From a virus, in the IMG/VR virus record IMGVR_UViG_3300006922_000034, positions 1 to 52,491 of that record: a DNA stretch of 52,491 bases; one strand, 5' to 3'. A model generated the notes under the pieces. That model was not told the DNA's origin, ran no database searches, and worked only from the letters and a program-made list of their open reading frames with translations. Numbering within the stretch: position 1 is the first letter of the stretch; each line of letters starts with the position of its first letter. Below, piece after piece: positions 1 to 52,491 of the stretch. The translations under genes and the position numbers were made by a program.

Positions 1-61
1 CGTTCCTTCGGTTCTATTACCTACTTCCGTCGTCGCTCTACATTTAGAGTGGCGATGAACG
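1..61 (-). ncRNA. Glutamine (glnA-type) riboswitch aptamer, second of a tandem pair
   Basis: Read on the minus strand, this segment has the parts of a glnA/Downstream-peptide aptamer. A closing stem pairs CGUUC with GAACG. An upper hairpin CUCUA-AAUG-UAGAG follows, with an outer UCG/CGA pairing. Then come the core string CGGAAGUAGG, a short P3 stem GGU...ACC, and the 3' core CGAAGGAACG. The two core strings and the three-helix order agree with what I know of the glutamine riboswitch family from cyanobacteria and marine metagenomes. The regulated gene must lie to the left of the window, so whether it acts on transcription or translation cannot be seen. Family recognition is from memory, not from a covariance-model search. 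Confidence 0.82.
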
Positions 62-68
62 AATGTGG

Positions 69-126
69 CGTTCCTTCGTCAGAATTGACTACTTCCGTCC
101 ACTGCTACATTTAGAGTGAATGAACG
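69..126 (-). ncRNA. Glutamine (glnA-type) riboswitch aptamer, first of a tandem pair
   Basis: This is the promoter-proximal copy. On the minus strand it shows the closing stem CGUUC/GAACG, a P2 arm with inner CUA-AAUG-UAG, the core string GGACGGAAGUAG, a P3 hairpin GUCA-AUUC-UGAC and the 3' core CGAAGGAACG. Stem sequences differ from the second copy while pairing is kept (P3 is GUCA/UGAC here and GGU/ACC there), which supports RNA structure rather than a simple DNA duplication. The linker between the copies is only 7 nt (62-68). Confidence 0.82.
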
Positions 127-147
127 ATGTAATTTGCATTACAATAT

Positions 148-155
148 TATTTATC
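148..155 (-). promoter_or_regulatory. T4-type late promoter in front of the tandem riboswitch
   Basis: The minus strand reads GATAAATA. By T4 spacing (octamer at -13 to -6) transcription would start near 142, about 16 nt before the first aptamer. It therefore drives the riboswitch leader and the unseen gene to the left, not gp23, which lies upstream. Confidence 0.7.
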
Positions 156-180
156 AATGTATTATGAAATACCAGTCAAA

Positions 181-206
181 AAAAAGGACTCCTGAGAGTC
201 CTTTTT
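181..206. terminator. Strong intrinsic terminator after gp23
   Basis: An 11-bp stem (181-191 with 196-206) closes a CTGA loop. The A-rich left arm and T-rich right arm give a U-run on either strand, so it can act in both directions. It sits 40 bp past the gp23 stop codon and before the late promoter at 148-155, so it separates the capsid transcript from the riboswitch transcript. Confidence 0.88.
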
Positions 207-247
207 AATGTTTCGGTTAGAAACTGTTCTAATAAGTCTTTTAAGGC

Positions 248-1393
248 TTACTGGAATGCAACGTTGGACAATGTAATTGCATCAACGTAATCTGCCGCGT
301 TACCCAATGAACTTGCTGTGTTAGTAAGTTCTTTGTAACCATATCTTGTCATAAATGACACTACTGGTTCAAATGTGCTTGGGTCCATTACTGGGCCTGT
401 GCTCATTAATGGGATATAAGGACAATAGAATGCTGGAGCATCAGTTTCGCTTGATCCTTTGTAACCAACTAGTACTTTAGTACCGTCAGCCGCATAGTTA
501 TCTACGAATACTTTGATTGTTCCGTTTAAAGTTCCAACAAACTTAGTGTTTGTAGGTGCTTCAAATGAACCTTCTGTTGTTCTTGCGAATGTTGAAGTTG
601 ACGCACTTTGTAGGATTGTCAATGCTTCAGGTGATACAACGATATAGTTACCAGCACCACGTCTTGTTCTAGCCGCGATTCTGTTAGCCGCTCTGTTGAT
701 CTCAATAGCCAATATAGCATGTCTGTCACCAACGTATGTAGGTGTTCCAGTTACTGTATTTGCTGTAAAGTCAAGTGTTGTACCTGCGCCAGCAAGAGTT
801 CTTAGTGAACCGATAATTTCTTGGTCGATTTCAACTACGATTTCTTGTGCTAATGCCTGCATAATTTCTGCTTCAACGTCAACGCCGTGCATAGATTCTG
901 CATCTTGAGCCGCCTCAAAAGTCCATCTTGCTGATAACCTTCTGGTTTTCGCTTCAACAGTTTCTTTTAAGATTTGAATGCTCATTTTTCTACCTGGGTT
1001 ACCCTCAGCCGCCGCTGTAGCGTCTGGAGATCCAGCATATGTAGAAGCAAGTTTGAAAGGACTTAAAGCCTCATCACCTGCTGTTGCTCCACCACCAGTT
1101 TCAGAATATCTGACTCTTAGTGTATGGATTTGCCCTACTGGGCCAGTCATTGGTTGTACACCAACTAGTTCGTTTGCGATTACGGAAGGCATAACCCTTC
1201 TAATCAAAGGTAACATAACCTTGTTTAATGTTGCTACTGAACCAGCACCTGTGGCACCTGCTGTTGCGGCCTCTGACAAATGTCTCTTTGTATTTTCGAG
1301 GACGACATCTAAAGAAGATTTTCTGTTTCCAGATAAGCCTTCAAGCAAAGCATCTTTAGTTGCTGACCAGTTGCTTTCAAATAAGTTCGCCAT
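248..1393 (-). CDS. 23: Major capsid protein gp23
   Basis: 381 residues. Builds the hexameric shell of the T4-like head. Recognised by overall sequence (for example RRGAGNYIVVSPEAL and the C-terminal PVVSFMTRYGY segment) and by its place after genes 20, 67, 21 and 22. The N-terminus looks like a cleaved propeptide. The best match to the T4 prohead protease rule (L/I-X-E) is L39-S40-E41, with the small-residue run AATAGATGAG after it, which would leave a mature protein of about 340 residues. The start is supported by AGGAG seven bases upstream. The gap to gp22 is 15 bp, so it is probably cotranscribed with 22 and 21. A strong terminator follows it. Confidence 0.93.
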   Translation of the reverse strand: MANLFESNWSATKDALLEGLSGNRKSSLDVVLENTKRHLSEAATAGATGAGSVATLNKVMLPLIRRVMPSVIANELVGVQPMTGPVGQIHTLRVRYSETGGGATAGDEALSPFKLASTYAGSPDATAAAEGNPGRKMSIQILKETVEAKTRRLSARWTFEAAQDAESMHGVDVEAEIMQALAQEIVVEIDQEIIGSLRTLAGAGTTLDFTANTVTGTPTYVGDRHAILAIEINRAANRIAARTRRGAGNYIVVSPEALTILQSASTSTFARTTEGSFEAPTNTKFVGTLNGTIKVFVDNYAADGTKVLVGYKGSSETDAPAFYCPYIPLMSTGPVMDPSTFEPVVSFMTRYGYKELTNTASSLGNAADYVDAITLSNVAFQ

Positions 1394-1408
1394 TTTTTAA
1401 CTCCTAAT

Positions 1409-2521
1409 TTATTTTGAAAGTCCGGCTAGTTTACGGATCATATCTATTTCTACTACATCATCCGCACTCTTGTCATCGGCTTCTGTAATAACAGTCGCCT
1501 TATCGCCAGTGTGTTCACTGACAACGGATTCTGACAATGTCTTCTTTGCTCTTGGTGTTTCACCATCTAAAACTGAAGGCAAGTACTTGTTAAAGGACTC
1601 TTCCAGTTTCTCAGTTTTAACACTTTCAAGTAAGTCTGACATAATTTCTTTCTTCTCTTTACCTAATGGTGCCATAAGTTCATTTAATGTTTCTTTACGA
1701 TTCATTTGATCTTGTGCAATCCTTAATTTAGACTCTACAAGTTTAGTTGCTTCGTCTTTCTCAGCAATTTCTTGCTTAGATTCATTAAGTCTTGATTCCA
1801 TTTCAGTAATTTGTTTTTGTATTTTCTTGATTTCTTTTGCTTCATTCAAGTGGCTCATGCCAAATTCATTTGCAAATGCTTCAAAAATTCTGCGACCGAA
1901 GTCATTTTCACGAGCTTTAGTAATATCATCACGGAAAGATTTAACTTCATTAACAATTACACCATTAACAACGTTTTCAACTTTGTCTGCGGCTTTCTTA
2001 ATAAAGTCTTTCTTGGCTTCTGCTAATTGCTTCTTGCCTTCTCTTACCATTTTAACTTTTTGTTCTACTAAAGATTTTTTATCTTCGTGGAACTCAGATA
2101 GTTCAGTTGCTAATTGCTCTGCTACAAAATTATCTAATTTTGCAACATGCTCACTAGTTCTATCTCTATCTGCTCTAAGTTCTTTAACTTCCTTTGCAAC
2201 CATTTCAGTTACAAATTTATCAAGTACTTTAGAGTGCTCACTAATTGCTTTGTGATACTTTACTCGATCACTTGCTAGGGCAGTTTTTTCTTCTGCAATA
2301 GCGGAAATTTCTGCTTCAACTTTTTCAGAAATAAAGTTGTCAACTGCTTCTACGATTTGACTTTTGTCATGATCGTATCGCTGTGCAAACTCTTCTCTAA
2401 GTTCCGCAGTAAGTTCTTCTCTTGCTTCAGAAATTTTACCTTCCCAGGCTTCTTGAAGAGCAGACTTAACATCTTCTGTTAATTCCGCGTTCTCAAGTAG
2501 TTCTGTAAAATTCACTGTCAT
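1409..2521 (-). CDS. 22: Prohead core scaffold gp22
   Basis: 370 residues, rich in Glu, Lys and Ala, with long predicted coiled coil from about residue 20 to 270. That is expected of the main scaffold around which gp23 assembles and which gp21 later digests. The N-terminus (MTVNFTELLENAELTEDV) and the C-terminal IDMIRKLAGL tail are as I recall them in marine T4-like gp22 proteins. It is longer than T4 gp22 (about 270 residues). It lies between protease 21 and capsid 23 with 13- and 15-bp gaps. Identification rests on composition plus strict synteny. Confidence 0.87.
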   Translation of the reverse strand: MTVNFTELLENAELTEDVKSALQEAWEGKISEAREELTAELREEFAQRYDHDKSQIVEAVDNFISEKVEAEISAIAEEKTALASDRVKYHKAISEHSKVLDKFVTEMVAKEVKELRADRDRTSEHVAKLDNFVAEQLATELSEFHEDKKSLVEQKVKMVREGKKQLAEAKKDFIKKAADKVENVVNGVIVNEVKSFRDDITKARENDFGRRIFEAFANEFGMSHLNEAKEIKKIQKQITEMESRLNESKQEIAEKDEATKLVESKLRIAQDQMNRKETLNELMAPLGKEKKEIMSDLLESVKTEKLEESFNKYLPSVLDGETPRAKKTLSESVVSEHTGDKATVITEADDKSADDVVEIDMIRKLAGLSK

Positions 2522-2534
2522 AGTAGTCTCCTAC

Positions 2535-3158
2535 TTATATTTTTAATTCGTTGATGAAACCAGTGATTGCTTTCATCAAGTGTTTCTCTGCACTTTTATC
2601 ATGTGTTAATGCAGAAGCAGTCTCAAACATTTGAGCGCCGCCTCGCATATTAAATAAACTCTCATATATAGTTTTTGGATAGGCATCAGGTGCACTTGGT
2701 TGTGCCACAATGTCCACTGTTACAATATCAAAGTCGCTGACCTGTCCACTTCCGCCGACATTTCCGCTACCTCTACTGCTTACACCAAGATTTGCTCCTG
2801 CAGTTAATAATGCTCTTGCTATATTACCCATCGGTGTATCTATAATTTTAAGTTTTCCAAGACCGTTTGCATCTTCACAATACATGTCAGTAATTATATG
2901 ACTAACACGGTCTAAATTTATTTGTAATTCTTCAGGGTGATCTAACTCACCCATCACAGTCTCGCCTTTTGACAAACGAGTCTTTACACTATCAACAGCC
3001 TTTTGTATCTCATCCTTGGGATATACTCTACCATTTTGGTTTTTTACATCACCTTGAATGAATAAACCAGCCATAAATAAGTCTTTACCATCTTTGGATT
3101 CCATTACCTGGACTCCAGATTGCTCAGGACTTAAATATTCGTATAGTTTATTGGCCAT
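2535..3158 (-). CDS. 21: Prohead core protease gp21
   Basis: 207 residues. Serine protease of the T4 gp21 family that processes scaffold and capsid proteins inside the prohead. The family landmarks are present: an early FIQGDVKNQNGRVYP segment, the histidine in GELDHPEEL and the serine block LGVSSRGSGNV, followed by DFDIVTVDIVAQPSAPDA. The length agrees with T4 gp21 (about 212). AGGAG lies upstream of the start. It is in the conserved slot between the core proteins and gp22, consistent with the LSE cleavage motif in gp23. Confidence 0.93.
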   Translation of the reverse strand: MANKLYEYLSPEQSGVQVMESKDGKDLFMAGLFIQGDVKNQNGRVYPKDEIQKAVDSVKTRLSKGETVMGELDHPEELQINLDRVSHIITDMYCEDANGLGKLKIIDTPMGNIARALLTAGANLGVSSRGSGNVGGSGQVSDFDIVTVDIVAQPSAPDAYPKTIYESLFNMRGGAQMFETASALTHDKSAEKHLMKAITGFINELKI

Positions 3159-3183
3159 TGTTTACTCCTATCAGTAAAAAGAC

Positions 3184-3975
3184 TTACGCCTTTTTAGGTT
3201 CAACGTTAATGTTGTCTGATGGTGTGTGATCTTTAGCAGATTCGCCTTTTACGCCATCGCTACCGTCATTTATAACTGGTGCTTTAACGTCGTTACCAAC
3301 TTTAGTAGGTGCTGGCATTTTCATACCATCTTTAGAATCTTCGTCTCCGCCTTTTGGATCTGCAACTTTATCTGAAAGTTTAGTTGCTTCTTCAACAACT
3401 TCTTCAGAATCAGCAATTTCTTCGTCTAGATCATATTCAACTGATTCTAGATCAAGTTCGTCGCCCATTTCGTCTGCGTCCATTTCTGCTTCTTCGCCGT
3501 CTTCCATGTCGCCTTCTTCGTCTGCTAACAATTTTTCGAATTCTGCTTTTAATTCTTCAAGTTCGTCCTCAAGATCGTCGACTTTATCTTCTAAGTCGCC
3601 TTCTTCTTTTGGCTCGTCTTCTTCTTCGTCTGCTTCAAAAGTATCTGCTTCGATTTCTTCTTCATCAGCTCTAATTTCATCTTCTAAAGATGCAGTTTGA
3701 TCGATTTCTTCTTCTACTGCTTCTTCTTCAGTTTCAGCAGTTTCTTCTACTGCTTCTTCTTCTGATTCTTCTGATTCCTCAACTGCTTCTTCTTCTGACT
3801 CAGTTGCTTCTTCAACTTCTTCTGCATCTGCTGATGAATCTTCATCTAAAATGTTTTCATATTCAGCTCTTGCTTTTGCAACAACATACTCATGAAGCAT
3901 TTCTTCTGCTTTTTCATTCTCTTCAGCAAGGAGAAGTTCAAGAATTTCTTCTAATTTGTTTCTTGATTCTGACAT
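3184..3975 (-). CDS. Highly acidic prohead core-like protein in the gp68 position
   Basis: 263 residues, about a third of them Glu or Asp. A low-complexity region at about residues 50-110 has imperfect EEAVEE/SEESEEE/ETEEE repeats. The position between gp67 and gp21 is that of T4 gene 68, a prohead core protein, but T4 gp68 is only about 141 residues and I see no clear sequence match. The role as a core component is therefore inferred from position and charge. I chose the Met at 3975 over the one four codons upstream (3987), because the best ribosome site (GGAG, six bases before the ATG) overlaps the longer version. The C-terminal half is richer in Lys, Asp and Gly. Confidence 0.7.
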   Translation of the reverse strand: MSESRNKLEEILELLLAEENEKAEEMLHEYVVAKARAEYENILDEDSSADAEEVEEATESEEEAVEESEESEEEAVEETAETEEEAVEEEIDQTASLEDEIRADEEEIEADTFEADEEEDEPKEEGDLEDKVDDLEDELEELKAEFEKLLADEEGDMEDGEEAEMDADEMGDELDLESVEYDLDEEIADSEEVVEEATKLSDKVADPKGGDEDSKDGMKMPAPTKVGNDVKAPVINDGSDGVKGESAKDHTPSDNINVEPKKA

Positions 3976-4095
3976 TGTGGTCTCCATTTGAAAATTATTT
4001 TACAGGTCACAGATATAGTCATCCGTGATACTGCTTGTTTAGTACTTAGTGGTATGTTGTGTTTTTATGTTAAAAACGGTGTGAATCTGATCATT

Positions 4096-4107
4096 TTGAT
4101 CAAAATT
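4096..4107. repeat. 12-bp perfect palindrome in a leader region
   Basis: TTTTGATCAAAA is a perfect inverted repeat in the 190-bp gap between gp67 and the acidic core gene. It is just downstream of the late-promoter-like octamer at 4127-4134 on the minus strand. It could form a short hairpin in the 5' leader or bind a dimeric protein. No T-run follows, so it is not a clear terminator. Confidence 0.35.
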
Positions 4108-4126
4108 GATGTATTTTACTATTATA

Positions 4127-4134
4127 TTTATTTA
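4127..4134 (-). promoter_or_regulatory. Possible late promoter for the acidic protein-21-22-23 unit
   Basis: The minus strand reads AATAAATA, one base off the GATAAATA form seen at the other late sites. It lies in the only sizeable gap of the capsid cluster, about 150 bp before the acidic core gene, with a predicted start near 4121. Weaker evidence than for the GATAAATA sites because AT-rich matches are common. Confidence 0.45.
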
Positions 4135-4165
4135 ATCCTTAAAAAGGATAAACTAGTATAAAACT

Positions 4166-4363
4166 TTAAATACCTGCCTGTGTAGGGTTAGCATACATTA
4201 CTTTTTGGAACTTTGCATGTTCCAAATCTTCTGCACGTTTAATTTCTTTTGCTTTTCTTAATTTACCTAATGCTTCTAATGTAAGTTTAGGAGACCTAGA
4301 ATCCTCTTCGTTTCTTTTAACGAATTCGTCAAATTCAGGATTGTAAAATTCTACTAGTCTCAT
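4166..4363 (-). CDS. 67: Prohead core protein gp67-like
   Basis: 65 residues, basic and helical. It begins MRLVEFYNPEFDEFV and contains LTLEALGKLRKAKEIKRAE. T4 gp67 is a small (80-residue) prohead core protein encoded directly after portal gene 20. This gene has the same place, and its first base overlaps the last base of gp20 (TAATG-type coupling). The identification comes from position, size and the N-terminal motif shared with marine T4-like phages. Its precise role in core assembly is taken from T4. Confidence 0.72.
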   Translation of the reverse strand: MRLVEFYNPEFDEFVKRNEEDSRSPKLTLEALGKLRKAKEIKRAEDLEHAKFQKVMYANPTQAGI

Positions 4364-6087
4364 TATATCTCCGTAGTACCAGGTGGAACTTCTGCTCCAG
4401 TACCAGGTACATCAGTATTTATGCCTAAGTCACCTTCTGGAGCATCTTCTATTCCAGGAACTGCCGCAGGGTCTAACTCAGTATCTAAATTTACCGCCGC
4501 ATCTGAATCAGGTCTTACTCCGATATTTCTTAAATCCATATTCTTAGAATCGTCAACAAATTTTCTATAGTCGTTCTCTTTACGCCATAGTGCTTCATTA
4601 TCTTTCATTTCATCTTCTGATAAACCGAGATATTTCTTCATTTTAAATTGATTTGCTAAGTGTGGACTAGCGGCCAATGTGTTATACAAATTCGCTCTTT
4701 CTGTATCTAATTGTAAATCTCTATAAGAACTAAAGTTCATTGGTTTATTAAATGTAATAAAGAACTCTGAGGAATCTATCTCAATACCTCTGTGTTTTAA
4801 AAACATTTTAAACTCTGTATCCATATCTTCTTGTATTTGCTTTTGCAGTCTTTCAACATATCTAGCAAATCTATATTCTTGAATATATGCAATACCAACT
4901 TTACCGTCATTATAAACACTACTTCCGTCTTCTGGTCCAGTTGGTAAGTAAGAACTTGGAACTCTTAGTCCTCTTAATAGTTTATTATTAAAGTATCTTA
5001 AATCGTCTATTTGTCCTAGGTTTTCACCGCCTGGTAAAGTATCAACTTTAGAACCTCTACCGTCTGCCGTTTGTGCAAAGAAGTAGTCTTCTAACATACT
5101 CATAGGGTTATAGGCCGAATCTGCAACACTAGTGCCGTCTGACTTCTTATTAGGCACACGTTTTTGTTGTACTTCATATTTGACTTGTTCTAAATACTGT
5201 CTTGCTTTGTGAGGTGGCATATTACCAACATCAATCATAAACACACGTCTTTCAGGTGCTCTATGTACCCTATATATAATAATAGAGTCTTCTAATAATT
5301 CTTTTTGTTTAAATACTTTAAATATAGGCTCTAGAATACTAATTCCAAAAGGCCAACTATGGTCCATGCCCTCTGTTAAACTTACATGTACAACATGTTC
5401 TGCATCTACAGGAACACCTTGATCAACACCATCTATTGCTCCAGTCATATAATTACCTGCTTGACTGTTTACAGAGCTCATTGCCGCATTTAATCCTTGT
5501 CCGCCTCCATAAGGTCTACTATGTAGAGCCGCTGGATTAGTTGCTATAAGTTCTTCAAAGTTAGGTGCTAATTGTTTAACAAAATATGTTTCAATTTTTT
5601 TACCATCAGATTCGTTTACTACAACTTTCTCTATATTTGCAGGATCTGTCCAGTATAATTTAAATGTTTCAGGGTCTCTAATAAAGAATTGATCACCGTA
5701 TTTTATAGTACTACGGAATATTCTAAATGCTCTTTTATGTAATTCGTTGAGTCTACACCATTGAGTTAATGTTTTACTTAATATCTTTTGTTCTGTATCA
5801 GTTGGATCAGTTGTATAGTTTAATTCAAATGGTAATCCACCATAATCATCTTCCTGTGTACCAAATTCTGCAATAGTATCAAGAGCGGCATTAATCTCTA
5901 AATCGTTATCCATTTGATCGTACTGGATATATCGCATAAGTCTATTAGGACTTCCTGCATATACTTCAGGTAGCCAACTGGCATATCTGCTGGTTGCGGC
6001 ACCGACACCACGTTCAGAATTGTTGCTTTGAACATTAAGTGGTAGTCCACTGTTATCAACAGATGTAAAGTATTTTTTCCAACTCAT
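4363..6087 (-). CDS. 20: Portal vertex protein gp20
   Basis: 574 residues, close to the T4 length (524). Forms the dodecameric portal through which DNA is packaged and to which the neck attaches. Family segments are clear: ASWLPEVYAGSPNRLMRYIQYDQMDNDLEINAALDTIAEF (about residues 37-76), YRVHRAPERRVFMIDVGNMPPHKA in the middle, and LPGGENLGQIDDLRYFNNKLLRGLRVPSSYL after it. This is the gene commonly used as a marker for marine T4-like phages. A late promoter (6117-6124) sits 30 bp upstream, with AAGGAA as the ribosome site. gp67 follows with a one-base overlap. Confidence 0.95.
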   Translation of the reverse strand: MSWKKYFTSVDNSGLPLNVQSNNSERGVGAATSRYASWLPEVYAGSPNRLMRYIQYDQMDNDLEINAALDTIAEFGTQEDDYGGLPFELNYTTDPTDTEQKILSKTLTQWCRLNELHKRAFRIFRSTIKYGDQFFIRDPETFKLYWTDPANIEKVVVNESDGKKIETYFVKQLAPNFEELIATNPAALHSRPYGGGQGLNAAMSSVNSQAGNYMTGAIDGVDQGVPVDAEHVVHVSLTEGMDHSWPFGISILEPIFKVFKQKELLEDSIIIYRVHRAPERRVFMIDVGNMPPHKARQYLEQVKYEVQQKRVPNKKSDGTSVADSAYNPMSMLEDYFFAQTADGRGSKVDTLPGGENLGQIDDLRYFNNKLLRGLRVPSSYLPTGPEDGSSVYNDGKVGIAYIQEYRFARYVERLQKQIQEDMDTEFKMFLKHRGIEIDSSEFFITFNKPMNFSSYRDLQLDTERANLYNTLAASPHLANQFKMKKYLGLSEDEMKDNEALWRKENDYRKFVDDSKNMDLRNIGVRPDSDAAVNLDTELDPAAVPGIEDAPEGDLGINTDVPGTGAEVPPGTTEI

Positions 6088-6116
6088 TTATTAATTTCCT
6101 TAATAGTATATTACAC

Positions 6117-6124
6117 TATTTATC
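6117..6124 (-). promoter_or_regulatory. T4-type late promoter for gp20
   Basis: The minus strand reads GATAAATA. The predicted start at about 6111 gives a leader of about 24 nt before the gp20 ATG, containing AAGGAA. It lies in the gap after the tape-measure gene. Confidence 0.75.
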
Positions 6125-6156
6125 AGGAGTTGTCAACTATTTTGTGGGATATTGAA

Positions 6157-8730
6157 TTAGACAACTGTCTTAGTCTTAAGACCTGAAGTAATTATTTCTG
6201 TTATTTGTCTATTAAGTCTTTTATTTTCTGCTAAGATAAGAGTTAATGCTTTAGTTTCTGTAGATTCTTGGTCTAGTTTATTGATTTCAGATACACTTAG
6301 TGGACCACTACCACTACCATTAGGATTGGTCATTTGTTCTAAGTATCGTACATTTAAAGTACTTGTTGTTGGACCTGCTAAATTAGGTGATGTAATATTG
6401 GAAACCCTTTGTGAGTTCTTGGTTTTTTCTTTTTCGTCCCTATTTCTTCCTATTGAACCACCAATTAAATTACCAATTCCAGCACCTATAGACGCACCAA
6501 TGACCGTGCCTAATCCAGGAATTACTGAGCCTATGATACCACCTATTAATGCTCCTGTACCGCCTCCAGCAAGTCCGCCAATGTTCTCGCCGGTTGCTCC
6601 ACCATCTGAACCAGAAACTATATCATATCCATCTTTTAAAACGTAGGCTCCTGCAAGATATGGTGTAGCACGAGATGCCATACCACCCATTCTTTTAAGG
6701 AATCCTTTTCCTTTTCCGCCACCAGGCATTGGACCAACAAATCCTCCTCCGGCACTCATGGCCGCCGCCGCAACAAATGCCTGACCTGCGGCAAAGGCCG
6801 CCGCCTGAAAGAATCCTGTTATTGCGGCTGTCACACCTACAAAAAGTAAAAGAATACCCGCTATTGGTAATAACGTACCCCAAGGAAGATTGGTCAATGC
6901 AATCTTCATACCTTCCATGAATAAGCCTATGAATTCTCCTATAAACGTGCTTATTGCTCCACCTATATCTAATTCTCCATCTTTACTTAAAGCACTGATT
7001 ATTCTTTGAACTTTTTCTATAATGTAGGTAGTAAGTTTAACTAAGCCTTCAACTATATTAGTAATAAGTTTACCATAATCTCCGTCTGGGGCAAGTTCTT
7101 TAAGTGTATTTGCTAATGCGGCTCCTATATCTTTTCCTGCCTTACCCAAGGCACTATTAAGAACACTAACTCCGCCTTCTTTGCCAACAAATACATCGAA
7201 TAAAGCATCAAAACTACTTCCCATTTCTTTTGACATTTCTACAGGAATCGAATTTAATAATCCACTATAACCACCACGAACACTTTTTATAATATTATCA
7301 AATCCAGTTGTTATTTTTTGTACTTCTGAAATTTGCATTCCTGTACTACTTGCAAGTTTTTGCAATCTTTCTCTGGCCACACTTGCTTCTTGTTGCATTG
7401 TAATAATTATACTTGCAGTTTCCTGCATAGGGTGGCCTTGCAATCCTGCTATAACACTTAGTTGTTCTAACTGATCCTTATTGAGGTCAGCGGCATCAAC
7501 TAAATCTTGTATTGCATTTGGAACATCTTCTACGCCTAAACTACCTGATCTTAAATCACTTGCTAAATTTTGGAATGCACTATTTAAATTACCACCTAAA
7601 GGTATTAGCATGTTAGCAAAATCACTAATTGCACTAACACCTGTACCAGAAACAGTTAGTAATGCATCACCTAATGCTTCACCACTCTCAGGGAACACCG
7701 CAACAAGTCCTGCAACTAAATCTTTTGCTACTGTATTTAATGTTGTAGCATTAGGAGTATTTAAGGAATTCGTAAAACCTATAAAGGACTTATTAGATTC
7801 CATCACACTTGCCGCTGTTTGCCTTAATGCATCTGTACTTTGTCCAAGTATGGCAGAGAATCCCCTTAAATTTTGTATACTTTGTTGAGTAAGTTGAGCT
7901 GTAATGCTTGTATCTATTTTGTCTTTGTTTAATGTACGAGCTCTAAATTCTTGATCTTGTAAGAATAGTTCAGTTGCTTCTTCTAATGTTACACCTAAAT
8001 CGGTACCACCTCGTGTAAGTTCTAAAAAACTTCTGCTTAGATTTGCAAGGTTTGTTTGTCCCAACGTACTCATTGCTCTTGAATATGTTTCCAGTGATGC
8101 AACTGCTTGTTCTGTTGTTAGACCCATTCTATTTAATAATATAATATTTTGTTCTGTAGCATTATTTCCTGTACCTAATTGGTCTCCAAATGCCTGACCG
8201 GTATCAGTAAGTGTTCTTAAACTATTACCTAGATTAGAAAATGCACTTCCCACTATACCAACTGATGTACCAAATACTACTGCAATTCCTTTAATTGCAC
8301 TAACAATTAAATCTCCAGCAAATCGTCCGCCCTTTGTGGCCCCTTTAGCAAATGCTTGGCCAATCTCCTCTTCGTACTTTTCTCTATCTGCCTTTTGTTG
8401 GTTTAAAGATTTGATTAATTCATCTTGTCTTTGTTTTGCGAGCCTTTCCGCCTCAGACATCGTTTTGTTTAAATCTTCTGCATTTTTTTCATTGGTCTCA
8501 TTACCTTTCTTTTGAGTGTCCAGTGATTCTTTATACAGTTTGGCTAATTCTTTTAAACCTTTTTTATTTTCAGTATCAGATTCAGATATTGCTGTTACAA
8601 GACCCTCCATAACATCTCTAACTGTTTTATCTAACACATAGGGAGGCAAATTGGCAGAATACGAACCCCCTGCCCCATCAAGAGAATTAATCGATGCTGT
8701 AAAGTTCTGTCCTGATGTTTTGTCTGCCAT
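6157..8730 (-). CDS. Probable tail tape-measure protein
   Basis: 857 residues. Features typical of tape-measure proteins: a charged coiled-coil N-terminal part (about 60-130), long alanine/threonine-rich helical middle, a strongly hydrophobic stretch (about 612-655, including LLPIAGILLLFVGV) and a glycine-zipper membrane segment (about 713-760, with repeats such as GALIGGIIGSVIPGLG). Such proteins set tail length and may insert into the host membrane during DNA ejection. I see no direct similarity to T4 gp29, so the call is from architecture. Its location is unlike T4, where gene 29 follows 27 and 28. It is divergent from gp26/gp51, which are candidate tape-measure chaperones. The start has only a weak ribosome site. 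Confidence 0.68.
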   Translation of the reverse strand: MADKTSGQNFTASINSLDGAGGSYSANLPPYVLDKTVRDVMEGLVTAISESDTENKKGLKELAKLYKESLDTQKKGNETNEKNAEDLNKTMSEAERLAKQRQDELIKSLNQQKADREKYEEEIGQAFAKGATKGGRFAGDLIVSAIKGIAVVFGTSVGIVGSAFSNLGNSLRTLTDTGQAFGDQLGTGNNATEQNIILLNRMGLTTEQAVASLETYSRAMSTLGQTNLANLSRSFLELTRGGTDLGVTLEEATELFLQDQEFRARTLNKDKIDTSITAQLTQQSIQNLRGFSAILGQSTDALRQTAASVMESNKSFIGFTNSLNTPNATTLNTVAKDLVAGLVAVFPESGEALGDALLTVSGTGVSAISDFANMLIPLGGNLNSAFQNLASDLRSGSLGVEDVPNAIQDLVDAADLNKDQLEQLSVIAGLQGHPMQETASIIITMQQEASVARERLQKLASSTGMQISEVQKITTGFDNIIKSVRGGYSGLLNSIPVEMSKEMGSSFDALFDVFVGKEGGVSVLNSALGKAGKDIGAALANTLKELAPDGDYGKLITNIVEGLVKLTTYIIEKVQRIISALSKDGELDIGGAISTFIGEFIGLFMEGMKIALTNLPWGTLLPIAGILLLFVGVTAAITGFFQAAAFAAGQAFVAAAAMSAGGGFVGPMPGGGKGKGFLKRMGGMASRATPYLAGAYVLKDGYDIVSGSDGGATGENIGGLAGGGTGALIGGIIGSVIPGLGTVIGASIGAGIGNLIGGSIGRNRDEKEKTKNSQRVSNITSPNLAGPTTSTLNVRYLEQMTNPNGSGSGPLSVSEINKLDQESTETKALTLILAENKRLNRQITEIITSGLKTKTVV

Positions 8731-8766
8731 AAATTACCAACTTATATTATATGCGTATTTAACTGT

Positions 8767-8774
8767 GATAAATA
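8767..8774 (+). promoter_or_regulatory. T4-type late promoter for gp26-gp51
   Basis: GATAAATA on the plus strand. The predicted start near 8780 gives a leader of about 53 nt with AGGAG before the gp26 ATG. It faces the minus-strand promoter at 8800-8807. Confidence 0.75.
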
Positions 8775-8799
8775 CTTGTAGTACAATACTACTCTAGTA

Positions 8800-8807
8800 T
8801 ATTTATC
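8800..8807 (-). promoter_or_regulatory. T4-type late promoter for the tape-measure gene
   Basis: GATAAATA on the minus strand. The predicted start near 8794 gives a leader of about 63 nt before the tape-measure ATG. Because it faces the promoter at 8767-8774, the two transcripts would share about 15 nt of antisense overlap (8780-8794). Confidence 0.75.
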
Positions 8808-8832
8808 AGAGTAATTAACAGGAGTTTTAACT

Positions 8833-9708
8833 ATGGCAAAACAAACAAGTAATCCGTTAGCAGGACACTTTAGAACGCCAAAATTATATACAGGATTACC
8901 AAGTGGGGGAGATTATTATTCAAATGATGTTTTAGATACATCTATTGAAGAACATGCAGTCCTTCCAATGACGGCAAAAGACGAATTGATTATGAAAAAT
9001 CCAGACGCACTTTTAAACGGTGATGCTGTGATACAAGTAATAGAAAGTTGTGTACCAAGCATTAAAAATGCAATGGCACTTTTTAGCAACGATGTAGATG
9101 CTTTATTGGTTGCAATACAAGGCGCAACCTTTGGAGATGATATTGAGGTACAAGCAGTATGTGATAAATGTGAAGAACAAATTACAAGTGTATTGAGTGT
9201 TGAAGGTGTTTTAACCACAATGACTAATTTAAAAGAATCTTATCAGTTCACAACTGCATCAGGATTATTAATTAGTGTACAACCTTTTAGTTATAAATCT
9301 GCTGTAAAGGCAGGTATTGCTAATTTTAGAACTACTAGAAGTTTACAATCAATTGCAGATATCCCAGACGAAGTAGATAGAATTCGTGCTTTTAACGAAA
9401 ACTTTGTAGAATTAGCAAGTTTAAACTTTGAGCTTATGGTTGATAGTGTTAAAGATGTAACTATTAAAGAAGGCGAAGATACTATTGTTGTTTCAGATAA
9501 AAAACAAATTAAAGAATTTTTAGAAAACTGTGATAGAGCAGTTGGAAGTGAAATACAAACATTTATAGAAGAAATTTCTAATGTTGGTATTAATAAAAAA
9601 ATGGAAGTAGGATGTGAGAAAGAAGAATGTGGAGGCTCACCAGAAGAACCATACATATTTGAATCTGAGGTGAACTTTAATCCTGTAAATTTTTTCACCG
9701 CTTCCTAG
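8833..9708 (+). CDS. 26: Baseplate hub assembly protein gp26-like
   Basis: 291 residues, longer than T4 gp26 (208). The N-terminal block NPLAGHFRTPKLYTGLPSGG followed by LPMTAKDELIMKNPDALLNGDAV and DVDALLVAIQGATFGDDIEV is the conserved signature of gp26-type proteins. C110-X2-C113 (CDKC) and a C-terminal C261/C266 pair suggest a zinc ribbon-like element. It ends in NFNPVNFFTAS. In T4, gp26 is required for hub assembly. The start has AGGAG nine bases upstream and a late promoter behind it. Its last codons include T TTT TTC (9690-9696), a possible -1 frameshift site into gp51. Confidence 0.8.
   Translation: MAKQTSNPLAGHFRTPKLYTGLPSGGDYYSNDVLDTSIEEHAVLPMTAKDELIMKNPDALLNGDAVIQVIESCVPSIKNAMALFSNDVDALLVAIQGATFGDDIEVQAVCDKCEEQITSVLSVEGVLTTMTNLKESYQFTTASGLLISVQPFSYKSAVKAGIANFRTTRSLQSIADIPDEVDRIRAFNENFVELASLNFELMVDSVKDVTIKEGEDTIVVSDKKQIKEFLENCDRAVGSEIQTFIEEISNVGINKKMEVGCEKEECGGSPEEPYIFESEVNFNPVNFFTAS
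9690..9696 (+). other. Candidate -1 ribosomal frameshift site joining gp26 to gp51
   Basis: The gp26 reading frame runs GTA AAT TTT TTC ACC, so T TTT TTC fits the X XXY YYZ slippery pattern. A -1 slip here would continue as HRFLAQSEPEEIVAYLGRL and enter gp51 without a stop, giving a fusion of about 365 residues. The -1 frame is open from 9681. I did not find a strong stimulatory hairpin just downstream by eye. Confidence 0.5.
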
Positions 9709-9731
9709 CTCAATCAGAGCCAGAAGAGATT

Positions 9732-9929
9732 GTGGCATATCTTGGGAGGCTGAAAAAAGAAACAGACGCCCTAGAAAAAAATATTTGTGAACTTGTGATT
9801 TATAGCGGAGGCTCAATTGCATGGAACGATGTTTGGTATATGTCAACTCCTCAAAGAACTTTATTAGGTAAAACACTAGAAAATATGCTTAAACAAAAAG
9901 CAGGCAAAACTGTAACAGATGAACTCTAA
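9732..9929 (+). CDS. 51: Baseplate hub assembly catalyst gp51-like
   Basis: 65 residues from the only available start, a GTG at 9732. The core KKETDALEKNICELVIYSGG followed by SIAWNDVWYMSTPQR resembles gp51 of marine T4-like phages. T4 gp51 is also encoded next to gene 26 and is a catalytic factor for hub assembly. The frame stays open upstream through the gp26 stop to 9681 and encodes a natural-looking helix (SEPEEIVAYLGRL) that a GTG start would cut. There is no ATG and only weak AGAAGAGA upstream. It may therefore be made mainly as a gp26-gp51 frameshift product, or use a non-standard start. Its stop overlaps the next start (TAATG). Confidence 0.68.
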   Translation: MAYLGRLKKETDALEKNICELVIYSGGSIAWNDVWYMSTPQRTLLGKTLENMLKQKAGKTVTDEL

Positions 9930-10348
9930 TGTCTTGGTTATATAATAACAAAGAAATTACCGAACTTCCAGAAGAATGCGAAGCCTTCGTATATATTATC
10001 ACTAACCTAACAAACAACAGAAAGTATGTTGGTAAAAAGTTAGCAAAATTTAAAACTACTAAACCGCCATTAAAAGGCAGAAAAAATAAACGTCGTGGTA
10101 CGAAAGAAAGCGACTGGAAAACATATTGGGGTAGTAACGATCATTTAAAAGCAGATGTGATAGAACTAGGAGAAGACTCTTTTACAAGAGAAATATTGCA
10201 CTTTTGTCCTAGTAGAGGTGTTGCAAGTTACTTAGAAGCACAAGAACAGTTTGAAAGAAAGGTATTACTTACTGACGATTATTATAACGGAATAATCAAT
10301 GTAAGGGTAGGCGGCTCAGAAATCCTTAAAGAAGCATTGACAAGTTGA
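9929..10348 (+). CDS. GIY-YIG-like nuclease-domain protein
   Basis: 139 residues. The N-terminal region reads FVYIITNLTNNRKYVGKK, a variant of the GIY-YIG pattern (V21-Y22-I23 and Y33-V34-G35). It is followed by a very basic loop (residues 35-60) and a candidate catalytic glutamate, E103 in YLEAQEQFE. Proteins with this layout occur as conserved genes in marine T4-like phages. Whether this one is a homing-type endonuclease or a repair/packaging nuclease cannot be decided. It is cotranslated with gp51 by a one-base overlap, which argues for a conserved phage gene rather than a recent insertion. A large structured non-coding region follows it. Confidence 0.6.
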   Translation: MSWLYNNKEITELPEECEAFVYIITNLTNNRKYVGKKLAKFKTTKPPLKGRKNKRRGTKESDWKTYWGSNDHLKADVIELGEDSFTREILHFCPSRGVASYLEAQEQFERKVLLTDDYYNGIINVRVGGSEILKEALTS

Positions 10349-10815
10349 TAACTATTTGCTGATAAGAACACATCATGGCACATCACAGACGTTAAGTCAA
10401 AACAAGGCACACATAGGACTATACACCGGCTCTACCGAGGCATATTTAATCGGACTCTTTGACAATCCAGTAATCCTGGTGCGGGACTCTAGAGATGTAT
10501 AGCGGCAAAGATACAAACACACGTTAAACAGTATTAAAAGGATGTAGGCAATGAGAAAAAGCAACCTACAAGTTATATAACTAAACTTACTAAGGTTATA
10601 TGGCTTCCGTGAGATTCGTGACGGTAGTGTATGGGGACAAAAGGCTCACCGGTTCCTAATAGCACCCGAAGTTAAGAAGGCGAAGACATCACATGATGAC
10701 ACCTTTCTCACCTTTTATAGGTGAGTTATGGCTTCAACATACATGATAACGGTCTTTTAAAAAACTTTCAAACAAATGAAAGAGTTGAGTGAAACGAAAC
10801 GATTGAATGTAGTTT
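10349..10815. ncRNA. Gene-free region with many potential stem-loops (candidate structured RNA)
   Basis: About 470 bp with no convincing open frame. Base composition in its first half is richer in G and C than the genes around it. On the plus strand I can draw CCAG-taatc-CTGG, GTAGG...CCTAC, ATATAAC...GTTATAT, CCGT...ACGG, CTCACC...GGTGAG and TTTCAAAC...GTTTGAAA. A long-range match, CATCATG near 10370 with CATGATG near 10693, could close the whole domain. The density of hairpins suggests an RNA, but strand, ends and family are unknown. tmRNA, 5S rRNA, RNase P and group I intron signatures were looked for and not found. Confidence 0.4.
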
Positions 10816-10833
10816 GAAAAGGTCCGTAGGACC
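10816..10833 (-). terminator. Intrinsic terminator of the early minus-strand block
   Basis: GGTCC (10821-10825) pairs with GGACC (10829-10833) around a 3-nt loop. On the minus strand the stem is followed by TTTTC. It begins within the stop codon of the SWIM protein gene, a natural end point for the leftward transcript that includes gp46/gp47. Confidence 0.65.
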
Positions 10834-11171
10834 TAAACTGTTTGTAAATGTTCTTTAATATGTTTACAGTTACCTCTAAAAGTATAACCAGGACATGTGC
10901 AAGTATTCTTTTTAGTGTCCAGCAAATAAACATTACCTTTAGAACCTTGTATTTTTACTATATGACTTTCCAGTTCTTCTTCCCTTTCGCCAATTTTCAC
11001 AAACTTACGTCTTGCTTTACTGAATTGTGTGCTAGGAACTTTAAGAACTTGGAGTTCAGAATCTTGATCAACTTGATAACCTACAAGTCTACCTGAGGAA
11101 CTTACATGATAAACTCCATTGTTTACCTTGTACTTTCCCCAGTCAGTTACTTCTTGTAATATTTCAATCAT
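10833..11171 (-). CDS. SWIM zinc-finger protein
   Basis: 112 residues. The C-terminus holds CTCPGYTFRGNCKH, giving C91-X-C93-X8-C102-X-H104, the SWIM zinc-finger pattern (CXCXnCXH) associated with DNA binding or protein interaction. The first 85 residues are a mixed alpha/beta segment with basic KARRKFVKIG and no family I recognise. It is the last gene of the leftward early block, overlapping the stop region of its upstream neighbour at 11171. Being with gp46, gp47 and gp55 suggests a role in DNA metabolism or control of expression, but that is inference. Confidence 0.72.
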   Translation of the reverse strand: MIEILQEVTDWGKYKVNNGVYHVSSSGRLVGYQVDQDSELQVLKVPSTQFSKARRKFVKIGEREEELESHIVKIQGSKGNVYLLDTKKNTCTCPGYTFRGNCKHIKEHLQTV

Positions 11172-11428
11172 TAAGCGACTTCTATCATGCTAAGTGGAAC
11201 ATTATAACTGCTACCTTGCATATCAACAACACAACGTTTAATATTTACTTTCTTAATTACACCAGGTGTACGTTTTGTTTTTTGTACTACAAATACATTA
11301 TCACCTACATTTAAGGTTGCTTTGGTTTGTGTTTCCATAACAGTTCTTGTGTAAGATATTAAAGATTGTAGATCAGAAGTAGTGAAATTACCTCTAAGAA
11401 CTTCTTGTTTTATTTCATTTAATGACAT
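11171..11428 (-). CDS. Small protein of unknown function
   Basis: 85 residues beginning MSLNEIKQEVLRGN. I place the start at 11428, not at the upstream Met (11479), because the longer version would read through a sigma70-type promoter (11462-11489) and because GGGAG precedes 11428 with good spacing. A helical N-terminal half (ITTSDLQSL-like segment, VMETQTKATL) is followed by a small beta-rich domain: LNVGDNVFVVQKTKRTPGVIKKVNIKRCVVDMQGSSYNVPLSMI. That looks like a KOW/SH3-type barrel of the kind that binds RNA or protein. Family not identified. One-base overlap with the SWIM protein gene. Confidence 0.65.
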   Translation of the reverse strand: MSLNEIKQEVLRGNFTTSDLQSLISYTRTVMETQTKATLNVGDNVFVVQKTKRTPGVIKKVNIKRCVVDMQGSSYNVPLSMIEVA

Positions 11429-11461
11429 ATTAACTCCCTTAGTTTTATTAAATATGCTATT

Positions 11462-11489
11462 AGTATAGCACAAAAGCACAATATGTCAA
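11462..11489 (-). promoter_or_regulatory. Sigma70-type early promoter
   Basis: On the minus strand: TTGACA (11489-11484), a 16-bp spacer and TATACT (11467-11462). The predicted start near 11455 gives a short leader with GGGAG before the ATG at 11428. It drives the small unknown protein and the SWIM protein. Confidence 0.75.
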
Positions 11490-11511
11490 CCGTTTTTATG
11501 TTCTAAAATAC

Positions 11512-12303
11512 TTACCTACATACCCAACTATGTAGATATTTGTTTTGGCTTACTGCATTTAAATCTATCTCATGCGTAACTTTGCCAAGCGGCAGATATC
11601 CTATAGCAAGTTTAGGATCACCCCACTCATATGGTATTTTATTTTGTATGCTACAAAAAAATTTAAACATATTCCTTTGCATACGATTACTAACTTGCAT
11701 GTCATTACCAAACCAGCAGTATAATCCACTAGCCATTTTATGTGTGAGGATTATTTGTTCTTGTGGAATGTCTGTGTCTTGGTCGTAAAATAATTCCATA
11801 AAATGTTTACCAACGTGAGGATAGTTCATGTACATTTCTCCAAACTGTTTGTTAGGAGTAAACATACTGTATGCTTCTTCTGGTAAGTCTATACCTGGAT
11901 CATTATCCACAGTAAATAGCATACTGGTATTGTTGATTTGTTTTTGTAATCGTTCTAAATGATGTATTCTATTGTTAAAGTCTCTTAATAATGCAAATAC
12001 TTTTGGATTGTTTGCATATTTCTTTTCGTTGTCAGGAAAATTAATGTGCAACTGATTTAAATTTTCTACATTATCATCGCCTATAAGGTCAGGCACCAAA
12101 TGTCTTAAATCATCTATTATACCATTTAGTTCTTGTGTAATATCTTGTTGTGATTCACCGAAGTTATAAAATTCGTTTCTGCTTACTACTTCGTTTGGTT
12201 GATTGCTAATACGATCATAAAACAGGTGTGTAACTGCATTGTCGTACAGTTCATAAGTTAGTGTAACTTCTTTATTATGACCTAAATTAACATCAATTAA
12301 CAT
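11512..12303 (-). CDS. Conserved T4-like phage protein of unknown function
   Basis: 263 residues. No catalytic motif or known domain is evident. It is rich in Asn, His and aromatic residues. Notable segments are DDLRHLVPDLIGDDNVENLNQLHINFP, an Asp-rich LFTVDNDPGIDLPEEAY, and a C-terminal FKFFCSIQNKIPYEWGDPKLAIGYLPLG. The start overlaps the end of gp46 by 11 bp, so it is probably translationally coupled to the gp46/gp47 recombination nuclease. A role in replication, recombination or nucleotide metabolism is possible from context only. Confidence 0.6.
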   Translation of the reverse strand: MLIDVNLGHNKEVTLTYELYDNAVTHLFYDRISNQPNEVVSRNEFYNFGESQQDITQELNGIIDDLRHLVPDLIGDDNVENLNQLHINFPDNEKKYANNPKVFALLRDFNNRIHHLERLQKQINNTSMLFTVDNDPGIDLPEEAYSMFTPNKQFGEMYMNYPHVGKHFMELFYDQDTDIPQEQIILTHKMASGLYCWFGNDMQVSNRMQRNMFKFFCSIQNKIPYEWGDPKLAIGYLPLGKVTHEIDLNAVSQNKYLHSWVCR

Positions 12304-14059
12304 ACTCTGTGTCGGTATTGTATGCTGTAAATCCGCCTTCTTTCACGACTGTTAATACATTATTAACACGTCCTACTAGTTCTTCTTTGTGTGAGATAAG
12401 CATAATGTTTTTACTTTGTTCTCTATGCATTTTCTTTAAAATGCCTAATGCATTTTCAACACCCATACTATCCATTCCACTATCAATTAATTCGTCAACA
12501 CACATAAGATTCATAGGCCTATTTAAACTTTCATACATATCTCTAAATGCCCAACTTAAACCCAGGATTAGTCTGTTTCGTTCTCCCCTACTTAGATTAT
12601 CAAAGTCTAAATCTCTGCCATATTCTGTAATTTCCACACCCAGATCACTTGCAAATTTTACATCATGTGGTAATCCTAACTTGTCTAAATAATATGCAAG
12701 TCTATGATTTAGATATGCAATATTTTGATCTATAATTTTTTTACGAATAAAACTGTCTTTGCTTGTTAAAAGTTTGTGTAGGAAGTCTTGATGTTCCTGC
12801 AAAAATGTAAGTTCGTTCATTTTATCAAAATTAACTTCTTGTATTCCTGTTTTTTGTAAGGAATCTATTTGGTCTGTATATGGGTTTTCTTCTAAGGCTT
12901 TTTCCTCTAATTGTGTTTTCATAGTTTCAACATTATGTTTATGTTGTAACGCCTTTTCCAAAGTATTATAAAATACAACCGGGTCTTCTTCTATATTTTC
13001 GAAGTCACTTAGACCTTCATTTATTTCGTTATTCCTTTCTTCTAGATCTGAAAAGTATATTTCCTCTTTGTCTATATCATCTATAAGATCTTTAGTGTAT
13101 TGTTCATGTGTATCTAAATGGGCAGTTTCTTGTTCACATGTTGGACATATTCCTGCTTTTGCACTTTCCAAAGAGGATTTTAAATCTTCTAGTTTCTTTG
13201 TACTTCTTTTTAAACTAGTTGCAATACGTTTTTCTTCTGATGTTAATACTTGTAAATTTGCACGTTGTTCTTTAAGGTCACCCAGTAGTTTATGATTTTC
13301 TAACTCTTTGTCAATATCAATAGTTTCCAGAGCAACTATCTCTTCTCCCAAAGATATAATTTTATCTTCCTTATTCTTTTCCCATGCTCTACTTCTGCTT
13401 TCTATTTCTTGTATATTCTTTTCTATACGCTCATTGCTAGTATTAATTGCATTAATCGTAATCTCTTCTTCCTTAATTGCTTCTTTTGTAAACTTCATTC
13501 TTTCTTTAAGTATTTCTGCTTTTAAACTAAGTTCAGTAATGCCTAATAGTTGTTCGATCATGTCTCTTTGATCGTTCGCCCTCATACTAAGAAAAGGTTC
13601 TGTGTATGTATTCAACGCAATTAAATGTTTGAACATATTATGTGGGAAGCCAATAATCTTTTCGATTTCTTTCTGTGTCTCTCTGCTGTCGCCTTGTTGT
13701 TCTTCTGTAAATGCATCTTCTCCGTTTACAAGTAGTCTTAACACATTAGGTCGTCTTCCACGTTCTATTCTATATGCTCTTCCTTCTATCTCAAACTCTA
13801 CAGTAACAATCATACCTTTACCGTTTGTTTTGTTTATGAGATTGTCTTTACGAATGTTTGTTAAGGCGTCTCCATAAAGAGCATAACTTAATGCATTTAT
13901 AATAGTAGTTTTACCAGTACCATTTCTGCTACCATCACCACCCATATCTAAGTTGTGACCTAGTACAAGAGTAAGTTGACAGTTATCAAAATTAACTGCC
14001 TGTGTGTTGTTGCCAACACTCATAAAATTCTTTGCTGATACGTTTTTTATTTTTAACAT
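12293..14059 (-). CDS. 46: Recombination nuclease subunit gp46 (Rad50/SbcC-like ATPase)
   Basis: 588 residues, near T4 gp46 (560). SMC-type ATPase that with gp47 resects DNA ends for recombination-dependent replication. The Walker A loop is GSRNGTGKT (residues 43-51). A coiled coil on each side of C305-P-T-C308 forms the Rad50-type zinc hook. The ABC signature LSRGERNRL lies near residue 490, and a Walker B LMCVDE with a D-loop follows near 520. The start overlaps the stop of gp47 by one base. All key motifs are present, so it should be functional. Confidence 0.95.
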   Translation of the reverse strand: MLKIKNVSAKNFMSVGNNTQAVNFDNCQLTLVLGHNLDMGGDGSRNGTGKTTIINALSYALYGDALTNIRKDNLINKTNGKGMIVTVEFEIEGRAYRIERGRRPNVLRLLVNGEDAFTEEQQGDSRETQKEIEKIIGFPHNMFKHLIALNTYTEPFLSMRANDQRDMIEQLLGITELSLKAEILKERMKFTKEAIKEEEITINAINTSNERIEKNIQEIESRSRAWEKNKEDKIISLGEEIVALETIDIDKELENHKLLGDLKEQRANLQVLTSEEKRIATSLKRSTKKLEDLKSSLESAKAGICPTCEQETAHLDTHEQYTKDLIDDIDKEEIYFSDLEERNNEINEGLSDFENIEEDPVVFYNTLEKALQHKHNVETMKTQLEEKALEENPYTDQIDSLQKTGIQEVNFDKMNELTFLQEHQDFLHKLLTSKDSFIRKKIIDQNIAYLNHRLAYYLDKLGLPHDVKFASDLGVEITEYGRDLDFDNLSRGERNRLILGLSWAFRDMYESLNRPMNLMCVDELIDSGMDSMGVENALGILKKMHREQSKNIMLISHKEELVGRVNNVLTVVKEGGFTAYNTDTEYVN

Positions 14060-15075
14060 TATTCGGTGTCTATGCTGTTATAAATATCAACCAACGTTTC
14101 TTTGTTGACTGTATTTGATTCTATTGTGTCTAATTGTGCAAGTACAATTTGATTTACACTTTCAAACAGTACTTCTCCTCCTTCAAACTCTTCCTCTTCT
14201 TTTACAGGAATAAGTTGAAGTTCTCTTACATTATATTGTTCTGCAAACTTCTCTCTAATAAAGTTTGCTTCTTCGTAACTGATGCTAATATCAAGTTTTA
14301 CTCTAGCATAAGTGTATTCATCCAATAAGTTTTGGTGATCATCTAATAATTCTTTTAAAGAAAATACTCTGTATTTTGGACATTCTGTCCAATTAACATA
14401 TTGTGGTTCTTCTCCCCATGTTAAGAACATAGCACCACGTTCGTCATCTCTAACATCTGCGTAATTATGTGGAAATGCATTTCCTATATAATGTATATTA
14501 TTTTTATATTGTCGTTTATGGAAATGTCCACTAAACACATATTCAGGCCCACTTAGCATTTTATCATTAATGCCACCGTGATCAGGCATTTCTACCATTG
14601 CATTCATTTTAAAGTAGGGTAATTCAAAATGCCCAAACATATATTTGCATTGCATTTTAGAAACTGTTTTATAATCATCTCCAACAAGCCATGGAATAAT
14701 TGCAACATCGTCTTGTTCAAACATGTCGTCAACCATTACAAAATTTGATAGGTCACGAGCATATTCTATGCTATTCATATCTCGTTTATCTTTGTAATAA
14801 AGATCGTGATTACCAGTTATAAAGTAAACAGTTTCAAATGCATCATTAAGTTTTTTAAGATCTTTAATAGATGCATTCATTGTTGCAACACTTATACTTG
14901 CTCTATGGTGACTCCAGTCACCTAGAAATATACAAGTTTCTGCATTTCTGGCTTTTGCTTCTGCTATAAACCAGTCCACATACCTGTGGCAGTCTTCTAA
15001 ATGTAAGCGACTGTTTTGCTTTAATCCGTAATGTATATCCGTAAAGCAGGCCGCTGTCTTAAACAGTTGGGCCAT
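14059..15075 (-). CDS. 47: Recombination nuclease subunit gp47 (Mre11/SbcD-like)
   Basis: 338 residues, the T4 length. Metallophosphoesterase that forms the nuclease complex with gp46. The motifs are in order: D13-I-H15, GD52-D53W in FLGDW, G-N89-H90-D91, H149 in FGHFE, and H184/H186 in SGHFHKR. These supply the two-metal site. Gene 47 directly precedes 46 with a one-base overlap and follows gp55 with a 2-bp gap, so 55-47-46 read as one transcript from the promoter at 15987-16014. Confidence 0.95.
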   Translation of the reverse strand: MAQLFKTAACFTDIHYGLKQNSRLHLEDCHRYVDWFIAEAKARNAETCIFLGDWSHHRASISVATMNASIKDLKKLNDAFETVYFITGNHDLYYKDKRDMNSIEYARDLSNFVMVDDMFEQDDVAIIPWLVGDDYKTVSKMQCKYMFGHFELPYFKMNAMVEMPDHGGINDKMLSGPEYVFSGHFHKRQYKNNIHYIGNAFPHNYADVRDDERGAMFLTWGEEPQYVNWTECPKYRVFSLKELLDDHQNLLDEYTYARVKLDISISYEEANFIREKFAEQYNVRELQLIPVKEEEEFEGGEVLFESVNQIVLAQLDTIESNTVNKETLVDIYNSIDTE

Positions 15076-15077
15076 AA

Positions 15078-15947
15078 TTAATCGTTTATATCACTTTGTG
15101 CAGATGTTTCTGCCGCTTCTCTTATCTGTCTCATTTCTTCTTCATGAGCAATCTGTCTGCCATAACTAGGTAGGTGTCCTTGTTCTATAAGGATGTCATC
15201 TCTAATCATTTGATTTCGTTTTTCTAAATTTAAAATTCTAGTAAAACTATTATTTACTGCGGCAGTATAATATGCAAACGGGTTATCAGATTTTGCTTCA
15301 TTAAACTGTAGGCCTATTTGGCTAAGTTGAACCAATGCTTGTCCACGCATTTCGTCTACATAAGTGTAGCCTCTCCAGTTTGCTCTGTGACTATACCTTT
15401 CAACTAGTTTTAAAAACATTGTACCTAACTTATTAGTGATCTTACCATGATCAACACTAAAGTGACCATTGCTTAAACTTCCCTGCCAGTGACTTCTTGC
15501 AACTTCAGTTACTTCACCATTTACATAAGCATAATGTTTAAAAGAAGGAAAGTTTACCTTTGCTTTAGTTTCTGCTTCATTTTTAGGAATTCTTTTCCTT
15601 CCTGGTTCATCTGGAATATGCTCCATGGTCATTACACGGAATACTAATTCTTCCTGTGGAATACTTTTTGGGTCAACTGCAAACTCTTTCTGTTTTGGTT
15701 TATTTTTATAATCCTTAGGATCATGATCAGCCATTGCGGCTTGGTAACCAATTGACTGCATTAAAGAAGCACGATTTTCTCTTGCTAATTTAATACTGTT
15801 TCTATTAATTTTATTCACATCTTGCAAAATAACATCATACTTTGCATACATTTCATCTGTAACATAACAGTATGTCATTTTACTTTTATGGATTTCTTTT
15901 AGAATATCTTTATTATTAAGATAATTTACTTTTTTAGGCTGTGCCAT
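15078..15947 (-). CDS. 55: Late-transcription sigma factor gp55
   Basis: 289 residues, longer than T4 gp55 (185). The extra length is an N-terminal extension of about 150 residues. The region from about 165 to 265 carries the family core: KLGTMFLKLVERYSHRANWR, GYTYVDEMRGQALVQLSQIG, and NPFAYYTAAVNNSFTRILN, corresponding to sigma region 2, which contacts RNA polymerase and the -10 octamer. gp55 recognises TATAAATA in T4. Here the expected sites read GATAAATA. AGGAG precedes the start. An early sigma70-type promoter upstream fits its need to be made before the late genes. Confidence 0.9.
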   Translation of the reverse strand: MAQPKKVNYLNNKDILKEIHKSKMTYCYVTDEMYAKYDVILQDVNKINRNSIKLARENRASLMQSIGYQAAMADHDPKDYKNKPKQKEFAVDPKSIPQEELVFRVMTMEHIPDEPGRKRIPKNEAETKAKVNFPSFKHYAYVNGEVTEVARSHWQGSLSNGHFSVDHGKITNKLGTMFLKLVERYSHRANWRGYTYVDEMRGQALVQLSQIGLQFNEAKSDNPFAYYTAAVNNSFTRILNLEKRNQMIRDDILIEQGHLPSYGRQIAHEEEMRQIREAAETSAQSDIND

Positions 15948-15986
15948 TAACTCTCCTCAAAATTATAATTCATTTATATTGTTAGT

Positions 15987-16014
15987 ATTATACACAACTA
16001 TTGCGTATTGTCAA
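15987..16014 (-). promoter_or_regulatory. Sigma70-type early promoter for gp55-gp47-gp46
   Basis: On the minus strand: TTGACA (16014-16009), a 16-bp spacer and TATAAT (15992-15987), both consensus hexamers. The predicted start near 15980 gives a leader of about 33 nt with GAGGAG before gp55. It is divergent from the late promoter at 16062-16069. Confidence 0.85.
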
Positions 16015-16061
16015 TGTATATTTAGCCACTTTTATTAATTAACAATAGTTTTAATGAATGT

Positions 16062-16069
16062 GATAAATA
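16062..16069 (+). promoter_or_regulatory. T4-type late promoter for the gp48-53-hub-5 unit
   Basis: GATAAATA. The predicted start near 16075 leaves a leader of only about 13 nt, which consists almost entirely of the ribosome site (AGGAG) before the ATG at 16088. Confidence 0.78.
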
Positions 16070-16087
16070 TATACACAGGAGATTAAT

Positions 16088-16999
16088 ATGTCGTTCTTTC
16101 AAAAGAGTGTAAACAGTTTTTTAAATAACAAAATTAGTGAAAAAGTATCAGGGTTAGACCCTAGGGTACAATCTATATTTTGGAATTTAATGGGTAAAGA
16201 AGGGTTCGGTCCTTACGATACCGGAACTAGTAAAATTCATGTAGAAGAAAGAATTAAAAAAGCACAGGAATTAGCGGCGGCAACATCAGCCTCTGGACAA
16301 ATACAAATAAATGATAGTGGCTCAGAAACAAATGGTGACATTTCAAACTTTGATTGGAGAGCAAGACTTCGTCCTAAAAATGGTGGAATGAATCAAATAT
16401 ACGGTATGGCTGGCGAGGACGGAGATTCTAAAAGTTCTTTACTAGCACCACTTAAAGCAACAGGTGGTTTGGTTTGGCAAGTTACACCACAGATATTTTT
16501 ATCAGGTGTTGCAAACTATAATGCACAACAACTACATGGTTCTAACTATCCTATATACACATATATGAATAGTACTCCTCCTTCACTGCCTGTACAGGCA
16601 GATTTTTATGCTAACGACATGTTTGATGGCCATTACTTATTAGCAATGATGCATTTTTTAAAGACAGCAACAAAGAGTTATTTCGGTGAGAAGTCGGTTG
16701 TTCAACAAACTTATGGTACACCTCCTCCTACATTAATATTTGAATATTTGGGAGAACACGGCTTTAACAAAGTACCAGTTATTATAAACGACTATTCTAT
16801 ACAGTTACCTGAAGATTGTGATTATGTTCCGGTTGTTACAAATGTTGGCGGTGGTGAAGGAACAGAAACAACTTATGTACCTACAAGAATGAACGTTATG
16901 GTAAACTTAACACCTAACTATACACCTAAAAAATTAAGAAAGAAATTTGACTTAGATGATTTAAGATCTGGAAAGGGATATAAAGGAGGATTCGTTTAA
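16088..16999 (+). CDS. 48: Baseplate tail-tube cap protein gp48-like (gp54 possible)
   Basis: 303 residues. Family segments: FDWRARLRPKNGG (about 89), the LLAPLKATGGLVWQVTPQIFLSGVANY block, HYLLAMMHFLKTATKSYFGE, and PTLIFEYLGEHGFNKVPVIINDYSIQLP. These resemble the gp48/gp54 group that caps the baseplate hub and starts tail-tube polymerisation. The gene precedes gp53, the order I recall for marine T4-like phages with gp48. gp48 and gp54 share fold, so assignment between them is not certain. The last base of its stop is shared with the gp53 start. First gene of a late unit. Confidence 0.68.
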   Translation: MSFFQKSVNSFLNNKISEKVSGLDPRVQSIFWNLMGKEGFGPYDTGTSKIHVEERIKKAQELAAATSASGQIQINDSGSETNGDISNFDWRARLRPKNGGMNQIYGMAGEDGDSKSSLLAPLKATGGLVWQVTPQIFLSGVANYNAQQLHGSNYPIYTYMNSTPPSLPVQADFYANDMFDGHYLLAMMHFLKTATKSYFGEKSVVQQTYGTPPPTLIFEYLGEHGFNKVPVIINDYSIQLPEDCDYVPVVTNVGGGEGTETTYVPTRMNVMVNLTPNYTPKKLRKKFDLDDLRSGKGYKGGFV

Positions 17000-17301
17000 T
17001 GGCTAGATATAATAAACAGTCCTTTATAACAACAAGCCAATTAATAGGAAACAAGTTTTTAGATGTAAATACTATTCCTAATATCCCCACATCAATTTAC
17101 GATGAAGATTTTGTAATCACACAAGAGTTCGATCAAAGACCAGATTTACTTGCATACAAATTATATGAATCATCCAGGTTATGGTGGGTATTTTCTATGA
17201 GAAATTTAGACAAATTAAAAGACCCAATCAGAGACTTTAAAGCAGGAACTAAAATTAAACTACCTTCATCGGATTCCATTAAAGATATATTTTCGAGGTA
17301 A
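16999..17301 (+). CDS. 53: Baseplate wedge protein gp53
   Basis: 100 residues, about half of T4 gp53 (196). It keeps the most conserved part: LAYKLYESSRLWWVFSMRN followed by LDKLKDPIRDFKAGTKIKLPS, which ends in a LysM-like turn. In T4, gp53 joins neighbouring baseplate wedges around the hub. The short length is as I remember for marine relatives. Coupled to gp48 by a one-base overlap. The next gene starts 3 bp downstream. Confidence 0.85.
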   Translation: MARYNKQSFITTSQLIGNKFLDVNTIPNIPTSIYDEDFVITQEFDQRPDLLAYKLYESSRLWWVFSMRNLDKLKDPIRDFKAGTKIKLPSSDSIKDIFSR

Positions 17302-17304
17302 TAT

Positions 17305-20300
17305 ATGTCTTCAGTAAACGAAAATCAAGCAGGCGACAAAGATTACGGCATTTATAAAAGTGACGTTCCAAATAGTGAATATAGAATCAAAACACATTGG
17401 GGTAAAAGATTTTTTGATCAGTTTGACCTTTACGAAGGAGGCAGTCCGACTTTTGAAGACATTGAAAAGCGAATAGAAAGTTACAGTAATAGAACAACTG
17501 ATGAGTTTAATCAAGATGAATTAGACGATTTGAATCATTTTAGAGCCATGGCCGGTTTAGCAGAATTGGACAATCACAAGGACGACAAACAAAATAATGA
17601 AACTATAAATGATCAAAAGAATGTGTACTCTAAATTTTTAAGAAATAAAGTACGAGGAAACATATTAGACGGCTACTATACTCCACAGTATGTTTTTACC
17701 TTGTATATGTTAAAAAGAAATAAATTAGCCGAATACCAACAACAGACTGGACCAAAGGATGGTGCAGGTAAAGATTCAGGTGACTCCGACGAAGCAAGAG
17801 AAGATACACCTAAAGAAAGCACATTTGTAAAACACAGGACACTTACAAAACCTAACCCTCAAGATTATGTAATTATAGCACAAACAGGAACTACTGATAT
17901 AGGAATAGACGACGTTACTATACAAACATTTAATGGTCTAGACAGTGATGTTATACCATTAAAAGTAGACTTTAAACTTACAGAACCCGGTTCCATATCT
18001 CTTTTAGATAGAATAGCAGAAGCAAAGCGATATTGCGGATATAATAAACCAATATCAACATTACCTGGAATGTTTTTACAATTGGAATTTGCTGGATATC
18101 CAGATGCATCTGCACATGACGGTGTTCCAATTGATTCTGAAGTAGATGGCAAGCCTGAAAGAATACCTCTTGGATTTCCTTCAGATGCAGACGGAGATGC
18201 ATCCAAAGTTCCTACAGAAATGTATTTTGAATTAGGCGGTGTAACATATGATATGGAAATAAGTGCAGAAGGAGCCACTTATAATGTTAGTGCATATAGA
18301 CAGAAAACAGGCGGTAGAGATAGATTACATTTAAAGACTGCTCACACTATTAAAGGCAGAACCCTATCAGAACTGTTAGGTGGGCTACATCCAGTACAAC
18401 CAGGTAGTACTTCTGATACAACACCGGATAATTCACAAGATCCTGATGCCGGTGCTTCAGGAGATGAAGTCACTGACACTGGTACTGATGCTACAACACC
18501 AGCCGAAGAATGGTATGGATTGGAATATGCCTTTAATAAAGATTTTGAAGATTTAGACGACCCGGTAGATAAAAAGACGAACGAAGAGTTTAAATTATTT
18601 TTAGACGGGTTTATATCAAATTTTGCTTGTAAAGAAGGTGATCCTATTAAAATGACGCCAGATACGATTTCTGATGCATTATTAAAGGATTATAGTTTAT
18701 TAGAAACATTCGCAAAATCAGGTTCAATTACAAAATTAACTGACACTGGTGATAAAGTGTTGAATTGGCAAACCCAAACAGATCAGCAGTCAGTTGAAGA
18801 CGACGCCGCTGGTGGACCGGTAATTGTTGAATATGATGTTAGTAGATCAATAAACGACAGCATCAATGTTAATGGTGCTAGGGGAGATATATCAATTACT
18901 GAAGAAGTAGAAAAAACTATTAATGGTAAAGCCGTTTATTCAGATCCTTTAATTTCAATTAACATTCCCGCTGGTACTCATATCAAAGATTGTATATATT
19001 TAGTTTTATCCCTCAGTGAAGATTTTGTTAATAAAGCAATTAGAATTAAACCTGGAGGTTACAATGAGAAAGACATTAAAACTGTTGATAGTGCATATTC
19101 AAGGTGGCTTACATTAGATACAGATCACTTTGTAGATTTTTCAGAACAAAGTTGGGACGAAAAAAAGGGTTCTTACGATGAATACTTTCATGTAAGACCA
19201 GTGTTGTCTTATACTAGTAATCCAAACATGATTATATTTGAAGAAGAATATGAAAAAATTAAAAATCCAACATTAAAAGAAATTTCAACTCTGTTAGACT
19301 CAATGTCCATACAAAAAGAATACTACTATAGTTATACAGGACTTAACACGCAAATATTGGATTTGTCCTTAACATTTGATGAGGCTTATGCATTAAATAT
19401 ACCAGCATTTGGATTTGGAGACTATGCTCAACAGTCTGGTGTAGCCACAGCATCTGCATTAAAAGAAGAAGAAAATGCACAAAATACAAATGATAGTGAA
19501 GGCGTAAACGATATCTTAAGTAAAGATAAAAAAGCAGGTGGAATTTTTGAGACTCTCAAAGGACTTAGTGATGTAGAATTTGAAAAATTTGCAGAATTCG
19601 CCGGATACTCTTCAGAAGACATTTCTAGATTAGTGCAAGAAAAAAATTATGTAAATGAATTTGGAAGTGTAAGGGGAACAACAAATATAGAAGACCAAGA
19701 ATACCTAAAAGAATTTGCGAGTGGTTTGGCTATGGATGACGTAGGAGATGCAATATTATCTGGTTACACTAGAACCACAGAAAATAGTGAAGACCCGGTA
19801 CCAACAGAAACTACAGAGTTATTGACCGATTTAAGTAATGATTTAACTGTAGTGTCTCCTTACATATATGCTTCTGCATTAGTTATGGGACTGGAAGGAA
19901 ATGACATGGCGGCGGAATTTTACAAGTCACTTGACAATGAGCAACTTGGAGAAGAATTTCAAAATATAGTTAAGCCTAAATTAGATACAGTAGAAGTATC
20001 TAATATTGTTGAATCTGCACCGGAAGAAAGAAACTCCATTAGGTCAACAACAATGAGTCATTTAATGAGACAATATACAAATGCGGCGTCTACACAAATG
20101 ATGGATCTATCTGTTAGGGGAGACCCTTATTGGTTAGGCAACGATGTGTTTTATGACGTCCGTAAAGAAAGCGACGGTCAGCCTGATTTTACAAAAAAGA
20201 CACAAGATATTTTCTTTGTAATGGAAGCACCTAGAAAACTAGATTTTGATTTAGATGACGAAGATAACAATACCGGTTTATTTGATTATGGCAGTATAAA

Positions 20301-20550
20301 TTATACACTAAGTGGAGTTTATCTGGTGTATAGATGTACATCCAATTTCAGCGGAGGATTGTTTACACAAGAGTTAAATATGGCACAGAACAAATTATAT
20401 GAATTTTCTAAAATAGAAACAATTAAAAGAACCGGAACACAGAATTTAGAAGATTTTGAAAATTATAAAGCACAAAAGGCCTGGAACGAAAGTAGAGCAG
20501 AATACTATAAGAAACAAGAAGAACAACGCTCAGGAACACCAACAGAGTAA
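17305..20550 (+). CDS. Large baseplate hub-like structural protein (gp27 position)
   Basis: 1081 residues. It lies between gp53 and gp5, where a hub protein is expected. The C-terminal domain (about 945-1055) contains MMDLSVRGDPYWLGNDVF and then NYTLSGVYLVYRCTSNFSGG, a pattern typical of phage hub proteins of the gp27/gpD type. An N-terminal beta-rich part (about 190-340) includes FKLTEPGSISLLDRIAEAKRYCGY. The middle has acidic, low-complexity linkers (about 150-180 and 375-405). It is far larger than T4 gp27 (391), so any equivalence is functional inference. Start supported by GAGG upstream. It ends 6 bp before gp5. Confidence 0.62.
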   Translation: MSSVNENQAGDKDYGIYKSDVPNSEYRIKTHWGKRFFDQFDLYEGGSPTFEDIEKRIESYSNRTTDEFNQDELDDLNHFRAMAGLAELDNHKDDKQNNETINDQKNVYSKFLRNKVRGNILDGYYTPQYVFTLYMLKRNKLAEYQQQTGPKDGAGKDSGDSDEAREDTPKESTFVKHRTLTKPNPQDYVIIAQTGTTDIGIDDVTIQTFNGLDSDVIPLKVDFKLTEPGSISLLDRIAEAKRYCGYNKPISTLPGMFLQLEFAGYPDASAHDGVPIDSEVDGKPERIPLGFPSDADGDASKVPTEMYFELGGVTYDMEISAEGATYNVSAYRQKTGGRDRLHLKTAHTIKGRTLSELLGGLHPVQPGSTSDTTPDNSQDPDAGASGDEVTDTGTDATTPAEEWYGLEYAFNKDFEDLDDPVDKKTNEEFKLFLDGFISNFACKEGDPIKMTPDTISDALLKDYSLLETFAKSGSITKLTDTGDKVLNWQTQTDQQSVEDDAAGGPVIVEYDVSRSINDSINVNGARGDISITEEVEKTINGKAVYSDPLISINIPAGTHIKDCIYLVLSLSEDFVNKAIRIKPGGYNEKDIKTVDSAYSRWLTLDTDHFVDFSEQSWDEKKGSYDEYFHVRPVLSYTSNPNMIIFEEEYEKIKNPTLKEISTLLDSMSIQKEYYYSYTGLNTQILDLSLTFDEAYALNIPAFGFGDYAQQSGVATASALKEEENAQNTNDSEGVNDILSKDKKAGGIFETLKGLSDVEFEKFAEFAGYSSEDISRLVQEKNYVNEFGSVRGTTNIEDQEYLKEFASGLAMDDVGDAILSGYTRTTENSEDPVPTETTELLTDLSNDLTVVSPYIYASALVMGLEGNDMAAEFYKSLDNEQLGEEFQNIVKPKLDTVEVSNIVESAPEERNSIRSTTMSHLMRQYTNAASTQMMDLSVRGDPYWLGNDVFYDVRKESDGQPDFTKKTQDIFFVMEAPRKLDFDLDDEDNNTGLFDYGSINYTLSGVYLVYRCTSNFSGGLFTQELNMAQNKLYEFSKIETIKRTGTQNLEDFENYKAQKAWNESRAEYYKKQEEQRSGTPTE

Positions 20551-20556
20551 AGTAAA

Positions 20557-22197
20557 ATGGCACACAGATATACAAGAGAACAACATGTAACAGACGGAAT
20601 TTATTTCGGTGAAGTCGTATCTGCACAAGACCCAGATATGAACGGTAGGCTTAAAGTATATATTCCAGCACTACATAAAAGAAGAAAAAATCCTAAAGGC
20701 TCAAACGATAGAGAAATGGCAACATTTAATTGTATCTGGACCTCTCCATTTGCAGGTGGTACAAACTATGCAAATGAAAATGTAAATATGAAAGATGACC
20801 ACAGGGGGTCTGGAAAATCATATGGTATGTGGATGGTTCCGCCTGATGCAGGAACGCAGGTTGTAGTAGCATTTGGGCAAGGAAATTTAAAATACGGAGT
20901 TATAGTAAGTTGTTTATTTCCTGAAGATCGTGCATTTATGGTGCCGGGTGTGGCAGGATCTCCCTTTAACTACTCTAAACTAGGGTATAAATTACCAGTA
21001 AGTGAAAAGAACAAATTTGATAATGAAAATCCTGGTAAAGGAACAGATGTATTAAGGCCGGCACACTTAGATTATGCAAGACCTATTTACGAGCAAGGAT
21101 TACTGGGCGACAACGTTAGAGGAGCATCCTCAAGTACATCTAGAAGAGAATCTCCTAGTAGTGTGTTTGGAATATTAACACCGGGTAATATAAAACCACC
21201 CACAGGAGACGGTCCGGCATTGCCTGGCAACAGAGGTGCAGGACATCAATTTGTAATGGACGACGGTGATCAAAACGGTGCCAGCAAAAATATAAGATTG
21301 AGAACAGGTGGTGGTAATCAAATTCTACTAGATGATAATGAAGGAATAATTTACTTCATTAACAAGAGCGGTAAAGCCTGGATGGAATTAGATCAAGCAG
21401 GCGGGATAACAATATTTGGAGAAGGGTCAGTAGATATTCGCTCTAAAGGAAATTTTAATTTAAGAGCAGATAGAAATGTAAATATAGAAGCCGGTGGTGA
21501 TGTCAATATTAAAGCCGCAGGAGATACAGCAACTGGTGATGGTGACCAGTATGTTGGCTTACAGCCTATTCCCGGACTTCCATCATTAGGGTATGGTGGT
21601 AACTTAAGATTTGAAAGTGTTGCACAAACATCTATATACTCTGGACAGAGTGCCCAACTTACATCAGTAGGAGGAGATATAGATATAAGTGCCGCAGGTA
21701 GATCAGCGATTACAGGTGGAACAACTGGCGTAGATATATTTGCAGGTGCAGGTGGAATTAAAATGATGTCTGCATTAGGTGGTATCCATTTAAATTCTTC
21801 ATTAGGGATAAATTTAACTAGTACAGCACCTATTAGTTTAGCAGGACTTCCAGTCTTACTAAATTCTCCTGGAGGCATACCAGGTATGCCGGCATTACCA
21901 GCCTTATCAGGTAGTGCAATATCAACAAACAAACATGACGACTGGTCTAGTAAAACTCCTGATTTTGGAGATTCCGATGATTTAATGCCAGATACTACAA
22001 CAGAAAATGCGTCAGGTAGGGAAAAAGGTTCTACTGTTAAATCTATAGTAACAACCATGCCTACTGCAGAACCTTATTTAAATCATTTTAAATCAGATGC
22101 AATGGCACACCAACAGTCTTCTATGACAGAAGAAGATTATGATGATGAATTAGGTCCTAACGATGCTGATTCACCAGACGGATATTTGGGAGGTTAA
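20557..22197 (+). CDS. 5: Baseplate central spike gp5-like, without lysozyme domain
   Basis: 546 residues. Residues about 10-140 form the gp5/VgrG-type OB fold (IYFGEVVSAQDPDMNGRLKV, then MVPPDAGTQVVVAFGQGN). Residues about 240-400 are a repetitive beta-helix spike (GSVDIRSKGNFNLRADRNVN, then IEAGGDVNIKAAGD). T4 gp5 has a lysozyme domain between these two parts. Here that space (about 145-235) is a proline/serine-rich linker with no glycosidase motif. The C-terminus adds an acidic disordered tail. The adjacent downstream gene carries a lysozyme-like fragment, so the functions may have been split. It is 6 bp after the hub-like gene. Confidence 0.85.
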   Translation: MAHRYTREQHVTDGIYFGEVVSAQDPDMNGRLKVYIPALHKRRKNPKGSNDREMATFNCIWTSPFAGGTNYANENVNMKDDHRGSGKSYGMWMVPPDAGTQVVVAFGQGNLKYGVIVSCLFPEDRAFMVPGVAGSPFNYSKLGYKLPVSEKNKFDNENPGKGTDVLRPAHLDYARPIYEQGLLGDNVRGASSSTSRRESPSSVFGILTPGNIKPPTGDGPALPGNRGAGHQFVMDDGDQNGASKNIRLRTGGGNQILLDDNEGIIYFINKSGKAWMELDQAGGITIFGEGSVDIRSKGNFNLRADRNVNIEAGGDVNIKAAGDTATGDGDQYVGLQPIPGLPSLGYGGNLRFESVAQTSIYSGQSAQLTSVGGDIDISAAGRSAITGGTTGVDIFAGAGGIKMMSALGGIHLNSSLGINLTSTAPISLAGLPVLLNSPGGIPGMPALPALSGSAISTNKHDDWSSKTPDFGDSDDLMPDTTTENASGREKGSTVKSIVTTMPTAEPYLNHFKSDAMAHQQSSMTEEDYDDELGPNDADSPDGYLGG

Positions 22198-22198
22198 G

Positions 22199-23485
22199 AT
22201 GACAGAAAAGAAAGGACATAATCCAACACCTGTACAAAGTTTTAGTGACGGTCTCGATGCAAAAACGAAAAAAGTAGAAGAAACTTCCAAAGCATTTTCT
22301 GAGGCAGTTGGTGCCGTTTCAGGTGCAAGGGTAGCCGCAGAAAGAAAAAAATTACTAGGTAAATTAAAGGGTATTGGAAATAGTTTACTTGGGCCTATAA
22401 AAGACAAAATTAGTAATTTCAGTAATCCAGTATTTAAGAAGATAGAAGAAATACAAAGTTATATGGATGTACAAACATTATTACTTAAAGTATTGCCTCC
22501 AATAAGAGTAATGATGACCAATGCATTTGGTGATAAAGTTATTGGGCCTTCTAAAATATTAAAAGAAGCACAGGCAATGATCAAACAAGTGCAATTAGAT
22601 ATTAATAATTTAGAAACTTTAGTAGATGATGTAAAGGCTTTACCGGCACAAATGAATGCTTTAGCCAATGCTACAATCAACGACATCTATGCATCTGCAG
22701 GATTAGTAGGTGGTTCAATGGCAGACTTTTCTAATCTTGCAAATTCTTTACAAAACGAATTTACTTTGGGTTCTTTAAATGATTTAATTAAAAGTACACC
22801 CGGTGCGGCAGTAGGAGAAAGTGGTAGCGGAGACGGTATTACAAACAGAGACTTATTTGTAAACATTGTTGCTGGATTAAAAGAAAAAGGAATTACACCA
22901 ATTATAGATGGACCGTCTATTATACTTGTAGACGATCAGGGAAATAAGGTTATAGATTTTAACAATGGCATAGGCCCTATAGGAATAAATCTTACAGCAA
23001 TGTCTTTATCGAAAGAATCAGAAAACAGTATTCATGCTCTTGTAAAAGTTCCTATTAGCGACTTTCAATTTGTTGCTCTTGTAAGTTTTGTAAATCATAT
23101 TGGACCTGTAAACTTTGCAGGAAGTTCTGTATTAAGACAATTAAACCAAGAGAACTATCACAGAGTACCAGAAATGATAATGAAATGGAGATCTGGTGCT
23201 TTATCGCCTAATGCAAGTGCTGTAGTTAAACAGGATTATGTAGATAGAAGACTTTTTGAAGCAGAATTATTCACTACACCAGACTGGGTAAACTTTGATT
23301 ACAAACCTGGAGAGGGTGCTTTATTGTCATGGCCACAACTTACAACAGAATTAAAGGAAGCCAAGAAGGCCGCAATAGAAGAATTAACAAATAAAGGTAT
23401 TGATCCAAGTACTGGAGAACAATATTTAGAAGGAAAGCCAGTAAAGAAAGACGACCCTACGGCTATATACGACCCTAAAGGTTAA
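22199..23485 (+). CDS. Structural protein with a degenerate GH24 lysozyme-like domain
   Basis: 428 residues. I choose the ATG at 22199, just after the gp5 stop and five bases from GGGAGG, over the Met at 22163 inside gp5. The N-terminal half is helical and coiled-coil-like (about 20-210). The C-terminal part (about 275-360) matches the second half of phage lysozymes: PISDFQFVALVSFVNHIG, then NFAGSSVLRQLNQENYHRVP, MKWRSG and DYVDRRLFEAELF. The N-terminal lysozyme signature with the catalytic Glu, Asp and Thr (E-X8-D-X5-T in T4) is not visible before it, only ILVDDQGNKVIDFNNGIGPIG. It is probably not an active hydrolase but a baseplate or spike component. Last gene of this late unit. Confidence 0.65.
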   Translation: MTEKKGHNPTPVQSFSDGLDAKTKKVEETSKAFSEAVGAVSGARVAAERKKLLGKLKGIGNSLLGPIKDKISNFSNPVFKKIEEIQSYMDVQTLLLKVLPPIRVMMTNAFGDKVIGPSKILKEAQAMIKQVQLDINNLETLVDDVKALPAQMNALANATINDIYASAGLVGGSMADFSNLANSLQNEFTLGSLNDLIKSTPGAAVGESGSGDGITNRDLFVNIVAGLKEKGITPIIDGPSIILVDDQGNKVIDFNNGIGPIGINLTAMSLSKESENSIHALVKVPISDFQFVALVSFVNHIGPVNFAGSSVLRQLNQENYHRVPEMIMKWRSGALSPNASAVVKQDYVDRRLFEAELFTTPDWVNFDYKPGEGALLSWPQLTTELKEAKKAAIEELTNKGIDPSTGEQYLEGKPVKKDDPTAIYDPKG

Positions 23486-23676
23486 CTATTTTTTAGTTCT
23501 TTTTTAAGGTCTGCATTCTCAACTAATAATCTATACTTTTGCTCTTGCTCGTCAGCAACTGCTTTTTCTAGCAATTCAATATGAGCTCTCAAACTATGAT
23601 TTTCGTTGTTTTTCTCAACCAACATAATTCTTAGTTCTTCTTCTAAAGTATTATTAAGTGTTTTTGTATCAGACAT
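23482..23676 (-). CDS. Small coiled-coil protein
   Basis: 64 residues, nearly all one predicted coiled coil with leucines in heptad spacing (LEEELRIMLVEKNNENHSL, then LEKAVADEQ and LVENADLKKEL). No known family. It begins 1 bp after the hydrolase gene and so is in the same early transcript. Its stop codon is read from the same TTAA that forms the stop of the plus-strand gene, so the two convergent genes overlap by 4 bp. It might be an adaptor or inhibitor. The function is unknown. Confidence 0.62.
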   Translation of the reverse strand: MSDTKTLNNTLEEELRIMLVEKNNENHSLRAHIELLEKAVADEQEQKYRLLVENADLKKELKNS

Positions 23677-23677
23677 G

Positions 23678-24283
23678 TTATTTCTCGATTAAGGTTTGCA
23701 AAAAATCTGTAACACTATTATTTAACAAAACTCCGCTATGTCCTGCTTCTATAGTGATGTTTTCAGTGTTTTTAAATTTAGGTGGAGTATTAAGTTGACT
23801 ATCCACTGATATCATTCCGTCGTTTGCCTTTCCGCCTAATCCTGCTAATGGATTAGAACCACTGGTACATACTATATTTGTATGTAAGCCATTGTAAGAC
23901 TTTTCTTGTAATAGTCCTAAAACTTCTGCCCCAGGCCTAGTATTTTCAAATACTTTTTTATTTCTAAATATCATTGCAAGTATTCTAGCAACTGGAGTAC
24001 CTTCCCAAGGAGCCGCTATTGTAACTAAATGTTCTACATTTTTAGGATAAACACTTGCATACCAACTTGCTAGTAATCCTCCGAAACTATGTCCCACTAA
24101 AATTACTTTTTCTTTACCGAATTCTCTTTGTTTACGCATTCTAAACAATTCTACTAAGTCATATGGATCATCTTCCATATTATAGGAAGGACGTATGAAA
24201 TTGTGTTCTGGTAACTTTAAAGTATAGTAATTAAAGTTATCTGGCTCTGCATTTGCTCCATGTATGTACATAATATTCTTCAT
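23678..24283 (-). CDS. Lipase-like alpha/beta hydrolase
   Basis: 201 residues. An IHGANAE oxyanion loop near the N-terminus (H8-G9), the nucleophile elbow G64-H65-S66-F67-G68-G69, a candidate acid D155 in NDGMISVDSQ and a catalytic histidine H182 in EAGHSGVL form a complete triad. The NDG-and-following pattern is typical of triacylglycerol-lipase/esterase-like enzymes that act on acyl esters. The substrate cannot be told. No signal peptide or membrane segment, so it should be cytoplasmic. It sits on the opposite strand between late baseplate genes and has a perfect sigma70-type promoter whose -10 box ends only 6 bp before the ATG, so it is probably early-expressed and nearly leaderless. It looks like an inserted accessory gene. 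Confidence 0.82.
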   Translation of the reverse strand: MKNIMYIHGANAEPDNFNYYTLKLPEHNFIRPSYNMEDDPYDLVELFRMRKQREFGKEKVILVGHSFGGLLASWYASVYPKNVEHLVTIAAPWEGTPVARILAMIFRNKKVFENTRPGAEVLGLLQEKSYNGLHTNIVCTSGSNPLAGLGGKANDGMISVDSQLNTPPKFKNTENITIEAGHSGVLLNNSVTDFLQTLIEK

Positions 24284-24289
24284 CTTGTT

Positions 24290-24318
24290 ATTATACAGTC
24301 TAAAATTGCCATTGTCAA
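24290..24318 (-). promoter_or_regulatory. Perfect sigma70-type early promoter for the hydrolase
   Basis: On the minus strand: TTGACA (24318-24313), a 17-bp spacer and TATAAT (24295-24290). The predicted transcription start falls on or next to the A of the hydrolase ATG (24283), so there is little or no 5' leader. Confidence 0.88.
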
Positions 24319-24348
24319 CTATTAATTAAAACTAGTTATAATGTTTTT

Positions 24349-24356
24349 GATAAATA
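24349..24356 (+). promoter_or_regulatory. T4-type late promoter directly in front of gp25
   Basis: GATAAATA. With T4 spacing the transcript would begin at 24362, exactly the A of the gp25 start codon, giving a leaderless mRNA. This gap is the only place a promoter for gp25 can lie without being inside the opposite-strand hydrolase gene. Confidence 0.75.
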
Positions 24357-24361
24357 CATGT

Positions 24362-24733
24362 ATGGCAATATTTAAAGGATTTAGTACGATAGATAAGGTT
24401 AGAGCACCATATACTTTAACTGATATAGATCTAGTTAAAAGAGATCTACTCAACCATTTTTATACTAAAAAAGGTGAGCGACTAATGAAACCAAACTTTG
24501 GCTCTATTATATGGGATTTACTAATGGAACCAGAAGATACAGTAACAGAAGAAGACATTAAAGACGATATAAGAAGAATTATTGATACTGATCCTAGAGT
24601 AACACTTAAAGATATCACATTATATATGATGGACCATACAATAAGAGCGGACGTTGCCTTAAAATTTAATCCGGGTTCAGAAGAAGACGTGTTATATTTA
24701 GAATTTATAAATGAATCAGAGGGTTTTGAATAA
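24362..24733 (+). CDS. 25: Baseplate wedge protein gp25
   Basis: 123 residues from the ATG at 24362 (T4 gp25 is 132). MAIFKGFSTIDKV is followed by LTDIDLVKRDLLNHFYTKKGERLM, PNFGSIIWDLLMEPED and DDIRRIIDTDPRV, the gp25/GpW-like lysozyme-fold family that plugs the wedge to the tail sheath. It is not an enzyme. The longer frame from 24341 would begin inside the late promoter, so I reject it. There is no ribosome site in front of 24362. Its stop overlaps the gp6 start (TAATG). Confidence 0.92.
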   Translation: MAIFKGFSTIDKVRAPYTLTDIDLVKRDLLNHFYTKKGERLMKPNFGSIIWDLLMEPEDTVTEEDIKDDIRRIIDTDPRVTLKDITLYMMDHTIRADVALKFNPGSEEDVLYLEFINESEGFE

Positions 24734-27700
24734 TGGCATTATCACAAAGACAAACTAACTTATTTGCCGCAGAAGATTGGAAAATTGCCTATAAGGCATT
24801 TAATAATGTAGACTTTACATCATACGATTTCGATACATTGCGACTTGCAATGGTAAATTACATAAGAACTAATTTTCCAGAAAACTTTAACGATTACATT
24901 GAAAGTTCTGAGTTTATTGCAATTATAGAATTACTTGCATTCCTTTCTCAAGCATTAGCATTTAGAATGGACCTTAACAGTAGAGAAAACTTTTTAGAAA
25001 CTGCTGAAAGAAGAGAAAGTGTCTTTAAACTTGCAAGGATGTTGGGATATAACCCAAGAAGAAATACGGCGGCAAGTGGATTAGTCAAAATTAAGTCTAT
25101 AAAAACAACTGAACCTTTAATAGATAGTTTAGGTGCTAACTTATCTAACAAACAAGTATTCTGGAATGACGTAAACAATCCAGAGTCTTATGAACAGTTT
25201 ATTACAATATTAAATAGTGCATTTAGTAATACAAATAGATTCACTTCGCCAATTAAGAAGGGGGTAGTTGGAGGTATAACTACAGAACTATATAGAATTA
25301 CAAAACAAATTAGTGCTTCACAAACCTTCCCCTATACATTAAATGTAAATGGCATAAGTAGAAATTTTGAAATTGTAGATGGTGATTTTTTAAATGGAAA
25401 ATATTTTTACGAAAGACATCCAGACCCTTTAAACAATTTAGGATTGTTTTATAGAAATGACGGTAAAGGACTTGATAGTAGTAACAGTGGTTTCTTTATG
25501 ATGTTCAAACAAGGAACATTATCATTTTCAGATTTTAATTTTAATACACCTATTCCAAATAGAGTAGCAGATCTTACTTCCTCAAACATAAATGAAACAG
25601 ATGTTTGGGTACAGGAAATTAATACATCAGGTGCTGTAATTAGTAAGTGGATTAAAATACCTAATACAGTAGGACAAACATTAAACTATAATAGTCAAGC
25701 ATTTGGAACAAGAAATCTTTATGCAACAGAAAATTTAGACAACGATGGTGTAAGATTAAAGTTCCCTGATGGAAACTTTGGTAATATGCCTAACGGAATT
25801 TACAGAACATGGCATAGAACCAGTGACGGTGTAAGTTATTCACTACAACCTGACGATGCAAGAAATATTACTATAAATGTTCCGTATGAAAACAGAAACG
25901 GTTCCCCTTATACAATGACTATAACATTGGCATTACAAAATGCTGTAAACAATAGTTTACCGACAGAATCATTAGAAAGTATTAAGCAAAGAGCACCACA
26001 AACTTATTTCACTCAAAACAGAATGATAAGTTCTCAGGATTATAATGTTTTTCCTTTTGCAAAAAGCAGTAACATACAAAAATTATCAGCAGTAAATAGA
26101 ACACATGCTGGTCATAGTAGGTATATAGATATTAATGATCCTACAGGCACATTACAGAACATAGATTTGTTTGCAGATGACGGTTTCCTTTACAAAATGG
26201 ATAAAACTACCAATGTAAGTACAGTTATAAGTGGAAATAATACAGCAAATAATGTTGTAGAGAATATTTTACCCCTGTATTTTAAAAATCAAAATCTTAA
26301 TAACTATGTTTACGACTCTTTCAGAGATAAATGGAAAAAATACAAAACTAACAGTTTTGATATAGAAAGTTTAGGTGTTAAATGGAATCCTCTACCTGTA
26401 AAACTAACAGGAACAACAGGTTACTTTACAGAAACATCAAGTGCAGGAGCGGCCGGTACAGAAAAGGTATTAACAAATACATTTGTATCATTTAAACAGT
26501 TCCAAGAAAACAATTTCCTTAAATTAGTAAACCCAAGTGATATGACTGAGTATAAATGGGTAAGAATTACTAAAGAATCAAATGCAGGATTACTATCCTC
26601 CGGACTTAGTACATCAACAGGACCATGGACACTTAGTTCCTCTGTTCCTACAGGGTGGAGAGTAACAGAAGTTATTGTAACACTAAGAAAAAAACTACAG
26701 GGTTCAGAATTGCCAGACGTTCAAGCACAAATGGAAAATAAAAAGACATTTGGTATAGGATTTGCACCAACAAACATAACAGACGGCCTTTTAGCAGACC
26801 AATGGTATGTAATAGAGAACGCAAACCTTGATAAAACTAGCAAATTTGATGTAAGTAACGCAGGAAGTAAAAACAATACTCCAGATGATGCTAGTTGGTT
26901 AATATTATTTGAATACGAAGCAGTAGACTTAAATTCTTACAGATACAATGTAACTATTCGTGGAGAGCAATACGTTTTTAATAGTAAAGAAGATATTAAA
27001 TTTTACAATGTTAAAAATATTAAAGTTTTAGATAGTGATAACAAGGCAAATACAGATAAGATATCTATCACAACATTTAATAACCAACCTGGTAGTTCAG
27101 AAACATTTAGATGGTACCTAGACGGTACAGGAAGTACAGGTAATAAATGGTTTAGTGAAGAAACAGGAACCGTTACAGATCCTAATCAATATAAATTAGA
27201 ATTACCATTAAGATCTAGAGACACAAATTGGTATGATATCGAAATTGATTGGATTAGTAATTTTGGTATATTAAGGGGCGAAGGTTCTGCAAAAGCAAAC
27301 GTAATTTCTAAAGATTTATTTGTAAATGATGCGACTGTAACACTTAATACATATTTTGATGATGGTGTATCGCCTGAGTTAAGTGGAAACATGACTGTAG
27401 CAAACAACATGGGAAGAGTAAGTCGCATACCGGGTAAAATTAATGTAAGTTTTACAAATGCCACATTTGGTTATAACATTTTTGACGGTAGTGGTAATAT
27501 TACATATAAAGCATATAATCCTACAACATCACAGGTAGAAATTTACCATGGTAATACTATGGTAAATGGATTTAGTAACGCAAACAGCGATGTATATTCT
27601 TACGGTACAGCAGGTACAACAGTACCTATAGCACACGGAGGCAGTGGTACCAATTATAGAGGCAATGTTCAACTAGTTGAAGCAAACTTATCAGCAAAAA

Positions 27701-29256
27701 CAGGTACTTTACAATATGGAAACTTAGAAGATAACAATTATCTTTATGCAACTGACATTACTGCTGTTACAAGTACAGATAAGATTAGAGTAAGATACGA
27801 AAATTACAAACAACGTCTTACAGAAAACATAGATTGGCATATTGTTGACACGTTCAAAGAAGCAGATGGATATACTGATCCTTCAAAAGTTATTGTTGCA
27901 CCTTTTGACACAGATAACGACCTAGTACCTGATAAACCATTGCAATTTAAAGATTTTGTTGGGGAAGAAGATTTAGTATTTTTAGAAAACTATTTAGACT
28001 ATGATGGGTACACATACGAACGTCCAGCATCTGGTGGAATTTTAGATCTTAGAGAAGAAATAGATGTAGATATTATAGGTTCAGGCACAACTGCTACAAT
28101 AAGTCCTAAAACTTATACAAACAATATAGCATTTAGTGATCTTAATTGGTTAGTTGTTGACGCATACAATATAGTAACATCCAAATTAAATAATACTGAT
28201 GGTTATGCATCAGGCTTAAAAGTATATGTTGCTGATATAGATAAAATATACCTAATGACACCAAGTAGTACTAATTCAGAACATGTAAACGCAGTAGAAA
28301 CTACAGATTGTGCGGTGTACAATGGAAGAGGTATGACACAAAACAGTTTACTTCCTGAAATAACACCTATGATATTTAAATGGGAACATGTTGCAAATAA
28401 AGATGTAAGAATAGATCCTAGTATTAGTAATGTAGTAGAAATGCTAGTACTAACAAAAAACTATTATGAAGATATTAAAAAATATATTAATGTTCCAGGA
28501 ACAATTTATCCTCTACCACCGACTTCAAACGAATTAGCAACTGAGTTTGCTGAATTAGAAGAATTCAAGAGTGCTAGTGATACTATAATATATAGAAGTG
28601 GTAAATTTAAAAAGATATTTGGTAGTGATGCAAGTCCTGAACTACAAGCAAAATTTAGAATTGTAAAATTGAACGAAGGTATAAGTGATAACGAACTAAA
28701 GTCCAAAGTAATTACAGCATTTAATCAATACTTTGATGCAACAAACTGGGACTTCGGCGAAACATTTTATTTTACAGAATTATCTAGTTATGTACATTCT
28801 CAACTAGCAGGATTGCTAGGTAGTTTAGTTATATTACCAAGAAATTCTACAGGTAAATTTGGAGACTTGTTCTCTGTTAAGGCAGAGGCAGATGAATTGT
28901 TCTTAAATACGGCAACAGTTGCCGATATAGAAGTTATAGATAAAATATCTAGAACAACATTGTCAGGTTCTACATCAGGATCAGTATATACAACAAACAA
29001 TGCATCAGCAAGTACAGGTCCATATGCAATTAACGGATATTATCCTTTGTATTCAAACGAAACAAATTCAAATAATGCAGGAAACGGTACAAGTCATACT
29101 CATGTATTTTACGGAACAACTTTTTACATGCCTAACGGTTTAGTTATGGGCTCAACAATGTTCCATGGCACATATACAGGAAATGTAAGTACAACAACTA
29201 ATACAACCAGTAGCAGTGGCGGGTCCGGCTCTGGTTCAAACGGAAGTGGTTATTAA
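24733..29256 (+). CDS. 6: Baseplate wedge protein gp6-like, greatly enlarged
   Basis: 1507 residues, against about 660 in T4. The N-terminal domain is clearly gp6: DTLRLAMVNYIRTNFPENFN, SEFIAIIELLAFLSQALAFR and RRESVFKLARMLGYNPRRNTAASG (residues about 35-120). The second gp6 landmark, LESIKQRAPQTYFTQNRMIS, lies near 415-435. A long beta-rich insertion (about 500-1170) follows, and then a part resembling the gp6 C-terminus (LNEGISDNELKSKVITAFNQYF). The end is a GTSHTHVFYGTTFYMPNG motif and a Gly/Ser tail. gp6 forms the continuous ring of the baseplate. Coupled to gp25 and to the next gene by TAATG overlaps. Confidence 0.87.
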   Translation: MALSQRQTNLFAAEDWKIAYKAFNNVDFTSYDFDTLRLAMVNYIRTNFPENFNDYIESSEFIAIIELLAFLSQALAFRMDLNSRENFLETAERRESVFKLARMLGYNPRRNTAASGLVKIKSIKTTEPLIDSLGANLSNKQVFWNDVNNPESYEQFITILNSAFSNTNRFTSPIKKGVVGGITTELYRITKQISASQTFPYTLNVNGISRNFEIVDGDFLNGKYFYERHPDPLNNLGLFYRNDGKGLDSSNSGFFMMFKQGTLSFSDFNFNTPIPNRVADLTSSNINETDVWVQEINTSGAVISKWIKIPNTVGQTLNYNSQAFGTRNLYATENLDNDGVRLKFPDGNFGNMPNGIYRTWHRTSDGVSYSLQPDDARNITINVPYENRNGSPYTMTITLALQNAVNNSLPTESLESIKQRAPQTYFTQNRMISSQDYNVFPFAKSSNIQKLSAVNRTHAGHSRYIDINDPTGTLQNIDLFADDGFLYKMDKTTNVSTVISGNNTANNVVENILPLYFKNQNLNNYVYDSFRDKWKKYKTNSFDIESLGVKWNPLPVKLTGTTGYFTETSSAGAAGTEKVLTNTFVSFKQFQENNFLKLVNPSDMTEYKWVRITKESNAGLLSSGLSTSTGPWTLSSSVPTGWRVTEVIVTLRKKLQGSELPDVQAQMENKKTFGIGFAPTNITDGLLADQWYVIENANLDKTSKFDVSNAGSKNNTPDDASWLILFEYEAVDLNSYRYNVTIRGEQYVFNSKEDIKFYNVKNIKVLDSDNKANTDKISITTFNNQPGSSETFRWYLDGTGSTGNKWFSEETGTVTDPNQYKLELPLRSRDTNWYDIEIDWISNFGILRGEGSAKANVISKDLFVNDATVTLNTYFDDGVSPELSGNMTVANNMGRVSRIPGKINVSFTNATFGYNIFDGSGNITYKAYNPTTSQVEIYHGNTMVNGFSNANSDVYSYGTAGTTVPIAHGGSGTNYRGNVQLVEANLSAKTGTLQYGNLEDNNYLYATDITAVTSTDKIRVRYENYKQRLTENIDWHIVDTFKEADGYTDPSKVIVAPFDTDNDLVPDKPLQFKDFVGEEDLVFLENYLDYDGYTYERPASGGILDLREEIDVDIIGSGTTATISPKTYTNNIAFSDLNWLVVDAYNIVTSKLNNTDGYASGLKVYVADIDKIYLMTPSSTNSEHVNAVETTDCAVYNGRGMTQNSLLPEITPMIFKWEHVANKDVRIDPSISNVVEMLVLTKNYYEDIKKYINVPGTIYPLPPTSNELATEFAELEEFKSASDTIIYRSGKFKKIFGSDASPELQAKFRIVKLNEGISDNELKSKVITAFNQYFDATNWDFGETFYFTELSSYVHSQLAGLLGSLVILPRNSTGKFGDLFSVKAEADELFLNTATVADIEVIDKISRTTLSGSTSGSVYTTNNASASTGPYAINGYYPLYSNETNSNNAGNGTSHTHVFYGTTFYMPNGLVMGSTMFHGTYTGNVSTTTNTTSSSGGSGSGSNGSGY

Positions 29257-32200
29257 TGGCTAAAATTTATAAACAATTACCTGAAGTTCTACAGACTGAG
29301 GCTAATAAAAACTTTTTTGAAACAACTGTTGAACAATTATTCAGTGCATCAAATATAGAAGTTATTACTGGATTTTTAGGAAAGCAGGATTCTGCAAACC
29401 ATAATTCAGATGGTTCTTATATTAGAGAAGCAACAGCAACAAGGCATCATTATAGTTTATCTCCAGCAGTTAATAATTTAAATACAACAACTGGTACAAG
29501 TGAAAACTTTATTTTTTATGATGAATTAGTTGACACATTAAGTATTTCAGGCGTAAACACAAAAAACCATAATAGATTATTTGCTACAGAATATCAAAGT
29601 TTCTTACCTCCAATTGACATAGATAAATTTGTAAACTATCAGGAATACTATTGGAGTAATAATGATTTACCATCTATTACAATAAATGGTACATTAACAA
29701 ATCCAATTGACATAGATACAGAAGTATTAGGCAAAAAGAATTTTACCTCACCTAACGGCATTACATTTAAAAATGGTATGGTAGTAACCTTTGGTGGTCA
29801 ATATGTTATACCAGAAAATAAAACTAATAAAGATTTTTATGTAGAAGGTGTAGGCGAAAGTATTACATTAGTTCCTAAAGTACAAAATATTGGTTCACCA
29901 TATGCTATTGCTATTTTAAATAGTTGGGATAATACTAATTTTACAGAAGCAGACAGTAATGTAAAATACACCGCTGGAAATATATCATCAGTTGTTATAT
30001 CTAACCCTGGTATTGGTTATGTGAATCCAACAGTAAGTTTTACAGGATCAAATACCACACTTGCAACAGCAACAGCGAATGCTAATGCCATTGGATCTAT
30101 ATCAGATGTTACAGTTACAAATTCAGGTGCAAATTATAGTGGCCAAATAAATTTAGTTTTAAATAGTGATACTATTTCTACAAATATTAATACAGCAGTC
30201 ACTTATGTAGACTTCTTTGATAACGATCTTAAAACCATTCCTACACCATACAAAGTTTTAGCAATTAACAGCACTACTAATGTAAAAGAAGGACAACTAG
30301 CAACAGTAGACGGACAAAGTAGTTTAGTAGAATCAACTACTACCTCTGCAATACAATCTATAGACAATGTTGTTGCTCGTTATGATACTAGTAGAGCAGG
30401 TGGTGTTTATACAGCATCAGGCACAACAAGTGGCACAGGATCAGGACAATCATTTAGAGTCACAGTAATAGGTGAGACAAAACTTTTAAGTATACATAGT
30501 GTAAATGACAGTTATTCAACATGGTCATCAAATACAGCAATTAAAACAGCAAGAACATCTATTGTTAAAGATAATGTTGCAAGTACATCATCAGGAAACG
30601 GTACCGGAGCAACTTTCAAAGTTGTTTATGATAACTTTAGTGGTAATAGTCCTCATGTAGCAGTATCAGTTGTAAATGGCGGAACAGGCTACAGAAGAAA
30701 CGACACAATTACTTTAGCCGGTAGTAGTATAGATTCTGTTGGTGGACCAAACATTACATTTAAAGCATATGAAATACAAAAACCACAAGGCATAACAGCA
30801 GTAGCAGGTGTAACACTTAGCAATAGTAATGTAACAGGTACACATATCGTTGACATGACTAACTTAGGCCATATAGGTAATATATCAACAAGTGCAAATG
30901 GTGTTGATGCTATTTTTAAAGTAGTTGCAGACGGTAATGGCAATGCAGTTGTAACAATTATTGACGGTGGTATTGATTTTGTTGACAACGAAACAATTAC
31001 CATTAATGACGGACTGTTAGGAAGTAATAATTCAGGAACACTAATATTCAATGTAAGTGATGTAATTACATTCGGTGATACTAATATAGAACTTTTAAAC
31101 GGTGGTAGTGGTCATGCAGTAAACGATGTAATTACAATTACAGATGCTAATTTAGGAAGCGGTGGCGGAAACGATCTTAAATTTGATATTGCTAGGACTG
31201 GAGATATCGTAGTATTAGATAATCCTGTAATATTAGACCAAACCTCAAATTCAGCGATATCATTTGTGGGTAGAGGTGCAGAATTCCAGATTAGAACAAG
31301 TATGTTCCAACTAACATCAAATGTAGATGGAACATTTATTTCTGGACTATCCTCTATGGCACTAACTGGTGTAGATCCAGTTACTGGAAAATTTTATTTA
31401 GGTGGGTCGCCTGACACAAACGAAGATTTCGGTTGGGATAGAGATGCCGATGGTGATGGCGATGGTGATGCAATATGGGGAGGTAAGACAGCACAAGAAA
31501 GTCCAGACTATAATGTATTACAAAGAGGAGCCACCAACAGAAATATTTGGAGCAGAATTAATTTTTGGCACCACAGACAAAACTTTTTAGATGCAGGTGC
31601 CACAGTACCTGATAAAAAATATCAAGCAACAAGACCTATTTTAGAATTTGATAAAGATATAGAATTATATAACTTTGGTTATAAATTTGTAGGAGAAATA
31701 TCCGTTGTAAGTAGAACTCTTTCTAAAGTAGAAGTAGACGGATTAGTAACAGGCTCATTAATAGATGATGCCCCACTAAGTGTTGGTACAACAATCATTT
31801 TCCCTAACGATGAACCTATAGTTTCAAAACATGTATATAAAGTTGCTCATGCAGGTGGACTAATAAGTTTATCTAAAGTTGGAGACCCTAATTTAAATCC
31901 TGCAGGAGTTGAAGAAGGAGAAACTGGATTTGTTCCTCTTACATTTATACAAGGAGACCAAGTAAATATTAAAGCAGGTCTATTTGGATATGGTAAAGAA
32001 TACTGGTGGAATAACAATAAATTAGAACTTTGCCAGGTTAAAGAACAACTACATCAAGAACCTTTAATGAAGATGTATGACGATAAAGGTCAAGACTTCA
32101 CAGACGAAGATATATTTCCAAATACATCATTTAAAGGTAATAAGATATTTAACTATAAGATAGGAACAGGTACAAATGATACAGTATTAGGATTCCCACT

Positions 32201-35200
32201 ATCTTTCAAACCTTTTAAAAGTACAAGTGAAATAGAGTTTGAAAACTTTTTAGGTACCGAAGTAGTCAATTCTGGTAATGTCACAAAAACAGATGTTCCA
32301 GGATACTATTATTATAAACTATTAAAACAAACACCTGAGTATCATTCTTATTGGAAAAACTCTGACAATAAGTTTGAACAAGCGATAAAAACATTTTATT
32401 ATGTAAATTCATTTGATGTAACAAACGCATTTAACAAGTTCTTTATAGGATGTAATCCAAAAGTTAATACAGACAATGCTTCTGGATACGACATTAATGT
32501 ATTAGTAAATGGTACACCAAGAACAGATTTTACCTATACATCTAATGGTATAATAGAATTTACAACTTACAACTTTGTTAAAGATGATATCATTGAGATA
32601 AAAGCAATTAGTGATAAAAACGGATTAATAAATGAAAGGTCAATTAGTAAATATGAGACTCCACTAAGTTGGGCACATAATTCTGATAACGAAGACATAA
32701 CAAGTATTTCCGAACCAGAGTATTTACAGCATTTTCAAAACTATATGTCTAACCAAGACGAGTTTACTGGTAATGCATTAGGAAATAATAATTTTAAAGA
32801 TACTAGTAAAAATAGTAAACATGCTAAAGATATTGTTAAAGCAGAAGAAGATTTAAGACTTGCATCATTCTTATTAAATGACCAACCTCATAACCTACTA
32901 GAAGCATTAAGATTTTCAGAGCAAGAATATATTAGATATAAAGGTAGATTAAGATCAGAACTTACAAAATATTTTACAGACTTTGATACAACAGATTTAA
33001 AAACAGATTTTATATTAGAGAAAGTATTAAGAAATGTTGTAACATTTAGTGTTGGTAATAATGTATTCCAACAGTCCTATGTAATTCCCTTTGGAGATAA
33101 CTTTACTGAAGAAGTCTTCACAATAAACTCTATTGATGTTTTAAATTATCAAATAGAAAAATATTTAGACCTCAGCAAAATAGAAAATTCTTTATTAGTA
33201 TACAGGCAACGAGGTACATCTCAAATACTTTTAGATATAGACCATGATTACACTATTACAAATACATCAAACTCCATTACAGTAAACTTATCCAGCACAT
33301 ATGATAATCAACTAGGAGATAAACTTTTAGTAAGATTGTATGATAAGGAAAGAGATAGTGCAGAGTTACCGCCTACACCAAGTACTATGGGAATGTTCCC
33401 TCTGTACGAACCTAAGATTTTAACTGATAATTCTTTTACTACTCCAGTACAATTATTATTAGGACATGACGGAAGTAAATCGGTATTACTAGGTGATACA
33501 AGAGACGACGTATTACTAGAATTTGAAAGAAGAATTTATAACTCTGCTAAGAAAGAATTTAGAAGTGCAAATAGTTTACCAGGATATAATTATACTGATG
33601 TTAAATCAGGATATTTTAGACCAAACAACTTATCGCAAAATGAATGGTTTGATCTATTAAGAAATAGTTTTGCAGACTGGGTACAAAGTAATAATGTAGA
33701 TTATATTAAAAATGAAATATATGATTCCAGTGATGAGTTCACATGGAACTTTAGGGGAACAACTGATTTACCAGGACATTGGAGAGGATATTTTGAATAT
33801 CATTATGATACAGTAAGGCCTCATACACACCCTTGGGAAATGCTAGGATTTACAGAAAAACCTAATTGGTGGGATACTTTATATATTACCTCTACATATA
33901 CAAATTATAGTAGTAACAATGTTCCTATGTGGGAAGATTTAGAAGAAGGTATTATTAGAGACGGAGACAGAGAGAACTTTACATCAGGCTTATATAAATC
34001 CATAACAACAAATCCATACAGAAGAATTGGTTTATCAAACATATTACCAGTAAGTTCAACAGGAACCTTAAAATCTCCATATGATATACAGACTACTGGA
34101 ACAACAACACTTACTAAGGCATACACTAATGCTACAGTAAATAATTCTTTAGGATACCTTACAACTAGTTTCTTATTAACAGACGGACTATCAGTAGGGT
34201 TTGATAGTAGTAATGTTTATGTAACAGGAAAAAACATTCCTAACTATGCAACTACTAAAATTGATACAACCTTAAGTAATGTAAAAGAAGGAAGTGGTAA
34301 TTACAATATACCTAGAGTAGACTTGGTTGCTGTTGCTAATAGCAATGTATCATTAGAGAGTTATGCAATTGGTGTCCTAGTAAATGGTTTACCTTTATAT
34401 AATATCAAAGACAATGCTAGTTGGAACGGAGAAGATGTTTGGCATTATAACAACGAATTTAAAAATAGAAATAGATCAAGTAATACTATTGCAGAAACTG
34501 ATAGTAACGGCGTAACAAAAACTTACCTACCAACTGTTGATATGTCAAGTACATCTGCATGGGGTAATGCAACAACACATTCGGGTATTATAGGCTGGGC
34601 ATTTGACGGATTACCTATTTACGGCCCTTACGGATATTCAGATCCTTTAGATGCTACAAGTGATGTAACAAATATTAAAAGTTCGTTTGTACTTAAAGCA
34701 GGTATAAGAGCAAGTGGACCAGGTGGAGATCATACTGGTGCATTTGTAGAAGACTACACCTGGGATTCTTCCCTAGCAGGACAAGACGGATACGCAGGTA
34801 GATGGAATCAACGAGTTGGTGTAACTCCTGATTCAAGTGGTGCACAAATTAAATATTATGTTTGTACTATAGACGACAGTGGTAAACCAATGTTCCCTTA
34901 CGCAGTAGGCGGTGGAGAAAACAATGACACAACAAATCAAACTGCATTAACATATGGCAACAGATATTATGCACAACCACAAAACAAAGAACTTAATACA
35001 TTGGGCACAGGGTATACCAGTTCAACAGCCACATCAGCAATTACTAGTTCTTATAGCGAAACGAAATCTAATACAGTAGCAATCAACGAAGACTGGAGAT
35101 TTGGTGATGGTGCTCCTGTTGAAAATGCATGGAAATATTCTGAAGCATATCCATTTGCAATTACACAGGCATTGTTATTAGCCAAACCAGGTATGTTCGC

Positions 35201-38200
35201 AACGATGTTTGGCGACCCAACAAGACTTATTGTACCACCTATGAATAAAAAGGTACTAGTAGATAAAACATCTAGAAAGTCTTGGGACTATAAATCTGCA
35301 GATAACTTTACTGTTCACGGCACAAAGGATGCAAACGGAAACTTCTTAACTAATATTGGTTATACTCAATTTATTAAAAGTTATCTAAACTTCCAAGGAC
35401 TTAACATTACAACAGATTTTTATGACAAATTAAAATCCTTAAATGTAAAACTTGGACATAGAATGGCAGGATTTATTGATAAAGATACTGCTACAATAAG
35501 AACAGACCAATACAGTACAACAGGGACATCTACAAGTTTAATTATACCAGATGAAAACATTCAACTAGAGTTACACAATTCCCCATACAAATCTAGGAAT
35601 GCTTATAGTGGTGTAATAATTGAGAAATCTACAAACGGATATAAAATAAGAGGTTACGATAAAAATAATACATACTTTAATATTTTAGAATCAGATACTT
35701 CCGGTCCAAGCCAAAGTATTACAAGGGGCGGAGACCCTGTAAGTTTTGCAAACTGGACATCCACAGTTGCATATCCTCAAAATAGTATAGTAAAATATTT
35801 AGATCAATATTATCAAGCAAAAAATAATATAGATGCAGATACTGGTTTTATAACTACTGACTGGACTTTATTACCAGCATTACCAACAACAGGAGGCGCA
35901 ACTGGTGTTGTTTATACAAACTCTACAGGAATAATTAAACGTATAGATTACGATAAAGAGTTTCTAACTGTACAAGATGTATTTGATTTCCTAATTAGTT
36001 TAGGTAGATACCATGCTTCGTTAGGATTTAACTTTGGTGAATATGATAATAGTATAAACGATGTCAGAGACTGGAACTATTCTGCAGAACAATTCTTATT
36101 CTGGGAAACAGGCGGATGGGAAGTAGGTAACACATTAGATTTATCTCCATTGTCCAATAAAGTTTCCTTTGCTAAAACCAATGAGTTTGTTGCAGAAGTC
36201 AAAGTAATAGATCAAAATCAATACTCATTGTTAGATGAAAATGGAGTATCTATTAATCCTAAAAATTGTGGTATTGTAAGGGAAGGAAATAATATAGAAA
36301 TAACTCCTCCTACAGGAAAGCAAATATACTCTGCTATATTATACACTAAGCAAACTGAACATGCTTTGATTGTTGATAATAAAACAGACTTTGCTGATAC
36401 AATTTTTAATACATTATATAACCAAAAACAAGACAGGCTTTTTATAAAAGCAAAAAGAACATTGGGCTGGGAAGGTAGATTAAGTAGTGAAGGATTTATT
36501 ATTAATGGAGAAGAATTACAGCCTAACTTAGATAATATTACGTCAACAATGGGCGACTATCATAATCTAGGATTCATACCAGTTGATAAACAAGTATACC
36601 AAGCATCAAGAGGACTTTTTGGATTTGATCAGAAAACATACTTAACAGATTTAGATATTTTAGATGACCAGCAAGTAGAATTCTTTAAGGGTATGATACA
36701 AAATAAAGGTACATTAACAGGTATTGGAAAACTTGCTAAAAGTAATTCTATTGTACAAGGTAATGTAACTGTATTTGACGAATGGGCTCTAAAAGTAGGT
36801 GAGTTCGGTGATATAGATAATGAACAAAGTATTGAACTTGCACTTACTAAAAAAGATATGGTTCAAGACCCACAACTTTTCAAACTAGAGTTTCCAGAAG
36901 ATACAACAGGATTTATTAAAGAAATCTTAGTAACAGAAAATAAAAGTTCTTACGAGACAGTTCCAGAAATAGAAATATCTGCACCCACAGAACCAGGTGG
37001 TATACAAGCAACAGGAAAAGTTAATTTAGTAGCAGGTGTTATATCCAGCATAGAAATAACAAACGGAGGTTCTGGATACGATGAACTTGCAACTGTTCAA
37101 ACTATTTTAGGTAATGTGAATGTAACAGGTGCTGATCTTAAATTTAATTCTGTAACAGTTGCAAGTAGCGACCTTATACCTGCGGCAAACATTACAGGTA
37201 TTAATAATATAACTATTACAGATCATCTTAATAGTAATTCTGCTCATACAATTGACTTATCTGGTGTAACAGAGATGGCAAACATTGCTACAAAAATTAA
37301 TAGTAAAGTAGAAACAAATGCTAATATTGTTGCTCAAGCAGTAACGTCATTTAATGCAGATGCTTGGACACTATCAAACACAACAGGATCTAATAATATG
37401 ATCGCTGTAAGTAGTCCAACAACTAGTCCAACAACATTAGAAGCAGGAATGCCTATAACGTTCTCAGGCAATGCACTAGGTGGATTAAATTTAAATACTA
37501 TATATTATGTTAGAGATATAAGTGTAATACAACCTGAAGACTTATCAGAATTTTATACAACATTTACTGTGTCAGCAACTGTAAATGGCTCAGCAGTAAA
37601 TCTTTCAAGTGCTACAGGCACTATGCAGGCGGCTGGTAGTAAAACAACAGTACTACAAATTTCAGGACAAGATTTTACATTAGGCGGAAGTGGTTTAGCC
37701 AACTTAATGTTGCCTACAACCAGAAATCAACCTAAACAAAGATATGCAATCGATGTTGCAAACAATACACAAGAAAATAATATTATAGTATCAGTATCTG
37801 GTACATCACTACAACCCTCCGGTAATTGGAGTTACGATAAAGGAGATAGATGGGAGTACACAACATCATCAACTGTTTTATCAGGCGCATATACACAAAT
37901 TATTAATACTACTGGCACAAAGCAAGGCACATCCATTTTAAGTAATAACCTTGTACAAATAGATGGGGAATATCCTTTTGTTGATGTGTATGTGAATAAT
38001 GTTAGATTAGTAAATGAAAACGGAGTTAATGTTTATAATGTTGCAAATGCAACAGCAATTACTTTCCCAGATGTAACATTATTACCAGACGGAAATATTA
38101 CTCCTGATGCTAATATTACTATTGTAGAACGAGCAACAATTGATTTTGATGATGCATACCAAGGTGATCTACCAGGTGCAGAACTTAATATTAAAGTACA

Positions 38201-41200
38201 GGCACAAGATGGTCTAGCAATTAAAGTAGAAGGAAAACGTTTATATACAATTACTGAAGACATACAAAACGATGAAATAATTACGATTGACATAGACGAC
38301 CCAACTAGATTCCTCAAGAAACCTACTGGTGTAAAAACAAATGCATTATGGCCAACAACCAATAAAGTTGATGCTACAGGTATTACAGATCCGAGTTACA
38401 GAGATATACCTAATGCTGGATATGTGAGAAGGGAAGACGTAAACTATCAGGCCTATGCGATATCAGATATACAAGATTTATTCGCAACAGATAGAATTTA
38501 TAAACCAAGCAAAGACGAATTAATTCATGTTGCATCTTCTGAAAATAAAGACTGGAATGTTTACAAATTAAGAGAAGCAGAAAACAGTAATATAAGTTTT
38601 ATAGAGCAAGAAGGAAGCGACATGTCCTCATACTTGTATACAACAGAAGATTTATTTAATTATGTAGATAGTAATCAACTACAACAAACAGATTTAAGTA
38701 GATTTATGGATTATACACTAGTACTTAAAAAAGCAAATATATCTGATAATGTTGTAATTTGGACTAACCAAGAAGTGGTAGATAAGCAATCAGCGATTAT
38801 TAAAGATTTTGGTGCTATAAGTATGATACAGGCAAATGTTGCCAATGTGGCACCTTTAAATACATACGACATTGTTGATATAGAAAAATACTCAGGGTTT
38901 GTGGCATATGGTACTTGTACAGCATCATCAAACACAAATATAGCAACTATAAATTATACAAGTGGTGCTGTATCACCGGTTAATGGAGATTATGTACAAC
39001 TTATAGATTTAGATACAACTGATACAACTTATACAGCAACATCTTTAGTACATAGTGACATTGCAACAGCAAACGCAGATTATCACGATAGTAAAATTAC
39101 TATAACAACATCTACATCTAATGTTTCAACACTAATAGCAAATGTTACACCTATAAGCCTTAACTTTACTGGTGCTGATCTAGTACTTGACGGCATCACA
39201 ACAAAAGCAAGTGATGTAAAAGATTTAACTTTTGTACCACATAGTGTTGACTATTCTGCTGGTACATTCGTAATTAATAGTGATGATACATTATTCCAAG
39301 ACTATTTTGGAAATAGTTCAGATTCTAATATTACAGCAGTAACAGGCGGTATTACAAATGTTACATTTACGGCAACTACAACAAGTAACGTAAATGGACA
39401 AATACATCAAATCTCAAATGTTAATGCATTAGAAAATACATTTACAATACCACAAAGTAACATAGCAGGACAAGTAGGAAATGTAATGATAGATTTCCAA
39501 ACAAAATGTGCCCTAGTTTCTAATACTGTTATTAGAAACGGTGTTCTTGATTCCGCTAATGTAGAAACAAGTTTCCAACCAGTTTATGCTGGTGATATAA
39601 TTAAAGTATTCACACAAAATATTAGAGGATACTATACAGTAGAACATGCTTATACAAAACGAATAGAAGAACCAAACGGAAATGTTTCTTATAAAAATGT
39701 ACAAGTAATTAATGCACCTTGGCATGAAAATATTGTTAAAACTGGACATTTTGTAGATAGAGGTGTAATAATTAATACATCTGAAGACCATGAAATACAT
39801 GAAGAATATGCAGGTAAAAGAGTATTAATACATAAGGCAAGTAATCCTTATTATAACCAAACATATAAAGTTAATAGAGTTCCAAGTAATACAAGTATAG
39901 AAGTATCAACACTTTTTGCTTACGAACCTGGTATAACAAATATCTCTAAATCAGTTATAGGTACAGTACAAGGTGTAGTAACAAATAATAAAGTTATTAC
40001 ACTTACAGCACCTGATGAGAATATTATACCATATATGATCGTTACAGGTACAGGAATTACAGAACATGTAAGGGTAATGAGTATTGCTAATAATGTTATA
40101 ACTTTAGATAAAGCAGTTACAGTTGCAAATACCGTAGAACTAACATTCCAAAATATGTCTATAATGACAACACTTGATCACGATGTTGTAAAACTAAACA
40201 ACACATCCTTTAGAATAGATGACGTAACAAGTGTAACAGGAATTGCAGATAGTTTAAACAGAACACAGGCTATTAAAAAAGGGTTTGTACAAAGTGATAC
40301 ATTCTACATAGACATTCCTATGATTACTTCAACTGTTGATATATTTGGTAACAAACCATGGGACTTTGCAGGTAGAACACCTTACATAGAAGACTTTGAT
40401 AAATGGGATCTTAAGAATTTAATTAAAACAGGTAAGTTAGTAGTAGATCCTAAAAAACCTGTACAGGAAATTAGGAAAACTGGACTTATTACTCTTGATG
40501 ATAATGAGAATTCTGTAAAATCAAAACCACAAACAACATACGAACCACAGATATTAGACCCAGTAGATAAAAATGTAGACCCTGCAATAGTGGCAACAAA
40601 CATTGCACAAGAAGGCAATGGTATGAATGTCGTAACGATTGACATGGTCACAGTTGATCCTAAATCTGCATTAAAAGGAACAGATAAAAATCCTGCATTG
40701 GGTAATAAACAAACAGCAGTACTTAATGGTAAATTACTTGCTGATGCTCCAACAAAACGTTGTGGACCAGATGCATGTGCTAAAGTTCCGTTTAGAGGAA
40801 CTCCAAAAGATGATCCATCACTAGGAAGAAAAACATGCTTTACAGGATCTAATATACCTTCAAATAGTTTTAGTGCAAACGGTTCAGGACACGGCAAAAG
40901 ACAATGGACAAGTGCTTATAGTGGTTACTACTCACCTAGAGGACAAGTAGGTGGTACAGACGGGTCACAAGGAATGACTAAACTTGGGGGTAGTATTTTA
41001 GGTGCTAAGACATGGAGTGATAACGGAAGTACAAAATCATGTACACTATCTTTTACACCAAATGTTGCTGGTAGGCTGTTTGTTCATGCATTCCAATCAG
41101 GTAAAAAACATTATAGTAACTCTAAAGTCACAGTATCAGGCGGAACAGTTATAGGACAAAGTACTGTACAAGGAAAATATTTAGGTAAATCAGGTGCTCA

Positions 41201-44200
41201 ACCAAACGGAGTAAGTAGTGCTATTATCGAAGTAGAGTTTGACGGTACACAACAAATTAGTATTACTGGTACATCTAGAGGTGGTAGCAACCACTGGCAT
41301 TCAATTGAATTCCATGTATCAGCAAAACGAAATGCGATGGATAATTGCTCTGAAGTTGTATACAAAAGCGATACAACAGTTACATCAGGTAATACAAATT
41401 CAGGAGTAGACAGAGACGATTCAGTTGCTTTCTTCTATAAACAACTACAAAATGTTAGAGGACAAAGAGATACCCATCACTTCCAAACAACAGGCAGTGG
41501 TGCAGGTACTTTATTCTTTGATAACTTTGGTGCCGCAGACGGTATCTTAATATATCAAGGTGCAACAAAAGGTGCAACAACAACCTTAGTAGGAATAAGT
41601 AATCCTCAAAGTCTGAGAAGACTGACAGATGATGAAAAGAATTTCTTTAGAACATCAGCCACAACATCAGGTACAAATGCTGGAGGCACTGGTCAATCAA
41701 CTGGTGGAAACCAAAACAATTATCAAAATAGTGGATTAGGAAAAAAACTTTTTAGTGCAGGACATAACCCAACACATAGCGGACAAAAGATAGGTGTTAA
41801 ATTTAGTGGTGCAATTGATTTTAATTTAGATCATACTAATGGTGCATATATTACTGTGGTTGTACAAAAAGATGGTACTAGTACAATTTATAAACAATGT
41901 ATACTATTACCAAAAGCACAACCAGTAATTGATGATCCAGGTGCAGATCCTAACCCAGTTATAGACTGTTCACAGCAAGGCGTAATTCCTGATAGTGCAA
42001 ATTCTAGTACAACTAATACACCTACAGGTGCTAGTACATCAATAATTACACAGTCAGGTACAGCATCAACTAAAAAACAAGGCGGTGGTGGTGGCGGTGG
42101 CGGATGGCTCAGATCCCTCATGGGTGGAAAACGTCATGCTAACTGGCAAGGATTTACAAGACCGTTTATGACAGGGTCAAGTTTTGTACCAAGTGTATTT
42201 AGAAAAACAGTTAAAACAGTATACCAACCTAGTTACGGAGTTCCAATATCGTTAGCAAGTGGTAGGTATGTAAACAACCAAGTACAACTTATAAGCGGTA
42301 ATTATATTGTTCCTCTAGCACAAAGAATGGAAGGTATAATACCAATTAGTGCTCCATTGCTAAGATCATTAGATGCAGAAACAATGCCTTTCTATAATGT
42401 ACTAGATGCAAATAGAAGTGCATTTGAAAAAGGCGGAATGTTCTATAACTTTAGTCCTAAACGTATTAATACAGATGTAAAACTAAATGACGGTGGAATA
42501 ATTAGTGTCACAGGCGGCGAATTATACGGATTACAAGTAAGCGATACATTCTTTTATGGCGATCCATATGACGGAACACTACCTATTGGTGGTAGTGGAG
42601 ACGATGATGATCCTATAACAACACCTCCGGAAGATATAGCAGAAGGACCTATAGATACTAACATAGACTTTAACGACAATAATTGGTTTATTACTATACA
42701 ACCTATAGATGAAAATGGTGGTGCAGGAGATGAAGTACCGGTACCAGTATATAGACCTACACCAGGTATTACAATTGATATTGGAAATGTAAATTTAAAT
42801 ACTGGCGACAATTTGTTTATTAATGGACAAGAAATTAAGTTCAATGGTAGCAGTCAAGAAGCAATTATGAAGTCGTTCAACTGTAATAAAGCAACAGGAT
42901 TTGATGTAACACCCGTTGGTGCAGATAAAGTTAGAATTAGTAGTTGTACAAATGCTCCTCTTACTGTTAAAGAAGGCTGTTCAGGTGGAATATATAAAGA
43001 AGTATTAGATTTCCATATTGTAAGATCCTTTATTAGTACTGAAGTAAGTAATACTGCTGTTATACCTGCTACAACAGGTTATTATAATGGTTCAGCAGGT
43101 ACTACAGAAACTGCGATATATACACACTATGATGTAGACGGTGGGTTTATAGGAAATACATCACCAAGTGACGCAACTACAGGTTCTGTATTATCAAGCA
43201 GAAATGTAACAACAGGCGGTAGTGGTTATGCAGTTGGAGATAGATTAAGATTAGTTGGTGGTACACCTATTGAAGATCCTTTTAGTGGTATTAAAGATAT
43301 ATGTATAGATCAACCAGGTGCAGGATATAGTGCACCAGAAAACATAGTTGTTAGAATAGGAGACGGTAGCACACCAGGAAGAAATGCAAGTGTTAAAACT
43401 GTCTTATTTGATGCTAATAATGGTATATCTAAAATTGTTATTGATAACCCAGGTGAAGAATACGATATAAATAGACCACCTAAAGTTACAATTTTAGATT
43501 TAGGAACAACACCAGTACCTACAGAATGGCAAGCAAATACAGCCTATACTACTAATGACATAGTATTCTATAAAAATAATTATATTGCATCTGTTGAAAA
43601 TATTAATGGCCCAGACAGTGATAGAGTAGCAGGTGAATACCAAATTACACTTTCTAATTTAAGGGAAAAATATAAAGGCGGAGTTGTTACTGTAACTATA
43701 GATGAGAATGGTGCGGCAACAATAGGAAACTTTGGTAGAGATAAAACAGTAGGATTTGAAATAGGTGATACTGTTACTATTCCTATAGAAACTTTAGCAA
43801 CAGAGGGAGTAGGCGGTTCAACCCCTATTACATTTGATGTACAATTTGTTGGATTAAATAAAACAGAATATTATACTGTAACAACAGACTTTACAACAAG
43901 TCAAGACTTTGTACCAGAGGAAAACTTTAAAGTAAGAAACAATATTTTCTCTAAGAGAGATGCAACAGCAAAAGCAACAGTTGATAATAACGGTTTAATT
44001 CCAAGGGTAGCAAAATTTGAAGTTACTAGTGTAGACCCAATAGGTGGAATTACAAGTGTTAGAATATTAGATAGAGGAATATATAAAGTATTCCCAACAG
44101 ACTTAACAAATGGTTTACCATTAGAATACGACCATATAAATTTAGGAGACGAAGCAGGACTAACTGCCGAAGGTTATTACACATCAGGTTCAGGACTAGG

Positions 44201-47200
44201 ACAATTTGATCCTATTACTTTAGAGGAACTTCCCTCTCCAGGAGGTTACGACCCTCTTAATAATTTACTAGTAGGTGGTAGTGGTGCTAAAATATTCTTA
44301 ACATCAAGAGAGATACCAGATTGTAGCCAACCAGGAACGGCTAAAAATGCTCTAGGTTTACCAGACCTAATTAATGATATTAATCCTGTAGACGAACTAG
44401 TAGCGGCTATACAAGATGCATTACAAAATTACGGATATAGTCCAGATGTTTTATATGCAGATTCTGTACCAATTAATGATAATATAAGCAGAATTAGAAT
44501 TGGAAGTCCTGCTTTCCCAGGTATCAGGATAGGAGGAACTCCGGGTTTACTAGATGGCTTAGGAATACCACCAGGTGATTACAATGTTGCTTCCCTTTGT
44601 GTTCAAGCAGTTATTGAAACACAAGATGGAAAAGAAGACAATCCTGAGGCATTACAAAAACTTACAGGACTTGCAGACGAACTAAATTTAGGTATAGAAA
44701 AGGATGGTCCTTTAGATGTAATTAAATTACTATGTGTTGACACAATTGGTGACCCAGCATTTGGACAAGTTCCAGGAGGCTCTGGCGGCAGTGGTCTTGC
44801 AGGGCAAGATCCTAATAGTATTTTTGGAGACGGTTCAGTAATTTTTGCAAAAGATTTATTCCAATACGAACTAAGATCACTTACAGGAAATCCAGTAAGA
44901 TTAAGATCAGGTTCTATGAGTCAAGAAGTAGATGTATTATATTTAGAAAGCCAAAGATATGCTACTGAATCGGATATTGCTACAGCAAATGCAACATATT
45001 CTACTATTCCAAATACGTTAAGTAGTTTTGGAAATGTTTGGATTGATAATTATCAAGGCAATGGTTGGGCATATTTAGAGAGCGGAAATATTGCTCCTGG
45101 TAGACAGCAAGAAAATTTAGTTGATACTAAGTTCCTTAATAAGGCACTTGTATATGATAATCAATCAGGCACACAAAGATTAGACTTACAAGTTTGGGAC
45201 CCATTTAAAGGTGTTATTCCAGGATACATTGATAAAGAAATAGACTTTATTTGTGCAGATGACCCAGTTGTTTATACAGGCTCTAGAAATAGATTTGACG
45301 ATAAACACGTTGGTAAAGTATGGTGGGATATTTCTACAATAAGATACAATTGGTATGAGCAAGGTTCTGCAAGAGATAGATGGTTGAATTGGGGTAGTAC
45401 ATTCCCAGGAAGTACTGTTTCAATATATGAATGGACAAAGAGTTCTGTATTGCCTACATCCTATTTAGGTTCCGGAACTCCTAGAAGTGCAAACATGTAT
45501 TTAGAATCTCAAGAATTAAATCCTGCAACTGGCAAATATGTACCAGTATATTTTTACTGGGTAAGAAATAAAGATACATTAAGTAACAATGCAAGGATAA
45601 ATTTAGGCAGAGATCTAACTGCTTTACAAATTGCAAAATACATTGCAGATCCTATAAATTATGGACTACAACTAATAAGTTTTGTTAAAGACAATTCCTT
45701 TACATTAACTAATGTTTCAAGTGAAATCAGAGATGAGGACGATAATTTACAAATTAACTTTAGTAAAAATCTTAACCCAGATGGTAAAAAGCATGTATCA
45801 TGGCAACTTGCAAGAGAAAATGATAACAACAGTATTATACCTGAAGACTTAACACAGAAACTTATAGATAGTATTTGTGGATTTGACGAATTAGGAAATA
45901 TGGTCCCTGATGGAACATTGAGTAAGGTACAAAGATACGGAATACAATTTAGACCTAGACAAACTATGTTTAAAGATATTAAAGAAGCAAGAAGATTGCT
46001 TGTTAATATTATTAACAAAGAATTTAATATTATTAAAATGAATACAGAGTTTGCTAATTGGGATTCTACATTACCAACAAATAGAACATATATAGAGCCT
46101 AAAAATTGGTATGCTGTTAAGAGTATAGATCCTGTTTCCAAAGAATTAGAATATTATGATGATTCTTATAAACCAATTTATAAAGTAAGTAGTGTTTCTG
46201 AATTAGACACCTTAAAACTTTCTATTAATGATGGTAGTATTATTCAAGTTAAAGGCAACGATACAGAAAGATATAAACTATATATGTATATAGGTTCTAA
46301 TCAATCGTTTAGATTAATTAGTATAGAAAACGAAATAGTACAATTAAAAGATACTGTATATACAGACGATTCTAACAGTATATTAAATAGTGAATTGCGT
46401 ACTTTATTAAAAATAATAAGTTCCAATACATTTAAAGATAAAGTATTATGGAATAAAATATTCTTTAACTTGCTAAAACATGCATACGTTGAACAAGGTC
46501 AACTAGACTGGGCATTTAAAACAAGTTACTTATATGTAGAAAAAGAAGAAACAGATTTAATTCAGTTTAACGGATTTAAACCAGAAAACTTTAACAAAGT
46601 ATTAGAGTATATGAATGAAGTAAAACCATATACAAGTAAAGTCAGAGAATATAAAGATGGTAAATCTGCACCAATAGAATACATTAAAGATCAAATGATT
46701 AGTGACTTTGATAGACCTGCTTATGTAGACCAAGATCAAGGAATAGTTAGAATATTAGATGATGACAGTAATTCAGATGTTGCTTTAATGAATTCTTTAG
46801 CAACACATAAAAAGTATGCAGGACTCACAGATAAATCCGGAGATCCTGTAAGAAAAATTAAAGATACTATTGTATTTGATAGAACTCACTTTGTTCCAAC
46901 AGAGTTTAACTGGAACATAGCAACAGAAAGTGCTAATATTAGTATTGCAAATAATTTAGCATGGTTAAAATCTAATTCAAATGCAGATGTTAGTGGAAAT
47001 GTAAATGTTAGATCTGTAGATAGAATAGTTAAATTTGATCCAGATGTTATAAACCAGTTTGATACAGAAATGGAAACATATTTAGTTTCTCAATCTTATG
47101 TTGCTGGTGAATCTGCAAATACAAGTGTTGTAGGAAATGCAACTATTATGTTTAATGCAGTAGAAGGCGGACACTTAGATAAAACATTAAGTTTAATTAA

Positions 47201-48047
47201 ATCTAAAGCAAGTGGTAATTTCCTAGGGGAAATACTAGATGCAAATGTGTTTAGTAAAGTTGTAGATAATTATGATGGCACAACAAACTATCAACAATTC
47301 TACGCATATGATACAGACGGATTTGACGTTACTACTTTAGATTTAAATGTTGAAGTTATTAATTACGAAGGTACATTTGACGAAGACCTAGTTACATTTA
47401 GAAGAAACGACCAAACCTATAGTGGATTTGACAATGTTACTTTTGGAAGAATGTTATATGGTGAAGGAAGACCAGAAGAACTAGCAATGATTAGTCCTTT
47501 AGAAAACCTTGTATTAACAGTTACAACTAATTCACATTTACAAGGAAATACTAGTTTGGCACAAGCAAGTGCAAATGCTTCTACAGTTACATATAGAACA
47601 CACTTAGATATGTTTGGTGATACCGAACACTTTAGACTTTTACCTGCTAATTCAACAACATTAGCGGCAAATATTATAAGTAATAGCACTAGTATTACAG
47701 TTGCAGATGCATCTAAACTTCCTAAACCACTTCTTAATACTCCAGGTGTTATTTGGGTAGGTTCAGAAAGAATAGAATATACAGAACGAAATACATCTTC
47801 TAATGTATTAAGTACCATTACTAGAGGTACAAAAGGAACAACGGCACAAGATTGGATTGTAACAGATGCAAGTGGAAGTGCTATAACAATAAACGTTTAT
47901 AACGGTGCTACAGAACACGAATTTACTGATATAACAGGAAAACCAGAAGCAAATGTTTGGTTAGATCCAGGTGCTACAAGTTTAGCAGATATTGGAAACA
48001 TAGATTTAGCAAACAACACCATTATGAAATTTATACATAACAGGTAA
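29256..48047 (+). CDS. Giant baseplate/tail structural protein (gp7-position), with YHYH domain
   Basis: 6263 residues with no interruption, more than a third of the window. The N-terminus (MAKIYKQLPEVLQTEANKNF, then FVNYQEYYWSNNDLPSI) is shared by large structural proteins after gp6 in marine T4-like phages, the slot of T4 gp7 (1032 residues). Visible parts: an Asp-Gly motif DADGDGDGD (about 728); a YHYH domain (about 1690-1885, with HSGIIGWAFDGLPIYGPYGY); beta repeats of the form NGGSGY...VTI near 245, 475, 565, 610, 2600, 4650, 4685 and 4730; a tract of eight glycines near 4277; and a conserved C-terminal core with FNKVLEYMNEVKPYTSKVRE (near 5790). It probably fuses a wedge protein with fibre-like and adhesive modules. 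Start coupled to gp6 by TAATG. Confidence 0.78.
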   Translation: MAKIYKQLPEVLQTEANKNFFETTVEQLFSASNIEVITGFLGKQDSANHNSDGSYIREATATRHHYSLSPAVNNLNTTTGTSENFIFYDELVDTLSISGVNTKNHNRLFATEYQSFLPPIDIDKFVNYQEYYWSNNDLPSITINGTLTNPIDIDTEVLGKKNFTSPNGITFKNGMVVTFGGQYVIPENKTNKDFYVEGVGESITLVPKVQNIGSPYAIAILNSWDNTNFTEADSNVKYTAGNISSVVISNPGIGYVNPTVSFTGSNTTLATATANANAIGSISDVTVTNSGANYSGQINLVLNSDTISTNINTAVTYVDFFDNDLKTIPTPYKVLAINSTTNVKEGQLATVDGQSSLVESTTTSAIQSIDNVVARYDTSRAGGVYTASGTTSGTGSGQSFRVTVIGETKLLSIHSVNDSYSTWSSNTAIKTARTSIVKDNVASTSSGNGTGATFKVVYDNFSGNSPHVAVSVVNGGTGYRRNDTITLAGSSIDSVGGPNITFKAYEIQKPQGITAVAGVTLSNSNVTGTHIVDMTNLGHIGNISTSANGVDAIFKVVADGNGNAVVTIIDGGIDFVDNETITINDGLLGSNNSGTLIFNVSDVITFGDTNIELLNGGSGHAVNDVITITDANLGSGGGNDLKFDIARTGDIVVLDNPVILDQTSNSAISFVGRGAEFQIRTSMFQLTSNVDGTFISGLSSMALTGVDPVTGKFYLGGSPDTNEDFGWDRDADGDGDGDAIWGGKTAQESPDYNVLQRGATNRNIWSRINFWHHRQNFLDAGATVPDKKYQATRPILEFDKDIELYNFGYKFVGEISVVSRTLSKVEVDGLVTGSLIDDAPLSVGTTIIFPNDEPIVSKHVYKVAHAGGLISLSKVGDPNLNPAGVEEGETGFVPLTFIQGDQVNIKAGLFGYGKEYWWNNNKLELCQVKEQLHQEPLMKMYDDKGQDFTDEDIFPNTSFKGNKIFNYKIGTGTNDTVLGFPLSFKPFKSTSEIEFENFLGTEVVNSGNVTKTDVPGYYYYKLLKQTPEYHSYWKNSDNKFEQAIKTFYYVNSFDVTNAFNKFFIGCNPKVNTDNASGYDINVLVNGTPRTDFTYTSNGIIEFTTYNFVKDDIIEIKAISDKNGLINERSISKYETPLSWAHNSDNEDITSISEPEYLQHFQNYMSNQDEFTGNALGNNNFKDTSKNSKHAKDIVKAEEDLRLASFLLNDQPHNLLEALRFSEQEYIRYKGRLRSELTKYFTDFDTTDLKTDFILEKVLRNVVTFSVGNNVFQQSYVIPFGDNFTEEVFTINSIDVLNYQIEKYLDLSKIENSLLVYRQRGTSQILLDIDHDYTITNTSNSITVNLSSTYDNQLGDKLLVRLYDKERDSAELPPTPSTMGMFPLYEPKILTDNSFTTPVQLLLGHDGSKSVLLGDTRDDVLLEFERRIYNSAKKEFRSANSLPGYNYTDVKSGYFRPNNLSQNEWFDLLRNSFADWVQSNNVDYIKNEIYDSSDEFTWNFRGTTDLPGHWRGYFEYHYDTVRPHTHPWEMLGFTEKPNWWDTLYITSTYTNYSSNNVPMWEDLEEGIIRDGDRENFTSGLYKSITTNPYRRIGLSNILPVSSTGTLKSPYDIQTTGTTTLTKAYTNATVNNSLGYLTTSFLLTDGLSVGFDSSNVYVTGKNIPNYATTKIDTTLSNVKEGSGNYNIPRVDLVAVANSNVSLESYAIGVLVNGLPLYNIKDNASWNGEDVWHYNNEFKNRNRSSNTIAETDSNGVTKTYLPTVDMSSTSAWGNATTHSGIIGWAFDGLPIYGPYGYSDPLDATSDVTNIKSSFVLKAGIRASGPGGDHTGAFVEDYTWDSSLAGQDGYAGRWNQRVGVTPDSSGAQIKYYVCTIDDSGKPMFPYAVGGGENNDTTNQTALTYGNRYYAQPQNKELNTLGTGYTSSTATSAITSSYSETKSNTVAINEDWRFGDGAPVENAWKYSEAYPFAITQALLLAKPGMFATMFGDPTRLIVPPMNKKVLVDKTSRKSWDYKSADNFTVHGTKDANGNFLTNIGYTQFIKSYLNFQGLNITTDFYDKLKSLNVKLGHRMAGFIDKDTATIRTDQYSTTGTSTSLIIPDENIQLELHNSPYKSRNAYSGVIIEKSTNGYKIRGYDKNNTYFNILESDTSGPSQSITRGGDPVSFANWTSTVAYPQNSIVKYLDQYYQAKNNIDADTGFITTDWTLLPALPTTGGATGVVYTNSTGIIKRIDYDKEFLTVQDVFDFLISLGRYHASLGFNFGEYDNSINDVRDWNYSAEQFLFWETGGWEVGNTLDLSPLSNKVSFAKTNEFVAEVKVIDQNQYSLLDENGVSINPKNCGIVREGNNIEITPPTGKQIYSAILYTKQTEHALIVDNKTDFADTIFNTLYNQKQDRLFIKAKRTLGWEGRLSSEGFIINGEELQPNLDNITSTMGDYHNLGFIPVDKQVYQASRGLFGFDQKTYLTDLDILDDQQVEFFKGMIQNKGTLTGIGKLAKSNSIVQGNVTVFDEWALKVGEFGDIDNEQSIELALTKKDMVQDPQLFKLEFPEDTTGFIKEILVTENKSSYETVPEIEISAPTEPGGIQATGKVNLVAGVISSIEITNGGSGYDELATVQTILGNVNVTGADLKFNSVTVASSDLIPAANITGINNITITDHLNSNSAHTIDLSGVTEMANIATKINSKVETNANIVAQAVTSFNADAWTLSNTTGSNNMIAVSSPTTSPTTLEAGMPITFSGNALGGLNLNTIYYVRDISVIQPEDLSEFYTTFTVSATVNGSAVNLSSATGTMQAAGSKTTVLQISGQDFTLGGSGLANLMLPTTRNQPKQRYAIDVANNTQENNIIVSVSGTSLQPSGNWSYDKGDRWEYTTSSTVLSGAYTQIINTTGTKQGTSILSNNLVQIDGEYPFVDVYVNNVRLVNENGVNVYNVANATAITFPDVTLLPDGNITPDANITIVERATIDFDDAYQGDLPGAELNIKVQAQDGLAIKVEGKRLYTITEDIQNDEIITIDIDDPTRFLKKPTGVKTNALWPTTNKVDATGITDPSYRDIPNAGYVRREDVNYQAYAISDIQDLFATDRIYKPSKDELIHVASSENKDWNVYKLREAENSNISFIEQEGSDMSSYLYTTEDLFNYVDSNQLQQTDLSRFMDYTLVLKKANISDNVVIWTNQEVVDKQSAIIKDFGAISMIQANVANVAPLNTYDIVDIEKYSGFVAYGTCTASSNTNIATINYTSGAVSPVNGDYVQLIDLDTTDTTYTATSLVHSDIATANADYHDSKITITTSTSNVSTLIANVTPISLNFTGADLVLDGITTKASDVKDLTFVPHSVDYSAGTFVINSDDTLFQDYFGNSSDSNITAVTGGITNVTFTATTTSNVNGQIHQISNVNALENTFTIPQSNIAGQVGNVMIDFQTKCALVSNTVIRNGVLDSANVETSFQPVYAGDIIKVFTQNIRGYYTVEHAYTKRIEEPNGNVSYKNVQVINAPWHENIVKTGHFVDRGVIINTSEDHEIHEEYAGKRVLIHKASNPYYNQTYKVNRVPSNTSIEVSTLFAYEPGITNISKSVIGTVQGVVTNNKVITLTAPDENIIPYMIVTGTGITEHVRVMSIANNVITLDKAVTVANTVELTFQNMSIMTTLDHDVVKLNNTSFRIDDVTSVTGIADSLNRTQAIKKGFVQSDTFYIDIPMITSTVDIFGNKPWDFAGRTPYIEDFDKWDLKNLIKTGKLVVDPKKPVQEIRKTGLITLDDNENSVKSKPQTTYEPQILDPVDKNVDPAIVATNIAQEGNGMNVVTIDMVTVDPKSALKGTDKNPALGNKQTAVLNGKLLADAPTKRCGPDACAKVPFRGTPKDDPSLGRKTCFTGSNIPSNSFSANGSGHGKRQWTSAYSGYYSPRGQVGGTDGSQGMTKLGGSILGAKTWSDNGSTKSCTLSFTPNVAGRLFVHAFQSGKKHYSNSKVTVSGGTVIGQSTVQGKYLGKSGAQPNGVSSAIIEVEFDGTQQISITGTSRGGSNHWHSIEFHVSAKRNAMDNCSEVVYKSDTTVTSGNTNSGVDRDDSVAFFYKQLQNVRGQRDTHHFQTTGSGAGTLFFDNFGAADGILIYQGATKGATTTLVGISNPQSLRRLTDDEKNFFRTSATTSGTNAGGTGQSTGGNQNNYQNSGLGKKLFSAGHNPTHSGQKIGVKFSGAIDFNLDHTNGAYITVVVQKDGTSTIYKQCILLPKAQPVIDDPGADPNPVIDCSQQGVIPDSANSSTTNTPTGASTSIITQSGTASTKKQGGGGGGGGWLRSLMGGKRHANWQGFTRPFMTGSSFVPSVFRKTVKTVYQPSYGVPISLASGRYVNNQVQLISGNYIVPLAQRMEGIIPISAPLLRSLDAETMPFYNVLDANRSAFEKGGMFYNFSPKRINTDVKLNDGGIISVTGGELYGLQVSDTFFYGDPYDGTLPIGGSGDDDDPITTPPEDIAEGPIDTNIDFNDNNWFITIQPIDENGGAGDEVPVPVYRPTPGITIDIGNVNLNTGDNLFINGQEIKFNGSSQEAIMKSFNCNKATGFDVTPVGADKVRISSCTNAPLTVKEGCSGGIYKEVLDFHIVRSFISTEVSNTAVIPATTGYYNGSAGTTETAIYTHYDVDGGFIGNTSPSDATTGSVLSSRNVTTGGSGYAVGDRLRLVGGTPIEDPFSGIKDICIDQPGAGYSAPENIVVRIGDGSTPGRNASVKTVLFDANNGISKIVIDNPGEEYDINRPPKVTILDLGTTPVPTEWQANTAYTTNDIVFYKNNYIASVENINGPDSDRVAGEYQITLSNLREKYKGGVVTVTIDENGAATIGNFGRDKTVGFEIGDTVTIPIETLATEGVGGSTPITFDVQFVGLNKTEYYTVTTDFTTSQDFVPEENFKVRNNIFSKRDATAKATVDNNGLIPRVAKFEVTSVDPIGGITSVRILDRGIYKVFPTDLTNGLPLEYDHINLGDEAGLTAEGYYTSGSGLGQFDPITLEELPSPGGYDPLNNLLVGGSGAKIFLTSREIPDCSQPGTAKNALGLPDLINDINPVDELVAAIQDALQNYGYSPDVLYADSVPINDNISRIRIGSPAFPGIRIGGTPGLLDGLGIPPGDYNVASLCVQAVIETQDGKEDNPEALQKLTGLADELNLGIEKDGPLDVIKLLCVDTIGDPAFGQVPGGSGGSGLAGQDPNSIFGDGSVIFAKDLFQYELRSLTGNPVRLRSGSMSQEVDVLYLESQRYATESDIATANATYSTIPNTLSSFGNVWIDNYQGNGWAYLESGNIAPGRQQENLVDTKFLNKALVYDNQSGTQRLDLQVWDPFKGVIPGYIDKEIDFICADDPVVYTGSRNRFDDKHVGKVWWDISTIRYNWYEQGSARDRWLNWGSTFPGSTVSIYEWTKSSVLPTSYLGSGTPRSANMYLESQELNPATGKYVPVYFYWVRNKDTLSNNARINLGRDLTALQIAKYIADPINYGLQLISFVKDNSFTLTNVSSEIRDEDDNLQINFSKNLNPDGKKHVSWQLARENDNNSIIPEDLTQKLIDSICGFDELGNMVPDGTLSKVQRYGIQFRPRQTMFKDIKEARRLLVNIINKEFNIIKMNTEFANWDSTLPTNRTYIEPKNWYAVKSIDPVSKELEYYDDSYKPIYKVSSVSELDTLKLSINDGSIIQVKGNDTERYKLYMYIGSNQSFRLISIENEIVQLKDTVYTDDSNSILNSELRTLLKIISSNTFKDKVLWNKIFFNLLKHAYVEQGQLDWAFKTSYLYVEKEETDLIQFNGFKPENFNKVLEYMNEVKPYTSKVREYKDGKSAPIEYIKDQMISDFDRPAYVDQDQGIVRILDDDSNSDVALMNSLATHKKYAGLTDKSGDPVRKIKDTIVFDRTHFVPTEFNWNIATESANISIANNLAWLKSNSNADVSGNVNVRSVDRIVKFDPDVINQFDTEMETYLVSQSYVAGESANTSVVGNATIMFNAVEGGHLDKTLSLIKSKASGNFLGEILDANVFSKVVDNYDGTTNYQQFYAYDTDGFDVTTLDLNVEVINYEGTFDEDLVTFRRNDQTYSGFDNVTFGRMLYGEGRPEELAMISPLENLVLTVTTNSHLQGNTSLAQASANASTVTYRTHLDMFGDTEHFRLLPANSTTLAANIISNSTSITVADASKLPKPLLNTPGVIWVGSERIEYTERNTSSNVLSTITRGTKGTTAQDWIVTDASGSAITINVYNGATEHEFTDITGKPEANVWLDPGATSLADIGNIDLANNTIMKFIHNR

Positions 48048-48070
48048 TAAACTACATAGTTTTGAAAGGT

Positions 48071-48078
48071 GATAAATA
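48071..48078 (+). promoter_or_regulatory. T4-type late promoter abutting the gene at 48084
   Basis: GATAAATA, with five bases between its end and the ATG at 48084, the same spacing as at gp25. The predicted transcription start is the A of that ATG. Confidence 0.68.
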
Positions 48079-48083
48079 GTTAC

Positions 48084-48716
48084 ATGAGCAAGGAAATGAA
48101 AATAGATCAAGATAAAAAAATTCATAAGCCAGACGATACAGTCGGTTTAAATGTTAGTGGTCATATTTTGATCAAAGATAAGGAAACAGGCGAAGAGCTC
48201 GTTAATAAAAGAAATGCAATACACTATGGAAACATGGCTTATATTGTTGCACAGGCATTAAATAGTTTTAATACAGAAAATGCTTTTATTGACAGAATCG
48301 CATTTGGAAACGGTGCTACAAGTATAGATACAGCAGGTAAAATTACATATAAAACTCCTAAAGTTAGTGAGGCGTATGAAAACTCTGCAGGGTTATACAG
48401 TAGAACGTACAGCAAAAGGTTAAATCCTGCTAGTACAGATACATTTATATCCACTACTGTTGGTGCATCTTACACAGACATTAAAATAACAGCAACTTTA
48501 GGCTATAACGAACCATCAGATGCAGAATTATTCGATACTGCAACAAATAATGCAGGTAATTATGTATTTGATGAAATAGGATTATTTACATTCCCAACAG
48601 ATGGTTCAGATATAGATACAAGTACAATGTTGACACACGTTATTTTTCATCCGGTGCAAAAGAGTCAAAACAGAATAATAGAAATAGTTTATACTGTAAG
48701 AATACAGTTAAGTTAA
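48084..48716 (+). CDS. Conserved structural protein of marine T4-like phages
   Basis: 210 residues from the ATG at 48084. A GTG at 48069 would lie partly inside the late promoter and is rejected. The segment GHILIKDKETGEELVNKRNAIHYGNMA is characteristic of a conserved virion protein group encoded between the giant wedge protein and the tail fibres. The rest is beta-rich (IDRIAFGNGAT, FDEIGLFTF, IIEIVYTVRIQLS). It may be a baseplate-to-fibre connector. This is from position, and I recognise no T4 equivalent. It ends 15 bp before the tail fibre gene. Confidence 0.62.
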   Translation: MSKEMKIDQDKKIHKPDDTVGLNVSGHILIKDKETGEELVNKRNAIHYGNMAYIVAQALNSFNTENAFIDRIAFGNGATSIDTAGKITYKTPKVSEAYENSAGLYSRTYSKRLNPASTDTFISTTVGASYTDIKITATLGYNEPSDAELFDTATNNAGNYVFDEIGLFTFPTDGSDIDTSTMLTHVIFHPVQKSQNRIIEIVYTVRIQLS

Positions 48717-48731
48717 TGAGGAAATAAGAAA

Positions 48732-51700
48732 ATGGCATATACAATTACAAATTCAGACGGAACAGTAACGGCTACCATACCGGATACTACTGTCGATACA
48801 ACTTATGCTTTAACACTAATAGGTAGAAATGTTTCTGGATACGGTCAGTATTTTGTACAAAATACAATTAGACATCTAGAAAACTTTGCAAGTACGGTGC
48901 AACCATCGGGAACAAAATTAATCGGACAACTTTGGTACGATAAAAGCGATAGCACGTTTAAAGTATGGGACGGAAGTCAGTGGAAGTTTGCAACAAATAT
49001 AGTTGTAAGTTCAACAGTACCCTCAAACCCAACACCTGGTGCCGCACATTTCAATACTAACAATGACAAACTTAGCATATATGATGGAACAGCATTTAAG
49101 TTAGCCTCATACTCAGGTGAAGTTTCCAATGCATATAGCAGTATTTCAAGTGCAGGAAATCCTAGTAACTATGGTACAAAATTAAGAAACATATTTTTAA
49201 CAGATGCAAACGACATTGTAAAACCAGTATTAGCATTAGTATATGTAAGTGATGGTTCATTAAACCAAGGTGATACAAGTACATCTGCAGGTAAAGAAAC
49301 AATTATGTCCATAATGAGTGACCACCCGTCATTTGTTGTTAAGGATATTGCAAGTTCTTCAGAAGGCGAAAACATTAACTACTATTTAGAACTAAGTGCA
49401 AGTGGTGGTATAGGAACCACTATTAATCCTGGACAAAATTTAAGAAGCGAATATGCCGCAACATCAGTACCATTGGCAGAAAGAGCATATAGAGCTGATG
49501 CGGCTTATGTATTAAATGTAGGTGGTAGTCCAGGTTCAGACGGTGCTTCTAATGTTAGTGCGTCTGCTGTTATACATACAGGTACTGGATATGTTCCAGT
49601 TAGTGATAACAGTTTCTCATTAGGATCAAGTGATTATAAATTTGCTACTGCTTATTCAGGAGCCTTTTTTGCAGGTTCAAATGGTGTAACAATTGGTAAT
49701 GACTTAGGTAACGCAACAACAAGATTTGCAAACATATACGGTACTAACTTAGATATAAGTGGTGATATAACATTCGGTGCAGGTACACAAAACTTTGGTA
49801 CAAGCAGTGAACCAGTTGAAAACCTATTTGCCGGAGCGGCAACTATTAAAACATCCTTAACATTAGGAGGTGGATCAGGTTATACATTACCAGTTGCAGA
49901 CGGTGTGGCTGATCACGCTCTAGTTACAGACGGATCTGGTGCAGTATCGTTTACTGCTATCCCAACTACAGCAACTACAATGACTGCTGGAGACGGTTTA
50001 ACAGGTGGTGGTACACTTGCTTCTAGCAGAACATTCAACGTAGGTGAAGGTGCATATATGACAGTTTCAGCAGATGCTGTGGCTGTAGATGCAACACCAG
50101 ATGCTACAGCAGGTAAAGTTGTAGCAAGAGACGGATCAGGTAACTTTGCCGCAGGAACAATTACAGGTAGTTCAATTACAGATGGAACAGCAACATTAAC
50201 AGGTGGTGCATTAAGTCTAGGTGGAGGAATTACAGGTGCTACTGGTATTACAGCCAGTGGAACAGTACAATTTGGTAATCTTAGTGACGGTAGTATTACT
50301 GCTACAGGGTTTGTAGATGAAGATAATATGGCATCTAATAGTGCTACATTAATTCCAACTCAACAGTCAGTTAAAGCATACGCAGATTTAAAAGAAACAA
50401 ATGCTGGTACAGTAACAAATACAGCCAACACAAACATGAAGGCTTATGTTGATACTCAGGTATCAGGACTTAATAATGCTACAATAGTAAGAACAAGTGG
50501 TACACAAAGTATTTCAGGTGCTAAAACATTTAATGACGTTGCAACCTTTAGTTCTAATATTATTGTAAATGCAAATTTAATAGTAAATGGAACAACAACA
50601 GAAATTAATACAGAAACTTTAACTGTAGATGATAATATTATTGTACTTAACAATAATGAAGCAGGAACACCATCACAAAATGCTGGTATAGAGGTTGAAC
50701 GTGGAACACATAATAACGTTTTATTTAGATGGAACGAAAGTGGTACTCGTTGGGAGTATACTGAAGACGGGTCTACTTATGTAGGTTTAGGTTCAGCACA
50801 AACATTCAGTGGTAATACAGACGGTGTTGCAGAAGGTTCTAATAACTTATACTTTACAGATGCTAGAGCAAAAGCAAGTGCCAATACAGCAATTGGACTT
50901 AACAGTACATCCAATCTTTCTGAAGGTACAAATTTATACTTCACAAATAATAGAGCAGATGCCAGAATAGCAAGTGCCAATTTAGCAGATCTTAATAATG
51001 TTTCTAGTTCGGCACCAAGTGCAAACCAAGTTTTACAATGGAACGGAAGTGCATGGGCACCAGCAACTACGGCGGCAGGTGTTACTGACTTAGGCGACTT
51101 AGGAGATGTAAATGCTTCATCATCAAACGGACAAGTATTGACATCAGATGGTAGTGGTAATTTCACTTTCCAAAGTATTCCTGGAAGTAATAACTATTAC
51201 TTAGACGGTATCACTAAATCAGGTAATACACTAACATTTAGTGTTAACGGCACAACCAATAGAACTTATACATTTGGTAGTAATGCATTTAATAGTAGTA
51301 CTATACCAACAAACACTGACCAATTAACAAATGGTGCAGGATTTACTACAAATACAGGTACTGTAACAAATGTAACTGTTGGATCAGGATTAGACGTATC
51401 TAGTGGAACAACAACACCAGATATTAGTTTGGATTTATCAGAACTTACAACAAGTACCACAAACGGTCATGGTGATTATTTCGTAGTTGTAGATAGTGCA
51501 AACGCCCAGAGAAAACTTTCTAAAGGCAGTATTAATATAAGCGAATTTAATAATAATGCCGGTTACATTACAAGTTATGTAAATAATAACCATTATCTAA
51601 ACGGTATTAGTAAATCCGGAAACACATTAACATTTGAAGTTCTAGGACAGACTGATCAATCATTTAGTTTTGGTTCTAATGCATTCAATAGTACAACAAT

Positions 51701-52259
51701 ACCAACTAATACTAACCAATTAACAAATAATTCAGGCTTTCTTACAAGTATTTCAAGTTCACAAGTAACAAGTGCATTAGGATTTACACCATATAATAAC
51801 ACTAATCCAAATGGATATACAAGTAATTCAGGTGATATTACAGCAGTTACAGTAAGTAATGGTATATCAGGCGGTGGTACTAGTGGTAGTGTTGGCGTAA
51901 GTATGTCAGGAACTTACACTGGAGACTTTAGAGTAACAGGTGAAATTAGTGCTACTGCTGACGTAGTTGCGTATTATAGTTCAGACGAAAGATTAAAAGA
52001 TAACGTTAAAGTAATTGAAAATGCTTCTGATAAAGTAGCACAATTACGTGGTGTTGAATTTGATTGGAACGACAAGCAGTCAACTTACGAAGGACATGAT
52101 GTTGGTGTTATAGCACAAGATGTTGAAAAAGTTTTACCAGAATTAGTACAAACAAGAGACGATGGCTACAAAGCAGTAAAATATGAAAAAATTGTTGGAC
52201 TATTAATAGAAGCAATTAAAGATTTACAGGACGAAGTCAAGGCTCTTAAGGGAGAATAA
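48732..52259 (+). CDS. Tail fibre with C-terminal S74 intramolecular chaperone
   Basis: 1175 residues. The N-terminal region has QNTIRHLENFASTVQPSG and LIGQLWYDKSDSTFKVWDGS, common in marine phage fibres. Then come beta-rich repeats such as GDGLTGGGTLASSRTFNVGE and NLYFTDARAKAS/NLYFTNNRADAR. Residues 820-871 and 952-1003 are a duplicated 52-residue block. The C-terminal 92 residues are an endosialidase-type chaperone (peptidase S74): S1084-D1085-ERLKDN, EFDWNDKQSTYEGHDVGVIA, and a final coiled coil (IVGLLIEAIKDLQDEVKAL). In this family the chaperone trimerises the fibre and then cleaves itself off at the Ser. It is likely a receptor-binding fibre. GAGGA precedes the ATG. Confidence 0.87.
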   Translation: MAYTITNSDGTVTATIPDTTVDTTYALTLIGRNVSGYGQYFVQNTIRHLENFASTVQPSGTKLIGQLWYDKSDSTFKVWDGSQWKFATNIVVSSTVPSNPTPGAAHFNTNNDKLSIYDGTAFKLASYSGEVSNAYSSISSAGNPSNYGTKLRNIFLTDANDIVKPVLALVYVSDGSLNQGDTSTSAGKETIMSIMSDHPSFVVKDIASSSEGENINYYLELSASGGIGTTINPGQNLRSEYAATSVPLAERAYRADAAYVLNVGGSPGSDGASNVSASAVIHTGTGYVPVSDNSFSLGSSDYKFATAYSGAFFAGSNGVTIGNDLGNATTRFANIYGTNLDISGDITFGAGTQNFGTSSEPVENLFAGAATIKTSLTLGGGSGYTLPVADGVADHALVTDGSGAVSFTAIPTTATTMTAGDGLTGGGTLASSRTFNVGEGAYMTVSADAVAVDATPDATAGKVVARDGSGNFAAGTITGSSITDGTATLTGGALSLGGGITGATGITASGTVQFGNLSDGSITATGFVDEDNMASNSATLIPTQQSVKAYADLKETNAGTVTNTANTNMKAYVDTQVSGLNNATIVRTSGTQSISGAKTFNDVATFSSNIIVNANLIVNGTTTEINTETLTVDDNIIVLNNNEAGTPSQNAGIEVERGTHNNVLFRWNESGTRWEYTEDGSTYVGLGSAQTFSGNTDGVAEGSNNLYFTDARAKASANTAIGLNSTSNLSEGTNLYFTNNRADARIASANLADLNNVSSSAPSANQVLQWNGSAWAPATTAAGVTDLGDLGDVNASSSNGQVLTSDGSGNFTFQSIPGSNNYYLDGITKSGNTLTFSVNGTTNRTYTFGSNAFNSSTIPTNTDQLTNGAGFTTNTGTVTNVTVGSGLDVSSGTTTPDISLDLSELTTSTTNGHGDYFVVVDSANAQRKLSKGSINISEFNNNAGYITSYVNNNHYLNGISKSGNTLTFEVLGQTDQSFSFGSNAFNSTTIPTNTNQLTNNSGFLTSISSSQVTSALGFTPYNNTNPNGYTSNSGDITAVTVSNGISGGGTSGSVGVSMSGTYTGDFRVTGEISATADVVAYYSSDERLKDNVKVIENASDKVAQLRGVEFDWNDKQSTYEGHDVGVIAQDVEKVLPELVQTRDDGYKAVKYEKIVGLLIEAIKDLQDEVKALKGE
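51189..51740 (+). repeat. Duplicated 156-bp block in the tail fibre gene
   Basis: 51189-51344 and 51585-51740 encode two 52-residue copies that share SGNTLTF, FGSNAFNS and TIPTNT. They differ mostly at the ends and at third codon positions, so the duplication is old and kept by selection rather than recent. Confidence 0.85.
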
Positions 52260-52261
52260 AC

Positions 52262-52491
52262 GTGGCTATACCGTCCTCAGGACAAGTTAGTCTAAATACT
52301 GTAAAGACCGAATTCGGTGATCCTAACAGTGATGGACAATTCAAACTTAGCGAATATTACCGAGACGGTGATAACGATCCTATACCTAACTCTCAAACAT
52401 CAATACCTGCTTCAGGACAAATTAGTTTAAATAATTTCCGTGGCACTAGTGATATTACAGAAGTATATTATGTAAGAAAAGGCCAAGCCAA
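52262..52491 (+). CDS. Tail protein, partial (cut by window edge)
   Basis: 76 complete codons are visible, open to the right edge. The start is a GTG at 52262, with AGGGAG eight bases upstream and 2 bp after the tail fibre stop. The text begins MAIPSSGQVSLNTVKTEFGD and repeats the phrase later as IPASGQISLNNFRG. This SSGQ(V/I)SLN motif opens a group of marine T4-like tail/fibre proteins that I know only as structural. The role as a second fibre or fibre-tip protein is inferred from position. There is no promoter in the 2-bp gap, so it is cotranscribed with the fibre. Confidence 0.75.
   Translation, partial: MAIPSSGQVSLNTVKTEFGDPNSDGQFKLSEYYRDGDNDPIPNSQTSIPASGQISLNNFRGTSDITEVYYVRKGQA

Follow-up and report, generated by a model that had tools for sequence, protein, structure and literature searches.

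Which gene does a T4-like phage keep behind two glutamine-sensing RNAs, and could such an arrangement let it read the nitrogen status of its host late in infection? The question is raised by the left end of the window, by which we mean the whole stretch of DNA analysed, a virus record of 52,491 bases from a T4-like phage. The sequence-only reading had placed there, on the minus strand, two glutamine aptamers (126-69 and 61-1) joined by a 7-nt linker, with a late promoter (155-148) immediately before them and a terminator separating them from gp23. All of these positions proved exact, and the phage has its own late sigma factor. The features concerned are:

1 to 61, minus strand: glutamine aptamer 2 (RF01739, 44.8 bits), running off the window into a hairpin that sequesters the Shine-Dalgarno (SD) sequence and a 54-aa gene (L015, positions 7065-7252)
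62 to 68, minus strand: linker CCACATT between the aptamers, 7 nt, read from the sequence (6 to 9 nt in relatives)
69 to 126, minus strand: glutamine aptamer 1, with P1 (CGUUC/GAACG), P2, P3 and the cores CGGAAGUAG and CGAAGGAACG (RF01739, 50.1 bits; covariation)
129 to 142, minus strand: 5' hairpin GTAAT-GCAA-ATTAC ahead of aptamer 1 (z-score -4.07)
148 to 155, minus strand: T4-type late promoter GATAAATA (sequence; ATAAATA in the leaders of relatives; late sigma factor in the window)
178 to 206, minus strand: intrinsic terminator ending the gp23 transcript (GGACTC/GAGTCC stem and T run)
248 to 1393, minus strand: major capsid protein gp23, upstream of the cassette (68.6% identity to gp23 of the PA5oct group)
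15078 to 15947, minus strand: late sigma factor, gp55-like (phrog_12791, E 3.9e-96)

By gp23, the nearest isolates are Pseudomonas jumbo phages. Elsewhere in the window, the structural region on the plus strand holds one open frame of 6263 codons (29256-48047), very large for a T4-like phage, and a SegE-type GIY-YIG homing endonuclease (9929-10348, plus strand) is flanked by baseplate and recombination genes.

Both aptamers were recovered by a covariance search (cmscan) with the glnA RNA model above its gathering cut-off of 35 bits, at 128-65 (E 4.3e-8) and at 63-1 (E 1.2e-6) on the minus strand, the latter losing its 3' end at the window edge. The Downstream-peptide model (type 2, RF01704), which had also been proposed as a check, gave no match at the gathering threshold in the window, and a type 2 identity was therefore dropped. 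The two copies had been described as sharing their cores and differing in their helices with pairing retained. This is indeed the case: the core motifs are invariant in both, and the helix sequences differ with pairing preserved. The pattern extends to 38 distinct viral aptamers, where pairs 1-3 of P2 and pairs 1-2 of P3 are paired in 38 of 38, with two to four pair types each, against about 18 to 35 of 38 in a shuffled control for freely varying P2 and P3 pairs; these counts are drawn from related sequences and do not represent independent events. P1 is invariant across the viral aptamers, hence uninformative for covariation. Pairing was counted on core-anchored segments, because a MAFFT alignment of the whole leader misaligned the variable P2 loops.

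A single leader contains these two complete aptamers, and a single expression platform serves both. A steeper dose response from the predicted tandem is plausible; glutamine doublets have been categorised as pseudo-cooperative (PMC9481103). An extended P2 arm, CACUCUAAAUGUAG, exceeds the Rfam consensus and is nearly identical between phages and SAR86-order bacteria (L001-L023, L102-L128, L261-L265); it is a possible extra tertiary contact.

Transcription of this leader by the late machinery is suggested by the position of the promoter. ATAAATA lies 13 to 32 nt ahead of aptamer 1 in all 32 phage leaders examined, and no late promoter precedes the aptamers in any of four bacterial copies. The promoter is predicted from (T/G)ATAAATA upstream together with a phage-encoded late sigma factor. 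Over the whole window the word ATAAATA is not enriched (9 found, 15.5 expected), and several of the nine are directly upstream of gene starts. The 5' hairpin that follows the promoter occurs in compensated forms in relatives (for example, GTAAC-GCAA-GTTAC), and is possibly a 5'-end stabiliser.

The gene just off the left edge, whose existence had been predicted, was found by extending leftward through overlapping contigs. One of them, L015, is 99.97% identical to positions 1-7065 of the window and continues past its edge; the overlapping contigs that give the gene are 99.5 to 100% identical, and two others agree with L015, so that chance or an assembly artefact is excluded by independent contigs. 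Window position 1 is the last base of the P1 of aptamer 2, exactly where the contig stops, and the near-duplicate aptamers may have caused the assembly to break there. Beyond aptamer 2 come CAUCUUUGUAAAAGGAGAUGAC, the ATG of a 54-aa gene (MTNQTALIKRAVKLALRREQRKSVMQEKMFPRSVTRPERKSDLPLYITDNPFYP), a terminator, a second late promoter and a 1308-aa tail-fibre-like gene. Because the 54-aa gene is directly behind aptamer 2 and is followed by a terminator, the riboswitch would control one small, free-standing, monocistronic gene for a basic protein. A lysis or structural gene as the target is ruled out. The proposal that the phage senses nitrogen for assembly or lysis thus does not hold as it was worded: the gene encodes neither kind of protein, and belongs to a family shared with SAR86-order chromosomes.

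The peptide itself has a pI of 10.6 and ends in YITDNPFYP. It has no Pfam match at E 1 and no detectable DUF4278 or IF domain; PHROG holds no relatives, no homologue was found among PDB structures (best E 0.21), and sequence homology to IF7 or IF17 was not detected. AlphaFold predicts a helix over residues 3-29 with a low-confidence tail (mean pLDDT 71, pTM 0.33), a model that we considered too weak for a fold search. Three members of the family (L115, L118 and L125) carry a central YRGVRY motif, as in DUF4278 proteins, and are possibly mosaics; members with this motif match phrog_5049 weakly (E 0.008).

How widespread is the arrangement among viruses? Two adjacent cores were sought in 2.9 million viral contigs and found in 21, all of which have a small ORF after the cores; cmscan confirmed the aptamers in every one. 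Searching viral contigs with the peptide gave 39 that encode it, every one with an aptamer directly upstream (34 tandem; 4 single, in L134 and L137-L139; 1 truncated). What recurs is a cassette made of late promoter, aptamers, SD hairpin and a peptide ending in YITDNPFYP. Neither peptide nor leader occurs in the 50,697 phage records of INPHARED, that is, in no isolated phage there. Among 52 relatives whose gp23 is 90% or more identical and whose contigs extend far enough downstream, the cassette is missing from 47 (90 to 96% identity) and present only in the 5 closest (97 to 100%); the cassette-free relatives have an empty site or other cargo, such as a 215-aa protein (MKTLFNIENG...) or a 124-aa protein, both seen downstream of gp23 in L051, L052, L075 and L091. 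The site downstream of gp23 is an insertion hotspot. In L137-L139, where gp23 is only 32% identical, the cassette is again right after gp23, and in many other phages it is located elsewhere. From its absence in 47 of these 52 phages, whose capsid genes are nearly identical, we conclude that the cassette behaves as a mobile, self-contained, late-expressed insert.

Related units are found in bacterial chromosomes. Tandem glutamine aptamers are common in marine bacteria: a genome scan detected them in at least 120 stretches; among the matches listed, most precede amtB-like and glnA-like genes and others precede small basic proteins, the gene names being assigned by eye from protein starts. The small-protein genes of SAR86 have the same SD hairpin as the cassette, and in four SAR86-type genomes searched whole (G001-G004) the sole glutamine riboswitch found stands ahead of a small basic protein of a similar kind. 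A profile built from the phage peptide detected homologues in 5 of 121 SAR86-order genomes sampled, one of them truncated at a contig end; these homologues have the tandem aptamers and the SD hairpin and are surrounded by housekeeping genes, and one lies on a contig of 313 kb. The same profile gave no homologue in any of 667 other genomes (wider class, 369; SAR11 order, 162; SAR116 order, 136), in searches that had no internal positive. On six SAR86-type chromosomes (L181, L200, L246, L180, L223, L146), tandem aptamers and the same SD hairpin precede a different basic peptide ending in FFPYYL, between which and the phage peptide homology was not detected. Other marine bacteria (L155, L234, L253, L242) have tandem aptamers before basic peptides of 35 to 38 aa, with CACC/GGTG or CACT/AGTG hairpins.

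One aptamer 1 sequence is shared, over 58 nt and without a difference, by phages and SAR86-order bacteria, and the phage and bacterial leaders are up to 88% identical. The simplest reading of these likenesses is that phages captured the cassette from SAR86-type hosts and that the promoter was exchanged. Transfer from bacterium to phage is the likely direction. The shared cassettes suggest a SAR86-type host, against which stands the closeness of the capsid protein to Pseudomonas jumbo phages among isolates. A SAR86-order genome bin (G077) contains two T4-like contigs whose gp23 is 70 to 71% identical to that of the window (L266-L269), hinting at host range; the cassette was not found on these contigs where read.

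How would glutamine control the small gene? Its ribosome-binding site is covered by the SD hairpin, CAUCUUU-GUAAAA-GGAGAUG, of which pairs 1-4 are paired in 28 of 28 distinct platforms through stem variants CATC/GATG, CATT/AATG, CAATC/GATTG, CACC/GGTG and CACT/AGTG. The mean helix length is 6.4 bp, whereas shuffled sequences average 2.7 and reach at most 3.5, and folded alone the hairpin reaches -6.3 kcal/mol (z -4.18). The first C of its 5' arm, invariant in the 28 platforms, is the base right after P1, and its loss costs the hairpin 1.8 kcal/mol. In the numbering of the crystallised construct, we take C60 to be the base directly 3' of the P1 3' strand. The published structure of the glutamine riboswitch shows G23 entering the base of P1 on ligand binding and pairing there with C60 (PMC11477058), and in cyanobacteria glutamine riboswitches of both type 1 and type 2 are reported to act as activators (PMC6316151). 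Late RNA polymerase would transcribe a leader comprising the two aptamers, the SD-burying hairpin, the 54-aa gene and the terminator. When glutamine is scarce, the hairpin, itself shown by covariation and energy, would presumably hide the SD sequence; glutamine on aptamer 2 would draw the first base of the hairpin into the G23-C60 linchpin pair, loosening the hairpin and turning translation on. We infer this ON step from the published structure and the cyanobacterial glutamine-ON switches. The part of aptamer 1 is probably to make the response steeper or larger. The energy argument for the switch is local only, because nested folding of the whole leader did not return the aptamer fold as the minimum; with C60 withheld in the model, most SD bases remain largely paired.

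We consider it probable that the cassette came from a SAR86-type marine bacterium, was placed behind a T4-type late promoter and works as a translational switch that glutamine turns on. The opposite sign is improbable, though it has a physical basis: the SD hairpin follows P1 immediately, and coaxial stacking between the two could make an OFF switch, in which glutamine stabilises P1, P1 stacks on the hairpin and translation is shut, so that a shortage of glutamine would let the peptide be made. Tandem aptamers also precede glnA and amtB in other marine bacteria, and repression by glutamine is expected of these genes from nitrogen physiology. However, among the matches listed, the glnA and amtB leaders lack this SD hairpin, and the linchpin pair would take its first base. 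Moreover, the characterised glutamine riboswitches ahead of small regulatory proteins are ON switches (PMC6316151, PMC11288750). That the unit is a decayed or neutral passenger, moved with phage DNA and of no functional use, would agree with its dispensability, most close relatives being without it, but selection is indicated by the conserved peptide ends, the compensatory changes in three sets of helices and the late promoter that every phage copy has, which makes this reading very improbable.

Under the favoured ON switch, the small protein would be made late and only with plentiful glutamine, and probably acts on host nitrogen assimilation, with glutamine synthetase (GS) as the leading, if speculative, candidate target. 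A more specific version, by analogy, would make the peptide a glutamine-gated GS inactivator, functionally like IF7 or IF17, acting on a GSII-type enzyme of the host. The basic peptide, with a pI of about 10 and a predicted helix followed by a low-confidence tail, is compatible with it. SAR86-type genomes with the module have a short, divergent, GSII-like GS (323-341 aa), and GlnE is missing in 14 of 15 bacterial genomes tested that have the small-protein module, an absence that is only suggestive in incomplete genomes. At a related phage locus (L005), the same tandem leader is followed by a DUF4278 protein (E 3e-9). The GS inactivating factor IF17 has DUF4278 as its N-terminal part, and it is chiefly genes for this domain that glutamine riboswitches control in cyanobacteria (PMC6316151). 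The YRGVRY motif of some family members and their weak phrog_5049 match go in the same direction. However, the peptide has no sequence homology to IF7, IF17 or any Pfam family, the DUF4278 part of IF17 is dispensable for inhibition (PMC6316151), and what a phage would gain from turning GS off late in infection is not evident. The inactivator is a fair guess, its odds clearly below even. A broader scenario, which we rate as unlikely, is that T4-like phages have in common with SAR86-type bacteria a small GS inhibitor protein gated by glutamine, which in proteobacteria lacking GlnE would correspond to the IF system of cyanobacteria, and that the phage captured sensor and inhibitor together and fires both late, so as to steer the flow of host nitrogen while virions are assembled.

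Few phage riboswitches are known, and the genes they regulate are mostly unclear; the present locus offers a concrete and testable case of a phage that may read host glutamine late in infection. It suggests that a complete host unit of sensor and effector passes between chromosome and virus and keeps its RNA control, only the promoter being swapped. It also defines a small-protein family absent from Pfam, and makes SAR86-type bacteria the suggested hosts of a T4-like group that is abundant but uncultured. The sole riboswitch before a small basic protein in G001-G004 hints at widespread peptide-based nitrogen control in SAR86-type bacteria.

Has such a case been described before, a point that the sequence-only reading had left undecided? 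Glutamine riboswitches in phages are on record (PMC9004378, PMC9964418), as are tandem ones (PMC2864571, PMC9481103); the components are of known kinds, whereas the cassette, the peptide family, the link to SAR86 and the mobility appear new. The aptamers have the three-helix fold and core of the glutamine-I riboswitch (glnA RNA, RF01739), score above its gathering threshold, and belong with its catalogued doublets (PMC2864571, PMC9481103), but here they lie on a phage late transcript, share one SD hairpin and precede an uncharacterised small-protein family. The riboswitches of Melnitz, Mosig and Prochlorococcus phage AG-345-P14 (PMC9004378) and of cyanophage S-CREM1 (PMC9964418) likewise place a glutamine aptamer in marine myoviruses, that of Melnitz at the tmRNA gene; in the portions read, these reports describe no cassette of tandem aptamers and small protein. 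Cyanobacteria have gifB/IF17 and DUF4278 genes that glutamine-ON riboswitches control (PMC6316151). These resemble the window in that a glutamine riboswitch lies in the 5' UTR of a gene for a small basic protein, whereas the window's peptide is without a detectable DUF4278 or IF domain and occurs in phages and SAR86-order bacteria. Finally, like phage morons and auxiliary regulatory cassettes with their own promoter and terminator, the unit is an optional insert, here between gp23 and a tail fibre gene; unlike them, it brings a metabolite-sensing leader copied along with its gene.
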